Shown here piece after piece: positions 1 through 64,000 of a DNA stretch of 64,000 nt (within the stretch, counting starts at the first letter, position 1; every line of letters begins with the position of its first letter). Origin of the DNA: Pseudomonas sp. BN417 (GTDB lineage: Bacteria; Pseudomonadota; Gammaproteobacteria; Pseudomonadales; Pseudomonadaceae); contig NZ_SSOJ01000151.1 of assembly GCF_029871205.1 (NCBI RefSeq), positions 1 through 64,000 of the forward strand, given 5' to 3'. The position numbers were made by a program, and so were the translations under genes. The notes under the pieces are model-generated. The model had not been told where the DNA came from and ran no database searches. It saw only the letters and a program-made list of their open reading frames with translations.

Positions 1-81
1 TTTCCACCCTTGTATCTCGACTATCGCTCTGTGATGGGGCGATAGTTCCCGACTGATCATCGGGGGAGGGTCAGGAAGCCG

Positions 82-1245
82 TTTCCACCCTAAGGCCTCG
101 AGCCAGCAACGTAGATAGTGCTCCTGCCCTCCACACTCACTCGAATAGCTCGAACGGTATCCAGAGCCCACCTCAGGTGAGAGCTCGCATTCACAAGGTC
201 GTGCCGAGTGCAGTGATGATCCTTCTGGAGAGATTGAGGAGTTCGCATGTCCGGCATCGTTGGCATTGACATTGCCAAGCACAGTTTCGATATCGCCACC
301 CAGCAGGCCAACGGCAAGTACCGCACCAAAGCCAAGCTGGCCAATAGCGCGGCGGGTTTTCAGGTACTGCAGGAGTGGCTGCTCAAATACAGCGAACCAG
401 GGGCCTGGATCGTGATGGAGGCCACGGGGACCTACCACGAGGCGCTGGCCGAATACTTCCATGGCTTGGGCTACCGGGTTTGCGTGACCAATCCGGCGCA
501 GATTGCCCTCTATGCCCGCAGCCAACTGCAACGGGTGAAGACGGACCAGGTCGATGCCAAGCTGATTGCCGACTATGGCGCCCGGCACGTGGACGAGTTG
601 CGTGCCTGGCGGCCCGAACCGCCGGCCATCCGCCGCCTGCGGGCCCTGGTACGGCGCCTGCAGGACCTCCAGGAGATTGCCCAGATGGAGCGCAATCGCT
701 TGGACGTCGCCGATGTCAGTGTGCAGGACTCGATTCGTTCGGTGCTGCAACACATCGAACAGCAGATCGCCGAAACCTTGAAGGCGATTCAGGCGCACAT
801 TGACGACGATCCCGATTTACGGGGTAAGCGCGACTTGCTGACCAGTATCGACGGCGTCGCGGACAAGACTGCGGCCCTGCTTCTGGCCGAGCTGGGAGAC
901 CCGCTGCAATTCAAGAATGCCCGGGCCATCACGGCGTTTGCCGGGCTGAATCCGCAGCTGCGGGAGTCCGGCACCCAAAAGGCCTACGCCTGCATTTCCC
1001 GGATGGGCTCCAGCCGACTCCGCGCGGGTCTCTACATGCCGGCCATCGTTGCGCTGACCCACAACCCGGCGATCAAAGCGCTGGGACAACGCCTGCGAAG
1101 TCGAGGCAAGGCCGGGAAGCAGATCGTCTGCGCCGCGATGCGCAAGCTGCTGCACATCGCTTATGGCGTCCTGAAATCGGGCCAGCCTTTCGATGCAAAA
1201 CTGGCCCTTGCGCACTAGGTTCCAAGACGGTATCTACGGCCCCGG
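82..1245 (+). mobile_element. IS110-type insertion sequence (approximate limits)
   Basis: The element carries one transposase gene. A short subterminal inverted repeat is visible: CGTAGATA at 110-117 before the gene and its complement TATCTACG at 1231-1238 just after it. Subterminal rather than terminal repeats fit the IS1111 branch of IS110. The 10-mer TTTCCACCCT occurs at 1-10 and again at 82-91, which may mark the left junction. True ends cannot be fixed without a second copy. Confidence 0.5.
247..1218 (+). CDS. IS110 family transposase
   Basis: This 323-residue protein has the two IS110 domains. The N-terminal RuvC-like DEDD nuclease starts at GIDIAKHSFD, followed by MEATGTYHE and the TDQVDAKLIADY motif. 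The C-terminal Transposase_20 (IS116/IS110/IS902) domain begins near SIDGVADKTA and contains FAGLNPQ. It cuts and recombines the element's DNA in a way closer to site-specific recombinases than to DDE transposases. The length is normal and the reading frame is intact. The ATG at 247 follows a GAGGAG-like ribosome site. It stands between unrelated sequence on the left and a leftward cytochrome gene on the right. Confidence 0.93.
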   Translation: MSGIVGIDIAKHSFDIATQQANGKYRTKAKLANSAAGFQVLQEWLLKYSEPGAWIVMEATGTYHEALAEYFHGLGYRVCVTNPAQIALYARSQLQRVKTDQVDAKLIADYGARHVDELRAWRPEPPAIRRLRALVRRLQDLQEIAQMERNRLDVADVSVQDSIRSVLQHIEQQIAETLKAIQAHIDDDPDLRGKRDLLTSIDGVADKTAALLLAELGDPLQFKNARAITAFAGLNPQLRESGTQKAYACISRMGSSRLRAGLYMPAIVALTHNPAIKALGQRLRSRGKAGKQIVCAAMRKLLHIAYGVLKSGQPFDAKLALAH

Positions 1246-1251
1246 CCTCTC

Positions 1252-2049
1252 TCAGGGTTTCACCTTCCTCCCCGCCATATGCCGCAGGTAGCCGATCAGC
1301 TGCCCCAACTGCTCATCGCTGATCACCTCCCTGGAAAAGCCCGGCATCTTGCCCTGGGGCCAGCGGCGCAGGCTTTGCGGGTCGCGGATGTAACGCGAGA
1401 GAAAGTCGCCGGCGAGGTATTCCGTGGGGTTGTGGGGGATATTCAGGTCCGGGCCGAACTGGGCGTCACCGGCGCCATTGAGACGGTGGCAGGCCAGGCA
1501 GTTTTTCTGGAACTGGGCGAAGCCGGCGCGCACCTCGGCGTTGGCGTCGGCGGCCGGGCGCAACGCAGGGAAGCGTTCGGCCACCGAGGGCAGGTAGCGG
1601 ATGCGAGCCACTTGGAAGGGCCACTGTTCCGGACTTATGTCGGCGGCCTTGGGGTCGGTCCAGACCAGGTAGAAAGGCCCGGCGCTGGGCTTGCCTTCGG
1701 CCAGCGGCGGCCAGGGTCTGGCGGGATCTTCTATGGCTAGCCAGGCGCGGGCTCCGTCCCGCGCCAGCAGTGGCTCGGCGGCCAGTTCAGCGGCGAAGCC
1801 GTCCAGGGCCACGGCCTGCAGGTGCTGCGCCGGCGACACCCCGTCCAGCAGCGCGGCCAGGGGCACGGCGCGGTAGTGCATGGTCCGCTTGTAGGAGACA
1901 TCGTCCGGGATGGCCACCTCCTGTGCCTGTGGATGGGCGAGGAGGGTGGCGCTGTCCAGGGTACGGGTGCCGCCGGGCAACTCCAGGGTCAGCTCGGCGG
2001 CGTGCAGCGGGGTGAAGCAGAAGAGCAGGGCGAGTAGCGCTTTGCGCAT
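1252..2049 (-). CDS. Periplasmic c-type cytochrome with N-terminal molybdopterin-type-like domain
   Basis: The 265-residue product starts with a cleavable-looking signal peptide (about residues 1-17). The haem c site is CLACH at residues 184-188, with a likely distal ligand Met at KMPGF (about residue 235). Residues 20-155 resemble the oxidoreductase molybdopterin-binding fold seen in sulfite-oxidase-like proteins, but I see no clear cofactor cysteine, so this part may be structural. It probably carries electrons in the periplasm. It ends three bases before the rhodanese gene region begins on the same strand, so the two are likely co-transcribed with the rhodanese first. The electron partner is unknown. 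Confidence 0.85.
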   Translation of the reverse strand: MRKALLALLFCFTPLHAAELTLELPGGTRTLDSATLLAHPQAQEVAIPDDVSYKRTMHYRAVPLAALLDGVSPAQHLQAVALDGFAAELAAEPLLARDGARAWLAIEDPARPWPPLAEGKPSAGPFYLVWTDPKAADISPEQWPFQVARIRYLPSVAERFPALRPAADANAEVRAGFAQFQKNCLACHRLNGAGDAQFGPDLNIPHNPTEYLAGDFLSRYIRDPQSLRRWPQGKMPGFSREVISDEQLGQLIGYLRHMAGRKVKP

Positions 2050-2052
2050 CGA

Positions 2053-2409
2053 TCAGTCCTTGTCCAGGGCGGTTTTCAGGTCCAGGTAACCGCCACCGTT
2101 GATCACCTGGCTATAGCCCAACTCCCGCAGGCTGTCCTGGGCGATGCCGGAACGGCGGCCGCTACGGCAGTAGAGCACTATGGGGGTGCCCTTGTCCGGG
2201 GCGACTTCGGCAATGCGTTCGCCGATTTCTTCGTAGCCGATGTTGCTGGCTCCGGGGATGGCGCCTTCGGCCACTTCCTCCGGCGTGCGCACGTCGATCA
2301 GTACGGCGTTGGGCTGTTGCATGGCTTGCACGGCTGCGGCCTGGTCGGTATCGCCGGCGGCCGCCGGTAGGCTGAGTGAGAGGGCGAGAACAGCGAGCAG
2401 AGTACGCAT
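2053..2409 (-). CDS. Periplasmic single-domain rhodanese-like protein
   Basis: The 118-residue protein has a signal peptide (about residues 1-18) and one rhodanese domain. The active-site loop is YCRSGRR with the persulfide-forming Cys at about residue 81, and the family signature LIDVRTPEE is at about residue 37. Such proteins move sulfane sulfur or act in thiol/sulfur chemistry outside the cytoplasm. It lies immediately upstream of the cytochrome gene on the minus strand, which suggests a shared sulfur-redox role. The donor and acceptor cannot be read from sequence. Confidence 0.9.
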   Translation of the reverse strand: MRTLLAVLALSLSLPAAAGDTDQAAAVQAMQQPNAVLIDVRTPEEVAEGAIPGASNIGYEEIGERIAEVAPDKGTPIVLYCRSGRRSGIAQDSLRELGYSQVINGGGYLDLKTALDKD

Positions 2410-2552
2410 GGTGGCGGCTCCTACAAGGTGTTTCCTGGCAACCTAGCACAATTGCCCGAAGGGGGCGCGGGCCGTTAGGATCGCGGCTTTCCGTCATAAC
2501 CAAAGCGTTTCAGGCGCCCCGATTCGAGCACCCGCGCTTTTAAGGAGAGGCC

Positions 2553-3440
2553 ATGCTGGCCGAATTGTTCGCCGTCATGGCGCCGGTGCTGATAGTCGCC
2601 GGCATCGGCTATGGCTGGGCCCGTTCGGGACAGCCTTATCCCACCGAGTTCATTGCGCGCCTGGTGCTGAATATCGGCACCCCGAGCCTGGTGCTGTCCA
2701 CCCTGAGCCGTACCGAGATCGACCGCCATGCCTTCGGCCAGCTAGCCATCGCCTGCCTGCTGGTGATGTTGGTGATGGGGCTGATCGGCAGCCTGCTGAG
2801 CCGGGTTTTCAGGCAGGACTGGCGCATCCTGGTGCCGGCCTACCTGTTTCCCAACTCCGGCAACATGGGCCTGCCCATCACTCTCTATGCCTTCGGCGAG
2901 AAAGGCCTGGCGCTGGCGGTGGCCTTCTTCCTGGTGCTCTCGGTGGGGCATTTCAGCCTCGGCCTGCTGCTTTCCGGCAGCGAGCGGTCGCCGAAGCGGC
3001 TCCTGGCCAACCCCATCATCATCAGCCTGGCTCTGGCCTTGCCGTTGGTGATCTGGGACCTCGAGCTGCCGCGCTGGCTGGCCAACACCATAAGTCTGCT
3101 GGGGGGCATGACTATCCCGCTGATGCTGCTGACCCTGGGCGTATCCCTGGCCAGCATCCGCGTGCATCACCTGGGGAACGGGATGCTGCTGGGTGCCCTG
3201 CGAATTCTCTGTGGCGCCGTAACGGGCTGGCTGGTGGGTTTGTTGTTGGGGCTGCCGCCGCTGGCCCAGGGCGTGCTGGTGATGCAGTCGGCGATGCCGG
3301 TGGCAGTGTTCAACTACCTGTTCGCCGTGCGCGCGGGGCGCTCGCCGGAAGCGGTGGCGAGCCTGGTGTTGTGCTCGACGCTGCTGTCCTTCGTGCTGAT
3401 TCCATTGCTGTTGGCGTGGTGGCTACCCGCGCTGCGTTGA
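2553..3440 (+). CDS. AEC family (auxin efflux carrier-like) transporter
   Basis: The 295-residue integral membrane protein has about ten hydrophobic segments and the membrane-transport (PF03547-type) pattern, including an early GIGYGWARSG turn and the mid-protein NSGNMGLPI motif that is typical of the AEC/BASS-like fold. The ATG follows AAGGAGAGG, a strong ribosome site. Members export or import small carboxylates such as malate or malonate, but the substrate here is not evident. It is divergent from the rhodanese-cytochrome pair and seems monocistronic. Confidence 0.88.
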   Translation: MLAELFAVMAPVLIVAGIGYGWARSGQPYPTEFIARLVLNIGTPSLVLSTLSRTEIDRHAFGQLAIACLLVMLVMGLIGSLLSRVFRQDWRILVPAYLFPNSGNMGLPITLYAFGEKGLALAVAFFLVLSVGHFSLGLLLSGSERSPKRLLANPIIISLALALPLVIWDLELPRWLANTISLLGGMTIPLMLLTLGVSLASIRVHHLGNGMLLGALRILCGAVTGWLVGLLLGLPPLAQGVLVMQSAMPVAVFNYLFAVRAGRSPEAVASLVLCSTLLSFVLIPLLLAWWLPALR

Positions 3441-3493
3441 CCGCTTCGGGCGGTGCGCAGCACAGGACGACCACTGGGTTGGAAGATGAAGAT

Positions 3494-3589
3494 TCAGCTG
3501 ACCAGACGGGTCAGGTTGGGAAGGATGAGAACCACTGCTGTGGCAAAGACGATCAGGCTCGCTTGCCGCATTTTCGGCTGCTTGAACAT
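3494..3589 (-). CDS. Small single-pass membrane protein (31 residues)
   Basis: A short minus-strand frame encodes MFKQPKMRQASLIVFATAVV followed by LILPNLTRLVS and a TGA stop. It is a positively charged N-terminus, one transmembrane helix of about 18 residues and a short tail, a layout common among small regulatory or chaperone-like membrane proteins. No strong ribosome site is visible. It lies just downstream of a minus-strand terminator and candidate sRNA, so it would need its own promoter. Function is unknown. Confidence 0.4.
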   Translation of the reverse strand: MFKQPKMRQASLIVFATAVVLILPNLTRLVS

Positions 3590-3678
3590 GGCCAACTGCC
3601 TTTTTTGTTGTTGGAGGTGCGTCGGAACGGGCTCCCTACGGCCGGCCCGCAACCAAGCTTTCCTCCGTGGCTAGGGAC

Positions 3679-3710
3679 AAAAAGCCGCTCCGGCAAAACC
3701 CGGCAGCGGC
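3679..3710 (-). terminator. Intrinsic terminator on the minus strand
   Basis: The stem pairs GCCGCT (3684-3689) with AGCGGC (3705-3710) and continues inward through CCGG/CCGG with one bulge. The A-tract at 3679-3683 becomes a U-tract on the minus strand. No protein gene ends just upstream of it, which is why I suspect an sRNA. Confidence 0.6.
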
Positions 3711-3798
3711 CACTTGCATTTCAAACTCTAGGGCCCGGATCACAGTCCGCTTAGATCGCTTGGGAACTAGCATGGCTCCTGTAGTAATTCCTGGCTAT
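3679..3798 (-). ncRNA. Candidate small RNA in a 424-base gene-free stretch
   Basis: The intergenic stretch 3590-4013 has no convincing protein gene. On the minus strand a sigma-S-like -10 box (CCTAGAC, plus-strand 3806-3812) would start a transcript near 3798 that ends at the intrinsic terminator at 3679-3710, giving about 120 nt. This is the size of several Pseudomonas sigma-S-dependent sRNAs such as RgsA, but I cannot identify it by sequence. The rest of the stretch (3811-4013) holds the leader of the thiolase gene. Confidence 0.3.
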
Positions 3799-4013
3799 TG
3801 AGCCCGTCTAGGCGCCCCGGAGTAGCCTCGAGGCCAGACACATCCCTTTCACTTTGGCCAGCAACTGGCCACCAACCGACCGTTCGTCTGAGCGCAGCGG
3901 TCAATGGGGCTGAGCATTTCCGTCATTGAGACCATGGCCTATAGCGATAAGGTAGCGCCACCCCCTAACAACTACGGGCACCCAGTGCCGCCTAGCTGCC
4001 TCAAGAGGACGCC

Positions 4014-5219
4014 ATGACCGAAGCATTCATTTTCGACGCGGTGCGCACGCCCCGCGGCAAGGGCAAGAAGGATGGCGCGTTGCACAGCGTCAAGCCGGTC
4101 AACCTGATCGCCGGGCTGCTGCGTTCCCTGGCCGAGCGCAATGACCTGGACACCAGCCAGGTGGACGACATCGTCCTCGGCTGCGTGACGCCGGTGGGCG
4201 ACCAGGGCGCCGACATCGCCAAGACCGCCGCGTTGGTGGCCGACTGGGACGAGACCGTTTCCGGCCAGCAGATCAACCGCTTCTGCGCCTCGGGCCTGGA
4301 GGCGGTGAACCTGGCGGCGATGAAGGTACGCTCCGGCTTCGAGGACCTGGTAGTGGCGGGCGGTGTGGAATCCATGTCCCGCGTGCCCATGGGCTCGGAC
4401 GGCGGCGCCTGGGCCATGGACCCGGAAACCAACCTGCACACCAGCTTCGTGCCCCAAGGTATAGGCGCCGACCTGATCGCCACCCTGGAGGGCTTCAGCC
4501 GCACGGATGTCGACGCCTTCGCCCTGCGCTCCCAGCAGAAGGCCGCCCGCGCCAGCGCCAATGGCGCATTCAAGAAATCCCTGGTGCCGGTCACCGATCA
4601 GAACGGCATCGTCCTGCTCGACCATGACGAGTTCATCCGTGGCGAATCCACCCTGGAAGGCCTTGGCGCACTCAAGCCGAGCTTCGAGATGATGGGACAG
4701 ATGGGCTTCGACGCCACCGCACTGCGCAAGTACAGCCAGGTGGAGCGTATTCTCCACGTGCACACGCCGGGCAACAGCTCGGGCATCGTCGACGGCGCTG
4801 CCGCCATGCTCATCGGCTCCGCCGCCAAGGGCAAGGAGCTGGGGCTGAAACCCCGCGCGCGCATCGTCGCCACGGCGGTCACCAGCACCGACCCGACCAT
4901 CATGCTCACCGGCCCCGCGCCGGCGACCCGCAAGGCCCTGGCCAAGGCCGGCCTGAGCGTGGCCGACATCGACCTGTTCGAGGTCAACGAAGCCTTCGCC
5001 TCGGTGGTGATGAAGTTCATGAAGGACATGGGCGTGCCGGAAGAGAAGGTCAACGTCAACGGCGGCTCCATCGCCATGGGGCACCCGCTCGGCGCCACTG
5101 GCTGCGCCATCCTCGGCACCCTGCTGGACGAGCTGGAAGCGCGCAACCTGCGCTATGGCCTGGCCACCCTCTGCGTGGGCGGCGGCATGGGTATCGCGAC
5201 GATCATCGAACGAATTTAA
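4014..5219 (+). CDS. Acetyl-CoA C-acyltransferase (thiolase)
   Basis: The 401-residue protein is a full-length thiolase. The acyl-accepting Cys is at about residue 91 in [11 protein letters not shown]. The C-terminal catalytic block contains [19 protein letters not shown] and LCVGGGMG, which holds the second active-site Cys. It performs the last step of beta-oxidation, cleaving 3-ketoacyl-CoA with CoA. The gene after it encodes the hydratase/dehydrogenase, so the two supply the last three reactions of the cycle. This thiolase-first order differs from the usual fadBA order. The ATG follows a CAAGAGGA ribosome site. Confidence 0.93.
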
Positions 5220-5229
5220 CAGGAGCTAT

Positions 5230-5352
5230 CAGGGGCTGCTGCGCTCGGCCAGGCTGTGTTGGAAATCGTCAGGGAATGCTCATTTACAGTCGTAAACTCC
5301 GCTTCCCCGCCGATTTCCGTCTTGCCTGACCTTCGCTCGCGACGTCCCTGAA
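5230..5352. repeat. Long imperfect palindrome between the beta-oxidation genes
   Basis: Arms around 5247-5268 and 5311-5332 contain GGAAATCG/CGATTTCC and CAGGC/GCCTG. An inner stem pairs TTTAC (5283) with GTAAA (5292), and outer CAGGG/CCCTG pairs extend it. The sequence resembles intergenic palindromes I recall as repeated in Pseudomonas genomes. It may act as an mRNA processing or stabilising hairpin between the two cistrons. Confidence 0.5.
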
Positions 5353-5379
5353 GCGCTCCCCCTACAGCGGGAAAAAATA

Positions 5380-7524
5380 ATGACAGACGCCATTCGTTAC
5401 GAGAAAGGCCAGGACAATATCGTCGTCCTGACCATGGATATGCCCGGCCAGAGCGCCAACACCATGAACGCCGTGTACCGCGAGGCCATGGGCAAGGCCG
5501 TCGAACGTCTCGAGGCCGAGAAGGACAGCATCGCCGGCGTGATCATCACCTCGGCCAAGAAGACCTTCTTCGCCGGCGGCGACCTCAATGAGCTGATCAG
5601 GGTCACCAAGGCCGAGGCCAACGCCTTCTACCAGATGGTGCTGGGCATCAAGGGTCAGCTGCGTCGCCTGGAAACCCTCGGCAAGCCGGTGGTGGCCGCC
5701 ATCAACGGCGCGGCCCTGGGCGGCGGCTGGGAGATCTGCCTGGCCTGCCATCACCGCATCGCCCTGAGCGACAACGCCGTTCAGCTCGGCCTGCCGGAAG
5801 TGACCCTCGGCCTGCTGCCCGGTGGCGGCGGCGTGGTGCGCATGGTGCGCCTGCTGGGCATCGAGAAAGCGCTGCCGTATTTGGCCGAAGGCCGCAAGGT
5901 GCGCCCGGATCAGGCGCTCAAGGCAGGGTTGATCCACGACATCGCCGAGAGTGCGGAAGAGATGCTGGCCAAGGCTCGCGCCTGGATCGCCGCCAATCCC
6001 AAGTCCGTGCAACCCTGGGACACCGCCGGCTACAAGATTCCCGGCGGTACCCCGTCCAGCCCCAGCGTGGCGCAGATGCTGGCCATCGCCCCGTCCGTGC
6101 TGCGCGACAAGACCAAGGGCTGTTTCCCTGCGCCGGAGAAGATCATGTGCGCCGCGGTCGAAGGCGCCCAGGTGGACTTCGATACCGCGCAACTGATCGA
6201 GGCGCGTTATTTCACCGAGCTCACCACCGGCCAGGTGGCGAAGAACATGATCGGCACCTTCTGGTTCCAGCTGAACGAGATCAATGCCGGCAGCTCGCGG
6301 CCCAAGGGCCCGGCCCCCTACGTGACGAAGAAGGTCGGCGTGCTCGGCGCCGGCATGATGGGCGCGGGTATCGCCTATGTCTCGGCCATTGCCGGCATCG
6401 AGGTGGTCCTCAAGGACGTCTCGGTGGACGCGGCGGAGAAGGGCAAGGCCTACACCCAGGGGCTGCTCGACCAACTGGTGAGCCGTGGCCATATGGCCGT
6501 CGAGAAGCGTGACACCATCCTCGCCCGCATCAAGGCCACCGCCAGCGATGCCGACTTCGAGGGCTGCGACCTGATCATCGAGGCCGTGTTCGAGAACCGC
6601 GAACTGAAGGCCAAAGTCAGCTCCGCTGCCGAAGCCGCCGCTCTGCCGGATGCGGTGATCGCCTCCAATACCTCGACCCTGCCCATCACCGGGTTGGCCA
6701 AGGCGGTGAGCAAGCCCGAGAAGTTCATCGGCCTGCACTTCTTCAGCCCGGTGGACCGCATGCCGCTGGTGGAGATCATCCGTGGCGAGCAAACCTCGGA
6801 TGAAACCCTGGCCCGTGGCTTCGACTACGTGTTGCAGATCAGGAAGACGCCCATCGTGGTCAACGATAGCCGCGGCTTCTTCACCTCCCGCGTGTTCGGC
6901 ACCTTCACCAACGAAGGTATCGCCATGCTGGGCGAGGGTGTGTCCGCCGCGATGATCGAGAACGAGACCCGCAAGGCCGGCATGCCGGTGGGGCCCTTGG
7001 CGATTTCCGACGAAGTCTCCATGAGCCTGATGAGCCACATCCGCCACCAGACCGCCGAGGACCTCAAGGCCGAAGGCAAGGCGATGCAGCAGCATCCGGC
7101 CTTCGCCGTGATCGACCTGATGCTCAACGAGTACAAGCGCCCCGGCAAAGCGGCCGGTGGCGGCTTCTACGAGTACCCCGCGGGCGGCAAGAAGCACCTC
7201 TGGCCGGAGCTGAAGGCGCGCTTCGAGAAGTCCGACCGGCAGATACCCCAGGAGGACGTGCGCGACCGCATCCTGTTCATCCAGGCCATCGAGAGCGTGC
7301 GCTGCGTGGAAGAGGGCGTGCTGCATTCCGTAGCCGATGCCAACATCGGTTCGATCTTCGGCATCGGCTTCGCCGCCTGGACCGGTGGGGCGCTGCAGTT
7401 CATCAACCAGTACGGCCTGGACGACTTCATCGCCCGCGCCCGTTACCTGGCCGAGCAGTACGGCGAACGCTTCGAGCCGCCGGCACTGTTGCTGGACAAG
7501 GCGGCGAAGGGCGAGCGCTTCTAG
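5380..7524 (+). CDS. Multifunctional enoyl-CoA hydratase / 3-hydroxyacyl-CoA dehydrogenase
   Basis: The 714-residue protein has an N-terminal crotonase domain (about residues 1-190, with the oxyanion-hole region INGAALGGGWE) and a 3-hydroxyacyl-CoA dehydrogenase half. The NAD-binding Rossmann motif is VGVLGAGMMGAGIA near residue 317, and the dehydrogenase signature HFFSPVDRMPLVE lies near residue 455. It converts enoyl-CoA to 3-ketoacyl-CoA for the thiolase just upstream. Length and domain order match FadB/FadJ-type alpha subunits. The 160-base gap to the thiolase contains a palindrome. A strong bidirectional terminator follows. Confidence 0.93.
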   Translation: MTDAIRYEKGQDNIVVLTMDMPGQSANTMNAVYREAMGKAVERLEAEKDSIAGVIITSAKKTFFAGGDLNELIRVTKAEANAFYQMVLGIKGQLRRLETLGKPVVAAINGAALGGGWEICLACHHRIALSDNAVQLGLPEVTLGLLPGGGGVVRMVRLLGIEKALPYLAEGRKVRPDQALKAGLIHDIAESAEEMLAKARAWIAANPKSVQPWDTAGYKIPGGTPSSPSVAQMLAIAPSVLRDKTKGCFPAPEKIMCAAVEGAQVDFDTAQLIEARYFTELTTGQVAKNMIGTFWFQLNEINAGSSRPKGPAPYVTKKVGVLGAGMMGAGIAYVSAIAGIEVVLKDVSVDAAEKGKAYTQGLLDQLVSRGHMAVEKRDTILARIKATASDADFEGCDLIIEAVFENRELKAKVSSAAEAAALPDAVIASNTSTLPITGLAKAVSKPEKFIGLHFFSPVDRMPLVEIIRGEQTSDETLARGFDYVLQIRKTPIVVNDSRGFFTSRVFGTFTNEGIAMLGEGVSAAMIENETRKAGMPVGPLAISDEVSMSLMSHIRHQTAEDLKAEGKAMQQHPAFAVIDLMLNEYKRPGKAAGGGFYEYPAGGKKHLWPELKARFEKSDRQIPQEDVRDRILFIQAIESVRCVEEGVLHSVADANIGSIFGIGFAAWTGGALQFINQYGLDDFIARARYLAEQYGERFEPPALLLDKAAKGERF

Positions 7525-7541
7525 CCTTCAGACCGGCATAA

Positions 7542-7570
7542 AAAAACCGGCTCCTGGTGAGCCGGTTTTT
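7542..7570. terminator. Bidirectional intrinsic terminator
   Basis: A perfect stem of AAAAACCGGCT and its complement with a seven-base loop lies between two convergent genes. U-tracts are present on both strands. Confidence 0.9.
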
Positions 7571-7591
7571 ATTGGCGCTCGTGGCCTGGGT

Positions 7592-7963
7592 TCATGCCTT
7601 GGCGAAGCGGCTTTCCAGGTAGCGGATGATGTCGTTGGACTCATACATCCAGCGGCTTTCGCCATTTTCCTCGATGCGCAGGCAAGGCACCTTGACCTTG
7701 CCGCCGCCAGCCAGCAGAGCCGCGCGGTGGGCTTCGTCGTTCTTTGCGTCGTGCAGGGCGATCGGCAGGTTCAGCCGGTGCATGGCGCGGCGGGTCTTCA
7801 CGCAGAACGGGCAGGCATTGAACTGGTAGAGCGCGAGGCTGGCGCTTTCTTCGGCGACCCGGGCCTGTGCCTCGGGGCTGCGGCGCTGCTTGCGCGGGCG
7901 GGTGATGAAGTCGAGGAAGATGATCAGTTGGCCCAGGCCGACTCGTAATGCCTTGATGAACAC
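7592..7963 (-). CDS. Glutaredoxin / GST N-terminal-like thiol protein
   Basis: The 123-residue protein has an amphipathic or membrane-touching N-terminus (about residues 1-20) and then a thioredoxin-fold domain. The redox motif CPFC is in ALYQFNACPFCVKTRR, the cis-proline segment is VKVPCLRIEE, and the end resembles a GST N-terminal domain (SNDIIRYLESRF). It probably uses glutathione to reduce protein thiols. The partner is not evident. It converges on the beta-oxidation gene across a shared terminator. Confidence 0.85.
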   Translation of the reverse strand: MFIKALRVGLGQLIIFLDFITRPRKQRRSPEAQARVAEESASLALYQFNACPFCVKTRRAMHRLNLPIALHDAKNDEAHRAALLAGGGKVKVPCLRIEENGESRWMYESNDIIRYLESRFAKA

Positions 7964-8030
7964 TGTTGCGCGCCCTTGAATTGAAAAACGGGGCGGCAGT
8001 CTACCCGAACTTGCCCGATGCGACCGTCTT

Positions 8031-8291
8031 TCACGCCAGGTGGTCGCTGCAGCACACCAGCGAACTCATGTCGAACACGGCCGGAAGCTGGTACTCGCGC
8101 TCGGCCGGCGGGTTGCCGGACAGGCTCTTCAGGGTCCGTTCCGTGAGGATCCCGCGGCCGATGTTGTGGTTGCTCTCGATGTTCTTGGCAACGGCGCCAA
8201 CTGAGCCATGGCCGAAGCCCAGCAGCGAAAAACCATTGGTCATGATCGCCAGGGCGGTGAGAAGAAAGAGTCGGGTCCGTTGTTGTTTCAT
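8031..8291 (-). CDS. Hypothetical exported small protein
   Basis: The 86-residue protein begins with a basic N-terminus and a hydrophobic stretch (about residues 8-27) that looks like a signal peptide or anchor. The rest is polar, with a late CC pair (SSLVCCSDH). I do not recognise the family. It is co-directional with the 74-residue membrane protein just upstream, 24 bases away, so the two may form a small operon. Confidence 0.5.
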   Translation of the reverse strand: MKQQRTRLFLLTALAIMTNGFSLLGFGHGSVGAVAKNIESNHNIGRGILTERTLKSLSGNPPAEREYQLPAVFDMSSLVCCSDHLA

Positions 8292-8315
8292 GATGGTGCG
8301 TGCCTGTCCTGGATT

Positions 8316-8540
8316 TCAGCCTTGTTGTCTGCCACTGGGTTTCTTCTGGCCCGCCAGCATCACCGGGATGCTCTGGCTGAGCTGCTGGTAGAAGGTCATG
8401 GAAGCGTCCACGGGGCTCGCCCCGATGCGGCCGCGCTCGTAACCGAAGCTGACGGCGAGGACCACCATCACCACGACGAAATACAGGCCAAGACTGGCGA
8501 GGGCGCCGTTGCGTGCGTACTTGACTGTGGGGTTGCTCAT
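8316..8540 (-). CDS. Small membrane protein (74 residues)
   Basis: The chosen start gives MSNPTVKYARNGALASLGLY, one transmembrane helix (about residues 14-35) and a polar C-terminal tail rich in Gln and Ser. The frame stays open upstream to 8663, but the extension is low-complexity and unlike a protein. No family is recognised. It sits upstream of the hypothetical exported protein on the same strand and is divergent from the amidotransferase gene. Confidence 0.5.
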   Translation of the reverse strand: MSNPTVKYARNGALASLGLYFVVVMVVLAVSFGYERGRIGASPVDASMTFYQQLSQSIPVMLAGQKKPSGRQQG

Positions 8541-8795
8541 GGCTGGGATTCCGCGACGGGGGCTTGGATGGGACGTAGATTCGCGGAAAGCTTTTCGATG
8601 AAAAAGACAGGGATGGGCATGGTAACTATCGACGGAACCAATAGTTCCGTCGGCCGCCGTCAAATTTTCTTGACGTGTCTTGGAAAGCGGCGCGCTAGAG
8701 CGGAGCGGGCTGCAGGCGAAGATTGGGCTGGGGGCGCCATCGAAGTTGACTATGGCGGCAGTAGGATCCGGCTATGGCGGCGGGGACCGGCGGTA

Positions 8796-8824
8796 TTTCA
8801 ATCACCTCGGCTCTGTGTTAAATA
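8796..8824 (+). promoter_or_regulatory. Predicted sigma-70 promoter of the amidotransferase gene
   Basis: TTTCAA (8796-8801) and TAAATA (8819-8824) are spaced by 17 bases, about 50 bases before the ATG at 8877. The gene-free stretch 8541-8876 otherwise holds only a small direct repeat (CTATGGCGGC near 8750 and 8772). Confidence 0.45.
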
Positions 8825-8876
8825 AATCGCACATTTAGGCCCGAGCACCTTCTCACGTTTCAGGAACCACTAGTCC

Positions 8877-9596
8877 ATGCCGCTTCGCATCTGCATTCTG
8901 GAAACCGATATCCTCCGCCCCGAACTGGTCGATCAGTACAAAGGCTACGGCCTGATGTTCGAGCAACTGTTCGCCAAGCAGCCCATCGCGGCAGAGTTCA
9001 GCGTGTTCAATGTGGTGCAAGGGCATTACCCGCCTGAGGCCGAGAAGTTCGACGCCTACCTGGTGACCGGTAGCAAGGCCGACTCCTTTGGCAGCGACCC
9101 CTGGATCCAGACGCTCAAGACCTTCCTGCTGGAACGCTACGAGGCTGGCGACAAGCTGCTAGGCGTCTGCTTCGGCCACCAGCTGCTGGCCCTGCTGCTG
9201 GGCGGCAAGACCGAGCGCGCCAACCAGGGGTGGGGCGTGGGCACCCACAGCTATCAGTTGAACCAGAAACCGGAGTGGATGACCCCTGAGCTGGATGAGC
9301 TGACCCTGCTGATCAGCCATCAGGACCAGGTCACCGAGCTGCCGAAAAACGCCACCCTGTTGGCTTCCAGCGACTTCTGCCCGAACGCCGCCTACGCTAT
9401 CGAAGACCAGGTGTTGTGCTTCCAGGGCCATCCCGAGTTCGTCCACGATTACTCCCGCGCCCTCCTGGATATGCGCCATGACTTCCTGGGCGACCAGGTC
9501 TACACCCAGGGCATCAGCAGCCTGGATCGCGACCACCATGGCGCCGCCGTGGCCGAATGGATGATGCGCTTCGTCGCGCGCGACCGCGCCGCCTGA
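8877..9596 (+). CDS. Class I glutamine amidotransferase-like protein
   Basis: The 239-residue protein carries the class I GATase triad. The nucleophile Cys is at about residue 98 in GVCFGHQLLA, and the His and Glu are in FQGHPEF. It is a stand-alone glutaminase-type domain of the GMP-synthase-like or gamma-glutamyl hydrolase group (YLVTGSKADSFG oxyanion region). No partner synthase lies next to it. A homologue in this neighbourhood is a familiar feature of Pseudomonas chromosomes, as I recall. The exact substrate is unknown. A bidirectional terminator follows. Confidence 0.88.
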   Translation: MPLRICILETDILRPELVDQYKGYGLMFEQLFAKQPIAAEFSVFNVVQGHYPPEAEKFDAYLVTGSKADSFGSDPWIQTLKTFLLERYEAGDKLLGVCFGHQLLALLLGGKTERANQGWGVGTHSYQLNQKPEWMTPELDELTLLISHQDQVTELPKNATLLASSDFCPNAAYAIEDQVLCFQGHPEFVHDYSRALLDMRHDFLGDQVYTQGISSLDRDHHGAAVAEWMMRFVARDRAA

Positions 9597-9613
9597 TCCG
9601 AGTGCTGCAAATG

Positions 9614-9641
9614 AAAAGCCCGCCATTTCAGGCGGGCTTTT
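9614..9641. terminator. Bidirectional intrinsic terminator
   Basis: AAAAGCCCGCC and its complement enclose a six-base loop, with a T-run continuing on the plus strand. It separates the convergent amidotransferase and CorA-like genes. Confidence 0.92.
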
Positions 9642-9654
9642 TTGTGGGCGAGGT

Positions 9655-10626
9655 TCAGAGCCAGTCGTAGTACTTGAAGCTGGCGTAGAGGGCTGTGCAG
9701 CCCGTCGCCACCAATCCCAACACACCGAAATAGCCGTAGTGCCAGGTCAGCTCCGGCATGTTCTCGAAGTTCATGCCGTAGATCCCGGCTATCGCCGTGG
9801 GAAAGGCGAGAATGGCCGCCCAGGCGGCGAACTTGCGCTGTACGACGCTCTGCCGCGAGGATTCCAGCAGCAGGCCGACCTCGATGGCGTGGTCGGCCAT
9901 CTCGCGCAGGCCGGTGAGGTCTTCCAGCAGGCGATTGACGTGGATGGCGATGTCGCGGAAGTAGGGCCGCATGTGCTTGTCGATGAAGGGGAAGTCCAGG
10001 CGCTGCAGTTCTTCGCATATTTCACCCATGGGGCCGATGTAGCGGCGCAGGCGCAGCAGGTCGCGGCGCAGGCACTGGATTCGTTCGACATCCTCTTGCG
10101 TCAGCGGGCGCTTGAGCACGTTCTGCTCGATCTCTTCCAACTCGGAATGAAAGCTGTCCATCAGCGGCCGGTAGTTCTCCATCACGAAACTGAGCAGGGC
10201 ATAGAGGACGAAATCTTCGCCGTGCTCGAGGAGCAGGGGACGCGCTTCGCAGCGCTGGCGGACGCGGGAGTAGGGCGCCGATTCGCCATAGCGCGCGCTG
10301 ATGATGTAGCCCTTGCCGGCGAACAGCTGGGTTTCGATGAACTGCAGTTCGCCGTTTACCTCGATGGGTGAATAGACCACCAGGAACAATGCATCGCCGA
10401 AGGTTTCCAGCTTGGGGCGGGTGTGGCGGGTCAGCGCATCTTCGAGGGCCAGTTCGTGCAGATCGAACTGCCGTTGCAGGTTGCTCAGCTCCTCCGTGCC
10501 TGGATCATGCAGGCCGATCCAGACGAAGTGGCCGGGCTTGCAGGCCCACTGGAGTCCTTCATCGAGGGTTATGTCGGTGACTCTCTTGCCTTTGGCGTAT
10601 ACAGCGGCGGCAACGACTCGACCCAT
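9655..10626 (-). CDS. CorA family magnesium/divalent cation transporter
   Basis: The 323-residue protein has a large soluble N-terminal domain and two C-terminal transmembrane helices. The signature YGMN follows the first helix (AIAGIYGMNFENMPE), as in CorA channels that conduct Mg2+, Co2+ or Ni2+ as pentamers. The length is typical. Some members of this family are Zn2+ exporters (ZntB), so the direction of transport is not settled. It reads towards the amidotransferase and is apparently monocistronic. Confidence 0.9.
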   Translation of the reverse strand: MGRVVAAAVYAKGKRVTDITLDEGLQWACKPGHFVWIGLHDPGTEELSNLQRQFDLHELALEDALTRHTRPKLETFGDALFLVVYSPIEVNGELQFIETQLFAGKGYIISARYGESAPYSRVRQRCEARPLLLEHGEDFVLYALLSFVMENYRPLMDSFHSELEEIEQNVLKRPLTQEDVERIQCLRRDLLRLRRYIGPMGEICEELQRLDFPFIDKHMRPYFRDIAIHVNRLLEDLTGLREMADHAIEVGLLLESSRQSVVQRKFAAWAAILAFPTAIAGIYGMNFENMPELTWHYGYFGVLGLVATGCTALYASFKYYDWL

Positions 10627-10779
10627 GGTTCAGCTGTCCCTTCATTTGTTGGAAATATGGGGCGGAGCTTATCGCGCCCGGTCATTTGAGTCTTGCTGAT
10701 GGCCAGGGTTCTGCAATGGCGCGGCTAGAGCTTCTGCTCTAGATTGTTCACGCCCCCGATCACAACGAGGACAACATCG

Positions 10780-11637
10780 ATGGCCGAGACTTTCAGTTTT
10801 GCTGGAGGCAAATTCCTCTGCTCCTATCGGGTCTATCCCTCGGCTGTGCCCGGGCCGGTGCTGATCCTGCTGCCGGCCCTTGGAGTGGCCGCGCGCAAGT
10901 ACGAGGCATTCGCCCTGGGCCTGGTAGCCGCCGGCAACCAGGTGCTGGTGGCCGACTGGCCTGGCCAGGGCGAAAGCGGCCCGCGGCCGAACCGCAAGCT
11001 GGACTATGGCTACCGGGAACTGGTGCAGGAATTCGTGCCGAAACTCCTGGCCGCCGCCCGGCAGCATTTCCCCCAAGGCCGGCTGGTGCTGCTGGGGCAC
11101 AGCCTGGGCGGACATATCGCCACTCTCTACGCCGCAGCCAATCCGAACGCCGGTGTGGCGGTGGTGGGTGTGGCCTGCGGCAATATCCACTATCGCAACT
11201 GGCGGGGCCGGCACAGGTTGCTGACGCCCACCGTGTCCCTGGCTTTCAATCTGCTGACCGCGATCTTCGGCTATCTACCGGGCAGGGCCATAGGCTTTGG
11301 CGGCCATGAAGCGCGGAGCCTGATGCGCGATTGGGGACGGGTGGCCTGGAGCGGCAATTTCGACCACCTTGGGTTGCCTCTGGTGTCGGCGCCCGGCAAT
11401 CCCACGCCTTCGCTCTTTATCGGCATCGCCGGCGACCCTTTCGCGCCCGAGGCCTCGACCCGGGGCCTGGCGGCCCTGATCCAGGGAGCGCCCACCGTGC
11501 GCCTGCTGCCTTCACCACGGCCCGCTTCGGAGAATGCCCACAGTGCTTGGTTACGCTCGCCGGCAACGGTGGTGGAGGCCATTGCCGGATGGTTGGCGCT
11601 GGCCACTGGTCGCTCCACCATCGGTCAGGCGGTCTGA
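10780..11637 (+). CDS. Alpha/beta hydrolase
   Basis: The 285-residue protein has the alpha/beta hydrolase nucleophile elbow GHSLGGH with the Ser at about residue 108, preceded by VADWPGQGESG. The start at 10780 (MAETFSFAGG) is chosen because AACGAGGA lies just upstream. The more upstream ATG adds twelve unlikely residues. It is probably an esterase or lipase-like enzyme in the cytoplasm, with an unknown substrate. Its 3' end overlaps a small convergent frame on the other strand. Confidence 0.85.
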   Translation: MAETFSFAGGKFLCSYRVYPSAVPGPVLILLPALGVAARKYEAFALGLVAAGNQVLVADWPGQGESGPRPNRKLDYGYRELVQEFVPKLLAAARQHFPQGRLVLLGHSLGGHIATLYAAANPNAGVAVVGVACGNIHYRNWRGRHRLLTPTVSLAFNLLTAIFGYLPGRAIGFGGHEARSLMRDWGRVAWSGNFDHLGLPLVSAPGNPTPSLFIGIAGDPFAPEASTRGLAALIQGAPTVRLLPSPRPASENAHSAWLRSPATVVEAIAGWLALATGRSTIGQAV

Positions 11638-11865
11638 ACGCAGGCCGGGCAGCGCCCATAGCGGCCGCGAGGCGCGGACCATGAGGTGGGCGAGGCCTAC
11701 GGCGTCGGACATGGAGCGTACGATGGCGCCGATCATGATGTAGGTGAGGCCCATGGCGTTGACCAGGGTGCCGATGATGGTCCCGACCACGATGCCGGTG
11801 ACGTTCACGGCGAGCATGCTGGTGCCGAACCTGGTGATGACGCCGGTGGCACCTTGTAGTCCCAC
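11551..11865 (-). CDS. Putative small membrane protein overlapping the hydrolase 3' end
   Basis: A GTG-initiated frame of up to 104 codons encodes two hydrophobic stretches (AVNVTGIVVGTIIGTLV and LTYIMIGAIV) with protein-like composition in its first 70 residues. The C-terminal 30 residues, opposite the hydrolase gene, look random. The gene-free gap 11638-11908 is otherwise unexplained, which favours a real small membrane gene. An internal ATG (Met17) is an alternative start. The family is unknown. Confidence 0.4.
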   Translation of the reverse strand: MGLQGATGVITRFGTSMLAVNVTGIVVGTIIGTLVNAMGLTYIMIGAIVRSMSDAVGLAHLMVRASRPLWALPGLRSDRLTDGGATSGQRQPSGNGLHHRCRRA

Positions 11866-11874
11866 CTCTCGATG

Positions 11875-11900
11875 AAATGCCCCGCGATGCGGGGCATTTT
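11875..11900. terminator. Intrinsic terminator after the enoyl-CoA hydratase
   Basis: AAATGCCCCGC and its complement form an 11-base-pair stem around a three-base loop, nine bases past the hydratase stop on the minus strand. Confidence 0.8.
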
Positions 11901-11908
11901 CATGTAGC

Positions 11909-12598
11909 TCAGACCAGGTGCTGCTTGTCGATCTCGATGGCCGCGTCCAGGGTTTCCAGCAGGGCCTTGCGCACCTTGAGCTTGGTGTTTCGGTGGGCGG
12001 TCATGTTGATCTTCTTCAGCTGCAGGGCGGCGGCGCGGGCCGCGTCCTGCAGTTGCTCGGCGGGCACCACCTTGTCGAGGAAGCCGGCATCCAGCGCGCC
12101 TTGCGGGTCGAACATCTCGCCATTGATCACCGAGCGGTGGAAGGCGGATTTGCGCAGGCGGTCACGGGCCAACTCGATGCCGACGTGGTGCATGGTCATG
12201 CCGATCTGCACTTCGTTCAGGCCGATATTGAAGGAGCCCTCGACGCCGATGCGGTAATCCGCCGACAACAGGATGAACGCACCCTTGGCCACGGCATGGC
12301 CCGGGCAGGCGACGATCACGGGGTAGGGGTGGGCCAGCATGCGGCGAGCCAGGGTGGAACCGGCGGCGACCAGGGCGACGGCGTTCTGCGGGCCTGAGGT
12401 CATGACCTTGAGGTCGTACCCGCCGGAGAGGATGCCCGGCTGGCCGGTGATGATCACCACGGCGCGGTCCTGCTCGGCGCGATCCAGTGCGGCATTGAAG
12501 GCAGCGATCACATCCGGGGAGATGGCATTCACCTTGCCGTTGGCAAGGGTCAGGGTGGCGATGCCGTCTTCGAGTTGGTAGGAGATCAGCTCACTCAT
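11909..12598 (-). CDS. Enoyl-CoA hydratase/isomerase family protein
   Basis: The 229-residue protein is a short crotonase-fold enzyme. The first oxyanion-hole segment is QPGILSGGYDLKVM and the second is PGHAVAKGAFILLSADYRIG. The usual catalytic Glu positions are only partly conserved (NIGLNEVQIGMTMH), so it may be an isomerase or use an atypical acyl-CoA. It is monocistronic, with a terminator after it. Together with the thiolase/dehydrogenase pair it marks this part as core fatty acid metabolism. Confidence 0.87.
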   Translation of the reverse strand: MSELISYQLEDGIATLTLANGKVNAISPDVIAAFNAALDRAEQDRAVVIITGQPGILSGGYDLKVMTSGPQNAVALVAAGSTLARRMLAHPYPVIVACPGHAVAKGAFILLSADYRIGVEGSFNIGLNEVQIGMTMHHVGIELARDRLRKSAFHRSVINGEMFDPQGALDAGFLDKVVPAEQLQDAARAAALQLKKINMTAHRNTKLKVRKALLETLDAAIEIDKQHLV

Positions 12599-12849
12599 GG
12601 CAGGTTCCTTGTTAAGAAGTGGGCTGACGTTACTCAGCGCTACCGTGGAGGTAAAGGACTGAGACTGACTGATGAGTCAGGCGCGATGGGCCTTAAGGCC
12701 TGTCCGATTGGTGTTCGGCGCGTTCCTTTTGTCCGGCAATTGCGCTTTCCAGAGCCGGTTTGACCCGTCTAAACCCCCTTGACAGGGCAAGGGGAAGTTG
12801 GCAGTAGCCAGGAGAATTCATAAACGCATGAAAATTATGAAAAAAGTGT

Positions 12850-12878
12850 TTGCATTCCGGAAAACACTCCACTAAATT
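12850..12878 (+). promoter_or_regulatory. Promoter of tRNA-Ser
   Basis: TTGCAT (12850-12855) and TAAATT (12873-12878) are separated by 17 bases, 38 bases before the tRNA. A GC-rich discriminator follows. The remaining part of the gap 12599-12849 shows no gene. Confidence 0.65.
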
Positions 12879-12916
12879 AGCGCACCTCGACGGGGCCAAC
12901 GCCTCGAAGAGATTCC

Positions 12917-13006
12917 GGTGAGGTGTCCGAGCGGTTGAAGGAGCACGCCTGGAAAGTGTGTATACGGGAAACCGTATCGAGGGTTCGAATCCCTCCCTCA
13001 CCGCCA
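12917..13006 (+). tRNA. tRNA-Ser (anticodon GGA)
   Basis: The acceptor stem pairs GGTGAGG with CCTCACC, followed by an encoded G-CCA. The anticodon stem encloses CTGGAAA, so the anticodon is GGA, reading UCC/UCU. The T arm has GGTTCGAATCC. The long variable arm (GTATACGGGAAACCGTATC region) is typical of a class II tRNA-Ser. A truncated integrase lies 110 bases downstream, so the 3' end is probably an attachment site. Confidence 0.97.
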
Positions 13007-13022
13007 CTTTCCGATTCAAGCA

Positions 13023-13054
13023 AACCCCTGATATTCCTAGCGAAGTCAGGGGTT
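13023..13054 (+). terminator. Intrinsic terminator of tRNA-Ser
   Basis: AACCCCTGA (13023-13031) pairs with TCAGGGGTT (13046-13054), followed by TTT, 16 bases past the tRNA. Confidence 0.85.
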
Positions 13055-13115
13055 TTTGCTTTCTGGGATTCGGGTCTGGGGCAAATTTGGGGCAAAAGCG
13101 GCGCTTTCCAAACCG

Positions 13116-13679
13116 CTAGGTACCGCTCTCGTCCGCCCGGAATCCCATCATCTGCGAAACGATCCCGGCCATGCTCTGAGTGTCCGAGGGAATCCAGCGT
13201 CCGTAGTGCTTCTTCACCATGGTTGTATCGGCATGCCCTAGTTGGCGTGCAACCCACTCAAGGGGCACGTAGCTCGACACTGCCTGGCTGGCGAAGGTGT
13301 GGCGACATTGGTTCGGTCCCCGGTGGCGGATCCCGGCGCGTTGCAAATGCCCAGTAAACCAACGGCCTACACTGGAGGCATGCCAGGGTTCGCCGCTGAC
13401 GCCATTGCGAAAGACGAAACGGACGTCCTCCTGTTTTGTCGTGACGTTGTCACGTTGCACAACTTCCACGGTGCCGCAGCTCGTTGCGGTCTGGTGAAGA
13501 GGGGCCAGGTTGAGGGAGTCAACAAGAGTGGGAGCATCCTTATGCAGAGACTCAGTCTCGGCTGCCGTTTGCACCTTCTTTCTCGTCCGAGATACGACAA
13601 TCTTAAAGTTTACGAAGTGTTCACTTTTATGCACCTCGGATGCTCCTCCTCGTGTCCATTTAGGTGCAAAAAAGTGCAC
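13116..13679 (-). pseudogene. Tyrosine recombinase (phage/ICE integrase), C-terminal remnant
   Basis: Only about 187 codons remain open. Residues from about 70 onward match the catalytic half of tRNA-targeting integrases: FRNGVSGEPW, box II CRHTFASQ with the catalytic Arg, LGHADTTM with the His position, and HYGRWIP with the nucleophile Tyr. The N-terminal arm-binding and core-binding domains are missing. The first 60 or so residues are unlike an integrase, and an inverted repeat lies there. It points towards the tRNA-Ser gene, as expected at an att site. It is unlikely to be active. Confidence 0.75.
13622..13676. repeat. 15-base inverted repeat at the truncated integrase end
   Basis: CACTTTTATGCACCT (13622-13636) and AGGTGCAAAAAAGTG (13662-13676) are inverted copies with one mismatch and a 25-base spacer. 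GTGCACT/ATGCACT words follow. It could be an integrase arm site, a recombination scar or a transposon end. Confidence 0.5.
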
Positions 13680-14857
13680 TCCAGATGCACTCTCTGATCC
13701 CAGTTTGCTGGCTTCCCCACATATGAAATCCCCAATTTACCCCCCTTTTTTAGGGGCGTGCTGAGGCGGATTGGGTACGTCTTCAGGGCGGAGATGCCTC
13801 ACTGGGCTGGGGCGGCGCTGTTACGGCTAAGAAAATGGCGATCAGTAAAACATCGAAACTCGTTTTCCATGTTTGACCCCCTTCCTCGCTAGCCCAGAAG
13901 GCATGGGGCATTCCAGGGTTTCCAATGTTTTCTAGCTGCTATAGCAGGAAATGGACATCGAAACCTTCCGTACCGTGCAGAACGCCTTCGAATCGAGGGG
14001 GCGGGCTACGTATGCTGGAATGCGCCCGTGGTTCCTGAGCGGACAGCGCCATGAAAAAGCAGGAGGTATTTTATTTGTGCTACTTAAGGTTTTGAAAATA
14101 AAAGGAAAAATGAGTTTTGATGGGCGCCAGCTAACTGGCCTGCAGGCCTTGAAAACCGCTTTTCCCGGTGTTTTCTAGTGCGGCCAAAACTACGCTCGCA
14201 CCGATTGCGGCAGAGCATTCCCTGCTCAGGCCTTTGCTGAGGTCCTAACTCCGCATCAGTCCTGGGTTTGATCCGCCCACCCCTTAGTTTCGGTGTTACA
14301 CAGCTGCTATAAGAAGGAATATCAGCGGGAGTGAAATCACAAATCGGACTGCTGAGCTCATGAACGCCCCAGATGGTCGTGCCAGTACTGATCGACCAAG
14401 GCCCGTTTCTAGGTCAGTTTGAAGGGAGCGAAGTGGTGCGTCTCGAAGCTTTCTTGGATCTACCTGAAATTCGTACGCGGTGCGGGCGATAGAAAAGAAG
14501 CCGCCACGGCGTGAGCACGTCGCCGTGGCGGAAGGGAAACTGCTTTAGCAAGGAAAAAGCCGCTTCGATCCAATAACGCCCGGTCAGTGAAGACCTCAGT
14601 GACTTTCACGTCCCTTAGGACAAATTGAGCTTAGGTTGTATGTATACGTGCACGTTTGTAGGTGACAGGCGGATGACAGAGAGGGCCGCCTTGGCTGGCT
14701 ATGAGCGGCTGATTTTGTGGCTGTATCGCTCGTGTGCCAACTTGCGGCGCATAACCAGGGTCTTGGATCGTTGTTCTCTCCGACTTTTTGCAGGGAAATG
14801 AAAGCCAGCCCCTCCTCTTCAGGAGGAGAAGTGGCAAGTGCGGTTTACCCTGTGGAC
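13680..14857. other. Gene-poor stretch
   Basis: No convincing gene is seen over about 1.2 kb. A 75-codon plus-strand frame (13951-14178) has no recognisable motif or good ribosome site. Composition is more AT-rich than the flanks. I interpret it as decayed DNA between the integrase scar and the TetR-controlled block. Confidence 0.5.
14501..14531 (-). terminator. Strong hairpin, likely minus-strand terminator
   Basis: CCGCCACGGCG (14501-14511) and its perfect complement (14521-14531) enclose a nine-base loop. The preceding AGAAAAGAAG gives a U-rich tail on the minus strand. It may end the transcript from the TetR gene that stops at 14858. Confidence 0.55.
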
Positions 14858-15463
14858 TCAGTCAGGCGGTGGAAGTGTCGGAAGTTCTTTCGTGGCAATC
14901 GCCTGAGCTTCTTTGGCGCCGATACCCAGCGCCCTCAGAATAAGTTCAGCGGCGTCCGAGCCGGCATCTCTCCAGGTCTTGTGCCCTTCTAGCACGAGCA
15001 GCATCCCGGTCAATGCGACGCCACCGATCATAGCGACGACCGACGCCAACTGCTCCTGGCGGAAATCATAGCGATGCAGGGCCAGGCCACTGAGTACGTC
15101 CGGTACGGGCGGGCCGCTCCACATATCCTGCAACGTGGCACTGGTGGCGGCGTAACGCACAATGAACCGGCCCCAATAGGGCTCTTCATGGGTGCGGCGC
15201 ATGTAGGAGCGAATCCCGTTGGAAAGACGTTGAGCGGGGTCCATGTCCGGATGCACGCTCTTGGCGATCCGAAGGTTCATTTCGCTGCTTAATTGGGCGG
15301 CAACGTTGTCGAACAAGGATTCGATTGTACTGAGGTTGTTGTAGATGGTGCCGCGGGATAGCCCGGCGACCTTCGCCAGCTCGCTGATATTCACCTCCTC
15401 GATACTTTTCCCGGCGAACAGTCGCAGGGCCGCGTCATGGATGCGTTTCTGAACTGGGCTCAT
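14858..15463 (-). CDS. TetR family regulator (paralogue 1)
   Basis: The 201-residue protein has an N-terminal TetR DNA-binding helix-turn-helix (about residues 8-54, SELAKVAGLSRGTIYNNL) and a C-terminal ligand domain. It is closely similar along its length to the second TetR at 24337-24951, for example LLVLEGHKTWR and TKELPTLP near the C-termini. Its promoter contains a perfect 30-base palindrome between the -35 and -10 boxes, so self-repression is likely. It lies downstream of the FadL-type porin on the same strand but has its own promoter. The ligand may be the aromatic substrate or a CoA ester of it. Confidence 0.9.
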   Translation of the reverse strand: MSPVQKRIHDAALRLFAGKSIEEVNISELAKVAGLSRGTIYNNLSTIESLFDNVAAQLSSEMNLRIAKSVHPDMDPAQRLSNGIRSYMRRTHEEPYWGRFIVRYAATSATLQDMWSGPPVPDVLSGLALHRYDFRQEQLASVVAMIGGVALTGMLLVLEGHKTWRDAGSDAAELILRALGIGAKEAQAIATKELPTLPPPD

Positions 15464-15496
15464 GGATCAGGCACAGCCTCTCATCAAGATTCACGG

Positions 15497-15530
15497 CCCC
15501 AATTGAACACGCGTGTTCAATTGGGGTCAA
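15497..15530 (-). promoter_or_regulatory. TetR operator-promoter 1
   Basis: A perfect 30-base palindrome at 15497-15526 is centred on GAACACGCGTGTTC. On the minus strand the -35 box TTGACC (plus 15525-15530) and the -10 box TTCAAT (plus 15502-15507) are 17 bases apart with the operator between them. A repressor bound here would block RNA polymerase. The same core occurs at 24984 and 25136. Confidence 0.85.
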
Positions 15531-15836
15531 TGGAGTTTTTCTGCTATCCGGCCTGCAAGCATGCCACTTTTGGTAGCGAATCATCGGCCTGGACCGAAAT
15601 GGCCAGGAAATACCAGGCGAAGTCAGTTCATCCGGAGAGGAGCAGCGGTGCAGTGCCAGCGGCCTGCACTACTTGTAAACCGCACGCCACATAGTAGCGA
15701 TCTGACCCGGGCAGAGCCGACCCGGTACGACGGGCGAAAAGGTATCCAGACGAGAAGGGGAAATGGTCGCTGCTGACGCTACTTGGGGGCTCAGCTGAGA
15801 CTCAATCGACGGGACCTGAAAATCGAACGCACTTTC

Positions 15837-15906
15837 TCGAAACGCATGTCGTTGTGTGCGTTTCGATAACCTACCAACTACCGCGAAAATGTCCGCGGCA
15901 GTTGGT
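15837..15906. repeat. Two adjacent hairpins in a 560-base gene-free gap
   Basis: The first stem pairs TCGAAACGCA (15837-15846) with TGCGTTTCGA (15857-15866). The second pairs ACCAACT-A-CCGCG (15873-15885) with CGCGG-C-AGTTGGT (15894-15906). Neither has a clear U-tract. The gap 15531-16024 otherwise holds no gene I can support. The hairpins may end the FadL porin transcript or be mobile-element debris. Confidence 0.45.
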
Positions 15907-16024
15907 GCTGATTGATAGGCGAAACCTCCTCATCTACCCCGTTGGGATAGTTACCTATCGGTTAAAGGAGAGCTTTCAGGAAGGCTTGTGGAAATCGCCG
16001 CCTTAAAAGTGGCTGTAGTTTCGA

Positions 16025-17344
16025 TTAATACCGATATGTAAACTGAACTGACAATCCGTTCGCACTATTGTCGAATTTGGCGCTGTATTCCGGTTGAAGA
16101 CCGGAGTTGTTCGACTGCTTTACTGACGCTGTGGAATCCCAGAGATAACCATAAGCGAAGTCTACTGTCAGATCAGCGTTCGGCGAATAAGCGGCGCCCA
16201 AGGTCACGGCTTTGCGGTTACCAACCGGAATGCGCACGCTACGATCGGCATTTCCAACTGGCGCGGGATCATAGGCGTAACCTGCGCGTAGCAACCATTG
16301 CGGGGTCAGTTGATAGGATGCGCCAACTGAGGTGGCCCAGGTGTCGTGCCAGTTCAATTTCTCGCCCATACGCCCCATGCCGACACTCTGACCGATGGCG
16401 GAAACATTGCCATTGATTGCCTCGAACTTGTCGAGCCGACTCCAACGCGTCCAGGTTGTACCCAGGTATCCGGTCCAGCGGTTATTGAAATGATGGGTGA
16501 TGGACGTGTCCACTGACTCAGGCATATCAAGATCTATCTTGGCGTCATAATTTCCGTCCTGCGAGAGAAAGCTCGGGGAGCCAGAAACCTCGGTATGTCC
16601 TTTGAGGTGATAGCTAACCTTCGAGTGATAGGTGATCCCCCAACTAGTTGCGTCATTGAAGTCAACCAAGACACCGACGTTGTAGCCAATAGCCGTGTCA
16701 TCGCCTTTCATGGTAACCAGTGTGTCCTGGCCGTTGTTCAGGCTGCCGGTGGCTAGGTAATTCTGAAGATTTGCATCGAAACGGTTCAGGGTCGGACCGC
16801 CACCAATGGATAAATAATCATTGATTCGATAGGCGATGGTGGGCTGCAGGGTTATCTCCCGGGTCTCGCTATAGGAGCCATGGTAACGGCCCTGAAAAGT
16901 GCTCTCGTAGTCATTGATGAGACCACTTGGAACATAGAGGCCAAGACCAATCGAAAGACGTTCATCAAGTGGCGTCGACATATAGGCGAAGGGCATGAGC
17001 CCTATCGGTACCGAGTCTCCCTTATTCGTTCCTGCAACACTGCTCTGCGCATCACTGATGTCGTTGCTCACCGAGATGAGCGCGACCCCGCCGCTGATCT
17101 CACTGCGCTGCAGTTTGGTCAGGCCAGCAGGATTTCCATAGATGGTGCTGGCGTCCAGCGCGGATGACGACCGTCCCGCGTAGGCAGTTCCCGCACTGCT
17201 GGCACTTTGTTCGTTAAGAGCGATGCCGTTGGCACTTGTGGTTGTTGAAAGGCTGAATATTGCGGCGGCAAAGGTGAGCCTGGTCCATAGGGGGAGTTCT
17301 TGGGCGATGGAAGTGTATTGAGTTGCACGGCTATTGAGTTTCAT
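16025..17344 (-). CDS. FadL/TodX family outer-membrane hydrophobic-substrate channel
   Basis: The 439-residue protein has a long signal region and the conserved mature N-terminus NGIALNEQSASSAGTA with ASTIYGNPAGL, the FadL hatch motif family. A beta-barrel pattern follows, ending in an aromatic residue (FTYRY) as outer-membrane proteins do. FadL proteins import long-chain fatty acids, and TodX/XylN relatives import aromatic hydrocarbons. Its place beside aromatic ring-cleavage genes suggests import of a hydrophobic aromatic. A terminator at 17567-17595 separates it from the DUF1329 gene, so it probably has its own promoter in 17345-17566. Confidence 0.92.
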   Translation of the reverse strand: MKLNSRATQYTSIAQELPLWTRLTFAAAIFSLSTTTSANGIALNEQSASSAGTAYAGRSSSALDASTIYGNPAGLTKLQRSEISGGVALISVSNDISDAQSSVAGTNKGDSVPIGLMPFAYMSTPLDERLSIGLGLYVPSGLINDYESTFQGRYHGSYSETREITLQPTIAYRINDYLSIGGGPTLNRFDANLQNYLATGSLNNGQDTLVTMKGDDTAIGYNVGVLVDFNDATSWGITYHSKVSYHLKGHTEVSGSPSFLSQDGNYDAKIDLDMPESVDTSITHHFNNRWTGYLGTTWTRWSRLDKFEAINGNVSAIGQSVGMGRMGEKLNWHDTWATSVGASYQLTPQWLLRAGYAYDPAPVGNADRSVRIPVGNRKAVTLGAAYSPNADLTVDFAYGYLWDSTASVKQSNNSGLQPEYSAKFDNSANGLSVQFTYRY

Positions 17345-17361
17345 CTTTCATCTTTCATCTC
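17341..17361 (-). promoter_or_regulatory. Triple GATGAAA leader at the porin start
   Basis: On the minus strand GATGAAA occurs three times in a row at the start codon. The first upstream ATG opens a five-codon frame whose TGA overlaps the porin ATG. This could cause translational coupling or start-site slippage, or could simply be a recent short duplication. Confidence 0.4.
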
Positions 17362-17566
17362 TTGCTGCTTTTTTGTCGCACACAGACCAAACTTTTTTGG
17401 GCAATGCTTCGCTTTTCCGAGCACTTTTCAGTGTCAGTTGGAGTGGGCCTAAGTTGCGTAATGGGCCTTGGTCGGACAACTCCACGGCGGGGTTTTCAGG
17501 TTTACGGAGTTGAGTTGCTACCTACTTGAACCAGTCAACCTGGAAGCTCTAACGACCAAGAACGAT

Positions 17567-17595
17567 AAAAAAGGCCGCCAGTCGTGGTGGCGGCC
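17567..17595 (-). terminator. Intrinsic terminator after the DUF1329 gene
   Basis: GGCCGCCA and TGGCGGCC pair around a seven-base loop. The AAAAAA at 17567-17572 gives a U-tract on the minus strand. Confidence 0.85.
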
Positions 17596-17634
17596 TAGGT
17601 CTCGGGCTTGTGGCCTTCAACTAAGTAACGTTGT

Positions 17635-18993
17635 TTAACGGACCCCGGCGTTGCGCAAGGCGGCAGGGGTGTAGTCGGCGGCAAGGGCTTTGCCCCCGAA
17701 CTCGACACCCTTACTTTCCTCGTTCTTCATGCCTGAAACGATGTAGCGACCGTTCAGCAGGTCATACACGGTTTCCACGGCCAACCAGGGCACCTGGACG
17801 TTGTAATAGGGTTGTAGATGGCCTTCGCCGACCCTCCAGAGCGTGCCGCGCGCGTCGTAGTGGTCGGCCAGGACGATTTGCCAGGAGTCCTCATCAATGA
17901 AGAACACCCGCTTGGCATAGACATGTCGCTCGCCGGGCTTCAGGGTGGCCTCCACTTCCCAGACCCGATGCAGCTCGTAACGGGTGAACTCCGGGTTAAG
18001 GTGCCCGGCCTTGACGATGTCATCGTATTTCAGCTTGGGCGAGTCCAGCTTGAAGCTGTTGTAGGGGATGTACAGTTCACGCTTGCCGACCAGCTTCCAG
18101 TCGTAGCGGTCCTGTGCGCCGTTGTACATGTCGAAGTTGTCGCCGACGCGCAGGCCCTCGGAAGCGGGATAGGGGCCGTCGTAGGCCACCTGGGGGGCAC
18201 GTCGCACGCGGCGTTGGCCCGCGTTGTAGAGCCAGGCCAGGCGCGGTTCCTTCACCTGGTCGAGGGTTTCGTGAACCAGCAATACACTACCGGCCAGGCG
18301 CGCGGGGGATACGACTTCCTCCTTGTAGTAGAACAGCACATTGCCCGGATTGGCCGGTTCGAAGTCCTTTAGCTGGTCGCGGTAGGTGAACTCCATCTTG
18401 AATGTCACCGGCGTGAAGGCGCCGCTCTTTTCCGGGGTTGCCTGCACGCTGATGCGTTTCATGCTGCCGCCCCGGTAGCGAGTGAGATGGTTCCAGACGA
18501 CTTCCTGGCCATTCTGCGGGATGGGGAAGGGGTAGGCGGTCTGGAAGTTGGTCAGGCCATTGCCACCTGCCACGAGTTGGGTGTTCTGCGCATTGGACCG
18601 TGCTGCGGCGTAGACGGAGTCCGGGAGTGCGACGCTGCGGTGGCTGGGGTAGACCGGCAGCCGATACGAGTCGGGATAGCGCTTGAGCATGGCCAACTGG
18701 CCGGGGCTCAGCTTGTCCTTATATTGCTCGGCGTTCTGTGCCGTGATGGTGAAGAGCGGTTGTTCACCGGCGAAGGGGTCGTCGAGAAAGCCTTGGGGGT
18801 TCTGCTTGCCACTGTTCTTGCCGAGGCCGCCGGTCCAGGCCGGAATGCTGCCGTCGGCATTGCCCGCTTGCTCCGCGCCGAGCGGGGTCAGGGTCTTGCC
18901 AAGCTGGGCGGCTTGTTCCGGGGTGACGGCGGCCAGCGCCGCGCCGGCCAGCAGGGAGAGGCTCAGGGTCGTGCTTTGCATCAAGAGTTTCAT
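17635..18993 (-). CDS. DUF1329 domain outer-membrane lipid-handling protein
   Basis: The 452-residue protein has a signal peptide (about residues 1-21, ending LAGAALA) and matches the DUF1329 family, which has a LolB-like fold. Typical family stretches are IPAWTGGLG near residue 50 and YNAGQRRVRRAP near residue 265. DUF1329 proteins usually sit next to DUF1302 proteins and hydrophobic-compound catabolic or RND-lipid export genes, as here. It likely shuttles or retains hydrophobic substrates in the periplasm. It is 15 bases downstream of the DUF1302 gene. The exact function is not known. Confidence 0.88.
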   Translation of the reverse strand: MKLLMQSTTLSLSLLAGAALAAVTPEQAAQLGKTLTPLGAEQAGNADGSIPAWTGGLGKNSGKQNPQGFLDDPFAGEQPLFTITAQNAEQYKDKLSPGQLAMLKRYPDSYRLPVYPSHRSVALPDSVYAAARSNAQNTQLVAGGNGLTNFQTAYPFPIPQNGQEVVWNHLTRYRGGSMKRISVQATPEKSGAFTPVTFKMEFTYRDQLKDFEPANPGNVLFYYKEEVVSPARLAGSVLLVHETLDQVKEPRLAWLYNAGQRRVRRAPQVAYDGPYPASEGLRVGDNFDMYNGAQDRYDWKLVGKRELYIPYNSFKLDSPKLKYDDIVKAGHLNPEFTRYELHRVWEVEATLKPGERHVYAKRVFFIDEDSWQIVLADHYDARGTLWRVGEGHLQPYYNVQVPWLAVETVYDLLNGRYIVSGMKNEESKGVEFGGKALAADYTPAALRNAGVR

Positions 18994-19008
18994 GGACTGC
19001 TCTCCTGC

Positions 19009-20892
19009 TCAGAAGGACAAGCCGACGCTGAACGCGATGAAATCGCGATCGACGCTGGTGTTGTAATCGCCGCCGAAGAAGTCGGTGTATGACAGGCTGG
19101 CGTTGTAGGTGTTGCGGTACTCGGCATCCACGCCCAGGCTGATGGCCTTGCTGCCTTCGTTGAAGCCGGGCTCAGGACCATAGCCGTCAACATCGTGGGA
19201 CCAGGCCAGGTTCGGCTTGAGCGTCACCGCCGGAATCAGGTTGGTGTATTCCCAGATCGCGCGTGCGCGATAGCCCCAGGAGGTGGTGGTGAGGAAGCCA
19301 TCGTCGTTGCAGTTCTGCGGCGTGGCGGAGCTGGTGAGGCACAGGTTGTTGTCCGGGAGCAGCTCGCCCTGGCCGAACACCGCATCGCGGCCATAGCGCA
19401 GGCCGCCTCGGCCTTCCAGATCGCCGACATGGACCATGCCGATTTCGCCGACCAGGGTCAGGCGGTCGGCGCCCATGACTTGATCGAAGAAGTGCACGGC
19501 CGTGATCTGCGCCTGAGTCACGGGTTTGCGTTGATAACCCTGCACCAGCGCATTGTTGGTCGCCTGATAAGCCCCCGAGGAGAGCAGCGGCGAGACGGCG
19601 GCGACGCCCGTGCCGGCGAGGACCTGATCGTTGCCGTTGAGTTGCAGCGGCAGGTTGGGCCGGTAGCTGATTTCCCCGGACAAGGCGGTGCCGGTCGGCA
19701 GGGTGGTGGCGAAGCTCAGGCCATAGAGGCGGATATCCTCCGGGTAAGTCACCTGATACTGCGAGGTGCCAAGGCGATAGGCGCCGATCAACTGCTGGCC
19801 AACGGCCGATCCGGCGACGCCGGCACAGACCGCAGGGTCGAGGATGCCGACGTTGGCGCAGAGCTGCGGGACGAAGGACAGGTCGGCGACGTTCGGACTG
19901 GAGATCGAACTGACGTAGGGCTGACGGCTGTGATAGTTGAGGAAGTAGGCGCCGAATTCGGTATCCAGGCTGGGCACGAACCAGCGAAGGGCGGCGCCCC
20001 ATTGGCCGCCATCGCGCGCATCGTCATCGCCAGCGCGCGGCACCTCGATGCCTTCCGCGCCCAGGCTGATGCCGAAGGGGCTAAGGGCGGCCTGGGCCAG
20101 CGGGTTGGCACTGAGATTCGGGCCGACGGTGAGGGGCTGGCAGCCATCGGCGACGAAATCGCTTTGCGAGAAGAAGGTGCCGCAGTTGTCCACCACCGTC
20201 TGCTGCCAGTCCAATTGGTAGAAGGCTTCGGCCGTCAGGTTCTCGGTCAGGTTCTGCGACAGGTAGAACATATTGACCGGGATCAGGCCTTCCTTGATCT
20301 CGGCACCGGGGCGGCGGAAGGCGGACACGTCCACCGGGTTGATGACGTTGATTCCGCCCTGGATAAAGGTGCTCTCGCCCCAACTGACCACCTGCTTGCC
20401 CAAGCGCACGATGCCGGGCAGCTCACCGATCACATAGTTGTGATAGACGTAGGCATCCAGCAGCTCGGCGCCGGAAGACTTGGCGCCTTCCTTGCGGCCG
20501 CTGTCGTCGATGTCCTTGAACAGGCGGCTCTCGTCCTTCAACTCGAAGTCGTACCAGTACTTGCCTCGCACGAACACGCCGGTCTCGCCGTACTTCAATT
20601 CGAGGTCGTGGATGCCCTTAAATATCTTCGAGAAGGTCTCCCCCTTCTTGAAGTTCAGTCGGCCGTCGTCCGTGACGCTGGCATCGCCCTTGCCGCCGTT
20701 GGTGGCGCCGATCAGCTCGGGATCGGCGCCACGCAGTGCCCAGCTGGCGCCGACGCTGAGCGAGGAGTCGAATTGCCCTTCGATCTCACCCAGGTTGAAG
20801 TTCAGGCCGAACGCTGGCGTGGCCAGGCTGCCGGCCAGCGCAGTGGCCAGCGGTAGGCGGGCGCGCCGCCAGGTAAATCGCGTGTTGCTCAT
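19009..20892 (-). CDS. DUF1302 domain outer-membrane beta-barrel protein
   Basis: The 627-residue protein has a signal peptide (about residues 1-29) and matches DUF1302, a family of predicted 20-plus-stranded outer-membrane barrels. The mature protein starts LNFNLGEIEGQFDSSLSVG, and the sequence ends in a barrel-like FSVGLSF. It forms an operon with the DUF1329 gene. These pairs are common near steroid, terpenoid and alkane catabolic genes. Here it may help hydrophobic aromatics cross the outer membrane together with FadL. Substrate is inferred only. Confidence 0.88.
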   Translation of the reverse strand: MSNTRFTWRRARLPLATALAGSLATPAFGLNFNLGEIEGQFDSSLSVGASWALRGADPELIGATNGGKGDASVTDDGRLNFKKGETFSKIFKGIHDLELKYGETGVFVRGKYWYDFELKDESRLFKDIDDSGRKEGAKSSGAELLDAYVYHNYVIGELPGIVRLGKQVVSWGESTFIQGGINVINPVDVSAFRRPGAEIKEGLIPVNMFYLSQNLTENLTAEAFYQLDWQQTVVDNCGTFFSQSDFVADGCQPLTVGPNLSANPLAQAALSPFGISLGAEGIEVPRAGDDDARDGGQWGAALRWFVPSLDTEFGAYFLNYHSRQPYVSSISSPNVADLSFVPQLCANVGILDPAVCAGVAGSAVGQQLIGAYRLGTSQYQVTYPEDIRLYGLSFATTLPTGTALSGEISYRPNLPLQLNGNDQVLAGTGVAAVSPLLSSGAYQATNNALVQGYQRKPVTQAQITAVHFFDQVMGADRLTLVGEIGMVHVGDLEGRGGLRYGRDAVFGQGELLPDNNLCLTSSATPQNCNDDGFLTTTSWGYRARAIWEYTNLIPAVTLKPNLAWSHDVDGYGPEPGFNEGSKAISLGVDAEYRNTYNASLSYTDFFGGDYNTSVDRDFIAFSVGLSF

Positions 20893-21009
20893 GTTCGCTA
20901 CCTCTTGTTGTTGTTTTGCACGCTGACTGACAGGGATTTGCGGTACTGACTCCGGTGCTAAAGGAGGAGCTGACGGGTTTGCATAGGCGCTGCGTCGACT
21001 TTGGTATTG

Positions 21010-22953
21010 CTACTGAGTAGGGGAATGACCGAGCGTGGAGGTCGATGCGGTTGATGGCAGCCACTCGACTTGAAAGCTGTACCGCCCCAGACGAGAGGCC
21101 AAGGTTTCCTGGTTGGCGCAGCCTCGGATGCAGGCGACCAGTCCACGGCGACTGTCTTGAACGACCTCCACCGCAACGTCCGACAGCGCCAGGTGTTCGA
21201 CTTCCTGAAGGACCACCCTGACGACTTCCTGCTGCTGCAAGGCAGGCTTGAAAATCTTGCCCACGGCAGTCAGTGGCAGGGCATCGAGTAATTCGATGCG
21301 TTTGGGAACGGCGGCCCGCTCGCTGATGTTGCGATTGGCGAACTCCTGCAGTTCTTCCACAGTGCAAGCCTGCCCCTGGTGCAGTTGGACATAGGCCACA
21401 GGAACCTCGCCTGAGTAGGCGTCCGGGCTGCCCACTGCCGCGGCCATGGCGACCGCGGGATGGGCCTGCAGGGCCTCCTCGATTTGCTTGGGATCGATGT
21501 TGTGGCCGCCGCGGATGATCAGTTCCTTCTTGCGCCCGGTCAGCCAGAAGTAGCCCTGCTCGTCCTGGCGCCCCAGATCACCCGTGTTCAGCCAGCGCCG
21601 ACCGTTGATTTCGATCCAGACGCCGCGGTTATGGCTCTCCTCCAGATACCCGTCGAACAGGTTCGGACCGCTGATCGTTATCAGGCCGATCTCATCCGCG
21701 TTGGCGTCGCGCAGGTAGGCTCCGACATCATCCAGCACGACCGCACGCATATCCTGGTAGGCGATTCGTATCCCGATCGAGCCAACGTGGCGTTCGCCAT
21801 GGGGAGGATTGACCGAGGAAGCACAGGCGCCTTCCGTAAGGCCGTAGCCTTCGAGGATCTTCACCCCGGTCCGCTGCTCGAACTCGCGGAAGAGCTCGAC
21901 CGGCATCGGTGCGGCGCCACACAATGCATAGCGCAGGCTGGACAGATCGCGGCCCGACAACTCGGTCTGCAGGAGCGCGGCATAAACGGTGGGAACGGCG
22001 GAGAAGAAGTTGATGCCGAAGTGCTCCACCATCTCTCCGAATCGGGCGATCGCACCCTCGCCGCGGTAGCCTTGCGGTGTGCCGAGGATCACATGGTCGC
22101 CCTGGGTCCAGGGCATCAGACCCGTTACCAGTTGTCCGTTGACGTGGAACAGCGGCAATCCGCAGAAAATGACCTGGCTGCTGTTGCGTGGTGCCAGGTG
22201 GGCAGCCATGGCCCAGGCGTTGAACACCTCAGAACCATGAGTGCGGGTGGCGATCTTGGGCAGCCCGGTCGTGCCGCCGGTGCAGAAGAAAGAGGAACGC
22301 TCCTCGGGACGGATTTGCCGGCCGCTCTTGAGGTGTGTGCCGGGCTGCGCGTCCATCAACGCGCGCAACTCATGAATCGCGGCACCCCTGTGCAGTTCAC
22401 GTTCCTCCTCTGCCAGGGAGCGGAGGGTTTCGCCTTGAGCTTTGCCGACATAAGGCTCCATGCCGACCCAGACGATGTGGCGGACCTCCGGCAGTCGATC
22501 CAGTTGCGAGGCCAGCTTGGACCACAAGTCGCTGCCCGGCGTCGGCGCCAGGGTCACGACCACGGATGCCTTGGCGGCCTGCAGCAAGCTGGCGATCTGC
22601 CCGGCCTCCAGCAGCGGATTGATCGCCATGACGATTCCCGCCGCCTCCCCACCCCAGATGGTGAAGTGCGTCTCCGGCAGGTTGGGCAGGATGAAGGCGA
22701 TCACTTCGCCGGGCGTAATGCCCAGGTCATGGAAGGCATTCGCTGCGCGGGTGATATCCGCGAAGAGCTCGGAATAGCTCCAGTCGTGGGTTTTCCTGAA
22801 GTATGTGGCATCGGCGAAGAAGCTCAGCGCGGGCGCATCCGGGGTGCGCTCGGCGGTGCGTCTCAGTGCTTCATAAGTACTGGAAGCCAGATCACGCTCC
22901 GATAAGGGGACCAGCTCGAGCTCCTTGATGTCGTTCAGGCACTGCACGGTCAT
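21010..22953 (-). CDS. AMP-forming acyl-CoA synthetase
   Basis: The 647-residue protein is an ANL-superfamily enzyme. The phosphate-binding loop is FFCTGGTTGLPK near residue 240, the adenine motif is EGYGLTEG near residue 370, and LNTGDLGRQDEQGYFWLTGRKKELIIRGG covers the hinge near residue 460. The C-terminal catalytic Lys is in LTAVGKIFKPAL. A tail of roughly 75 residues beyond that Lys extends the usual C-terminal domain. It joins a carboxylic acid to CoA using ATP. Its start overlaps the FAH-hydrolase stop (TGATG), so translation is coupled. It may activate the acid released by ring-fission hydrolysis. Confidence 0.9.
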   Translation of the reverse strand: MTVQCLNDIKELELVPLSERDLASSTYEALRRTAERTPDAPALSFFADATYFRKTHDWSYSELFADITRAANAFHDLGITPGEVIAFILPNLPETHFTIWGGEAAGIVMAINPLLEAGQIASLLQAAKASVVVTLAPTPGSDLWSKLASQLDRLPEVRHIVWVGMEPYVGKAQGETLRSLAEEERELHRGAAIHELRALMDAQPGTHLKSGRQIRPEERSSFFCTGGTTGLPKIATRTHGSEVFNAWAMAAHLAPRNSSQVIFCGLPLFHVNGQLVTGLMPWTQGDHVILGTPQGYRGEGAIARFGEMVEHFGINFFSAVPTVYAALLQTELSGRDLSSLRYALCGAAPMPVELFREFEQRTGVKILEGYGLTEGACASSVNPPHGERHVGSIGIRIAYQDMRAVVLDDVGAYLRDANADEIGLITISGPNLFDGYLEESHNRGVWIEINGRRWLNTGDLGRQDEQGYFWLTGRKKELIIRGGHNIDPKQIEEALQAHPAVAMAAAVGSPDAYSGEVPVAYVQLHQGQACTVEELQEFANRNISERAAVPKRIELLDALPLTAVGKIFKPALQQQEVVRVVLQEVEHLALSDVAVEVVQDSRRGLVACIRGCANQETLASRLGRYSFQVEWLPSTASTSTLGHSPTQ

Positions 22954-24074
22954 CAGGCTTCCTCCACGACTCGGTTACATTGCACACCCAGGTCGATCAC
23001 GCCATCCGCGCTGCGAATGCGCGCTTCGACCACGTCGCCAGGCTTGAGGTATTGCGGCCGGCTCTCCTGGGCCTTGAGGAACATTTGCCATTTGGTGGCT
23101 TCCGGCAGCAGGGCCGCGATACGTTGTTTGGCGGGGGAGGGGATCGACAGGGCACAACCCGCCGGAGTGCCTGTGGCGATCAGGTCACCGGGGGCGAGAT
23201 CTTGCACGGAGGAGAGTTCGGTCAGGGTTTCAGCGGGGCCGTAGACCAGGTTGGCCGTGCTATCGCTCTGACGCACCTGGCCATTGACCGTCAGACGCAG
23301 TTGCAGGTCCTTCAGGTAATGCATGTCCTTGGCATCCAGCAGGCAAAGATAGGGGCCGACCGGGCCGAAGGTGCGGAAGCTCTTGCCCTTGTAGAACTGC
23401 ATCTGGGGAATCTGGATGTCGCGGGCCGAGTAGTCGTTGACGATGACGACACCGGCGATGAACTCATGCAGGTTGGCGTCGGTAACGGCGACGGCGCTGT
23501 TGATCGCGCGCTTCATCACCAGCCCAAGTTCGATCTCGTAGTCCAGGAATCGCACGTTGCGCGGCTTGATCAGGTCGCTGTCCGCCGCCACCAGGCAACT
23601 CGTCGCCTTGGTGAAAATCATGTTGTACTTCTTCGCGTCAGGGTCCATGCCCGACTCGATCATGTGCTGACGGTAGTTGGCGCCCTGGCAGACGAACTGC
23701 TGGTTACGGGACAGCGGCGACAGGAGTTTCACCTCGCCCTCATCCAACTCCGTGCCTCTCACTTGAGCGAGCTCGTCGATGCTGTTCTGGCGAATGAAGT
23801 CACCGGTGGTTTCAAAGGTACCCGGGACGACCGTGATACGGCCCCGTCGTATCACGCCCCAGTGGATACCGTTCTGATATTCAAAGCGGACTACATGTAC
23901 AGCAGACATTGAAGGCACTCCTGGAGCAGCGTCTGTTCCGCGCTCGGTGGCGCGAGGACTTTGGTGTTGTTCTGAATTTGGGCCGGCAAGGCTGTAGACC
24001 AGCGAGCCACCAGCGATCAAAGCGCCGGCTTTGAGCACATCCCGTCGGCCATACTTGGTTGAATTGCCTGACAT
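22953..24074 (-). CDS. Fumarylacetoacetate hydrolase family enzyme with Tat-like leader
   Basis: The 373-residue frame ends in an FAH domain with the metal-binding segments LDYEIELGL and VNDYSARD and the signature [10 protein letters not shown]. It is a clear paralogue of the second FAH gene at 30802-31773. The first 55 residues carry a twin-arginine-type signal (GRRDVLKAG, then a hydrophobic stretch ending SLVYSLAG), which is unusual for this family. Met56 (position 23909) aligns with the normal start and has its own AGGAG site, so two products may exist: an exported one and a cytoplasmic one. FAH enzymes hydrolyse C-C bonds in ring-fission products. It is followed directly by the acyl-CoA synthetase. 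Confidence 0.85.
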   Translation of the reverse strand: MSGNSTKYGRRDVLKAGALIAGGSLVYSLAGPNSEQHQSPRATERGTDAAPGVPSMSAVHVVRFEYQNGIHWGVIRRGRITVVPGTFETTGDFIRQNSIDELAQVRGTELDEGEVKLLSPLSRNQQFVCQGANYRQHMIESGMDPDAKKYNMIFTKATSCLVAADSDLIKPRNVRFLDYEIELGLVMKRAINSAVAVTDANLHEFIAGVVIVNDYSARDIQIPQMQFYKGKSFRTFGPVGPYLCLLDAKDMHYLKDLQLRLTVNGQVRQSDSTANLVYGPAETLTELSSVQDLAPGDLIATGTPAGCALSIPSPAKQRIAALLPEATKWQMFLKAQESRPQYLKPGDVVEARIRSADGVIDLGVQCNRVVEEA

Positions 24075-24084
24075 GGCGGCAGCT

Positions 24085-24231
24085 CTACCCGAACATCCGC
24101 ATGAGGGTTATCAGTTTGCGCAGCGACAGGTCATCGAGGTCAGGACGCTCGAAGATCAGGTGAGCAAGACGTTGAGCCTTGACCGTGGGGGCGGAATGAC
24201 GCGCAGGTTGTTGTGTCGTCGGCCTGGGCAT
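24085..24231 (-). other. 48-codon frame, possible remnant of a VOC dioxygenase
   Basis: The frame runs from MPRPTTQQPA to a TAG eleven bases before the FAH start. The stretch VKAQRLAHLIFERPDL resembles the first strand of VOC-fold dioxygenases, including the beginning of the extradiol enzyme at 29638-30777. After it the sequence turns to LRKLITLMRMFG and stops. In the rightward operon a VOC gene also sits directly before an FAH gene, so this may be a deletion scar of the same order. It could also be a true small protein. Confidence 0.3.
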
Positions 24232-24336
24232 TTCAGTTCTGCTGCTCATTGTTGTTCTTGTCCGGTTTTTTGGAGCAAAGCCGATCCCGCACCCCTGAAA
24301 TGCCGGGGGTGTTGTTGGATTGGCCCAGTTACGAAA

Positions 24337-24951
24337 TCAGTCGAGCAGGGGGAGTGCCGGCAACTCCTTTGTCGCCAACTCACGAGCCTCCTCTGGCGGC
24401 ACACCCAACGCTCGGAGGACGAACTCAGCCGTGTCAGTACCTGATTCGCGCCACGTCTTGTGCCCTTCCAGCACCAGGAAAATAGAGCCCAGGACGCTGC
24501 TCGAAATCAGTGTCATGACTGAGAGCAATTGCTCCTGCTGAAACCTGTATCGCCCACTGGAGAGTCCACTCAGGAGGTCTGTAGTCGCTTGGCTGGCGAA
24601 CATTTCGCGCAGCGACGCATTGCTCATGGCGAACTTATGGATGAATGCCCCCCACTGGGAGTCCTCGTGAGCGCGACGAATGAAAAATCGGATGCCGTTG
24701 GCAAGGCGTTGAGCCGGGTCGGACAGGGTGTCGAAGCTCTTCTTGACACGTTCATGCATCTCCCCTGCGAGGTGGCCGGCGACCGTCTCGAACAGGCTCT
24801 CCATGCTCTCAACGTTGCTGTAGATGGTTCCGCGCGCGACTCCTGCCTCTTGCGCAAGGTCGAGGATGTTCACTTGGGAGGTGCCTTTTGCAGCGAACAG
24901 GCGAAAGGCAGCCTGATGAATGCGGCGCTGTGTCGGATTCAGGGATTCCAC
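24337..24951 (-). CDS. TetR family regulator (paralogue 2)
   Basis: The 204-residue protein has an N-terminal TetR helix-turn-helix (LAQEAGVARGTIYSNVES) and an effector domain, with strong similarity to the TetR at 14858-15463. An operator with the shared core GAACACGCGTGTTC overlaps its promoter. A second operator lies about 150 bases away in a divergent promoter facing the molybdoenzyme operon. It is therefore the best candidate for controlling both the leftward hydrolase/synthetase genes, by read-through, and the rightward operon. The ligand is unknown. It might be a ring-cleavage product or CoA ester. Confidence 0.9.
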   Translation of the reverse strand: MESLNPTQRRIHQAAFRLFAAKGTSQVNILDLAQEAGVARGTIYSNVESMESLFETVAGHLAGEMHERVKKSFDTLSDPAQRLANGIRFFIRRAHEDSQWGAFIHKFAMSNASLREMFASQATTDLLSGLSSGRYRFQQEQLLSVMTLISSSVLGSIFLVLEGHKTWRESGTDTAEFVLRALGVPPEEARELATKELPALPLLD

Positions 24952-24980
24952 GCTTTTTCTCCAAGATTGCTCATGGCTAG

Positions 24981-25009
24981 ATTGAACACGCGTGTTCTGT
25001 TGTCGTCAA
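24981..25009 (-). promoter_or_regulatory. TetR operator-promoter 2
   Basis: On the minus strand TTGACG (plus 25004-25009) and TTCAAT (plus 24981-24986) are 17 bases apart. The core GAACACGCGTGTTC (24984-24997) overlaps the spacer and -10 box, 33 bases from the TetR start. The layout is the same as operator-promoter 1. Confidence 0.83.
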
Positions 25010-25124
25010 CATGGTTTTTGAAGGGATAGCCTGGACTTCCATGTTGAGAATGTTCTAAGGGCTTCAAGGCGAGGCTTTATGAGCTAATCAGCCGAGATGG
25101 GGAAGGTCTATGAGCTCATGCATA

Positions 25125-25153
25125 TTGACTTAATTGAACACGCGTGTTCATCT
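25125..25153 (+). promoter_or_regulatory. TetR operator-promoter 3, facing the molybdoenzyme operon
   Basis: TTGACT (25125-25130) is followed after 16-17 bases by TTCATC/TCATCT. The 16-base palindrome TGAACACGCGTGTTCA (25135-25150) fills the spacer. It reads rightward into the old-yellow-enzyme remnant and the molybdoenzyme genes. A long leader of about 620 bases would separate it from the molybdoenzyme start. Confidence 0.75.
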
Positions 25154-25558
25154 CTTGGTTCGAGATGCCTATTTTCTCGAGTTCGCAGAAAGAATCGGGA
25201 TGTCGCGCACATGCCGTTGATGGTCACCGGCGGCGTGCGCCGAAAGGAGGTCGCGGAGCGAGTGGTGGGCGGTTCGGTGGCGGTGGTTGGGCTCGCCACT
25301 GCGCTGGCTATCGAACCGACCCTGCCCAGCCAGTGGAAGGAGGGGCAAGACGCCGAAGTGGAGCCCATCGTCGTCCGCTGGAAGAACAGGGCGTTGGCAT
25401 CGCTTGCTGTCGCATCGGTGGTCAAGAAGCAACTCGGGTTACTGAGCCAGGGGAAACGAGCAAGGCCAAGGACTTCGCCGCTCATGGCGTTGATCGGCAA
25501 CCAGCTGAAGTCCCGTCGTCAGGCGAAACGCTACAGACAATGGATTGGCCAAGCCTAG
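25149..25558 (+). pseudogene. Old yellow enzyme family (NADH:flavin oxidoreductase), C-terminal remnant
   Basis: Directly after the operator, one frame reads RDAYFLEFAERIGMSRT. The next frame continues as MPLMVTGGVRRKEVAE, VVGLATALAIEPTLPSQW and then a basic tail to the stop at 25558. Together they match the last quarter of OYE-type flavin oxidoreductases, which have the pattern EAYFLEFA...PLMVTGGF. The N-terminal three quarters are missing and a frameshift lies near 25205. It is not expected to be active. It indicates that a flavin reductase once headed this operon or was fused to the promoter by deletion. Confidence 0.7.
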
Positions 25559-25776
25559 TGAGCACTCGAAACACCCGGATCCATCTGTTTCAACCCGTCG
25601 GGAGTTGCTGCGTTCTCAAGCAATCAACCCAGGGAGCCGGCCCTCTCCGGCTTGTGAGCCCAGCGGGCGGACAGCAATCGCCGGATGGAGGGAGGCGAAC
25701 CTGAAAGAGGACGCACTGGCGCCGAGAAGTCGTCCTGGCGTAGTGCCTCGAAACCCCAACACCAGTGGCAACCTGA

Positions 25777-28776
25777 ATGAAAAAAATACTTCTAAAAACA
25801 ATATTGTTCGCTTTACCAAAGGTACTTGGCTTCACTGCCCGCAAACATCCGCAATTTCACGCGCGGCTCAAGCAGAAGAACTGCACCGTCTATATCGGCC
25901 TTCAGGACGGCAGCATCGGCCGCTTCCTCGAAATCCGCGGCGGTAAAGTGTTCTCGCGCGTTGGCAAGGCGGCAGAGGCGGATGTCAGCATGCTGTTCAA
26001 GGACCTGCCAACGGCCCTGAAATTCCTCTCGCCCAATCCGGACATGGGCGAGATCGTCCACGCCGCCAAGAACTTCAAGGTCGTCGCCAAAGGGCCGGAC
26101 CCCCTGGTGGTGTGGTTCACCCAGACGCTCAACCTCAGCCAGACGGTCGGGTTGGAGATGGGCCTGCCGATGCGCGACGGCACCCGGCGCTACACCACCT
26201 GCACCAACGGCGGCCCGCTGTTCATTTATGTGAAGGGCGGGCGCATCCAGCGCGTCACGCCGCTGGAGCTGGATGAGAAGGATGCGCCGAGCTGGGAGTT
26301 GCAGGCGCGCGGCAAGACCTTCCGGCCCAAACGCCGCGCTCTGGTAGCGCCCCATGCCCTGTCGCTCAAATCCCTGGTTTATTCGGACAAGCGCATTCTG
26401 CAACCGATGAAGCGGGTCGATTTCGACCCGGACGGCGAGCGCAACCCGCATAACCGCGGCAAGTCGGGCTATGTGCCCATCAGCTGGGACGAAGCGCTGA
26501 GCATCGTCGCCAAGGAAATCAACCGGCAAAAGCGCGTCCACGGGCCGGGCTCGATCACCTTCCCAATGTCATCCCACCACCAGTGGGGCAATGTCGGCTA
26601 TTACCTCAGCTCGCTGATGCGTTTCGCCAACCTGATCGGTTTCACCCGCGTTGCCGCCAACCCTGACAGCTGGGAGGGCTGGTACTGGGGCGCCATGCAC
26701 CATTTCGGCAATTCCATGCGTGTCGGCGTGCCGGCCGGCTATGGCGCCGTCGAGGACTGCCTGAAGGAAGCCGAGATGATGGTCTTCTGGTCCTGCGATC
26801 CGGAGAGCACCAACGGCGCCTATGCCGGCTTCGAGGGCACGACCCGCCGGCTTTGGGCCAAGGAACTGGGCATCGAGTTCGTCCATATCGATCCGCATAA
26901 CAACCCCACCGCGCAATTGCTCGGCGGGCGCTGGATTCCGATCCGCCCGCAGACCGATGCCGCCCTGGCCACGGCCATCATGTACGTGTGGGCTGTCGAA
27001 GGCTTGTACGACGCGGATTACGTTGCGACCCGCACCACCGGCTTCGACGAATGGAAGCGCTACCTGCTGGGCGAGGCCGACGGCATCGCCAAAACCCCAG
27101 AGTGGCAGGAAGGCGAAACCGGTGTACCGGCCAAGGACGTGCGCGCCCTGGCCCGCAAGTGGGGTAACCGCAAAGTCTATCTGGCGACCGGCATGACCGG
27201 GGCCGGATTCGGCGGCGCCGGTCGCGGCGCGACCGGGCAGCAGTGGGCGCGCTGCATGATCATGATGATGGCCATGCAGGGCTGGGGAAAACCGGGCGTC
27301 AATTTCGGTTGCCTGCAGATCGGCTCGCCGGTGGACCATCATTTCTACTTCCCCGGCTATGCCGATGGCGGGATATCCGGCGAACTGATGTGGACCGGCA
27401 ACGCCGTAAACAACTATCAGCGCATGCCCCACATCCTGACCATGAACCCGGTCAAGCAGCTGGTGCCGCGGCAGCAATTGCCCGACGCCATCATCAACGG
27501 CCATGCTACCGGCTATCTGTGGGACGGCATGTCGCAGGAGGCGCAGTTCGCCCCCTTCACCTATCCGATGGCGGGCTATTCGCCCATCCACATGATCTAC
27601 CGCTACGGCGGTTCGTCGTTCAGCACCGTGACGAAATCCGGCCGCTGGGTCGAGGCCTACCGTCACGACAGCATCGAGTTCGTCGTGAACCAGTCCATCT
27701 GGATGGAGGGCGAGGCCCAGTTCGCCGACATCATTCTGCCGGCCTGCACCCAGCTCGAGCGCTGGGACATCGGCGAATGGTGCAATTCCGGCGGTTACGC
27801 CCACCACGGCTACACCCTGGTCAATCACCGCCTGGTGACGCTGCAGCACAAATGCATCGAACCGCTCGGCGAGTCTCGTTCGGACTACGACATTTTCGCG
27901 GCCATCCTCGAGCGCCTGGGCTTGGGCGGGGTGTTCACCGAAGGTTGCAGCGAGCTCGATTGGGTCAAGCGGGTGTTCGACTCATCCGACCTGCCGGATC
28001 ACATCTCCTGGCGCGAGTTCTGCCGCAAGGGCTATTACGTCGTGCCGCCGGAAAGGCCCGAACTGCGTCCGCCGGTCGACATGCGCTGGTTCGCCGAAGG
28101 CCGTCCCAAGGACCTGCCGGAGCCGTTTCCGCTGCCGTCGCAGTGGGCCGAAGAGTTTGGCAAGGGTTTGCAGACGCCCAGCGGCAAGCTGGAGTTCGTT
28201 CCCGAAACTCTCAAACGCCACACCAAGGACAATCCCGAGCGGCCGGCGCTCAACCGCTATATCCCGTCCTGGGAAGGCCTGGGAACGACCGAGCTGGTCG
28301 GCAAGTATCCGCTGCAGATGATCGCGACCCATTCGCGCTACAGCTTCCACACCTCCAGCGACGGCAAGAACGGCGTGACCAGTCGGGTGGCAGACCATCG
28401 CGCCCGAATCGACGGCCACGATTTCTGGCTGCTGCGAATCAGCCCTGCCGATGCAGAGGCGCGCGGCATTGCGCAGCGCGACTTGGTCAAGATCTACAAC
28501 GACCGCGGGGCGGTGATTTGTGCCGCTGACGTGTCGGCCCTGGTGGTGCCGGGGGTGGTCAAGTCCTACGAGGCCAGCGCCGAGTTCCAAATGGTGAACG
28601 TTGCCGGCGAGACCGTCGAAATCGGCGGCTGCCTGAACATCCTCACCCCGGATCGGCCGCAAACGAAGGGGACCAGCAGCATGAGCCCGAACTCATGCCT
28701 GGTTCAGATCGAAAAATGGCAAGGCGCCGACGCGTTCAAGCGCAGCCGTGTCGAAGCAGGAGTCGCCCATGAGTAA
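25777..28776 (+). CDS. Molybdopterin hydroxytransferase-like large subunit with SCP2-like N-terminus
   Basis: The 999-residue protein is a DMSO-reductase-family molybdoenzyme closest in pattern to pyrogallol-phloroglucinol transhydroxylase. Shared segments include SSHHQWGNVGY (His267/His268), NPDSWEGW (Asp297, Ser298 as probable Mo ligand) and NILTPDRP near the C-terminus. As in that family it has no N-terminal iron-sulfur motif. Residues 1-130 are extra and resemble an SCP2/sterol-carrier domain, suggesting binding of a lipid-like substrate. There is no Tat signal, so it should act in the cytoplasm. No strong ribosome site precedes the ATG. Its stop overlaps the start of the iron-sulfur subunit by eight bases. 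Confidence 0.88.
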   Translation: MKKILLKTILFALPKVLGFTARKHPQFHARLKQKNCTVYIGLQDGSIGRFLEIRGGKVFSRVGKAAEADVSMLFKDLPTALKFLSPNPDMGEIVHAAKNFKVVAKGPDPLVVWFTQTLNLSQTVGLEMGLPMRDGTRRYTTCTNGGPLFIYVKGGRIQRVTPLELDEKDAPSWELQARGKTFRPKRRALVAPHALSLKSLVYSDKRILQPMKRVDFDPDGERNPHNRGKSGYVPISWDEALSIVAKEINRQKRVHGPGSITFPMSSHHQWGNVGYYLSSLMRFANLIGFTRVAANPDSWEGWYWGAMHHFGNSMRVGVPAGYGAVEDCLKEAEMMVFWSCDPESTNGAYAGFEGTTRRLWAKELGIEFVHIDPHNNPTAQLLGGRWIPIRPQTDAALATAIMYVWAVEGLYDADYVATRTTGFDEWKRYLLGEADGIAKTPEWQEGETGVPAKDVRALARKWGNRKVYLATGMTGAGFGGAGRGATGQQWARCMIMMMAMQGWGKPGVNFGCLQIGSPVDHHFYFPGYADGGISGELMWTGNAVNNYQRMPHILTMNPVKQLVPRQQLPDAIINGHATGYLWDGMSQEAQFAPFTYPMAGYSPIHMIYRYGGSSFSTVTKSGRWVEAYRHDSIEFVVNQSIWMEGEAQFADIILPACTQLERWDIGEWCNSGGYAHHGYTLVNHRLVTLQHKCIEPLGESRSDYDIFAAILERLGLGGVFTEGCSELDWVKRVFDSSDLPDHISWREFCRKGYYVVPPERPELRPPVDMRWFAEGRPKDLPEPFPLPSQWAEEFGKGLQTPSGKLEFVPETLKRHTKDNPERPALNRYIPSWEGLGTTELVGKYPLQMIATHSRYSFHTSSDGKNGVTSRVADHRARIDGHDFWLLRISPADAEARGIAQRDLVKIYNDRGAVICAADVSALVVPGVVKSYEASAEFQMVNVAGETVEIGGCLNILTPDRPQTKGTSSMSPNSCLVQIEKWQGADAFKRSRVEAGVAHE

Positions 28777-29641
28777 GTGGAATCTGATCATCAACGTGGG
28801 GCGTTGCGAGAACTGCTACAACTGCGTGCTCGCCGAGCGGGACGAGCACGTTGGCAACGACTATCCGGGCTATGCGGCCCCGGCCTCCCTCGCCGACGAG
28901 GCACCGATCCGCATCCTGCGGCGCGTGCAGGGGGCGGCGCCGATGGTCGAGACGACCTACCTGCCGGTGATGTGCAACCACTGCGACGATGCGCCGTGCA
29001 TGAAGGTCGGCGGCGACGCGATCAGCAAGCGTGCTGACGGCATCGTCGTGATCGATCCGGTGAAGGCCAAGGGGCGCAAGGACATCGTCCGCTCCTGTCC
29101 CTACAGGGCCATCGTCTGGAACGAGGAACAGCAGCTGCCGCAGACCTGGATCTTCGACGCTCATCTGCTCGACGACGACTGGAAAGGCCCGCGTTGCCAG
29201 CAGGTGTGCCCAACGGACGTGTTCGAGGCGGTGAAGCTGGACGACGTGGCAATGCAGCAGAAGGCACGCCAGGAAGGCTTGCAAGTTCTGCTGCCCAAAT
29301 TGAAGGCCAAACCCAGAGTCTATTACCGGGGCCTGGAGCGCTGGGACACCTGCTTCATCGGCGGCAGCCTCAGCGCCAGCGTTGACGGCGTGGTCGATTG
29401 CGTCGCCGGTGCCGAAGTCACGCTTCTGCAGAACGGGAAACCCATCGTGGTCACCCACAGCGATGCCTTTGGCGACTTCCGCTTTGGTGGCCTGGCCAAG
29501 AAAAGCGGCGGCTATCGCATTGAAGTCCGCCACGGCCTGGGCGAGGCGCAGCGCGACTGCGACATCGACGAAAGCCTCTATCTCGGCGAGATCCGGCTGG
29601 TGAGCAGCCATCAGGAATGCATTGAGGAGCAAGCCGTATGA
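28769..29641 (+). CDS. Transhydroxylase-like small subunit with reduced iron-sulfur motifs
   Basis: The 290-residue protein pairs with the large subunit upstream. It has ferredoxin-type Cys groups (CENCYNC, CNHCDDAPC, CPYR and CQQVC), and the C-terminal part (about residues 195-285) resembles the transthyretin/Cna-B-like barrel of transhydroxylase beta subunits. As I recall the family, twelve Cys hold three 4Fe-4S clusters. Here the fourth Cys of the first motif is replaced (NCVLAERDEH) and a CxxC before the conserved AHLLDD is replaced by TWIFD. So one or two clusters at most are likely. The start at 28769 has an AGGAG site. Confidence 0.85.
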   Translation: MSKWNLIINVGRCENCYNCVLAERDEHVGNDYPGYAAPASLADEAPIRILRRVQGAAPMVETTYLPVMCNHCDDAPCMKVGGDAISKRADGIVVIDPVKAKGRKDIVRSCPYRAIVWNEEQQLPQTWIFDAHLLDDDWKGPRCQQVCPTDVFEAVKLDDVAMQQKARQEGLQVLLPKLKAKPRVYYRGLERWDTCFIGGSLSASVDGVVDCVAGAEVTLLQNGKPIVVTHSDAFGDFRFGGLAKKSGGYRIEVRHGLGEAQRDCDIDESLYLGEIRLVSSHQECIEEQAV

Positions 29642-30777
29642 ATCACACCCAGGAACTGAGCGTGCCGCCGGAATATCCGGAAAGCGCGGCGCCCGCCCAC
29701 GTCAAGAAGCTGGTCCGGCCGAAGGCCTGGCAGAAGGCTACGCAGCTGGCCTTCCTTCGTTTCGAAAAGAAGGATCTCGTCGAGGCTGAGCGCTTCTGGA
29801 ACGATTTCGGCCTGGTGACGGCGTCGCGCACCGCGGAGCAACTGGTACTGCGCGGTGCCGGGACGGCGCCGGCCATCCTGGTCGCTACCAAGGCCGAGAC
29901 CTCGCGCTTCGTCGGCTCGGTCTTCGTGGTTCCGGCTGACACCGATTTCGCGCGGCTGGAACGCGAAAGCAATGCCAGGCCGCTGTCGCCCGAGCGCATT
30001 CCTGGCGGCGGGCGCGGCGTCACACTCAATGACCCGGACGGCACTGAACTGTGGTTGATCACCGACTGGGATTCGGTGCCGGCGTTGCCGACCCGGCCGC
30101 CGATCCATCGGGATATGAACGTACTAGGCGAGATCCAGCGGGTGAATCGTACGGTTCGTTCGCCCATCGAGCCGGCGCTGGTCGGTCGCCTGGGGCACGT
30201 TGTCTATCAGACCAGCAACTTCGAGGTGATGTCCGAGTGGTACATGCGCCACCTCGGCCTCATTCCGACGGACGTTCAGTACCTGGAGGACGGCTCCCCG
30301 CTGGTCACTTTCTTCCGCCTGGACCTGGGCGACCAGCCGGCGGATCACCATACCTTCGTCATGGCGAGCGCTCTCCAGCCGCGTTACGAACACAGCGCCT
30401 GGGAAGTGATCGACCTCGACGCCTTGGGACAGGGGCAGCAAGTCATGCATGCCCGTGGCCACAAGCACTTCTGGGGCATCGGCCGGCACCTGCTCGGCAG
30501 CCAGCTCTTCGACTACTGGAAAGATGCGGACGGCTTCGACTTCGAGCACTACACCGACGGCGACGTATTCACCGCCGACCACGAGACGCGCTACGTGCCG
30601 TTCTCGACGGGCAGCATCTGGGCCTGGGGGGACGACGCGCCCAAGAAGATCTTCCCGGCCAAGTCTCTGGGCCTCGTCTGGCGGGCATTGAAGCTTATCC
30701 GCCAGGGGCGCCTGACCCTGGCCAAGCTACGCATCATCGGCAAGACGCTCGATACCCCAGCGCGTCCCTGGCTCTGA
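29638..30777 (+). CDS. VOC family extradiol ring-cleavage dioxygenase
   Basis: The 379-residue protein contains two VOC halves (about residues 33-145 and 183-320). A type I extradiol facial triad is visible: His187 in RLGHVVY, His252 in YEHSAWEV and Glu303 in DFEHYTDG. The spacings of 65 and 51 residues match classic catechol dioxygenases such as BphC. It should use Fe(II) and O2 to open a catecholic or trihydroxylated ring beside the hydroxyl groups. The start overlaps the end of the small-subunit gene by four bases (ATGA), so it is translationally coupled. An FAH hydrolase follows. Confidence 0.88.
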   Translation: MNHTQELSVPPEYPESAAPAHVKKLVRPKAWQKATQLAFLRFEKKDLVEAERFWNDFGLVTASRTAEQLVLRGAGTAPAILVATKAETSRFVGSVFVVPADTDFARLERESNARPLSPERIPGGGRGVTLNDPDGTELWLITDWDSVPALPTRPPIHRDMNVLGEIQRVNRTVRSPIEPALVGRLGHVVYQTSNFEVMSEWYMRHLGLIPTDVQYLEDGSPLVTFFRLDLGDQPADHHTFVMASALQPRYEHSAWEVIDLDALGQGQQVMHARGHKHFWGIGRHLLGSQLFDYWKDADGFDFEHYTDGDVFTADHETRYVPFSTGSIWAWGDDAPKKIFPAKSLGLVWRALKLIRQGRLTLAKLRIIGKTLDTPARPWL

Positions 30778-30801
30778 ATTCGACACACAAGGACTTGATC
30801 C

Positions 30802-31773
30802 ATGGCTATCGCCCTTATCCGCTTCATCCCTGCCAAGGCACCTGCCGACACCGATCCCCGCTGGGGTGTCGTCTTCGGCGAAAAGGTTGCACCGCTGGAC
30901 GGCAGCTACCCGACCACCGCCGACCTCATCCAGAACGGGCGCGAGGCCGCTCGTCAGCTCACGCCGGCCCAGGCAACGCTCGAACTGGGCAGCGTCCGCG
31001 TCCTGCCGCCGGTCACCTCGAACCAGCAATTCATCTGCCAGGGCGTCAATTACGAGAGCCATGTGCGGGAGTCTGGCCTTGATCCGAAGAACTTCCCGTT
31101 CAATACGATCTTCACCAAAGCGCCCTCTTGCATCAGCGGCCCGTACGACGACGTAGTGCGTCCCTCCCATGTGAAACTGCTGGACTACGAGATTGAACTG
31201 GGGCTGGTCCTCGGGCGCGATCTGGTTCCCGGTGAGGTTGTCACGCCGGACAAGCTTCACGAGGTCCTGGCCGGCGTGACCATCGTCAACGACGTCTCGG
31301 CCCGCGATGTCCAACTGCCTCAGGGCCAGTTCTACAAGGGCAAGAGCTACCAGACTTTTGGTCCGGTCGGCCCGGTGCTGCTCCTGCTCGAACCCCTGGA
31401 GTGGCAGCGCTGGCGCGAGCTGAAGATGACCCTGACGGTCAACGGAATCGCCCGGCAGCAAGCCTACTGCGGCGAAATGCTGTTCAAGCCGCATCAGACG
31501 CTGACTGAACTGGCGTCGCTGCATGGCATGCACGCCGGTGACCTGGTGGCGACCGGGACACCGGCCGGCTGCGCCGCAAAGGCACCCGGCAAGCTGGTCA
31601 TGTTCATTCTCAAGCATTTCATGTCCGATGCCGGGAAATGGAAGGCCTTCATCGCCAAGGCCAAGAAGAATCCGCTCTACCTGCAACCCAGCGATGTCAT
31701 GGCTCTGAGCATTAGTACCGACGACGGCGCGCTGGATCTCGGCCAGCAGCGCACGCGGGTGGTGTCGGCATGA
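30802..31773 (+). CDS. Fumarylacetoacetate hydrolase family enzyme (paralogue 2)
   Basis: The 323-residue protein has the FAH-domain metal ligand segments [11 protein letters not shown] and [10 protein letters not shown] and the ATGTPAGCA signature. It is clearly related to the leftward paralogue at 22953-24074 but lacks the Tat-like leader. In this operon it follows an extradiol dioxygenase, so it probably hydrolyses the ring-fission product (a 2-hydroxymuconate-type ketone) to a carboxylic acid and a smaller dienoate. An AAGGAC site precedes the ATG. A long insert before the C-terminus ([18 protein letters not shown]) resembles the paralogue and may shape a hydrophobic pocket. Confidence 0.88.
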
Positions 31774-31825
31774 CAGTGGCCGAACGGCTGCTTTGCCTGC
31801 GCCCGGCCGCCTCCAATCCAGTGTG

Positions 31826-32818
31826 ATGGATAGCATTCTGCAGGATGGCTTCGGTCGCAGCATCGATTACCTTCGCATGTCGGTGACTGATCGCTGCGAC
31901 TTCCGCTGTGTTTACTGCATGGCCGAGGAGATGACTTTCCTGCCGCGTCAGCAGGTACTCGGCCTGGAGGAGTTGTATCGCTTGGCGGCGCTGTTCGTGC
32001 GTAACGGGGTGAAAAAGATCCGCCTCACCGGCGGCGAGCCGCTGGTGCGCAAGGGCATCGTCCAGCTGTGCGCGCAGATCGCCGCCTTGCCGGGGCTGCG
32101 CGAACTGGTGATGACCAGCAACGGCTCGCAGCTGGTCAAGCTGGCGCAGCCGCTGGTCGATGCCGGGGTCCAGCGCCTCAATATCAGCCTGGACAGCCTT
32201 GATGCACAACGCTTTCGGGCGATTACCCGTACCGGCGACTTGGCCCAGGTGCTGGCCGGCATCGACGCGGCGAGCGCCGCCGGCTTTGCCCGGATCAAGC
32301 TCAATGCCGTGGTGATGCAGGGGCGCAATGCCGACGAGGTGCTCGACCTGGTCGAATATGCGGTGAACCGCGGTCTGGACATCAGCTTTATCGAGGAGAT
32401 GCCGCTGGGCGAGGTGGGCCGCTCGCGTGGCGAAAGCTACTGCTCCAGCGACTGGGTGCGCGAGCGTATCGCCGAGCGCTACAGCCTGCTCGATAGTGCC
32501 GAGCAGAGTGGCGGGCCGGCGCGCTATGTGCGCGTCAGGGATTTCCCTGCAAGCCGTATCGGCTTTATCTCACCGCACAGCCACAACTTCTGCGGCACCT
32601 GCAACCGCGTGCGCCTGACCGTAGAAGGGCGCCTGTTGCTGTGCCTCGGGCACGAGAACTCCATCGACCTGCGCGCCCTGCTGCGCCGCCATCCGCAAAG
32701 CGATGCGCCCTTGTTGCAGGCGCTCCACGCCGGCCTGGCGCGCAAGCCGTTGCGCCACGAATTCAGCGTTGGCGGCGAGGTGAAGGTGCTACGCTTCATG
32801 AACGCCAGCGGTGGTTGA
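31826..32818 (+). CDS. moaA: GTP 3',8-cyclase (molybdenum cofactor biosynthesis)
   Basis: The 330-residue protein has the radical-SAM motif CDFRCVYC, the C-terminal second cluster motif CGTCNRVRL plus a later Cys, and the essential C-terminal Gly-Gly tail (NASGG). It makes the first pyranopterin precursor of the molybdenum cofactor. It sits downstream of a molybdoenzyme operon and not with other moa/moe genes, so it probably boosts cofactor supply for that enzyme when the operon is induced. The ATG at 31826 is preferred because the family N-terminus begins near [18 protein letters not shown]. Confidence 0.93.
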
Positions 32819-32900
32819 CCCTTTTGAACAAAATGCAGCAAGCGCAGCTACCTCCCAAGAAACTGTCGTCCATTCGTTCTGCCATACCAAAGGGGCAAGC

Positions 32901-33269
32901 ATGTTCAAACCAGGCCATCTGCATCTCACCACTCCACTCGACAGGCCGCACCTACCGAAGTTCGACATCGACGTGTTCTACGAGGTCCGCCGCGACCCGG
33001 TCGAAGGCGTACTGATGCATTTCAAGGTGGTCGGCACCATCGGTGGGCGCGAGTTCTGCGAAGAATTCGATCTGCATCGCGATACCGCCTTCAACTTTGC
33101 CAGCCCGATAACCAAGGCATTGGTCAAACACGGCCTGCCACTCAACGCCGGCCCGATCATGCCCGAGCACACTGACTACGACGCCATGTTCGAGGATATC
33201 CGCCAGCAGCTCGGCGCGCGGACGGGTGAGCCCGTCGATTTCGATCACCTCGACAAGGATGGCTTGTGA
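32901..33269 (+). CDS. Conserved small protein, probably DUF5064 family
   Basis: The 122-residue protein begins MFKPGHLHL and has a compact, mostly beta pattern (FDIDVFYEVRRDPVEG, LMHFKVVGTIGGREFCEEF). I recall small Pseudomonas proteins with this opening as DUF5064, but the assignment is from memory. No signal peptide or membrane helix is present. An AAAGGGGCAAGC site precedes the ATG. It follows moaA by 82 bases and may be the last gene of the rightward operon. Confidence 0.65.
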   Translation: MFKPGHLHLTTPLDRPHLPKFDIDVFYEVRRDPVEGVLMHFKVVGTIGGREFCEEFDLHRDTAFNFASPITKALVKHGLPLNAGPIMPEHTDYDAMFEDIRQQLGARTGEPVDFDHLDKDGL

Positions 33270-33394
33270 GGCCGCGGTAGCGCGCAGGTGCAGCCATGCT
33301 TGACGGTTTTTTACCTGCTCGCCCAGAAGCAGGTGCCCATCATGGGAGAATGGATGCATTCCAGCGCGCCCAGCCGACTTCATGCCAATAGGCT

Positions 33395-33612
33395 CGGCAG
33401 CGCTCGCCCTTTGATGACCTAGCACATGGCTCCGGTCGTGCAGGGCACACCGTGTCCGGATCAATGCCAGCTTCCGCGAAAATGAAGGCGAATTCATGGT
33501 GGCCTTCGCACAAGTGATCAAGTATCAGCTTGGCCAATCTCGAGCGCATGGCCTGACTGACTGGAGTGATGCGCAGCAGCGTGTTGCCCCATTGGGGGTC
33601 ATCGGCGGCGTG
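33395..33612 (-). pseudogene. TetR family regulator remnant
   Basis: The minus strand reads AADDPQWGNTLLRI, MRSRLAKLILDHL and then, after a frameshift, PCTTGAM with an in-frame stop. This matches the effector domain of the intact TetR at 36174-36827 (AADDHQWANALLRI, SCTTGAM). The DNA-binding half is missing. The stretch 33270-33394 beside it holds no gene. It shows that this kind of regulator was duplicated and one copy decayed next to the SulP gene. Confidence 0.7.
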
Positions 33613-33674
33613 CTGCACATTGGTAATCGAATCATTTGGTGTTCCCAGCAACTGAACCAGCCGAGAGAGACCGT

Positions 33675-35357
33675 GTGGACCCGCATCTGAAGACTTCGAA
33701 GGCAGCTCACACCGACGCTGCGCCACTGCGCCTCGACGTCGTGTCGGGGCTTACAGCTGCGGCGGTCGTACTGCCCAAAGCAATGGCCTACGCGACGGTC
33801 GCGGGTCTACCTGTTGCCGTCGGTCTGTATACGGCCTTCGTCCCGATGCTGATTTACGCACTCTTAGGAACATCGCGAGTACTCAGCGTCAGCTCGACTG
33901 CTACGCTGGCGATCCTGGTTGGTGCACAGATCGGCATGGCCGTACCGGACGGCGACCCGGGGAAGCTGATCACGGCAACTGCAACGCTGACTGTACTGGT
34001 TGGCATGATGCTGCTCCTGGCCCGACTGATAGGTCTGGGGTTTCTCGCGAACTTCATTTCCTCCCCTGTATTGAGCGGCTTCAAAGCGGGGGTCGGTCTT
34101 GTCATCGTGCTGGACCAGGTGCCAAAGCTCTTGGGTATCTCCATCAGCAAACAAAGTTTTTTTGTCGACTTGCTCAGCATTGTGCATCAGGTGCCAGAGA
34201 GTTCCTTGATCACCTTTGTGGTATCTGCAGCGGCGCTCCTGATGCTCATTGCAATTGAGCGCTTGTGGGGACACTCGCCTGCACCGTTGATTGTGGTTGG
34301 TGGCAGCATTGTTGCCTCATGGTACTTCGGTCTGCAGGCTCAGGGAGTTTCGACGGTTGGTGTGATTACACAAGGGTTACCATCATTGGTGTTGCCCGAT
34401 CTTGCCTTGATCGAGAAGATGTTGCCGGGCGCACTTGGGATTGCCCTGATGAGTTTTACCGAAACGATTGCGGCAGGGCGCGCCTTTGTCCGGCCAGGCG
34501 ATCCACCCATAAATGCTAATCGCGAGCTGATCGCCACCGGTCTCGGTAATCTTGCAGGTGCACTACTCGGCGCAATGCCGGCAGGTGGTGGCACCTCTCA
34601 GACGGCTGTTGTACGCGCCACCGGAGGGCATTCTCAGGTGGTCTCGATCGTCACAGCCGGCGTGGCTTTCGCCACTATGCTGCTACTCTCCGGGCTACTC
34701 GAGTTTCTACCTCACGCCACACTGGCGGCCATCGTCATCTACTTCTCGGTCGGGCTGATCCAGCCGCGAGAGCTCCTGGCCATTCGCAAGGTGCGCCCCA
34801 TGGAATTCTACTGGGCGCTCGTAGCCGTGCTCGGAGTATTGCTACTTGGCACGTTGCAGGGGATCACAGTGGCGATCGTCGTATCTTTGGTCAGCCTGGC
34901 TTACCAGATCGCCCGTCCGCACGTGTATGTCCTTGGGCGCAAGCGAGGGACCGACGTGTTACGCCCCTTGTCAGGGGAGCACCACGATGACGAGACTTTC
35001 GAGGGGCTGCTGATGGTGCGGTCGGAGGGAAACCTCTTCTTCCTCAACGCGGATTATGTGAAGGAGCAAATCATTGCGCTGGAGGCGCAGTACAAGCCGC
35101 GTGTGGTCGTCTGGGACATGAGTGCAGTGCCCGATATCGAGTACTCGGCACTGCAGGTGCTGATGGAGGGCGAGAAACACCTGACCGAGCTAGGCACCAG
35201 TCTCTGGCTGGCGGGGTTGAATCCCGGCGTACTTGAGATGGTGCGACGTGCTGGCTTCGACGAGAAGCTTGGGCGTGCGCGTATGCTGTTCAACGCACAC
35301 GCAGCGATCGAGCTCTATCAGGCACGGGAGGCAACCCTGGTGGGCTCGGCGCAGTAG
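33675..35357 (+). CDS. SulP family anion permease with STAS domain
   Basis: The protein of about 560 residues has some ten to twelve transmembrane segments beginning LDVVSGLTAAAVVLPKAMAYA, the SulP signature region, and a cytoplasmic C-terminal STAS domain (about residues 430-540). SulP proteins carry sulfate, bicarbonate, molybdate or dicarboxylates. With a molybdoenzyme nearby, molybdate import is possible but unproven. The GTG at 33675 is chosen because GAGAGA precedes it, but an ATG at 33636 is also in frame. Upstream lies a decayed TetR gene. Confidence 0.88.
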   Translation: MDPHLKTSKAAHTDAAPLRLDVVSGLTAAAVVLPKAMAYATVAGLPVAVGLYTAFVPMLIYALLGTSRVLSVSSTATLAILVGAQIGMAVPDGDPGKLITATATLTVLVGMMLLLARLIGLGFLANFISSPVLSGFKAGVGLVIVLDQVPKLLGISISKQSFFVDLLSIVHQVPESSLITFVVSAAALLMLIAIERLWGHSPAPLIVVGGSIVASWYFGLQAQGVSTVGVITQGLPSLVLPDLALIEKMLPGALGIALMSFTETIAAGRAFVRPGDPPINANRELIATGLGNLAGALLGAMPAGGGTSQTAVVRATGGHSQVVSIVTAGVAFATMLLLSGLLEFLPHATLAAIVIYFSVGLIQPRELLAIRKVRPMEFYWALVAVLGVLLLGTLQGITVAIVVSLVSLAYQIARPHVYVLGRKRGTDVLRPLSGEHHDDETFEGLLMVRSEGNLFFLNADYVKEQIIALEAQYKPRVVVWDMSAVPDIEYSALQVLMEGEKHLTELGTSLWLAGLNPGVLEMVRRAGFDEKLGRARMLFNAHAAIELYQAREATLVGSAQ

Positions 35358-35437
35358 CCCATTGAATGGCGCGGCGTTCGCGTTAGAAGCGAGCCTCGTG
35401 CAGACGGTGTCAATCGTGGCGGGGTGATCGGGAATGG

Positions 35438-35577
35438 CTACAAGGTCTTTGAAGATGCCACGGCTGCACCGAGAAGCCAGATCATGCTTTCGTTGTGCCC
35501 TTCAGCGATGGTCGCCGCTCCGCGTACGGCCGCGAGCTTGGTAAGCAACGCTTCAACGTCTGTGTCAGAACGCTATC
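35438..35577 (-). other. Protein-like fragment without a start codon
   Basis: One minus-strand frame between two stops reads SDTDVEALLTKLAAVRGAAT and then IAEGHNESMIWLLGAAV. The composition looks like a helical protein, but no ATG or GTG with a ribosome site is present. It may be a remnant. The gap 35358-35575 has no other gene. Confidence 0.2.
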
Positions 35578-36016
35578 AGGGCAGTTGGTCGACTATTTTC
35601 GTTTGGAAAGACTGATAAATCTGATTGACCACCGCGATGAAGACCCCCGTGGATAATCCGCACATGAGGATGCCGGTCAAGCCCTCCATCAACCCGAACA
35701 ATCGCCAGGGTTTTGCCAGCACCACGTCACCGTAACCAATCGTCGCATAGGTCACGCCAGAGAAGTAAAACGCCGTTTCGAGATCGGGCAGGCAACCCTG
35801 CCATACATAGAATGCCCCCCAGACCGAGATTGCGATCAGATGCAGCAGAACCATATAGCAGGCAACCCATACCAGCCGCGTGCTGATGGCCTCGATTCGC
35901 GTCATGAGAACATTTCCCCTGTGGTCCAGAAATCTAAGCATTATGGCCAGGCCGATTGCATGCACGACCACCGTAATGGCCGCCAGCACCCATACGAAAA
36001 AGATGCTTGAGTGCAT
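35576..36016 (-). CDS. Two-transmembrane potassium channel protein
   Basis: The 146-residue membrane protein has a potassium-selectivity filter, TIGYGD, in ATIGYGDVVL, between hydrophobic helices. Two further hydrophobic segments precede the pore. This is an ion_trans_2-type channel without a RCK regulatory domain. The ATG at 36016 has a strong AAGGAG site. The longer upstream frame is discarded as non-coding. It is downstream of a TetR/monooxygenase pair but separated by 157 bases. Confidence 0.87.
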   Translation of the reverse strand: MHSSIFFVWVLAAITVVVHAIGLAIMLRFLDHRGNVLMTRIEAISTRLVWVACYMVLLHLIAISVWGAFYVWQGCLPDLETAFYFSGVTYATIGYGDVVLAKPWRLFGLMEGLTGILMCGLSTGVFIAVVNQIYQSFQTKIVDQLP

Positions 36017-36173
36017 CAAGTGCTCCTTGTAGGTGTCACCCGACTGGCCGAGATCCTGTCTTGCAGTCGTATGTGTCGTACGTGGCCTGATGCCATCCGG
36101 CACTCCCCGTTGTTTCTCGGGCTGCGTCCCTGTTTGGCTGGCGTGTAAGGCCGCCGACGTTGATCGGAAGGGT

Positions 36174-36827
36174 TCAAGACGAAGCGGGTAACGGCAGGCC
36201 GGCGATCTTCCTGGCCCTGGCGGGGGTGGTGCCCAGAGCCTTGAGGACCATCTCTGCGACCTGCACATCGTGCCCCGTCACCGCGCGACCCTCGACGACC
36301 GAACGCATCGCGCCGGTTGTGCAAGACACCACGATGTCCATGGCGATGCCTTCGTCATTGAACGTGAAGGCACCCTCGCGCCGGCCTTCACGCAGGTCGT
36401 CAAGTACATGGGTGGCCAGTCGCGAGCGAATGGCCTGGTCGAAATGGATAATGCGCAGCAGTGCATTGGCCCATTGGTGGTCGTCGGCGGCGCGGCGGAT
36501 GAACATGCGCACCCCTATCGAAAGCCGCTGGGCACCGCTTTTTACGTTGGTGCTGAGGGCGGTGATAGCGTCGGAGAACTCGGTTGCCAGGGTAATTCCC
36601 ACCGCCTCCAGCACTTCGTCGCGGGTGCGGAAGTAGTTGTAGATGGTGCCGTTGGATACCTCTGCTTCGGCGGCAACTTCGAGCAGGGCAATTTCGCCCA
36701 CCTCCTTGCGTGCGATAAGGCGCAGCGCCGCATCCACCAGGCTGCGACGCGTGCGCTCGCGCTTCTTGTGCCCTCGCGTGAGAGGCTGGTTCTCGTCCAG
36801 GTCTGATGGTGGAGTGGGGATGGGCAT
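36174..36827 (-). CDS. TetR family regulator of the monooxygenase operon
   Basis: The 217-residue protein has a Pro-rich N-terminal arm, a TetR helix-turn-helix (LLEVAAEAEVSNGTIYNYFRTRDE) and an effector domain. The start at 36827 lies two bases after the stop of the FAD monooxygenase, so the two are co-transcribed and the regulator probably controls its own operon. It is the intact version of the remnant at 33395-33612. It does not closely resemble the two TetR paralogues at 14858 and 24337. A palindrome upstream of the monooxygenase is the probable operator. Confidence 0.9.
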   Translation of the reverse strand: MPIPTPPSDLDENQPLTRGHKKRERTRRSLVDAALRLIARKEVGEIALLEVAAEAEVSNGTIYNYFRTRDEVLEAVGITLATEFSDAITALSTNVKSGAQRLSIGVRMFIRRAADDHQWANALLRIIHFDQAIRSRLATHVLDDLREGRREGAFTFNDEGIAMDIVVSCTTGAMRSVVEGRAVTGHDVQVAEMVLKALGTTPARARKIAGLPLPASS

Positions 36828-36829
36828 AC

Positions 36830-38485
36830 TCAGGCTCGCATTCGAAGGGGCTCGCCGATGGTAAAGGAAACACTGTCGGCGGTGGAGTCGCCGCTGGCCA
36901 TCAGGTCCATGCAGGTTTGAACCAGCTTCGCGGCCTGTTTGCTGGGGGCGTGGTGCATGACATGGCGGTCGGGGCGTACCACGACAAGCGTGCCCTTGGG
37001 CGCCAGCGGCAGGATGGCATGGTTGAGATCTTCGATGAATGCGTAGTTTCCACCAGGGCGCTGGCCGCATGCTCCGATCTGCAGGAAGTTACCCCCTAGC
37101 TTGACCCAGGATGCGACCTGGGCAGCGGATAGCAGCGAGAGTGGATCGACACCGAATCCAACCAGGGTGAGATGGTCACCCAGAGCCTCGTCGCTCAAGT
37201 GTACCTGCTGTTTGGCGCTGCGCACCCAGGCTTGAGGAAACAGGCCGCCGCGAACCAGCTTGTCGCCGCGGTGATAGGGCGCAAAAAGGCCGTGCCTGAA
37301 GATGTTTTTCGGCTTGATCTCCAGCTCCTCGAAGTACTTTCGGGTAAATGGCGTCAAGGTAAGCGTGCGCATCAGCCCATGAATCAGGAAGGCTGCCAGT
37401 TTGTTCCTGGGCATCACCAAGCGGCCCATCAGCTTGGCCATGTCGATCATGGCTTTCGCGTGGGGGCGGCGCTCCTCGTCATAGGTGTCCAGCACCGAGG
37501 GCGAGGCTTGACCGCGCAGGACCCAGGCGAGTTTCCAGGCGAGGTTGGCAACATCCCGAAGCCCGGCGACGAGCCCTTGGCCGACGAAGGGAGGCGTGAT
37601 GTGGGCGGCATCCCCCACGAGGAAGATTCGTCCTTTGCTGAATCTGTTGCAGCAGCGTGCGTGGAATCGATACACGGCCTTGCGCTCGATCTGCAGCTCC
37701 CGCGAATCGACCCACGGGGCGACCAGCCTGGCGATGTTTTCCGGGCATTCCATCTGCTCGCGTGTTTCGCCTGGGTGCAGCATGAACTCCCAGCGCTCCC
37801 GGCCGCCCGGGGCGGGCATATGCGGAGCGGGGCGCTCGGGGTCGCAGAGGAACTCGACATGATCGATGGCCGATTGGCGCCGGTTGCCTGCGTCGACGAT
37901 CAGCCAGACTTCGGCATAGGTCTCGCCTTCGAAGTCCTGGCCGATCAGGCTTCTGACCCTGGAGCTGGCACCATCGGCACCTACCAGGTATCGCGCGCGA
38001 ACGAAGTGTCTCTTGCCTTTCTGGTCCTTAACCGAAGCGACCACGCAATCCGGCTCTTCGGACAGGCTCTCGAGTTCGAGCCCGCCCATGCTGGTCACTG
38101 ATTCGAGCTGTGAGACCCGGTCGCGCATCGCATGCTCGAGGTCGGGTTGGTAAAAGGTCACCAGCTTGGGATGGCCGTCGATGCAACCCGCCGTATTGGC
38201 CCGCGCGAACTGCCCGAGCACCGGAGAGTGCATGCGTACCTCGGGAATCACGATCTTCTCGAAAGCGTCTTCGGCCAGTCCGGCAAGCTGCAGGATGCGG
38301 AGCGCTTCGTTATCCAGGGCAATGGCTCGGGGCATCAGCAGGACCTCATGGGTCTTGTCCAGAACCAGTGTGCTTACGCCATAGCGACCCAACAGTGCGG
38401 CGAGTGTCGCCCCTGCGGGGCCGTAGCCCACTACCAGTACATCGACTACGTCCGGCGGCAGTGCGGAGCATTTCTTGTTGTTCAT
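36830..38485 (-). CDS. FAD-dependent aromatic hydroxylase (MhpA/PheA-like)
   Basis: The 551-residue protein is a class A flavin monooxygenase: the FAD-binding VVGYGPAGATLAALL is near residue 18, the DG motif is GADGASSRVRSL near residue 180, and the GD motif is FLVGDAAHITPPFVGQG near residue 290. A C-terminal thioredoxin-like domain of the phenol-hydroxylase type follows. It probably uses NAD(P)H and O2 to add an ortho hydroxyl to a phenol, making a catechol for the extradiol dioxygenase nearby. The start at 38485 (MNNKKCSALPP) is preferred over the upstream ATG at 38530. Confidence 0.9.
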   Translation of the reverse strand: MNNKKCSALPPDVVDVLVVGYGPAGATLAALLGRYGVSTLVLDKTHEVLLMPRAIALDNEALRILQLAGLAEDAFEKIVIPEVRMHSPVLGQFARANTAGCIDGHPKLVTFYQPDLEHAMRDRVSQLESVTSMGGLELESLSEEPDCVVASVKDQKGKRHFVRARYLVGADGASSRVRSLIGQDFEGETYAEVWLIVDAGNRRQSAIDHVEFLCDPERPAPHMPAPGGRERWEFMLHPGETREQMECPENIARLVAPWVDSRELQIERKAVYRFHARCCNRFSKGRIFLVGDAAHITPPFVGQGLVAGLRDVANLAWKLAWVLRGQASPSVLDTYDEERRPHAKAMIDMAKLMGRLVMPRNKLAAFLIHGLMRTLTLTPFTRKYFEELEIKPKNIFRHGLFAPYHRGDKLVRGGLFPQAWVRSAKQQVHLSDEALGDHLTLVGFGVDPLSLLSAAQVASWVKLGGNFLQIGACGQRPGGNYAFIEDLNHAILPLAPKGTLVVVRPDRHVMHHAPSKQAAKLVQTCMDLMASGDSTADSVSFTIGEPLRMRA

Positions 38486-38544
38486 ATCGAGCCCTTGTTG
38501 TGATTGAAATCGTGAGACGCGAGGTCTCATCGTCAGGCAGGGTC

Positions 38545-38574
38545 AAGGTATGTAAAATTGAAATATTTTTCAAT
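38545..38574 (-). promoter_or_regulatory. Promoter and operator of the monooxygenase-TetR operon
   Basis: On the minus strand TTGAAA (plus 38568-38573) and TACCTT (plus 38545-38550) are 17 bases apart. The inverted repeat ATTGAAA-TATT-TTTCAAT (38557-38574) overlaps the -35 box. It is AT-rich against a GC-rich background. It differs from the GAACACGCGTGTTC operators. Confidence 0.6.
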
Positions 38575-38812
38575 ATTGGTGTTTTTGTCATGTTTGTGCG
38601 GGATCATTCCCCCGCCAGGGCGAGGCCGCGCAGGCTCTGCCTAAAACGGTCCGATGACAGATGTCGTGCGCGATTGCCCACCTGCCGCTTGGCAGGTTTC
38701 CGACCGGCGAGGCTTGGCTTGCGTATCGATAAGCGTTGTTATCGGAGCAACGGAGCAGGTCCCAGCTGCCGAGGCACAACGGTGTTTTTGTCTTAGATTT
38801 CAGGAATCAAGC

Positions 38813-41710
38813 GTGGCGCGTCCGCAGCTCCAACCGAGTCCAGTCCAGATCCGCTTCGTCGACTTCGAACTCGACGAGGCCAACGCCTGTTTATTGCGCC
38901 ATGGAAAGGCCGTGGCGCTGGCGCCCACACCCTTCATGCTGCTGTGTGTGCTTGCCCGCCAGCCGGGCTCCCTGTTGAGCAAGGATGCCTTGCTTGATGC
39001 GGTGTGGGGCCACCGGCATGTCAGCGATTCGGTGCTGAAGACCGCCATCAGCGAACTGCGCACAGCGCTGGGTGACGATCCCAAACAGCCTCGCTTCATC
39101 GAGACCGTGTCGCGGCGCGGCTATCGCTTCATCGCCGCGCTGTCGCCTGGCGCTACGTTGCTGCCTGAACCCACTGTGGCTCCGGTGGCCGGCGGGCAGC
39201 CGTCGCCACCATTCGTCGGTCGCGCCGATGCGGTCGCAAGGCTGCAACGGGAGTGGGAGCGGGCGTACGGCGGCCAGCGCGCAGTGGTCTGGCTCGCTGG
39301 CGAACCGGGGATTGGCAAGACCACGTTGATTGAGCATTTCGTCTCCGGCCTTGGCGGCGTCGCCTGCGCGCGCGGCCATTGCGTTGAGCACTACGGCGCC
39401 GGCGAGCCCTACCTGCCGGTGCTGGAGGCGCTGGCCGATCTGTGCCGCAGTGACCCCGCGCTGCCAGCGCTGCTGCGCACAGTCGCACCGACCTGGCTGC
39501 TGCAACTGCCGTGGCTGAGCACTGCCGAGGAGCGAGACGGATTGCGACGCGAGCTTGCCGGCGTTGGTCCGGAACGCATGCTGCGGGAAATGGGCGAACT
39601 GCTGGACCGCTACACGGAGCAGCGGCCGCTGTTGCTGGTGACCGAAGACCTGCACTGGAGCGATCGGGCGACTGTTCAGCTCATCGATTACATCGCGCGG
39701 CGACGTGGCCGCGCACGGCTGATGTGGCTGGCAAGCTTCCGCGTCGCCGAGGTGGTGGCGCTCGATCATCCGCTCAGTTCATTGCGCCACGAACTGCGCC
39801 TGCAACGGCTGTGCGAGGAAGTGGTGCTCGATCCCTTCTCGGAGATCGAGGTCGCCGACTATGTCGCGCAGCGTTCGGCCTCGCTGGCGCGCGATGAAGC
39901 CTTCGTGCGTGCCCTGCACGAACGCACCGACGGTGTGCCGCTGTTCGTGTCGTCCGTCATCAGTGAAGTCATGGACCAAGCGGGCGACGACGTCACCATC
40001 GAGGCTCGACTGGCGAATCTGGCGGTCCCCGAGAATCTGGCGGCCATCATCGATCACTACATTGCCAAACTTGGGCAGGAGCAGCGTGCGCTGCTCTCGG
40101 CAGCAGCGGTGTGCGGTGCAGAGTTCCGTGTTGAGACGGTTTCGCTGGTCCTCGAGAGCGACCTCGCTTCGCTGTCCCACGCCTGTGAGGAGCTGGTGCG
40201 CGAGCAGGTGTGGCTCATGCGGTCGCGCGCTGGCGAAGGTGAAGAGGCGGAGGAGCTGCCCTACTCGTTTCGGCATGCGCTCTTCCGTCAGGTGCTGTAC
40301 GACCGCACACCGCGCTCATTGCGCACCCACCTGCATCGCCAGGTAGGCGCTGCCCTCGAACACGAGCGAACTGCCGGGGTGCCGGTTGCTGCCTCGGAAC
40401 TGGCGATGCACTTCGACCGGGCCCGGCAGCCAATGATTGCGCTGCGCTACTACGCCGAGGCAGCGGAAACCGCGCTGCTGCACTTCAGCCCGGCGTCGTG
40501 CGTCGGTCTCACCGAGCGTGCGTTGGTCCTGCTGCAGCAGGCCCCAGAGGGGCCGGAGCGCGATGCACTGGAGATCACCCTGGCTACGCTGCAGGGCGTG
40601 TCGGCCTTCCATACGCTCGGTGTCGGCAGCGAGGCCAGGAATGCATTTGAACGCGCATACACGCTGCTGGCGAACGCTCCCGAACATCCGATGCGCGGTC
40701 GCCTGCTGCACGGGTTTGGCTATCTGCTGGGGCTGCGCGGTGACTATGGGCTGGCGTTGGCAGTGGCGGAGCGCGCCGAAGCCCTTTCGTTCGAGGCGAA
40801 CGATCCAGCGCTCTCACTGGTCGCGTGCATCGTGCAGGGCGAGGTGCATCACCTCCAGGGGCGAACGCAGACGACCCGCAGCTGGCTGGAGCGCGCGCTC
40901 GCGCTCGCCGAGCCGCTCGATATAGGGGCGAACGAGATTTTCGCGACCGATCCCCAGGTCATGCTGCACGGCATGCTGGCCATCGAGCTGGTGCGTTCCG
41001 GCCTGCTCGAGCAGGGCCGTGCCCATATGCAGCGGGCGCGGACTCGTGCGCAGGCGCTGTGCCAGCCCATGACGAGGATGGTCGCCGCCTGGCAGGAAGT
41101 GTTGATCGAGGTGCGGATGGGCAACCACGCGCGCGTGGCAGCGTTGGCCGACGAGATGCAGGTGCTGGTCGATGAGTATTCGCTGGCACTGGGGCGTACG
41201 GCTTGCCGCTGGTGGCGTGGCTGGGCCGACGCACGCAACGGCGCGCCGCGCGACGGCTACCGCTGCATCCGCGAGGCCTACGAGGAACACACTGGGCTCG
41301 GTATGCGCTCTGGTGCCAGCGAGGTACTCGGCTACGCCACCGAGACCCTGCTGTTGGCCGGTGATTTCGACGGTGCGATGGCCGAGTTGCAGGAGGCATT
41401 GAGGGTAGGGGAGGAACTGGGCGAGCGCGTGTACCTGCCTCAGCTGTTGCTGCTGGAGGCCGCAATCGCGCGGGAACAGGGCCGACCCGATGCCGGCGCC
41501 AATGCGGTGCGGCGCGCGGTCGAGGAGGCGCGCGCCCAGGAGGCACCGTGGCTGGAGCTGCGCGCTCTGGTCGAGCTGTGCGAACACCACGACGCCGTGC
41601 CCGCTGAGCGGCAGGTGCTGGCGGCGCTGCTCGGCCAACTGCCCGAAACTCAAGGCACTGAGCTGGCGCAGCGCGCGTGCACGCTGCTGCGGGCTGAAAG
41701 GTCGGATTGA
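38813..41710 (+). CDS. OmpR-type winged-helix regulator with AAA ATPase and TPR-like domains
   Basis: The protein (965 residues from GTG 38813) has three parts. Residues about 12-107 form an OmpR/CadC-type winged helix (SKDALLDAVWGHRHVSDSVL, RFIETVSRRGYRF). Residues about 130-420 form an AAA/NACHT-like ATPase with P-loop GEPGIGKTT and Walker-B-like LLVTEDLHWSD. The rest is helical TPR-like. It is probably an ATP-dependent activator that senses a ligand via the repeats. It lies just upstream of the RND efflux operon and likely regulates it. The frame is open upstream to 38654, but AGGAA before the GTG favours the shorter start. Confidence 0.87.
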   Translation: MARPQLQPSPVQIRFVDFELDEANACLLRHGKAVALAPTPFMLLCVLARQPGSLLSKDALLDAVWGHRHVSDSVLKTAISELRTALGDDPKQPRFIETVSRRGYRFIAALSPGATLLPEPTVAPVAGGQPSPPFVGRADAVARLQREWERAYGGQRAVVWLAGEPGIGKTTLIEHFVSGLGGVACARGHCVEHYGAGEPYLPVLEALADLCRSDPALPALLRTVAPTWLLQLPWLSTAEERDGLRRELAGVGPERMLREMGELLDRYTEQRPLLLVTEDLHWSDRATVQLIDYIARRRGRARLMWLASFRVAEVVALDHPLSSLRHELRLQRLCEEVVLDPFSEIEVADYVAQRSASLARDEAFVRALHERTDGVPLFVSSVISEVMDQAGDDVTIEARLANLAVPENLAAIIDHYIAKLGQEQRALLSAAAVCGAEFRVETVSLVLESDLASLSHACEELVREQVWLMRSRAGEGEEAEELPYSFRHALFRQVLYDRTPRSLRTHLHRQVGAALEHERTAGVPVAASELAMHFDRARQPMIALRYYAEAAETALLHFSPASCVGLTERALVLLQQAPEGPERDALEITLATLQGVSAFHTLGVGSEARNAFERAYTLLANAPEHPMRGRLLHGFGYLLGLRGDYGLALAVAERAEALSFEANDPALSLVACIVQGEVHHLQGRTQTTRSWLERALALAEPLDIGANEIFATDPQVMLHGMLAIELVRSGLLEQGRAHMQRARTRAQALCQPMTRMVAAWQEVLIEVRMGNHARVAALADEMQVLVDEYSLALGRTACRWWRGWADARNGAPRDGYRCIREAYEEHTGLGMRSGASEVLGYATETLLLAGDFDGAMAELQEALRVGEELGERVYLPQLLLLEAAIAREQGRPDAGANAVRRAVEEARAQEAPWLELRALVELCEHHDAVPAERQVLAALLGQLPETQGTELAQRACTLLRAERSD

Positions 41711-41821
41711 AACGATGAGGGCGCCCCCTTCATGACGACCGAAGTCTGACCTTTCGCTTACGACTCGACCCGGGGGGGCGGCTTACGCTGTCGTCGAACT
41801 TCCTTGATCCCCAGGTCCGCA

Positions 41822-42037
41822 ATGACCCTCAAACCTGAATGCAAGTACCCGAGCCGCCGCTCGTTTGTGGTGAAGCTGCGTAGCGACGCCACTCCGGGGT
41901 GCCTCATGGGACGCCTCGAAAACCTCGTCACCGGGCGTCAGCGCGAGTTTTCGTCCGACGAAGAACTGCTGGTATCGATTGCCGCCGACCTCGTGTCGGC
42001 GGCTTGCGAGGGCGCAGCGGATGTGGCCGGCGAGTGA
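41822..42037 (+). CDS. Small conserved protein between the regulator and the RND operon
   Basis: This frame gives a 71-residue protein (MTLKPECKYPSRRSFVVKLR) with the motif GRLENLVTGRQREFSSDEELL. The composition is protein-like, with a basic, beta-prone N-terminus and an acidic helical C-terminus. Short proteins with this layout occur next to AAA/winged-helix regulators in proteobacteria, as I recall, but I cannot name a function. It may be an accessory factor or regulator of the adjacent system. No helix-turn-helix or membrane segment is seen. Confidence 0.6.
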   Translation: MTLKPECKYPSRRSFVVKLRSDATPGCLMGRLENLVTGRQREFSSDEELLVSIAADLVSAACEGAADVAGE

Positions 42038-42154
42038 CGTCTCACACCTCAATGAACCCTCCATATGGCGACCGAACTGCGACGCTTCGCTGACAACTTT
42101 GCGCGCACCGGGCCCTACGCTGCTGCAACCTCGAATCTGCACGAGTCCAATCCG

Positions 42155-43669
42155 ATGCCGCGACTTCCAACTCACTATCCGTTGATCCGCTACGCCGGGC
42201 GGACGCCCCTGCAACATGCCGAACGCCTGGTCGGCGTCTTCGTCGGCGCGGCGCTGGCCGCTTCTATCGCCCTGGCCTTGACCGGCTGCTCCACGGAGGT
42301 CGCCAAGCCGTCTGTGGAGTTGCCGGCCAAGTTTGCCGCAAGCACGGCCTCGCAGATGGAGCCTGAAGCCGCATGGTGGGAGGCTTTCAACGACCCGGTG
42401 CTGACGGACCTGGTGCGACGCGCGATGCGCGAGAACCGTGACATCAAGATCGCCGCCGAGCGCGTGCGCGCCGCTCGCGCGGGTGAAACGATCAGCCGTT
42501 CCTGGCTGTTCCCGAGTGTCGGCCTGTCTGCCTTCGGTACTGACCGCAGCACGGGCTACGACACCGCCAAGAAGAAGGGCTATCCAGACGCCGAGGCTGT
42601 CGGCGCGGGCCTGGACGTCTCCTGGGAGCTTGACCTGAGCGGACGCCTGCGCGCTGGCGCGGCCGCAGCGGACGCCGAGGCGCTGGCTGCGGAGCACGGC
42701 GTACGCGGCGTGCGCCTGCTGGTGATGAGCGACGTCGCCAGCAACTACTTCACGCTGGTCGGTGCGCAGCGGCAGGTCGATACCCTGCGTGCCATGTCGG
42801 CGATGCAGGACGAGACGCTGCGCCTGGTCACCGCGCGCCATCGTGTCGGGCTGGCGACCGAATTCGACGTCGAGCGCGCGCAGACCGATGCCGAATCTGC
42901 ACGCGCGCAGATTCCGCCCATGGAAACCGTAGCGGCTGTGGCACGCCATCGCATCGCGGTGCTGATTGGTGACCAGGCCTTCAATGCCGGCTCCATCGTG
43001 ACTTCCCGTGACGATCAGGTTGTGCCCCAGGCGCGGCCGGGCCAGCCTGCCGAGTTGCTGCAGCGCAGGCCCGACGTGCTGGCACTGATGGCGCAGCTCG
43101 ACGCGGCCAATGCGCGCCGCCAACAGGCCGCCGCCGAGTGGTTCCCGCGGCTGTTCCTCGGTGCCTCCTTCGGGCGCCAGAACCTGGAGCTGAATGGCCT
43201 GGATCTCGGAGCCGCGCGATTCACCAACGTCGCCGGCCTACTGGCGATGCCGATCTTCAACGCCGGGCGCACGCGCGCGATCAACGAGGTCGCCGAGAGC
43301 GGCCAGCGCGAAGCGCTGCTGCATGCCGAAGACGGCATCGCACGTGCGCTCGAGGACGTGGAGAACGCGCTGATCAGTCTTTCCCATGAGCGCCGCCGCT
43401 CGCAGTCGCTGCAGTTGGCGGCCGCCGCTGCGGACTCCGCGTTGGACCATTCGCAGTCGCTTTACAACCGTGGGCAGATCGACCTGCTGCCGTTGTTGGA
43501 CGCACACCGTGCGCGCCTCACGTCGCGCCTCTCCGCTAACGAAAGCAAGACGCGGCTGCTGCTCGACAGCGTGCAGCTCTACAAGTCGCTGGGCGGGGGC
43601 TGGCAGGTGTTCGATGAAACTGCCCACCCCACTGCGACCACCGATACCGAGCATCCGCCCCTTTCCTGA
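42155..43669 (+). CDS. RND efflux outer-membrane factor lipoprotein (NodT/OprM family)
   Basis: The 504-residue protein has a lipobox LTGC (Cys at about residue 45) after a rather long N-terminal region. It then has two OEP domains with the AWWEAFNDPVL start pattern and the repeat-like second half (RRQQAAAEWFPRLFL, ARALEDVENALISL). It forms the TolC-like exit duct of a tripartite efflux pump. The genes for the adaptor and the inner-membrane pump follow. The start is uncertain. The ATG at 42065 would add 30 residues. Confidence 0.9.
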   Translation: MPRLPTHYPLIRYAGRTPLQHAERLVGVFVGAALAASIALALTGCSTEVAKPSVELPAKFAASTASQMEPEAAWWEAFNDPVLTDLVRRAMRENRDIKIAAERVRAARAGETISRSWLFPSVGLSAFGTDRSTGYDTAKKKGYPDAEAVGAGLDVSWELDLSGRLRAGAAAADAEALAAEHGVRGVRLLVMSDVASNYFTLVGAQRQVDTLRAMSAMQDETLRLVTARHRVGLATEFDVERAQTDAESARAQIPPMETVAAVARHRIAVLIGDQAFNAGSIVTSRDDQVVPQARPGQPAELLQRRPDVLALMAQLDAANARRQQAAAEWFPRLFLGASFGRQNLELNGLDLGAARFTNVAGLLAMPIFNAGRTRAINEVAESGQREALLHAEDGIARALEDVENALISLSHERRRSQSLQLAAAAADSALDHSQSLYNRGQIDLLPLLDAHRARLTSRLSANESKTRLLLDSVQLYKSLGGGWQVFDETAHPTATTDTEHPPLS

Positions 43670-43698
43670 GAACCTGTCGTCTTCAAAGAGGAATCGCC

Positions 43699-44817
43699 TT
43701 GAAGAACTCCAATACTGCGGCTTGCGCCCTTGCCGTAGCCTTCTTGCTGTCCGCGTGTAGCCCGGACCAGCCGACTGTGCAGGCGCTACGACCGGTACGG
43801 GTCGTTGAAATCAGCTACGACAATGCCCGTGAAATCAATCGCTACGTGGGCACCGTGCAATCACGGCATCAAGTCGACCAGGCCTTCCGCGTGGGCGGCA
43901 AGGTAGTCCAGCGTAAGGTCGACGTAGGTCAGACCGTGCGCGAAGGCGACGTGCTGGCAGTACTCGATGACAGCGATTACCGCCTCGCCGAGGAAGCCTC
44001 GCGGCAGCAGTGGGCAGCTGCCGTCGAGCAGGCGCGCCAGGCCGAGTCGGACCGTCAGCGCCTGACCGCGCTGAAGACTGACGGCTCGGTCAGTGCGGCC
44101 GACGATGAGCGCGCGCACACGACTGCGCAGACTACCGTTGCGACCGCCGAGGCGGAGGCACGAAAGCTCGAGCTTGCGCGCAACCGGCTCAAGTACACCG
44201 TGCTGCGTGCCTCGCGCAGCGGCGTCGTTACGTCCGTGCGCTTCGAGGTGGGGCAGGTCGTGGCGGAGGGTCAACCGGTTGTCTCGATTGCGAATCCAGG
44301 CGAGCCGGAAATCGTCGTCGATGTGCCCGAGGATCATCTGTCCGCCTTCAAGGCGGCGCAATTCAAGGCAACGCTGGCCAGTGCGCCGAACGAGGCCTTC
44401 GATGTCGCACTGCGTGAGCTCTCTCCGCAAGCGGCGGCGCAAACGCGCACCTATCGCGCGCGGCTGAAGCCTGTGAGTGCGCGGTCGCTGCCGCTGGGTG
44501 CCACCGCCACCCTGGTCGCGGAGCGTGAGATGGCAGGGGTTCCGGTGGCGGCGGTGCCGGCCACGGCGCTGACGCAAGACCGCGGCCAGCCGGCGTTGTG
44601 GGTGGTCAAGTCCGAGGACTTGAAGCCTGTGGGCACCGTCAGGCTGGAGCCTGTGGCGGTTATGGGGTATCGCAATGACGAGGTGCTTGTCTCCGGGGTT
44701 TCTCCCCGAGCGCTGGTCATTACCGCCGGGGTGCAGAAAATGGCGCCTGGGCTGAGGGTCGCGTTACCGGGTTTCGGGGACGCTAAAACCAATCCCCAGC
44801 AGCAGGCCGCACGATGA
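43699..44817 (+). CDS. RND efflux periplasmic adaptor lipoprotein
   Basis: The 372-residue protein starts with TTG at 43699 after AAAGAGGAA. Lipobox LSAC places the lipidated Cys at residue 20. HlyD/AcrA-type elements follow: a barrel-sandwich hybrid with GGKVVQRKVDVGQTVREGDVL, a coiled-coil hairpin (about residues 85-165) and the second half SGVVTSVRFEVGQVV. It links the pump to the outer-membrane factor. It overlaps the pump start by four bases. Confidence 0.91.
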   Translation: MKNSNTAACALAVAFLLSACSPDQPTVQALRPVRVVEISYDNAREINRYVGTVQSRHQVDQAFRVGGKVVQRKVDVGQTVREGDVLAVLDDSDYRLAEEASRQQWAAAVEQARQAESDRQRLTALKTDGSVSAADDERAHTTAQTTVATAEAEARKLELARNRLKYTVLRASRSGVVTSVRFEVGQVVAEGQPVVSIANPGEPEIVVDVPEDHLSAFKAAQFKATLASAPNEAFDVALRELSPQAAAQTRTYRARLKPVSARSLPLGATATLVAEREMAGVPVAAVPATALTQDRGQPALWVVKSEDLKPVGTVRLEPVAVMGYRNDEVLVSGVSPRALVITAGVQKMAPGLRVALPGFGDAKTNPQQQAAR

Positions 44818-47800
44818 GCAACTTCAACCTTACCGATTGGGCGTTGCGCAATCGCGCCATCGTCCTGTTCATGCTCATCCTCGTCGCGGTAGCCGGCGCC
44901 TTCAGCTTTACCAGGCTTGGTCAGCTCGAGGACCCGAACTTCTCCGTGCCCTCGATGACGGCCATCGTCATCTGGCCGGGCGCCACCGCCCAGCAGTTGC
45001 AGGACCAGGTCCTCAACCGCATGGAGAAGAAGTTCGAGCAGATCGACAACTTCGAGAAGGTGGTCACCTACGCGCGGCAAGGCTATGCGGGCATGACGCT
45101 CACCGTGCGCGGCGGCACCTCCAAGCCCGACCAGTTGGAGGCCTGGTACCAGGCGCGCAAGAAGCTCAACGACCTGAGCCTCGAGCTGCCCGACGGCGTG
45201 ATCGGCCCGATCGTCAACGACGAGTACGGCGACGTGTACGGCCTGATGTACGCCGTCAAGGGCGACGGCATCGGCCAGGCCGACCTGTCCGATGCGGCCG
45301 AGGACATCAAGCGCCGCATGCTGAAGGTGTCGATGGTCAAAAAGATCGATGTCATCGGCAAGCAAGCTGAGCGTATCTATGTCGAGTTCTCCCACGAGCG
45401 CCTGGCTGCGCTGGGCATCACCCCGCTGGCCATTGCCGAGAGCCTCAAGAGCCAGAACGTCATGCTGCCCGCGGGGCAGATCGACACCCGCAACGACCGC
45501 GTCATGGTGCGCGTAAGCGGCCAGTTCGACAGCGAAGACGCCATCCGCAATGTGCCCATCTCCGCAGGCGGCCGGTTGATCAAACTCGGCGACATCGCGA
45601 CCGTCACGCGCGGTTTCGAAGACCCGCCGACCTACACTGTGCGCCACAACGGTCAGCCGGTGCTGATGCTCGGCATCACCATGACCGGCGACGGCAATAT
45701 CGTGGACCTTGGCCAGGCGATGGATCAGGCAGTCGCCAAGATCCAGTTGGAACTGCCATACGGTGTGGAGCTGGAACTCGTGGCCGACCAGCCCACCACG
45801 GTGAAAGACGCGATCCATGACTTTGTCCACGCGCTGGCCGAAGCGCTGATCATCGTGATTGTGGTCAGCCTGGTCAGCCTGGGCTGGCGCGCTGGCCTGG
45901 TGGTCGCGACTACGGTGCCGCTGGTGCTGGGCGGCGTGGCATTGGTGATGTTGGCGATGGGCTGGAATCTCGAGCGCATCTCGCTCGGCTCGCTGATCAT
46001 CGCGCTGGGCCTGCTGGTGGACGACGCGATCATCGCCATCGAGATGATGGTGGCGAAGATGGAAACCGGCTGGGACCGCGTGCGGGCGGCGGCCTTCTCC
46101 TACTCGGCTACCGCCATGCCGCGCCTGACCGGCGCGCTGATTACCGTCGTGGGCTTCCTGCCGATCGGCCTCTCGCAGTCCACCACTGGCGAATACGCGG
46201 GTGGCATCTTCTGGATTGTCGGCGCCGCCGTACTGTTCTCGTGGATCTGCTCCGGCATTTTCACGCCCTACCTCGCGGTCAAGATGCTGCCCAACGACCT
46301 GGGCAAGCACCAGCATGGTGCTGATCCGTACGACTCGAAGTTCTACCGCCGGCTACGCGGCCTGATCGACGCCGCCATCGAGCGCCGCTGGGTAGTGATC
46401 GGTGCGACATTTGGCGCGCTGGCGCTGGCTCTGGCCTGCATGAAACTGGTGCCGCAGCAGTTCTTCCCCAACAGCTCGCGACCCGAGTTGGTTATCGACC
46501 TGCGTGTCAAGGAGGGTGCCTCGTTCGCCGCGACCACCGAGCAGGTCAAGCGCATGGAGGAGCTCCTGGCAAAGGACGAGGACGTGCGTTTCTTCACCGC
46601 CTACACCGGCGCTGGCGCACCGCGCTTCTATCTCTCGCTCAACCCCGAGCTGCCGAATCCGGGCTATGCCCAGTTCGTCGTGATGACCAAGGACCTGGAG
46701 GCGCGCGAGCGAGTCCGTGGGCGGCTGATGACCCTGGCCGACCAGCAGTTCCCGCAGGCGTGGTTGCGCGTGACCCGCCTGGAGCTGGGGCCGCCCGTCG
46801 GCTACCCGGTGCAATTCCGCGTCGTCGGTCCCGACACCCAGGTGGTGCGCCAGATTGCCCGCGAGGTGGAGGCGGTGGTCGCGTCCAGCCCGAAGGTGCG
46901 CGACGTTCAACTGGACTGGAACGACCCGGTGCGCACGCTGAAGGTGGAGCTGGACCAGGACAAGGCGAGCGCGCTGGGCCTCACACCGGCTGACGTATCG
47001 CTGGTGACCCAGTCCGTGATGAACGGCGCGACCTTGTCGCAGCTGCGCGAGGACGAGGAGCTGATCGACATCGTGGCCCGTGCCGTGCCTGAGGAGCGCC
47101 TGAGCCTCGACACACTGAAGGACATCAACCTCTACACCCGCCAGGGCACCGTGGTGCCGCTGTCGCAGGTGGCGCAGGTGCGCAACGAGCTGGAAGAGCC
47201 GGTGCTGTGGCGCCGTAACCGCGACATGGCGATTACCGTGCGCGCCGACGTGAAGGATGGCGAGCAGGGTGTGTCGGTGACGCAGGAGATCCTGCCGCTG
47301 CTGAAGGACATCGAGGCGAAGCTGCCCTCGGGCTATCGCATCGACGTGGGCGGAGCGGTGGAGGAGAGTGACAAGGCCAACCAGGCGCTGTTGGCGGTGG
47401 CCCCGCTGATGCTGGTCACCATTCTGTTGCTGCTGATGCTGCAGCTGAAGGACTTCTCCCGCATGTGGATGGTGGTGCTGACCGCGCCGCTGGGCCTGAT
47501 CGGCGTGGTGCCGGCGCTGCTGGTGTTCCAGTCGCCGCTGGGCTTCGTCGCGATCCTGGGCATCATCGCCCTCGGCGGCATGATCATGCGCAACTCGGTG
47601 ATCCTGATCGACCAGGTGCAGATCGAGATCTCGCAGGGCCGCGACCCGTGGAATGCGGTGCTGGATGCCGCCATTCACCGGGCTCGCCCGGTGATGCTGA
47701 CGGCACTGGCCACTGTGCTGGCGATGATCCCGCTGACCCGCAGCGTGTTCTGGGGGCCGATGGCCATCGCGATCATGGGCGGCCTCACCGTGGCGACACT

Positions 47801-47909
47801 GCTGACGATCTTCTTCGTTCCGGCGCTGTATGCCGCATGGTTCAAAGTGCGCCGTCATGCGGCTGCTGGTGACCAGCAGGTGACGGCCGATGCCGCGCTC
47901 AGTTCCTGA
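44814..47909 (+). CDS. RND family multidrug efflux pump (inner membrane)
   Basis: The 1031-residue protein is a full-length RND permease. It has the N-terminal helix (AIVLFMLILVAVAGAFSF), large periplasmic loops, and the proton-relay pair of acidic residues in helix 4 (IIALGLLVDDAIIAIEMM). The second half repeats the arrangement, ending with TM12. It extrudes hydrophobic or toxic compounds using the proton gradient. The substrate is unknown. Phenolic compounds from the neighbouring catabolic genes are a plausible reason for the pump. It is the last gene of the operon. Confidence 0.94.
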   Translation: MSNFNLTDWALRNRAIVLFMLILVAVAGAFSFTRLGQLEDPNFSVPSMTAIVIWPGATAQQLQDQVLNRMEKKFEQIDNFEKVVTYARQGYAGMTLTVRGGTSKPDQLEAWYQARKKLNDLSLELPDGVIGPIVNDEYGDVYGLMYAVKGDGIGQADLSDAAEDIKRRMLKVSMVKKIDVIGKQAERIYVEFSHERLAALGITPLAIAESLKSQNVMLPAGQIDTRNDRVMVRVSGQFDSEDAIRNVPISAGGRLIKLGDIATVTRGFEDPPTYTVRHNGQPVLMLGITMTGDGNIVDLGQAMDQAVAKIQLELPYGVELELVADQPTTVKDAIHDFVHALAEALIIVIVVSLVSLGWRAGLVVATTVPLVLGGVALVMLAMGWNLERISLGSLIIALGLLVDDAIIAIEMMVAKMETGWDRVRAAAFSYSATAMPRLTGALITVVGFLPIGLSQSTTGEYAGGIFWIVGAAVLFSWICSGIFTPYLAVKMLPNDLGKHQHGADPYDSKFYRRLRGLIDAAIERRWVVIGATFGALALALACMKLVPQQFFPNSSRPELVIDLRVKEGASFAATTEQVKRMEELLAKDEDVRFFTAYTGAGAPRFYLSLNPELPNPGYAQFVVMTKDLEARERVRGRLMTLADQQFPQAWLRVTRLELGPPVGYPVQFRVVGPDTQVVRQIAREVEAVVASSPKVRDVQLDWNDPVRTLKVELDQDKASALGLTPADVSLVTQSVMNGATLSQLREDEELIDIVARAVPEERLSLDTLKDINLYTRQGTVVPLSQVAQVRNELEEPVLWRRNRDMAITVRADVKDGEQGVSVTQEILPLLKDIEAKLPSGYRIDVGGAVEESDKANQALLAVAPLMLVTILLLLMLQLKDFSRMWMVVLTAPLGLIGVVPALLVFQSPLGFVAILGIIALGGMIMRNSVILIDQVQIEISQGRDPWNAVLDAAIHRARPVMLTALATVLAMIPLTRSVFWGPMAIAIMGGLTVATLLTIFFVPALYAAWFKVRRHAAAGDQQVTADAALSS

Positions 47910-47947
47910 GTGACGTGCGCGGTGGTTTAGCGCTTAGTCCTCAGCAA

Positions 47948-47977
47948 CGAAGGTTGATCGTACTCGATCAGCCTTCG
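47948..47977. terminator. Hairpin after the RND operon
   Basis: CGAAGGTTGATCG (47948-47960) pairs with CGATCAGCCTTCG (47965-47977) with one G-T pair and a four-base loop. It lacks a U-tract, so it may be a stability hairpin. The gap 47910-48199 holds no other feature I can support. Confidence 0.5.
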
Positions 47978-48199
47978 TCGAATCGGGAAGCCACGCCAGG
48001 CTTAACGACACCGTGAGGCTCCCGCTGAGGACAGGCGAGAAGCTGCGTGATAAATCGAGCAGCATCTCGCGAGACTTCAGCCATAGCTCAACTTGGAGCG
48101 CCACTCTTTCCAACCCCCAGCTGTCGCCAGTATTGACGACAGCTGATTAGCACGGCGCGCTTCTGGACTAGCGCCGCCATTCATGGAACTCCCAATATC

Positions 48200-49120
48200 A
48201 TGCTGAAAACCTTCGGGATTGCCCTTGTCGCCTTACTTGCCGCTGTTGCTGTTGCGCTGTGGACCCTGCTTGGCCGGTTCGAACCCTCCATCAAATCCGC
48301 CATCGAGACCGAGGGGGCCCTGGCTACGCAGACGCAGGTGCTCGTGGGTAGCGTGGAACTCTCGCCCTTCACTGGCGTGGGAGCGCTCGATGGGCTTACC
48401 GTGGGCAACCCCACTGGATTCTCTTCGCCCTACGCCCTAGTGGTGGACCGTATCGCCCTGCAGGTGGAACGCGGCTCGCTTCTCGGTGGCGGCCCAATCA
48501 TTGTCGATTCCGCCACCGTCATCGCCCCGCAGATTACTTACACGGCGAAAAGTCCCACCGCCATTAGCAACCTGGAGACCATCAAGAACAAGGCACAGGC
48601 CTATTCCGTCACACCGGTCGCCATCCGGGCCGGCAGCAATGCACGTAAGCTCATCATTCGGGAACTCACTGTGATGGGCGGCTCGATTTCACTTGATATT
48701 CCCCTGCCCGGAGGCCCGATAACGGTGCGGCTGCCGCCGCTGCATCTCGCCAACATCGGCGCGACCACGGACGGCGCAGCCCCGTCCGCCATCATCCGCG
48801 CCCTGTGCGAGGCGCTCGCGGACGAAGCCAAGAAGGCGGTCACCGCTACCATCGCCCACAAGGTCAAATCCGTTGTCGACATGATCAAGCCGCCCGCACG
48901 TGGGTTGCCAAAGTCCATGCCGTCCCCTCCATCCCCTCCGCCACTGCCTTCCACACTGCCCCAGCTGTCCCCGCCGACTCAGTCGACTCTGTCGTCCCCG
49001 CCGACCCAGCTGGACCTGCCCCCCGTGCCGACTCTGCCGTCCCCGCCGAACCTGCCGCCCCTGCCAACCCTGCCAGTCCATCCCGGCGTGAAGGACTTGC
49101 CGCCTCCGCCGGGCTTTTAG
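48200..49120 (+). CDS. Membrane-anchored AsmA-like protein with a proline-rich tail
   Basis: The 306-residue protein has an N-terminal transmembrane anchor (about residues 5-24) and a periplasmic domain (about residues 25-225) of alternating beta strands with the AsmA/DUF748-like pattern VGSVELSPFTGVGALDGLTVGNP. The last 77 residues contain about 30 prolines in PP, PPL and TLP units, then end LPPPPGF. Such a tail could span the periplasm or bind a partner. No enzyme motif is present. It stands alone before the heat-shock genes. Confidence 0.7.
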   Translation: MLKTFGIALVALLAAVAVALWTLLGRFEPSIKSAIETEGALATQTQVLVGSVELSPFTGVGALDGLTVGNPTGFSSPYALVVDRIALQVERGSLLGGGPIIVDSATVIAPQITYTAKSPTAISNLETIKNKAQAYSVTPVAIRAGSNARKLIIRELTVMGGSISLDIPLPGGPITVRLPPLHLANIGATTDGAAPSAIIRALCEALADEAKKAVTATIAHKVKSVVDMIKPPARGLPKSMPSPPSPPPLPSTLPQLSPPTQSTLSSPPTQLDLPPVPTLPSPPNLPPLPTLPVHPGVKDLPPPPGF

Positions 49121-49171
49121 GGCATGTCCGGGCCTGGGAATAACGTCATTCCATGTTCGTCTAAGTTGGGA

Positions 49172-49199
49172 CTTGAAAGTCGCGATATCGCTTACATAT
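49172..49199 (+). promoter_or_regulatory. Candidate sigma-32 promoter of the Hsp20 operon
   Basis: CTTGAAA (49172-49178) matches the sigma-32 -35 box. After 13 bases TTACATAT partly matches the CCCCATNT -10 box. The leader contains the hairpin CAGGAGC/GCTCCTG (49216-49242) upstream of AAGGAGGT, so heat control at the RNA level is also possible. Confidence 0.45.
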
Positions 49200-49279
49200 T
49201 TCTCGTCGTCAGGGGCAGGAGCTGGGAATTTCCTGGCTCCTGTTTAAGATCATGTCCGTCAGCCTGAAGGAGGTTTGTC

Positions 49280-49735
49280 ATGTACGAGTCCCTTCTTAAT
49301 CTGTCGAGCGATCCTGTCGCCGAGTTCGAGCGGCTGCAGCGCGAACTGCAACAAGTCCTGGGGCCAGGTCTAGGACGTCCGGGCAGCATTCGCGCGCTGG
49401 CCAGTGGTGCTTTCCCGGCAATCAATGTGGGAAGCACGCCGTCCAGCATGGAAATCTATGCCTTCGTTCCCGGTGTTGATCCGAGCAGCCTTGATCTGCA
49501 GATCCATCGAGGTCTGCTATCGATATCCGGCGAGCGCCAGCCGGTGCGGATCGCGGAGGAGGGCAACTGCTCCGTGTACGCCAACGAGCGTTACGCCGGA
49601 CGCTTCAAGCGTACAGTGAGCCTCAACGATGAGGTCGATACCGACAAGGTCGAGGCTCGCTACTGCGACGGCGTGCTGCGCATCTCGCTACCACGGCGGG
49701 AGACTTCGCAGCCCAGGCGCATAGCCATTCAATAG
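49280..49735 (+). CDS. Hsp20/alpha-crystallin small heat-shock protein 1
   Basis: The 151-residue protein has an alpha-crystallin domain (about residues 48-145) with the strand pattern SMEIYAFVPGVDPSSLDL and the final DGVLRISLPRR motif. It holds unfolding proteins in an ATP-independent way. The C-terminal anchoring I-x-I is present in the form IAIQ. An ideal AAGGAGGT site precedes the ATG. It is the first of three adjacent Hsp20 genes, 28 bases before the second. Confidence 0.9.
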   Translation: MYESLLNLSSDPVAEFERLQRELQQVLGPGLGRPGSIRALASGAFPAINVGSTPSSMEIYAFVPGVDPSSLDLQIHRGLLSISGERQPVRIAEEGNCSVYANERYAGRFKRTVSLNDEVDTDKVEARYCDGVLRISLPRRETSQPRRIAIQ

Positions 49736-49763
49736 CAGCATCGGTTCAGCAGGAGGAATCACC

Positions 49764-50135
49764 ATGAACGACAAGCAAGCGGTCGTGCGCGGCGAGACTG
49801 AAATCCAAACGCTGCTGCCGCGTGTCGATGTATTCGAAGATGACAATGGAATCCAATTGTTTGCGGACCTTCCGGGCGTGCCCAAGGAGCGTCTTGTGGT
49901 CAATGTGGAAGGTGACACGCTGTTGCTGGAAGGGGAAATCATGCCGGAGATGTCCGAACACCTGGAGGCCGTCTACGCAGAGGTCCAGCTTTCGCGGTTT
50001 CGGCGAGCCTTCACCTTGAGCTCCGAGTTGGATACGACACAGATCGACGCTGAGCTACGGGACGGTGTGCTGAATTTGCGTGTTCCCAAGCATGCGCATG
50101 CCCAGCCGCGCAAGATCGTCGTGAAAAGCGAGTAG
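49764..50135 (+). CDS. Hsp20 family small heat-shock protein 2
   Basis: The 123-residue protein is an alpha-crystallin domain with almost no N-terminal arm. It contains GIQLFADLPGVPKERL and the terminal DGVLNLRVPK motif. It has a good ribosome site (CAGGAGGA). The short N-terminus is expected to reduce higher oligomer formation compared with the others. It is the middle gene of the three. Confidence 0.9.
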   Translation: MNDKQAVVRGETEIQTLLPRVDVFEDDNGIQLFADLPGVPKERLVVNVEGDTLLLEGEIMPEMSEHLEAVYAEVQLSRFRRAFTLSSELDTTQIDAELRDGVLNLRVPKHAHAQPRKIVVKSE

Positions 50136-50162
50136 GGCCTGGAGTGTGCGGAGGTCGATCCC

Positions 50163-50666
50163 ATGGACAAGCTAGCTGAAATCAAGCATGGCCTGGAGGA
50201 AACTTGGCATTCGCTGGGCGAGGGCTGGCGTCAGCTTCGCGATCGAGCCAGTGAGGCCCTGACGCGATTTACGCCCATTAACCGGAGCAGGAACTCGCTG
50301 AAAGATTCCGCCTTGCCACCGCCACTTGCCTCGAACTGGGGATTGCTGGCCGGCGATCTCTACGAGGATGGCGAACAGATCGTTGTCCGCCTGGAGGTGC
50401 CAGGAATGCTGAAGGAAGATCTGGATCTTGAGGTGCGGGGAGATGCTCTGATCATCCGCGGTGAAAAGCGGATTGAGCAGGAACAGGGCAATGGGCTCTA
50501 TCGTGTCCGCCAGTGCACCTTCGGCAGTTTCCGGCGCAGCTTCCAGCTTCCAACGCCGGTCATTGCCGAAAAGGCCAGAGCCAGATGCAGCAACGGCGTG
50601 CTGCGTGTCGAACTGCCCAAAGAAGAGCGCGTGCGTGGCCGCCGCATCGAGGTGCGCTCGGGCTAA
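50163..50666 (+). CDS. Hsp20 family small heat-shock protein 3
   Basis: The 167-residue protein has a longer basic helical N-terminal arm (MDKLAEIKHGLEETW) and an alpha-crystallin domain (about residues 58-160) with IVVRLEVPGMLKEDLDLEV and NGVLRVELPKEE. It is the third member of an operon-like trio with about 27-base gaps. Three different paralogues in one unit suggest hetero-oligomers or a division of labour. A hairpin follows the gene. Confidence 0.9.
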   Translation: MDKLAEIKHGLEETWHSLGEGWRQLRDRASEALTRFTPINRSRNSLKDSALPPPLASNWGLLAGDLYEDGEQIVVRLEVPGMLKEDLDLEVRGDALIIRGEKRIEQEQGNGLYRVRQCTFGSFRRSFQLPTPVIAEKARARCSNGVLRVELPKEERVRGRRIEVRSG

Positions 50667-50722
50667 ACTGCGGGCCTTCCTGCCGGTTACAGGAAAGGCA
50701 AATTACCTCGCCACCAAGGCAG

Positions 50723-50749
50723 CCCGCCCGCGACAAGCTCGCGGGCGGG
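50723..50749. terminator. Hairpin after the Hsp20 genes
   Basis: CCCGCCCGCG (50723-50732) pairs with CGCGGGCGGG (50740-50749) around a seven-base loop. Only a weak T-rich tail follows. The stretch 50750-50941 shows no gene. Confidence 0.65.
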
Positions 50750-50941
50750 TAATTCTTCAACCTAGGAAGAAAAAGGGGCCAGAGTTCACCGCATCAGATG
50801 ACGGCAGCGTGATGAGGCAGTGGCGGTGGACGAATATACGGTCAAATCCGGTGCTTTGGGAGATGTCGATCTACACCAGATCTTGGCTAGTTCGCGAGGA
50901 AGCTCAGGATGCTTGCCCAAGAGGCGAATCAGGACAGTAGC

Positions 50942-51189
50942 CTAATCGTTGGGCTTGGAACGGTTCTGTTCCCAGTTTTTCAGGGTCGTTGACTTGGCGT
51001 GAATGGCTTGGGCAAAGACACTCTGCGAGATCTGCAGAGTTTTCCGCCGTGCGACGATCTCTGCGCCTGTAGCGGGTTCGAATTGCCCGTACTCGACCTA
51101 GCGGGGCGCACGGTCCGATTGCGTTCATGTGCTGCGGTCAGGTCGTCGATGCCTTCGATCAGTTCGGAAAAGATAACTCGTTTGGTCAT
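50942..51189 (-). pseudogene. NadS-like HTH antitoxin, frameshifted and shortened
   Basis: The minus strand starts MTKRVIFSELIEGIDDLTAA as NadS/HigA-type antitoxins do. After about residue 29 the next frame continues TGAEIVARRKTLQISQSVFA and then LKNWEQNRSKPND before an early stop. The helix-turn-helix is therefore split by a one-base shift and the C-terminus is missing. No toxin gene of the usual size is seen next to it. It is likely a decayed toxin-antitoxin remnant. Confidence 0.7.
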
Positions 51190-51270
51190 GGGGGCTCTCA
51201 CCTTAACTTCGTGTTCGAGAAGTATCTCTGGGTGTCTGCTCAGATCTGCTTCTCTCGATGCCATTGATCG

Positions 51271-52197
51271 TCATGCAATCTCTTCTGCTTGCGAGTGGTC
51301 GGTTAGCCGCGTCAGGTTCTCTCCTGGACTTACCCGGTAGATAAACCTGGTCAAATGCTCGGCCGGGTCACTTTCGCGCCTTACCAAATAGGTGGTTAGC
51401 ATTGCAGGGCGGCCGGCCAGGGGCCGGGCTACCACGCCGGGGTTGTTGAGTTCGGTGATCCGCGCCAGGCTGGAAAAGCCCAGCCCATATCCGGCAGCCA
51501 CCAGCGCCATCATCAGGTCCAGCGTCGGCACGCGGTCGGCGATGGTCAGCCGCGTGTCCACGGTGCCCAACACTTGCTGCAGCTGTTGCCAGAACCCTTC
51601 GCAGACCTGGGGATCGCAGAGTACCAGCGGATAGCGGACCACCTCGTCGAGCGGCACGTGGCGGTAGGTCAACAAGGGATGGCGGGCAGGTATCGCCACC
51701 ACCAGAGGGTCGAACCAGACTGGTTCGGCCATCAGACCCTCGCCGACCTCCGCCGATTGAGCCAAGCCGATATCGAACAGGTCGTCGTTAAGCCCTCTGA
51801 CCTGCTAGGTCAAGGTGACTTCCGACAGGCAGATCTCGACCTCTGGCTCCTCCTCGCGGCACTGGGCGAGGAGGGCGGCCAAACGTGACTGCGGGATGCC
51901 ATCGGACAGCGCTACGCGAATGCGCCCGCGGTATCCAGCCGCGGCGCTCTTGACACTGGCCTTCGCCTGGTCGACCACCGCTAGCACCCGGTGTGCCTCT
52001 TCCAGCAATACCTTGCCGGCCCAGGTAAGGCGCGTGCGTCGCGTCGTCCGCTCGAATAGCTGTACGCCCAATCGATACTCCAGTTCCTTGATTATCCTGG
52101 AGAGGGGCGACTGTTCGATATGGAGACGCGCGGCCGCACGCGCAAAGTGCAGTTCCTCTGCGACGGCGATGAAACAGCGAAGGTGGCGCAGTTCCAC
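51271..52197 (-). pseudogene. LysR family regulator interrupted by an amber codon
   Basis: From GTG 52197 (AGGAAGG site) the frame gives a LysR helix-turn-helix (LRHLRCFIAVAEELHFARAA, LFERTTRRTRLTWAG). It runs to EVTLT, then TAG at 51805, and continues in the same frame with VRGLNDDLFDIGLAQS to a normal LysR end at 51271. So a single nonsense codon splits an otherwise full-length gene of about 308 codons. It is the last gene of the leftward ALA-synthase-like operon, 22 bases after the MFS gene. It may be inactive or the codon may be a sequencing error. Confidence 0.8.
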
Positions 52198-52219
52198 GGC
52201 CCTTCCTCCCTTGGGTGAT

Positions 52220-53419
52220 TCAGTTGTAGGGCTCGGCCTGCACATCGCAAGTCCAGCTGCGCTGGCGACGCAGATTGACGATCTGCAGCATGGCGCCCAG
52301 GGAGGCCACGGCGCCCGCTGAGGCGGCCAGGGTCCAGGTAGGCATCTGCAACAGCAGTACGAAACCGCCGGCTGCGGCGCCGATCGCGCTGCCCAGGTAG
52401 AGCGCCGATTCGTTCAGCGCGATGGCCAGGTTGCCGTCGCCTTGTGCCTGGCGCGCCAAGATCAGCTCATTGTTCTGCGGCACCTGCAAGGCCCAACCAA
52501 CGGCGCCCCAGACGGCGATGGGCAACATGACCAGCCAGGTTCCGAGCGCGGCTGCCAGCGGCAGCGCGAGCAGCGAAACGGAGAGGATCAGCATGATGGC
52601 GAAGGTCAGGACCGGCCCCTTGATACGGTCCACCATCGGGCCGACCAGGAAGCTGCCCAGCACGCCGCCGATGCCCCAGACCCACAGGTAGGGGGTGACC
52701 GAGCGCACCGCGCCATAGACCGGATCAGCCAGCAGCGGGGCGATGAAGGTGTACATGCCGAGGCTGGCGATGGCGGCCAGCAAGGACACCAGCAGGATCA
52801 CCAGCACATGGCCGTCGCCGAGGATCGCCAGTTTCTGGCCCAGTGTCGTGGCGGTGGCCGCCGGCAGTGCCGGGAGCTTCAGCAGCAGGCCAAGGAAGGC
52901 CACCAGGCCGAGCAGGGTGACCAGCCACAGGGCCGCTTGCCAGCCCATCTGCTCGGCGACCAGCAGGCTGAGCGGCACGCCCAGCACCACGCCGCTGGCC
53001 ATGCCGCCCATGATGATCGCGATGGCCTTGCCGCGGCGCTCCGGGGTGGACACCGCGGCCGAGGCGCCGATGCCCATGGCCAGGTAGACGCCGGCGCCGA
53101 TGCCGGCAACGGCACGCCAGACCATCAGTGTGGTGAAGTCCTGGGCCAGCGCGCTGGCGGCGTTGGCGATGACGAAAAGGCCCAGCGCCAGCAGCAGGCC
53201 GGTGCGCTGGCGATGTGCCGGGGTAAGGGCGACGAAGATCGGCGAGCCCAGGCCGTAGGCCAGGGTGAAGGCCGTCACCAGTTGGGCGGCCACCGCGACG
53301 GATACCGCGAATGATGCCTCGATCATCGGGATCAGCCCGGCGGTGACGTAGGAGGCCATGCCGAGGGCGAAGGCCCCCAGCGCTATGAGGTAGATGGGGG
53401 ATTGGTTGGATGTGTGCAT
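52220..53419 (-). CDS. MFS (DHA1-like) exporter
   Basis: The 399-residue protein has twelve predicted transmembrane helices with the DHA1-family layout. The antiporter motif C-like stretch MGGMASGVVLGVPLSLLV is near residue 140. The second half contains the GPMVDRIKG loop. It probably exports the small-molecule product of the operon or gives self-resistance. It follows the asparagine synthetase by 87 bases on the same strand. Confidence 0.9.
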   Translation of the reverse strand: MHTSNQSPIYLIALGAFALGMASYVTAGLIPMIEASFAVSVAVAAQLVTAFTLAYGLGSPIFVALTPAHRQRTGLLLALGLFVIANAASALAQDFTTLMVWRAVAGIGAGVYLAMGIGASAAVSTPERRGKAIAIIMGGMASGVVLGVPLSLLVAEQMGWQAALWLVTLLGLVAFLGLLLKLPALPAATATTLGQKLAILGDGHVLVILLVSLLAAIASLGMYTFIAPLLADPVYGAVRSVTPYLWVWGIGGVLGSFLVGPMVDRIKGPVLTFAIMLILSVSLLALPLAAALGTWLVMLPIAVWGAVGWALQVPQNNELILARQAQGDGNLAIALNESALYLGSAIGAAAGGFVLLLQMPTWTLAASAGAVASLGAMLQIVNLRRQRSWTCDVQAEPYN

Positions 53420-53506
53420 GCTAAGGCTCGCTTGTGCTCCAGCGGAGCGCGTTGAGGGGACGACAGAAGGATGCGGCCCCGAGCCGGAGCCGCATCCGAT
53501 TGAGGA

Positions 53507-55360
53507 TTAGAGTTCGAGGCTGACGTCGTACTCGTTCAGCCAGGTGTTGAGACCGACCGCCAGTTCCATGCCCATGCGCTCATACATGGGCGAGACGCTG
53601 CCGAGCGGCTTGTCCAGGGTCTGCCGGATCCGGCCGCTGTCGAGCAGCGGTGTGACCGGCGCATTGCGATCTGCCTGGATGGCGGCCAGGGCGTCACGCA
53701 GGGCTTGCTCGTAGGCCGGGTCCTGGGTCGAGGGGTAAGGGCTCTTGACCCGCTCGCTGATCGACGCCGGCAGCAGGTCGCGGGTCGCGGCGCGCAGGAT
53801 GCTTTTCTCCCGCCCGTCGAAGGCCTTCATCGCCCAAGGGATGTTGAAGGCGTACTCCACCAGGCGGTGGTCGCAGAATGGCACCCGCACCTCGAGGCCG
53901 ACGGCCATGCTCATTCGGTCCTTGCGATCCAGCAGGGTCTGCACGAAGCGTGTCAGGTTGACGTAGCTCATCTGCCGCATGCGCTGGTCAACCGTGCTTT
54001 CGCCTGGCAGTACAGGTGCCTCGGCGATGGCCTGGCTGTAGCTGTCGCGTAGGAAACTCTGCATGTCCAACTGGGCCAGCAGGCCCGGGTCGAACAGGGT
54101 CTTGCCGTCGAAGTACTTGCCGGTCACCGAAGTCAGCCAGGGGAAGGTGTCGGCCTGGATTGCCTCTGGGTCGTGGAACCAGCGGTAGCCACCAAACACC
54201 TCGTCCGCACTCTCGCCGGACAAGGCCACCGTCGAGTGCTTGCGAACCTCCTGGAACAGGCGGTAGAGCGACGGCCACATGTCGCCCCAGAATGCGGGCG
54301 GCAGGTCGAGGGCGCGAACGATCTGCGCGCGAAGTACCGGGTCGGCCAGCTCGTGACTGTCGAGGACGATTTCTTGATGGCTGGAGCGGATCTTCTCCAC
54401 CAGGTCGCGGACGAAGGGTGCATCCGGCGTGCCGCGCACGGCATCACCGGTGAAGCCGACACCGTGATCGACGAAGTCGACGGAGAAGGAGCGGATGTTC
54501 TCCTTGCCGGCGGCCAGCAGTTTCTTCGACGCCAGGGCGGTGATGATCGAGGAGTCGAGGCCACCGGAGAGCAGGCTGCACAGCGGCACGTCTGCGACGA
54601 TCTGGCGGTCGACGATGTCTTCCAGCAGGTCGCGGGTATGGCGGATGGTCTCGTCGAGCGAGTGAGTGTGCTCGTGGGCCTCCAGCTTCCAGTACTGGCG
54701 ACGGTGGAGGCCTTGCCGGTTGATTCGCACAATCTCGCCCGGCATCACCTCGTGCATGCCGGCGAAAACGGCATACCCGGGTGTCTTCACCATTTCCAGG
54801 ATCTCGCGCAGGCCATCGGCGCGCACCTTGCGCGGCACCAGGGGATTGGCGAGTAGTGCCTTGGGCTCGGAGCCGAAGACCACCCCGTCCGCGGTGGGGA
54901 AGTAGTACAGCGGCTTGACGCCCATGCGGTCGCGGATCAGCAGCAGTTCCTGCGAGCGCAGGTCCCAGATCGCGAAGGCATACATGCCGTTGAGTCGCTC
55001 GACAAAGGATTCGCCCCATTCCACATAGGCTCGCAGCACTACCTCGGTGTCGCTGCGGGTCTTGAACTGGTGCCCGCGCCGCTGTAGTTCGGTACGCAGT
55101 TCGCGGAAGTTGTAAACCTCGCCGCTGTAGGTAATGGCAGCGACCTCGCGCAGACCACCGTGCATGGCTGTCATCGGTTGGCGACCACCTTCCAGGTCGA
55201 TGATCGATAGCCGGCGATGGCCCAGGCCGACCGGTCCGTCGATCCACAGCCCACCAGCGTCCGGCCCACGCAGGGCCATGGTGTCGGTCATGCGCTGCAG
55301 GGTGTCGCGTTGTGCTTCCATGTTCTGGCTGTAGGACAGCCATCCAGCGATTCCACACAT
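53507..55360 (-). CDS. Glutamine-hydrolysing asparagine synthetase
   Basis: The 617-residue protein starts MCGIAGWL, so Cys2 is the glutaminase nucleophile. The glutaminase domain covers about residues 2-200 (GHRRLSIIDLEGGRQPM), and the synthetase half has the PP-loop LLSGGLDSSIITAL near residue 260. The start is set by an AAGGAGAGAGA site. It makes amides from carboxylates with ATP and glutamine. In secondary-metabolite operons such enzymes amidate a non-Asp substrate. It lies between the Gfo/Idh gene and the exporter. Confidence 0.9.
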   Translation of the reverse strand: MCGIAGWLSYSQNMEAQRDTLQRMTDTMALRGPDAGGLWIDGPVGLGHRRLSIIDLEGGRQPMTAMHGGLREVAAITYSGEVYNFRELRTELQRRGHQFKTRSDTEVVLRAYVEWGESFVERLNGMYAFAIWDLRSQELLLIRDRMGVKPLYYFPTADGVVFGSEPKALLANPLVPRKVRADGLREILEMVKTPGYAVFAGMHEVMPGEIVRINRQGLHRRQYWKLEAHEHTHSLDETIRHTRDLLEDIVDRQIVADVPLCSLLSGGLDSSIITALASKKLLAAGKENIRSFSVDFVDHGVGFTGDAVRGTPDAPFVRDLVEKIRSSHQEIVLDSHELADPVLRAQIVRALDLPPAFWGDMWPSLYRLFQEVRKHSTVALSGESADEVFGGYRWFHDPEAIQADTFPWLTSVTGKYFDGKTLFDPGLLAQLDMQSFLRDSYSQAIAEAPVLPGESTVDQRMRQMSYVNLTRFVQTLLDRKDRMSMAVGLEVRVPFCDHRLVEYAFNIPWAMKAFDGREKSILRAATRDLLPASISERVKSPYPSTQDPAYEQALRDALAAIQADRNAPVTPLLDSGRIRQTLDKPLGSVSPMYERMGMELAVGLNTWLNEYDVSLEL

Positions 55361-55383
55361 AGTCTCTCTCCTTGTGAATGGGG

Positions 55384-56454
55384 TTATCCGAGGCTTTCCA
55401 GATCGCTGTCCTCGGCCAGCAGCACGCGCGTCTCGCCATGGACGTAGCACGCCGGTGGTGGGGTTTGGGCGTGGGTGTCGAGCTCGTTGAGCAGGCGTTG
55501 CAGGGACATGGCCGTATCGAGGCCAGCGAAGCTCTGGCGCGGCGGTTCCTTCAGCGCTACTGCGCGTACCACCTGCAGGCACAGCCGCGAGAGCTTGTGC
55601 AGGGTTTCCAGCCCAGGTATGTCGGGGGTGGTGGTGAACTCGTGCAGCAGTTCCTCGGCGCCGTTGGCTCCGCGTGTCCAGATCCGCAACTGGTCGTGAT
55701 CCCAGTGCGGTGTGTCGAACACCAGTCGCGCGTTGATTAGCCGGGCGTTTCGGTCAATGAAGCTGAAGTCCACCGTGCGCTGGCGGACGATGTTGACGAA
55801 GCTGCTGTAGCCGGTGATCGGCGCTTCCCCCAGGCTGGCGGTGAGTTGCACGGTGTCGAGCACCTCTTCGCCGGAGATCGAGAAGTCCGAGCGCACACCG
55901 AGTGCGCCGTGCAGCCTGAGTTGGCCTGCGCGCGGGTAGATCCAGCCGACGAGATCCAGCGCATGGATTACCTCGCTGGTCACGCCACAGGTGGGGCGGT
56001 AGTCGTTGATACGGTCTTTGCCCCAATGGAAGTTGGCGCGCACCAGTTGCCAATCGTGCCGCTCGATCCACTCACGCAATTGCCGGGTGGCATCCGAGTA
56101 GCGTTCCACCAGATCCAGCGCGAAGCCGCTGACTTGTTCCAGCGCAGTGGCGAGTTCGGACAGGTCGTCCTGCAGAGTGACCAGGGGCTTCTCGCAGATC
56201 ACGAAGCCCTGGAAGCCGGCTAGCTGCTTGAGCACCGGCGCATGGCTGTGGTCGTTGACGCTGACCACGACTATGTCCGGCGCGAACTCCTCGAGCGCTC
56301 GGCAGACGCTGTCGAAGTAGGGCAGTTCGGTAGGCTTCTGCCTGCGTCCGACATAGGCCAGCGTTTGCGGCATACCGGTGCTGGTGGCGATGTGCTCGAA
56401 CGCGCGACGGTAGCGATTGCCGGCATAGCCCAGGCCGATGATCAGGATCTTCAT
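55384..56454 (-). CDS. Gfo/Idh/MocA family oxidoreductase
   Basis: The 356-residue protein begins with a Rossmann motif MKILIIGLGYAGNRYRRAFE and has the EKP motif (VICEKPLVTL) near residue 90, which is characteristic of the family and holds the catalytic Lys. It is an NAD(P)-dependent dehydrogenase or a relative using redox for isomerisation. Its ATG overlaps the stop of the acetyltransferase by four bases, so it is translationally coupled. Its substrate is probably the acetylated product of the upstream enzymes. Upstream frame extension is non-coding. Confidence 0.85.
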   Translation of the reverse strand: MKILIIGLGYAGNRYRRAFEHIATSTGMPQTLAYVGRRQKPTELPYFDSVCRALEEFAPDIVVVSVNDHSHAPVLKQLAGFQGFVICEKPLVTLQDDLSELATALEQVSGFALDLVERYSDATRQLREWIERHDWQLVRANFHWGKDRINDYRPTCGVTSEVIHALDLVGWIYPRAGQLRLHGALGVRSDFSISGEEVLDTVQLTASLGEAPITGYSSFVNIVRQRTVDFSFIDRNARLINARLVFDTPHWDHDQLRIWTRGANGAEELLHEFTTTPDIPGLETLHKLSRLCLQVVRAVALKEPPRQSFAGLDTAMSLQRLLNELDTHAQTPPPACYVHGETRVLLAEDSDLESLG

Positions 56455-56954
56455 GCCGAGACCTCCTGACGGAACATCAAGCGCTCGTCGCTGGCTGCGA
56501 AGCCTAGGTCTTGGTACAACGTTCCAGCAGCGTCCGTGCTTTGCAGGACCACGGACCTGACGCCGTGGTTGGCGAACCAGCGCAGCAGATGCTGCACCAA
56601 CTGCCGGGCAATACCCCGATGGCGCCACTGTGGCTCCACCACCACCGACTGCACCCAGCCAGACAAGCCGTTGAGGCAGCCGGGGGCCGGGGCACGCTGG
56701 TCGATGATGGCGGTCGCGCAGCCCAGCACCTGGCCGGACTCCTTGTGCTCGGCGGCGACGATCTGCACGCAGTCGCTCTCGCCCAGGCGGCTGCCCAGCC
56801 AACTGCGATACGCTGCGCGCCACTGCGCCGTATCCTCCGGGGTTTTGCTGGAGTAGCTGGCCGAGGTACCGTCCAGCAGGTGGGCGCGCAGTTCGACCAG
56901 ACTGGCCAGGTCAGCCAGCGTTGCCGGGCGCACGATGAGGAAGGACTGATCCAT
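56451..56954 (-). CDS. GNAT N-acetyltransferase
   Basis: The 167-residue protein has the acetyl-CoA motif VQSVVVEPQWRHRGIARQLV near residue 110 (R/Q-x-x-G/A form) and an N-terminal FLIVRPATLADLASL, both typical of GNAT enzymes. It lies one base after the ALA-synthase-like stop and overlaps the Gfo/Idh start. It probably acetylates the amine made by the ALA-synthase homologue. Confidence 0.88.
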   Translation of the reverse strand: MDQSFLIVRPATLADLASLVELRAHLLDGTSASYSSKTPEDTAQWRAAYRSWLGSRLGESDCVQIVAAEHKESGQVLGCATAIIDQRAPAPGCLNGLSGWVQSVVVEPQWRHRGIARQLVQHLLRWFANHGVRSVVLQSTDAAGTLYQDLGFAASDERLMFRQEVSA

Positions 56955-56955
56955 C

Positions 56956-58186
56956 TCAGGCCACCTCCGTGCTGAATGCCTGGGAGGCCAGGGGGATGGA
57001 GAAGTGCTCGAAGGTCTCGCGCAGCGAAACTGCCAGGTGTTCGATCTGTGCGTCGCTGTGGTTTGGCGTGGCATTGACCCGGAAACGCTCGGTACCCACC
57101 GGCACCGACGGGTAGTTGATCGGTTGCAGGTACACATCGTGGGTGTGCAGCAGGCGTTCAGCCGCGGCCTTGCATCTCCGTGCCTCGCCCACCAGTACCG
57201 GCAACACATGGGTCTGGGAGCACGGCATCACTGGCACGTCATGCTGCTTGAGACGCTCGCGCAGCTTCGCTGTTTGGGTATGCAAGCGGTCACGTTCAGA
57301 GCTACTAGCCTTGAGGTGCTCGATGCTGGCCAGGCAGCCCGCGGTGACTGCTGGGGGCAGTGGGGTGGTGAAGATGAAACCGGTGGCAAAGGAGCGCACC
57401 GCGTCGACGATCACGTGGGTCGAGGCGATGTAGCCACCGATCACGCCGATGGCCTTGGCCATGGTGCCCTGGATGATGTCTATCTGGTCGGCGAGGCCGA
57501 GTTCGGCGGCGATGCCCGCGCCGCGTGGGCCATACATGCCCACGGCATGCACCTCGTCGAGGTAGGTGAGGGCGTTGTAGCGCTTGGCGACCTCGACGAT
57601 CTCGGCGATGGGGGCGATGTCGCCGTCCATCGAGTAGACCGACTCGAACACCACGATCTTCGGCTGACCCTGCGGGTAGCTGGCGAGGATCTGCTCTAGG
57701 TGCTCGACATCGTTATGACGGAAGACCTTGCGTTCGTTCGGTGCCGAGCGGATGCCGTTGACGATGGAGGCGTGGTTCAGTTCTTCGCTGATCACCACGC
57801 AGTTGGGGATGCGCCGCAGCAGGCACTGAATGGTGGCGTCGTTGGAGCCGAAGCCGGTGGGAAACCAGCGCCGCTTCCTTGCCGTGCCAATCGGCCAAGC
57901 TGGCCTCCAGGCGGGCATACACTTCGTGCGAGCCGCCGATGTTGCGCGAGCCACCGGAGCCTGCGCCGTAAGTTTCCAGCGCCTCGTGCATCCTCTCGCG
58001 GACGACAGGGTGTTGGGACATCCCGAGGTAGTCATTGCTGCACCAGACGACCACCGGTTCCTGGTCGCGGCCTTCCAATTTGGCCAGTGGGTATTGGCCG
58101 CACATGCGGCTGAGGGTGGTGAAGGTGCGGTACTGGTTGGAGGACTTCAATGTCTCTAGTTGTTCGCGAAGTAGTGCTTGGTACAT
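56956..58186 (-). pseudogene. 5-aminolevulinate-synthase-like enzyme, frameshifted
   Basis: The sequence is strongly ALA-synthase-like over its full length of about 410 codons. The first part (from [14 protein letters not shown], with AAGGAG upstream) runs to EAALV. A one-base shift near 57855 then leads to [12 protein letters not shown] and the rest, with the PLP Lys in [13 protein letters not shown]. The shift lies at GGTTTCCCACC, so one base appears to be missing. The position equal to Thr83 of the Rhodobacter enzyme (GGTRN) is Ser80 here (GGSRN). A functional protein needs the frame to be restored. It is the first gene of a six-gene unit. Confidence 0.85.
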
Positions 58187-58342
58187 CCCTTTATCTCCTT
58201 AGCAAGGCGATGACACGTCGATATGTGCTTCCTCATCAAGCAAGTGCCTTGGCTCGCGCGTTTGCGGCCAGGCCGGGGTATTCTTCTTGGGATTTATGGG
58301 GGTTACAATTTGACTGTTTATACTGTTACTGGAGGTAATCGG

Positions 58343-59197
58343 ATGAGCGTGCCCCGAACACTCGAACGCACCCGGGCAGAGTTGGCCGAATTCCTGCGCA
58401 GTCGCCGCGAGCGCATCTCGCCGGAGGAGGTGGGACTACTCGCTGGCAGCCGAAGACGCACGCCAGGGCTGCGTCGAGAGGAGGTCGCCGCTTTGGCGGG
58501 GGTGGGCTTGTCCTGGTACACCTGGCTGGAGCAAGGGCGGGAGATCAGCGTGTCCGCGACCTTCCTCGATAATCTCTCCCAGGCACTCAGGTTGGATGCC
58601 ACCGAGCGTCGTCATCTGTTCCTGCTGGCCCATCAGCGCCTGCCGGCAGAACCTGGACGGACCTGGTGCGTGGTGCCGCCGCTGATCCATCGCCTGATGG
58701 CGGATCTCCCGACGCGCCCGGCCTATGTGCTCAACCTGCGTTGGGACGTGCTGGCTTGGAACGCCGCGGCAGACAGGGTCTTCGGCTTCTCCGCGATACC
58801 GGCTGACCGTCGCAACCTACTGTGGATGCTATTCACCAGCCCGGCCATGCAAGCGCTGTTTAACCCCTGGGAGGAGCAGGCGCTGCAGATCCTCTCCAGC
58901 TTCCGGCGCGACTTCGTACGGGCAACCCAGGATCCGGAAATCGCCGCGCTGGTGAAGGACCTGGCAAAGGCTTCGCCCGACTTCAGGGACTGGTGGCAAC
59001 AGCAGGACATCCATGGCCCGTGTCAGGGCATTCGCAACCTTTGCATCGAGCCGATTGGCCAGATGGTGTTCGAGCACACCACGCTGACCATCGACGAGGA
59101 TCGCCACCTGCGCCTGGTCTACTACGCAGCCAAGGAAGGGCGGCCGGAGAGCCGAGCCTTTGAGCAATGGCTGCAACAGGAGCCGGTTCAGGTTTAG
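58343..59197 (+). CDS. XRE/MmyB-type helix-turn-helix regulator
   Basis: The 284-residue protein has an N-terminal helix-turn-helix (RREEVAALAGVGLSWYTWLEQG) followed by a large MmyB-like ligand-binding domain (about residues 110-270, VLNLRWDVLAWNAAADRVFG), a fold known to bind fatty acids or small metabolites. The start at 58343 has a TGGAGGT site. It is divergent from the ALA-synthase-like operon with a 156-base shared spacer, so it is the likely local regulator. The spacer contains repeated CTGTT/ACTGT words that might be its site. Confidence 0.85.
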   Translation: MSVPRTLERTRAELAEFLRSRRERISPEEVGLLAGSRRRTPGLRREEVAALAGVGLSWYTWLEQGREISVSATFLDNLSQALRLDATERRHLFLLAHQRLPAEPGRTWCVVPPLIHRLMADLPTRPAYVLNLRWDVLAWNAAADRVFGFSAIPADRRNLLWMLFTSPAMQALFNPWEEQALQILSSFRRDFVRATQDPEIAALVKDLAKASPDFRDWWQQQDIHGPCQGIRNLCIEPIGQMVFEHTTLTIDEDRHLRLVYYAAKEGRPESRAFEQWLQQEPVQV

Positions 59198-59211
59198 GTG
59201 GGGAAAGGCAT

Positions 59212-61160
59212 TTAGCCAATCGCCGGTCCGCGCTGACGTCCCAGTTGCCAGGACACGCTGTTGCCCCGGACCACGGCTGAAAGGTTATGTCCAAGCTTGG
59301 GCTCGATAACCGGCTTCCAGGGCACCAGCCTGAAGCCCACACCGTCATCGAGCATGGCGAATTGCCCGCTGGCCAGTTGCACGCTGCGCCGGTAGGTCCC
59401 GCTGATCCGCTCGCCATCAACCAGGGGGCGATATTGTAGGCGTGTCTGCGCAGTGATCTCGCGCGCTGCCGCCGTCAGCTCGCGTTCTCGCAGGGTCGCC
59501 AGCAGGTTGCGCGCGAGCACAACGCGCTGCCCCTGGCGTTCGGCCAGGCCCAATTCCACCAGGAAGTCCGCACGCTGCCTCAGTGCTTCGCGCACCTCTC
59601 TCCCGAAGCCCTTATCCACTAGCCCCTGGTTGCCCCCGATCAACTGCTGATCCAGCCAGGTCGCGCCGATGGCACGTGTCTGCCGCTCCACCGAAAGCGA
59701 CGTGCGCAACTCGACGACGACATCGCCAAGACGGCGGGCGTCATGCTGTCGGCCTCGTTCCGGCAGGTCGGCCGGCACGCGCCAGACGCCCTCATCCAAC
59801 CGCTCCACGATACCGGCCCGACGCAGGGCTTCCAGACGGCGCACATGGCGTTCGACCAGCGCATCGGGATCGTGTCCGTCGGCGGCCTGCGACCTGGCCA
59901 GGGCGAGGTGATGGTCGCTGCGGTAAAGGCCACTCGCCGCCAGCGAGGCAATAGTGCGATCGACGGCCCGAGGCTCGTTCAAACCTCGCGCTTCTACCAC
60001 GGCGCCGATGGGGTAATCGGCCAGCTCCGCGCGGGTCGGCAGGGCCAGGTAGTGAGCCTTGCCGTCGAGGCCATCCACCACCAGATAGCCGCGGTCGTGC
60101 AGTTCATCGGCCAGCCCCTTGGCCGCCACCCGGCCGACCACGGCAGGGCTGCCGCCACCGGGCTCGAAGGCCGCCAGCTCCCGCTGCGTACCTCCCATCG
60201 CGCGTTGCAGTGTGCGCACGATATCGCCGCGCTCGCCCATGGCGCGCAAGGTAGCTTCAGAGTCGTCACGTACCACCCATTGCCTTGGCTGATTCTCGCG
60301 AGCCAGGCCCAGTCGCTGCAGGTGCTGCAGGCGACCGATCAGCAACTGCCGACGTGGATGGTGGGCGAGGGTCTTCAGTGCAGTACGCCCGCCTCACGTT
60401 CGCGCAGCAGAGTGCGGTCCAGGCTGGTCCAGCGTTCCTGTTGCACCTCGCGCTGCAGGCTGCGCTGGATCTCCAGTTCGGTGCGTGGGCCGAGCCACTC
60501 GGTAGCCAGTTCCGCAGCGCGATTGCGCATGCCGTCGGCGATGTAGTCGCGAGCAATGACCAGGTCCTTGTCGGTATCGTCCTTGCCACGCAGGACGATG
60601 TGCGTGTGCGGGTTGTCGGTGTTCCAGTGATCGACTGCCACCCAATCGAGACGGGTGCCCAGGTCCGCTTCCATCCGAGCCATCAGGTGGCGGGTGTAGC
60701 TGCGCAGATCATCTAGCTGCTCGGCGTCCTCGGGCGAGACGATGAATCGGAACTGGTGGCGGTCTTCCCGGCCGCGCGCCTCGAAGGCGGCCACGTCGGC
60801 CTGGTCGGTCAGTGGACCATAGGCCTTGCCCGGATCGCCTTCGCGACTTACTCCATCACGCTCGATGTAGCGCAGGTGGCTCATGGTCGAGCGCTTGCCG
60901 GCCTGTCGCAGATTCACCAGGCGAGTCTTGATGGTGACCCGACGAGCATTGGGCGACTGCTGATGCCTACTGAAGCGCGCGGCGACATGGCCGCGACCGA
61001 GGCGGGCACCGGGTTGCTGGCCAGCCTTCCCCGGCTTGCTGCTGCCGGCCTTATTGGCCTGGCGCAGCACCTGGTTGATGAAGACCTGTCCGCGTTGCTG
61101 CGGCTTGCCCGGTTGCGGACGAAAACGCGATTCGTCCTCAGAATGACGTCCCTTGCTCAT
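59212..61160 (-). pseudogene. Relaxase with DUF3363 C-terminus, frameshifted
   Basis: The first part (61160 to about 60380) has the relaxase core: RYIERDGVSREG, FIVSPEDAEQLDDL and the metal-binding DHWNTDNPHTHIVLRG with the HxH pattern. After EREAGVLH a stop appears. The next frame continues ALKTLAHHPRRQLLIGRL and ends in the DUF3363 signature FAMLDDGVGFRLVPW. A one-base shift near 60380 therefore splits a gene of about 645 codons. This type nicks oriT DNA for conjugative transfer. A frameshift would prevent self-mobilisation if it is real. Confidence 0.83.
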
Positions 61161-61509
61161 CTTGAGTCTTCTCCAAGTTGATCGCAGTGCGGCGTGCCAA
61201 GCACGCGTTCAGGCCAGTGCCGGTGCGGGTCAAGCGTGAGGCCGGCACCTGGCGACATGGGTGATGTGTCGCCTCGCCCCCCCGTGCAGACTGCTTTCCG
61301 GGCCAGCGAAGTGCTGCCCCCTTTTATCTTGCCCTCCGCTTTTTCCCTGCCTTGGCGCTCCTGGAGTAGGTGATCAGGTGAGGCGGATCAGACATCACCC
61401 CAGGCCCGGGCCGGAGGGTGAGGGCGGGGTTGCCGGCACAGTGGCGGTGCGCGATTGCGCACGCCGGTAACACGCACTTGGTCGATAGGCCGACATGAAA
61501 AAGGTCGGC
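61161..61509. other. Possible origin of transfer, upstream of the relaxase
   Basis: This 349-base spacer holds no gene. It contains an inverted repeat, CCAGTGCCGG (near 61214) and CCGGCACCTGG (near 61242), and a nic-like site TATCTTG-CCC near 61325-61334, similar in form to the YATCCTG-Y nick sites of relaxases of this class. A further hairpin GTGCGC/GCGCAC lies near 61447. The position directly upstream of the relaxase is the usual oriT place. The nick site is not proven. Confidence 0.35.
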
Positions 61510-62037
61510 TCATCGACGCGACTCCAACCACAACGGCTGCGCCCAACCGATCACCGCGCTGGCCGAGACTGGGCCGAAGTAGCGGCTGTCGAAAGACTCC
61601 GGGTTGGTGGTGCTGAGCAGGAAGAGTTCATCGCCAGCCAGGTGCCGGCAGGACTGCCAGGTTGGCAGCGCTCGACCCTCTCGATCCCGGTGAAGGCGCT
61701 TGGCGACAATCTGGCCGTCGACCAGCACTTGGTCACCCCGTACGCAGACGTTCTGCGGCGGGACGGCCACCACTGTCTTCAGCAGCGGCACATTTGTCGG
61801 TAGGTAACCACGCTGCGCAGCGAATGTCATTGCCGCTGGCGGTAGATGTACCAGCACCAGAGCTCCGGCCCCCAACGTCTCCGTCGGAGTGATCAAGTAC
61901 CAACCGATGGGTACGCTGTCTGAGGCGTTGTAGACGAGCCGTGGTGAAGACGTCGAGAGCGTCGTCCAACTCAGTGCGATCAGGCTGCAGGTGACCAGTG
62001 CCAGTGGCCACCGCGCACAGCGATTTCCCAGCGTCAT
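61510..62037 (-). CDS. traF: TraF-like conjugative transfer signal peptidase (S26)
   Basis: The 175-residue protein has one N-terminal membrane segment and the S26 peptidase catalytic pair: Ser41 in NASDSVPIGWY and Lys87 in LLKTVVA. TraF of IncP-type systems matures and cyclises the pilin. Length and motif positions fit. It overlaps the following RHH gene. Its partner pilus genes are not in the window. Confidence 0.88.
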   Translation of the reverse strand: MTLGNRCARWPLALVTCSLIALSWTTLSTSSPRLVYNASDSVPIGWYLITPTETLGAGALVLVHLPPAAMTFAAQRGYLPTNVPLLKTVVAVPPQNVCVRGDQVLVDGQIVAKRLHRDREGRALPTWQSCRHLAGDELFLLSTTNPESFDSRYFGPVSASAVIGWAQPLWLESRR

Positions 62038-62276
62038 GGCTTGAGCTCCGGGAACTGCCGCTCCAGTAGCTCGCGCAGCATTTCCGCCACTGTCACGCCT
62101 TGGCTGAAGGCAGCCAGCTTGATACGCGTGCGCAGTGCCGGAGTGATGTCCAACGTCAGCCGTGCCGTGTGGCGCTCGACCGTACCGTTGTCGATGGAGG
62201 CGCCTTGGCGTATCCAGGCCTCGGCGTGCGGGTCGGCCATTGGACGCGCTCCGATACCGATGCGCTTGCCGCTCAT
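62034..62276 (-). CDS. Ribbon-helix-helix protein, probable ParA partner
   Basis: The 80-residue protein starts MSGKRIGIGARPMADPHAEA and ends in a CopG/ParG-like fold (RLTLDITPALRTRIKLAAFS). Its ATG overlaps the ParA stop (ATGA), a tight partition-cassette arrangement. It probably binds centromere-like DNA or regulates the cassette. It also overlaps the TraF gene. Confidence 0.78.
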   Translation of the reverse strand: MSGKRIGIGARPMADPHAEAWIRQGASIDNGTVERHTARLTLDITPALRTRIKLAAFSQGVTVAEMLRELLERQFPELKP

Positions 62277-62911
62277 GGCGACCACCTCAACAGCTCGTCC
62301 ACCACGCTGCTGACCTCGCGTGCAGCGGCGCTGTCTGGTGCCAGCTCACGTGCCAGTCGGCCAGCTGCGACGCTCTCCGCGAAGACGATGCGCTGGCGCA
62401 CCTCGGCCTGCAGGGCGGGCAGTGGCTGGTCGGCCAGGGCACCGCGGGCCTCCCGGCCGATTACCGTGGTGCTGATGCGTCGGTTGATGGCGAATGCTGC
62501 GCGCAGGGTTGGTCGAAACACCTGCGCCTCTCGAATCAGGCTGACCATCTCCGCGCTGGCCCACAGGTCATAAGGACTGGGCTGCACTGGGATCAACACA
62601 CGCTCGGCGGCCAGCAGCGCCGAGCGGGCAAGGGCGGCGATACGTGGAGGACCGTCGATGATCACGTGGTCGGCACGTCGGGCCAGCTCCGGCGCTTCCT
62701 GGTGCAGAGTCTCGCGTGCCAGGCCGACAGCGCTGAATAGTCTGGGCAAGCCTTGCTGGCTGCGTCGCTGTGTCCAGTCGAGTGCCGATCCCTGCGGGTC
62801 GGCATCGAGCAGGATCACGTTGTGGCCACGCAGGGCCAGTTCGCCGGCGATATGGGTGGCCAGGGTGGTCTTGCCGACCCCGCCTTTCCGGTTGAGCAGG
62901 GCGACGATCAT
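62273..62911 (-). CDS. parA: ParA family partition ATPase
   Basis: The 212-residue protein has the deviant Walker A KGGVGKTT at residues 9-16 and the LLDADPQGSALDW motif, as in small (type Ib) ParA proteins. It segregates a plasmid or excised element. It is followed by an RHH protein in an overlapping reading frame. It is one part of a replication and partition module with the RepA gene upstream. Confidence 0.9.
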   Translation of the reverse strand: MIVALLNRKGGVGKTTLATHIAGELALRGHNVILLDADPQGSALDWTQRRSQQGLPRLFSAVGLARETLHQEAPELARRADHVIIDGPPRIAALARSALLAAERVLIPVQPSPYDLWASAEMVSLIREAQVFRPTLRAAFAINRRISTTVIGREARGALADQPLPALQAEVRQRIVFAESVAAGRLARELAPDSAAAREVSSVVDELLRWSP

Positions 62912-63053
62912 GGTCGAATCTCCCCAGCCAAACAGCCCAGATCAACACCTGTCCACAAACGGGCGCTGGCCCAATGACAAGTTAGAGCTTTCAAGTTAGT
63001 AAAGTTAAGGGGGGCTGGAGCGCCCGCCAGACGTGGCCTGCAGGGGCGTCCAT

Positions 63054-63117
63054 GCGCCTGATAGCACGAGGGTCGTACTCCCGATAGCACGTGCCAGGTT
63101 GCGCCTGATAGCACGAG
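63054..63117. repeat. Three iteron-like repeats beside repA
   Basis: The core GATAGCACG occurs at 63060, 63083 and 63107, spaced 23 and 24 bases. The first and third are embedded in GCGCCTGATAGCACGAG, an identical 17-base word. The distance of about two DNA turns is typical for iterons that bind a replication initiator. They lie 40 bases downstream of the repA stop, in a gene-free gap 62912-63155. Confidence 0.65.
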
Positions 63118-63155
63118 TGAATTCACAGCTTGCCCGCAGGTTATCCCCGTGCCGT

Positions 63156-63983
63156 CTACGGCACGGGCCGAAAGGCCAGCAACTCGGTCGAGGGTGGCAG
63201 GTGCACGATGCCCAACTTGTACCCCGGTAGCGATTGTCGAGCGACCAGCGCGCGCAGGTCGAAGGCGAAGTCCGAGAAGCGCGCCATGCTCCCCGACTTG
63301 CGGTGCAGGTGCCGAAAGTCGAACTGCCAGCCATCCTCCTGCCTCCCTCCATGCTTGCGTACCAGGCGGTACAGCCAGCGCTCTATGCCGCCAGTGAGTC
63401 GGAAGTAGGCTGGGTCGATGGTCAGCACCAGGGCCTGATCGAGCACACCGCTGTAGAACCAGTCCGGCAGGATCAGCTCGATGCCCAGCGGCCGGCCATC
63501 TGGCGCAGCCAGTTCCTTCCACTCGTTGATCCAGGAGAAGCGGTGCAGGCGCCGGCCAGTAACCTCGCGGATCGAGGTGGCTATGCTGGTCGTCTGCAGC
63601 CGATCCAGAGCGGCCTTCAGTCGCTGGTAGTCGCGTAGCGAAGTACCACGTCCGATGAAACGCAGGATTTCGTAGGGCGTCGCCCGCATCAGGCGCGAAG
63701 TGGGAATGCCCGCATCCCGCGCCTCGACGATCTGGCTGGCCGCCCAGATCAGGATGTCGGCATCCCAGATCGTGGCAATGCCATGCTCCAGCGTGCCCTC
63801 CACGCGCACCGTCACGCCGCCGGAACGGAAGTCGATGGGCACTGTGCGCCGCGACTTGGCCAGCGAAAAGAATGGATGCGCCATCAGGTCCTGGGCATCG
63901 CGCGGTGCCATGTCGCCCGGCAGCGCCCGGAACAGATCCAACTGCTCGCTCTCCTTCGGCTGGGCATATTGGCAGCGACTCAT
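63156..63983 (-). CDS. repA: Replication initiator protein A
   Basis: The 275-residue protein matches the RPA-type initiator family: NLTRHPFF-like opening DLMAHPFFSLAKSRR, TIWDADILIWAASQI near residue 75 and YRLVRKHGG near residue 210. It would start replication of an autonomous or excised element. The ATG at 63983 is used. A GTG at 63998 also fits. It is the first of a repA-parA-RHH-traF-relaxase order typical of Tn4371-like ICEs, as I recall, or plasmids. Sequence beyond the window is missing. Confidence 0.86.
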   Translation of the reverse strand: MSRCQYAQPKESEQLDLFRALPGDMAPRDAQDLMAHPFFSLAKSRRTVPIDFRSGGVTVRVEGTLEHGIATIWDADILIWAASQIVEARDAGIPTSRLMRATPYEILRFIGRGTSLRDYQRLKAALDRLQTTSIATSIREVTGRRLHRFSWINEWKELAAPDGRPLGIELILPDWFYSGVLDQALVLTIDPAYFRLTGGIERWLYRLVRKHGGRQEDGWQFDFRHLHRKSGSMARFSDFAFDLRALVARQSLPGYKLGIVHLPPSTELLAFRPVP

Positions 63984-64000
63984 GGGCGAAGACTTCACTG

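Follow-up and report, generated by a model that had tools for sequence, protein, structure and literature searches.

Aerobic degradation of aromatic compounds is usually drawn with oxygenases for hydroxylation and ring opening alike. In meta-cleavage pathways of the MhpA type a flavin monooxygenase carries out the hydroxylation, the ring is opened next to a hydroxyl and the product is hydrolysed. Hydroxylation of phenol rings at molybdenum has been described from anaerobes. For AthL, the large subunit of the pyrogallol-phloroglucinol transhydroxylase AthLS of Pelobacter acidigallici (4v4c), we take the active-site residues to be H144, D174, S175, W176, Y404 and Y560, with S175 as the Mo-ligand serine, and we assume that R153 and W354 are active-site residues with a role there. 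PMC10100899 presents the transhydroxylase and the resorcinol hydroxylase RhL as Mo enzymes acting on phenol rings, from anaerobes, gives Ser as the residue used at Mo by PgtL and RhL, and lists RhL, in the context of anaerobic respiration with resorcinol, as hydroxylating resorcinol to hydroxyhydroquinone, a net hydroxylase. The earlier note on this DNA had named phloroglucinol fermentation as the known setting; the known context is wider, since RhL is described from anaerobic respiration with resorcinol.

The window is a stretch of 64,000 nucleotides from Pseudomonas sp. BN417 (GCF_029871205.1, contig NZ_SSOJ01000151.1, positions 1 to 64,000, forward strand). Its relevant features are as follows.

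15503..15520, strand not applicable: palindrome TTGAACACGCGTGTTCAA, candidate operator upstream of a second TetR_C_40 regulator (palindrome search)
16025..17344, minus: FadL/TodX-type outer membrane transporter (PF03349, E 4.4e-116)
17635..18993, minus: DUF1329 family protein (E 2e-159)
19009..20892, minus: DUF1302 family protein (E 4.4e-176)
21010..22953, minus: AMP-forming acyl/aryl-CoA ligase (PF00501 and PF13193)
22953..24074, minus: FAH1, the other FAH-family hydrolase; N-terminus Tat-like as read by eye (PF01557, E 2.1e-47)
24085..24249, minus: VOC2 remnant of 54 aa, from a second extradiol dioxygenase whose catalytic part is gone (sequence comparison with locus L006)
24337..24951, minus: TetR_C_40 regulator separating two divergent operons (PF21306, E 2.7e-18)
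24982..24999, strand not applicable: palindrome TTGAACACGCGTGTTCTG, candidate TetR operator (palindrome search)
25134..25151, strand not applicable: palindrome TTGAACACGCGTGTTCAT, candidate TetR operator (palindrome search)
25154..25558, plus: about 134 C-terminal residues left of an otherwise deleted OYE-type NADH:flavin oxidoreductase (73% to the intact 489-aa L006 gene)
25777..28776, plus: RhL-type molybdopterin enzyme large subunit, 999 aa (Pfam AhtL-like_1st, E 1.2e-23; Molybdopterin, 5.9e-26)
28769..29641 (alternative GTG start 28748), plus: RhS-type Fe-S small subunit (Pfam Fer4_11, E 1.2e-16)
29638..30777, plus: VOC1, predicted type I extradiol ring-cleavage dioxygenase (Pfam Glyoxalase, 2.4e-4, barely above cut-off)
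30802..31773, plus: FAH2, C-C hydrolase of the fumarylacetoacetate hydrolase (FAH) family (FAA_hydrolase PF01557, E 1.1e-47)
31793..32818 (TTG) or from ATG 31826, plus: MoaA, GTP 3',8-cyclase in molybdenum cofactor biosynthesis (NCBIfam TIGR02666, 371.9 bits, cut-off 284)
36830-38530: MhpA-type monooxygenase gene, with a FAD_binding_3 domain

The five genes at 25777-32818 which the earlier note had described were all found in place. Their intergenic gaps are only -8, -4, 24 and 19 bases (with the ATG start of RhS), so RhL, RhS, VOC1, FAH2 and MoaA are likely to form a single transcript; for RhS, the alignment makes ATG 28769 a more likely start than GTG 28748. Missing from that description were the divergent half-cluster of FAH1, CoA ligase, DUF1302 and DUF1329, with the TetR gene between the halves, and two gene remnants left by deletions, at 24085-24249 and 25154-25558.

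Placement of the large subunit in an unrelated branch was not seen, AthL being by far its best solved relative (4v4c_A, 910 bits, vs 236 bits for DMSO reductase). The catalytic part of RhL is 50% identical to AthL (419/841 aligned residues); H267, D297, S298, W299, Y528 and Y674 align with the six AthL residues H144 to Y560 listed above, respectively, and the serine at the Mo-ligand position (S298, AthL S175) is invariant in 28/28 rows. AthL R153 is replaced by Tyr or Trp in 28/28 rows (Y276 in the window RhL) and W354 by Phe in 22/28 (F478). The AthL match starts at residue 138, and residues 1-137 form an N-terminal extension found in all 28 aligned RhL rows. Over the full length, extension included, RhL is 64-65% identical to the large subunit of Aromatoleum (Azoarcus) anaerobium LuFRes1 (locus L062), which has one RhL-type gene only (next-best match 62 bits). 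RhS matches AthS (4v4c_B) with 203 bits; Cys23 and the CTMC pair of AthS are absent from the window RhS and from all 23 other RhS-type rows aligned. Based on these alignments, the nearest described relative is the resorcinol hydroxylase RhL rather than the transhydroxylase AthL. The earlier note had proposed that the enzyme moves or adds a hydroxyl; with RhL as nearest relative, an RhL-type extension and fewer Fe-S cysteines, addition is therefore favoured over moving. Concerning the extension, the Pfam domain SCP2 matches 3/22 members (best E 0.022) and not the window copy, and hhalign against SCP2 gives a probability of 28, the SCP2 alignment used being a rough one in which one frame or more had been picked wrongly. 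Among the eight plasmid-borne relatives that come closest, four are annotated as 'molybdopterin-dependent oxidoreductase' and four have no listed gene.

The VOC1 triad H187/H252/E303, which the earlier note had called intact, is exact and invariant in 25/25 aligned homologues, as are H238, H277, H284 and Y293. The solved structures nearest in fold to the model (pLDDT 84.9) are 3b59 (Z 32.9), catechol 2,3-dioxygenase 1mpy (Z 31.1) and homoprotocatechuate dioxygenase 1f1r (Z 30.4); triad and fold together give VOC1 the two VOC modules and the 2-His-1-Glu iron site of a type I extradiol dioxygenase. VOC1 scores far below the cut-offs of the NCBIfam models of named extradiol dioxygenase families, and its substrate would therefore be none that those models name. 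The FAA_hydrolase domain exceeds its cut-off in both FAH1 and FAH2; among the solved relatives of FAH2 are entries for HpcE-type decarboxylase/isomerase, diketo-deoxyrhamnonate hydrolase and acylpyruvase, and FAH1 is 66-70% identical to the FAH gene of Burkholderiales clusters.

We compared 70 loci, 60 of them fully flanked, with neighbours counted within about 10 kb. The co-occurrence of large subunit, dioxygenase and FAH gene is conserved across genomes (51/60 fully flanked loci), and the CoA ligase joins them in 40/60, both counts being descriptive of these neighbourhoods, from which the VOC and FAH profiles were also built. The neighbours thus travel together, and relatives in many bacteria of soil and roots also link a transhydroxylase-like molybdoenzyme to an O2-dependent ring-cleaving enzyme. 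The ligase is missing in 19/60 fully flanked loci, so its step would not be universal. RhS, where called, is always on the RhL strand (64/64). Outer-membrane proteins for hydrophobic solutes recur in the neighbourhood: clusters of the FadL, OmpW, DUF1302 or DUF1329 type occur in 50/70 loci, the family differing by lineage, and were not found in the other 20; a FadL homologue adjoins the cluster in L068 and L073. DUF1302 and DUF1329 are families of unknown function that have been linked to hydrophobic substrates. In the RhL tree the dioxygenase-linked rows form one clade of 28 (SH-aLRT 98), all with the dioxygenase, and the A. anaerobium type lies outside it, without one. Within this clade no FAH was found in L063. 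The main VOC type is missing from Gemmobacter and from one rhizobial locus, both of which have other VOC genes beside FAH. No VOC, FAH or ligase was found in the flanks of L046 (Ensifer), whose broken-off large subunit gene (852 residues, matching the window at 83%) was left out of the tree. Several Pseudomonas have two dioxygenase/FAH pairs, VOC1/FAH2 being the pair which adjoins RhLS; in BN417 the other pair has lost its dioxygenase.

An aerobic host, as had been supposed, fits the genome, which has seven COX1 matches over cut-off, on six contigs and some partial, and no narG match over cut-off. A molybdenum hydroxylase with Fe-S clusters is unexpected inside an O2-user, which counts against the pathway proposed below. 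MoaA is present in the operon as described, but is a local addition, its cluster c50 lying next to RhLS in 3/70 loci only; it is an additional copy, the genome having other relatives of it at 67%, 59%, 36% and 26%.

What we observe is which families the genes belong to, which key residues they keep, how they are arranged and how far that arrangement is conserved; from this we infer which reactions take place and in what sequence, on what class of substrate and under what control. With a probability of about 0.6, the RhLS-type molybdoenzyme takes part in the aerobic meta-cleavage of a hydrophobic compound that has a resorcinol ring. The conserved molybdoenzyme-dioxygenase pairing points to an undescribed breakdown route for resorcinol-type plant compounds; no paper describing it was found in the open-licence literature. 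A long-chain alkylresorcinol-like plant lipid is our best guess at the substrate, and a tentative one. Uptake would be helped by FadL, OmpW or DUF1302/DUF1329 proteins. RhLS, with two pyranopterins and a serine-ligated Mo, would then hydroxylate the resorcinol ring with water to a trihydroxybenzene with adjacent hydroxyls, passing two electrons to a putative acceptor in place of spending NADH and O2. The extradiol dioxygenase would use O2 to cleave the ring beside a hydroxyl, an FAH-family hydrolase would split the resulting keto acid, and the CoA ligase would activate the released carboxylic acid (a fatty acid if there is an alkyl side chain) for beta-oxidation. In Pseudomonas, Mo cofactor may be provided by the extra MoaA, and the TetR_C_40 repressor may control both divergent operons via the candidate operator GAACACGCGTGTTC. 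This palindrome has three matches in the window at up to 3 mismatches (0.03 expected); the TTGAACACGCGTGTTCAT core is present twice in L006 and L073 and once in L007 and L008, and no such palindrome was found in the nine non-Pseudomonas loci scanned or in L011.

Ranking first among the alternatives, the same enzymes could act on a small polar phenol, be it resorcinol, orcinol, resorcylate or a ring derived from a flavonoid, the membrane proteins and ligase being incidental or serving another compound. RhL itself acts on plain resorcinol (PMC10100899), some loci lack the CoA ligase and the FadL/OmpW/DUF genes, and the best solved relatives of the ligase place it about as close to feruloyl- and coumaroyl- as to oxalyl- and fatty-acyl-CoA synthetases. 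We nevertheless consider this reading unlikely: OmpW, where called, is on the RhL strand in 29/29 cases, mostly between ligase and RhL, other lineages again have genes of the FadL or DUF1302/1329 type, and plain resorcinol would leave no side-chain acid for the ligase to activate.

The window copy of the cluster is partly decayed, VOC2 and most of the OYE gene being gone. About 924 bases of VOC2 are missing compared with L006, and a full-length match (362 aa) is kept in 8/8 other Pseudomonas loci checked; the OYE gene (PF00724 in its intact L006 type) has lost about 989 bases, with a 5-base overlap at the junction, and has a long match in 6/8 of those loci. That BN417 no longer forms a working pathway is, however, improbable, as RhL, RhS, VOC1, FAH1, FAH2, ligase and MoaA are full-length open reading frames, VOC2 is missing from L009 and L012, where RhLS and ligase come with VOC1/FAH2-type pairs, and the OYE loss is not special (a fragment in L008 and no match in L068, with RhLS kept in both).

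We give little credence to a division of labour by oxygen supply, in which RhLS would activate the ring at scarce O2 and an MhpA-type monooxygenase at plentiful O2, with a common dioxygenase. Profile search found an MhpA-like gene in 11/60 fully flanked loci (those of several rhizobia are only about 30% identical), in L024 inside the cluster between TetR and VOC, and the window and L024 proteins have FAD_binding_3; in the other 49, however, none is nearby, so either RhLS alone suffices there or the monooxygenase is elsewhere. Hydroxyl transfer, as the earlier note suggested, or dehydroxylation by RhLS, remodelling polyphenols before ring fission, fits the catalytic residues in common with AthL and the 910-bit match, but is very improbable given the closer relation to RhL, the RhL-type extension, the RhS-type cysteines, the loss of AthL R153 and the listing of RhL as a net hydroxylase in PMC10100899.

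The earlier interpretation as a whole is partly supported. If the proposed meta-cleavage pathway is correct, aerobic soil and root bacteria would have a third layout, Mo hydroxylation combined with oxygenase ring opening, and there would be a genetic handle on the use of resorcinol-type plant compounds by rhizosphere bacteria, a trait predictable from genomes. For a molybdoenzyme subfamily hardly named in public annotation, the cluster further offers partners that can be tested. It is possible, though we lean against it, that such oxygen-sparing catabolism of plant resorcinolic lipids is widespread in rhizobia, Paraburkholderia, Pseudomonas and relatives, a Mo enzyme with its own lipid-handling N-terminal domain hydroxylating with water and gaining electrons, and O2 being spent on ring opening alone.

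Compared with known systems, the window RhLS has the N-terminal extension, the reduced small-subunit cysteine set and the Mo-ligand serine in common with the A. anaerobium RhLS. The pathway described there is anaerobic, whereas the host here is aerobic, and the neighbours differ: a TPP-dependent E1-type dehydrogenase, ABC-transporter parts and a GST-like protein there, extradiol dioxygenase, FAH, CoA ligase and FadL/DUF1302/DUF1329 here. No VOC or FAH was found in the flanks of the A. anaerobium RhL locus, and the E1-type dehydrogenase (cluster c53, 3/70 loci: L058, L062 and L065) is absent among the window genes scanned with Pfam. AthLS has the six catalytic residues which the window RhL keeps, but AthL lacks the extension and AthS has three more cysteines than the RhS type. 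VOC1 has the two-module fold, triad and second-shell residues of type I extradiol dioxygenases (catechol 2,3-dioxygenase, HpaD, BphC), although it is just 14-20% identical to the solved ones listed in the fold comparison. The MhpA-type pathways run in the order proposed here, hydroxylating, opening the ring beside a hydroxyl and hydrolysing; the difference would lie in the hydroxylation, where the best reading, by analogy with RhL, is that a molybdoenzyme using water takes the place of the monooxygenase.

The association of RhLS (RhL and RhS, the large and small subunits of a resorcinol-hydroxylase-type molybdoenzyme) with an extradiol dioxygenase of the VOC family and an FAH-family hydrolase is a real, conserved combination of known enzyme families. 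As far as the searched open-licence literature shows, among the matches listed and in the portions of text they give, the pairing of RhLS with a dioxygenase is undescribed. In the window, five genes are read at 25777-32818, where the earlier note had placed an operon, with intergenic gaps of -8, -4, 24 and 19 bases; a second operon diverges from it. The features are as follows.

25777-28776, + strand: RhL, 999-aa molybdopterin enzyme
28769-29641, + strand: RhS, Fe-S subunit
next in the same operon, + strand: VOC1 (VOC-family dioxygenase), FAH2 (FAH-family hydrolase) and MoaA
divergent operon, opposite strand, pointing away: FAH1 (Tat-like start), AMP-forming ligase, DUF1302 and DUF1329
between the divergent operons: TetR_C_40 regulator; palindrome GAACACGCGTGTTC, present twice
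upstream of another TetR_C_40 gene (14858-15463), with a FadL gene adjoining: third copy of GAACACGCGTGTTC

Concerning VOC1, the iron ligands His187, His252 and Glu303, described earlier as an intact triad, are exact in the alignment and do not vary in any of the 25 family members aligned, nor do the second-shell residues H238, H277, H284 and Y293. The structure model is good (pLDDT 84.9); its top ten rows are type I extradiol dioxygenases, aligned over 268-286 residues and led by 3b59 (Z 32.9), 1mpy (Z 31.1) and 1f1r (Z 30.4). The substrate of VOC1 is not given by similarity, since its scores lie far under the NCBIfam cut-offs of the named families; the sole other match to VOC1 in the window's own genome is weak (25 bits).

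From 267 confirmed stretches we took the best 80 as relatives (large-subunit identity at least 58%) and compared the neighbourhoods of 70 of these numbered loci (over 13 kb), or of the 60 flanked by 9 kb or more on each side. Of these 60 loci, 52 have a VOC gene, 53 have FAH, 41 have the ligase and 40 have the complete set; the VOC and FAH profiles were derived from these same neighbourhoods, and the counts are descriptive, with no random background behind them. The co-occurrence of the large subunit with both VOC and FAH, which the earlier note had proposed to check, is seen in 51 of the 60; with this descriptive count and the recurrent gene order, a chance neighbourhood is judged unlikely. 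The pair was not found in the remaining nine (L046, L058, L062, L063 with VOC only, L065, L067, L070, L082 and L083). L046 is from Ensifer (83% identity, the large-subunit match ending at residue 852), and VOC, FAH and ligase are all absent from its flanks, which argues against strict linkage in rhizobia. TetR followed by VOC-FAH-ligase-OmpW-RhL-RhS is the most frequent order (15 of the 70 loci). The rhizobial order is RhL-RhS-TetR-ligase-two small VOC genes-FAH-FadL (exact in 5/70), and in Gemmobacter RhLS is accompanied by a BphC-like VOC, an FAH and a gene for a beta-keto acid cleavage enzyme. MoaA adjoins RhLS in only three of the 70.

The tree of the large subunit comprises 37 of the best 80 loci, the window and AthL, the large subunit of the pyrogallol-phloroglucinol transhydroxylase (AthLS) of Pelobacter acidigallici. 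The labels for VOC presence were assigned manually on the basis of a single VOC cluster: L057 is labelled 'VOC absent' although a VOC was found there, and is counted as VOC-bearing, and L013, L018, L031, L034 and L055 carry the same label but have other VOC types. Counted in this way, every row in which a VOC was found falls into one clade of 28 rows (SH-aLRT 98; VOC in 28/28), and 27 of these also have FAH, the exception being L063. The ten RhL rows outside this clade have no VOC by these profiles; three of the ten have short flanks, and a missing VOC at the short-flanked L077-L080 and L084 is partial evidence. Aromatoleum anaerobium LuFRes1 (L062), L058 and L065 group together outside the clade.

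The window copy of the cluster has undergone two separate deletions, with junction overlaps of 2 and 5 bases, both measured against L006, whose large subunit is 98% identical. VOC2, the gene for a second dioxygenase, located between FAH1 and TetR, lacks ~924 bases; what remains (24085-24249) encodes 54 aa in frame and has no iron site. An OYE-type flavin oxidoreductase gene lacks ~989 bases and retains its last ~134 residues (25154-25558). The eight other Pseudomonas loci checked all have a full-length VOC2. For the OYE gene, six of them gave a long match, L008 having a fragment only and L068 no long match. L006 and L091 are apparently one genome, as are L007 and L093. The VOC1/FAH2 pair is common to the window, L006, L007, L008 and L011 (VOC1 94-98%), L009 and L010 (85%) and L012 (57%), and is not shared by L068 and L073; VOC2/FAH1 is the pair conserved with Burkholderiales (VOC2 63-68%, FAH1 66-70%). 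The window cluster may still be functional, since L009 and L012, which lack VOC2, combine RhLS and ligase with VOC1/FAH2-type pairs. A third type of extradiol dioxygenase, mostly ~304 aa and 32-38% identical to VOC1 and VOC2, lies directly upstream of RhL in L007-L010, L030, L039, L040 and L068; the window has none.

The palindrome GAACACGCGTGTTC has three matches in the window, with 0.03 expected from shuffled sequence. Its core is also found in L006, L007, L008, L073 and L091-L093 and an altered form in L068; a scan with the pattern GAACANNNNTGTTC did not find the core in L011 or in the nine non-Pseudomonas loci covered. The FadL-type transporter (16025-17344), beside the second TetR_C_40 gene with this palindrome upstream, is possibly co-regulated with the RhLS cluster. 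An MhpA-type FAD monooxygenase (36830-38530) has its own TetR_C_40 regulator (36174-37070) and may belong to the same regulon as RhLS, since a 56% homologue lies inside the RhLS cluster of L024. FAH1 (22953-24074) starts with a Tat-like motif, RRDVLKAG, judged by eye; the homologues seen in Burkholderiales are shorter, and an exported FAH hydrolase would be odd. At 12917-13679 a tRNA-Ser precedes an integrase-like reading frame (13116-13679, judged by eye), and the RhLS cluster may be on or close to an island. P0006 had no match in PHROGs.

Genes for OmpW, FadL, DUF1329 or DUF1302 proteins are found in 50 of the 70 loci: OmpW in 29, on the RhL strand every time, the FadL type in 9, DUF1329 in 10 and DUF1302 in 11, and for each kind one or two examples were checked in Pfam. 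Proteins of the FadL/TodX and OmpW types are associated with hydrophobic solutes; DUF1302 and DUF1329 are families of unknown function with a tie to hydrophobic substrates. These recurrent outer-membrane and related proteins, together with the CoA ligase, fit a substrate whose resorcinol ring bears a long side chain. Meta cleavage and hydrolysis would free this chain as a fatty acid, and alkylresorcinol-type plant compounds are natural candidates.

In the host genome COX1 exceeds the cut-off in seven matches, some of them partial, and narG in none, which fits the aerobe supposed before. Relatives of MoaA elsewhere in the genome share 67%, 59%, 36% and 26% identity, and the extra MoaA copy suggests that Mo cofactor is in demand in this lineage. 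The distribution is patchy: among 18 genomes of the genus, four carry the large subunit, the window's own being one of them, and in a sample of 398 genomes from the phylum PF21423 exceeds the cut-off only in that same genome, with one further match under the cut-off.

Among solved structures the large subunit matches AthL (4v4c) at 910 bits, followed by DMSO reductase (236) and thiosulfate reductase (73); a nitrate-, polysulfide- or formate-type enzyme is thus ruled out, and the polysulfide or nitrate reductase grouping that the earlier note had named as refuting its reading did not occur. The predicted structure is poor (mean pLDDT 64.2, pTM 0.60), and its Foldseek match to 4v4c_A adds little. 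In an alignment of AthL with 28 rows of RhL type, the window protein equals AthL at 419 of 841 aligned residues. H144, D174, S175, W176, Y404 and Y560, which with R153 and W354 we take to be active-site residues of AthL, are all retained in the window; all 28 RhL-type rows have Tyr or Trp instead of R153, and 22 of them have Phe instead of W354.

The closest known system is that of A. anaerobium, the current NCBI name of Azoarcus anaerobius, for which Darley 2007 is reportedly the key paper and LuFRes1 presumably its strain. The window large subunit is 64-65% identical over its whole length to the sole RhL-type gene of LuFRes1, where the next match scores only 62 bits, and both have the N-terminal extension of ~137 residues found in all 28 RhL-type rows, for which an SCP2 domain is a tentative candidate. 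AthL lacks this extension and has R153, and AthS has three extra cysteines (Cys23 and the CTMC pair), missing from 24 of 24 non-AthS rows, A. anaerobium included. Given these missing cysteines and the usual pattern of ferredoxin-like subunits, one [4Fe-4S] cluster has probably been lost in RhS-type subunits, which suggests a different electron path from that of AthS. A review lists RhL as converting resorcinol to hydroxyhydroquinone in anaerobic respiration, with Ser as the Mo ligand in both RhL and the transhydroxylase (PMC10100899). The earlier description as transhydroxylase-like thus holds as far as AthL is the best solved relative; with RhL closer than AthL, the extension, the active-site changes and the small-subunit cysteines, the molybdoenzyme is by sequence of RhL type and belongs with resorcinol hydroxylase, its reaction and substrate here being putative and net hydroxylation the likelier reaction. 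The two loci differ in their surroundings: in A. anaerobium, genes for a TPP-dependent E1-type dehydrogenase and for parts of ABC transporters stand in place of VOC/FAH.
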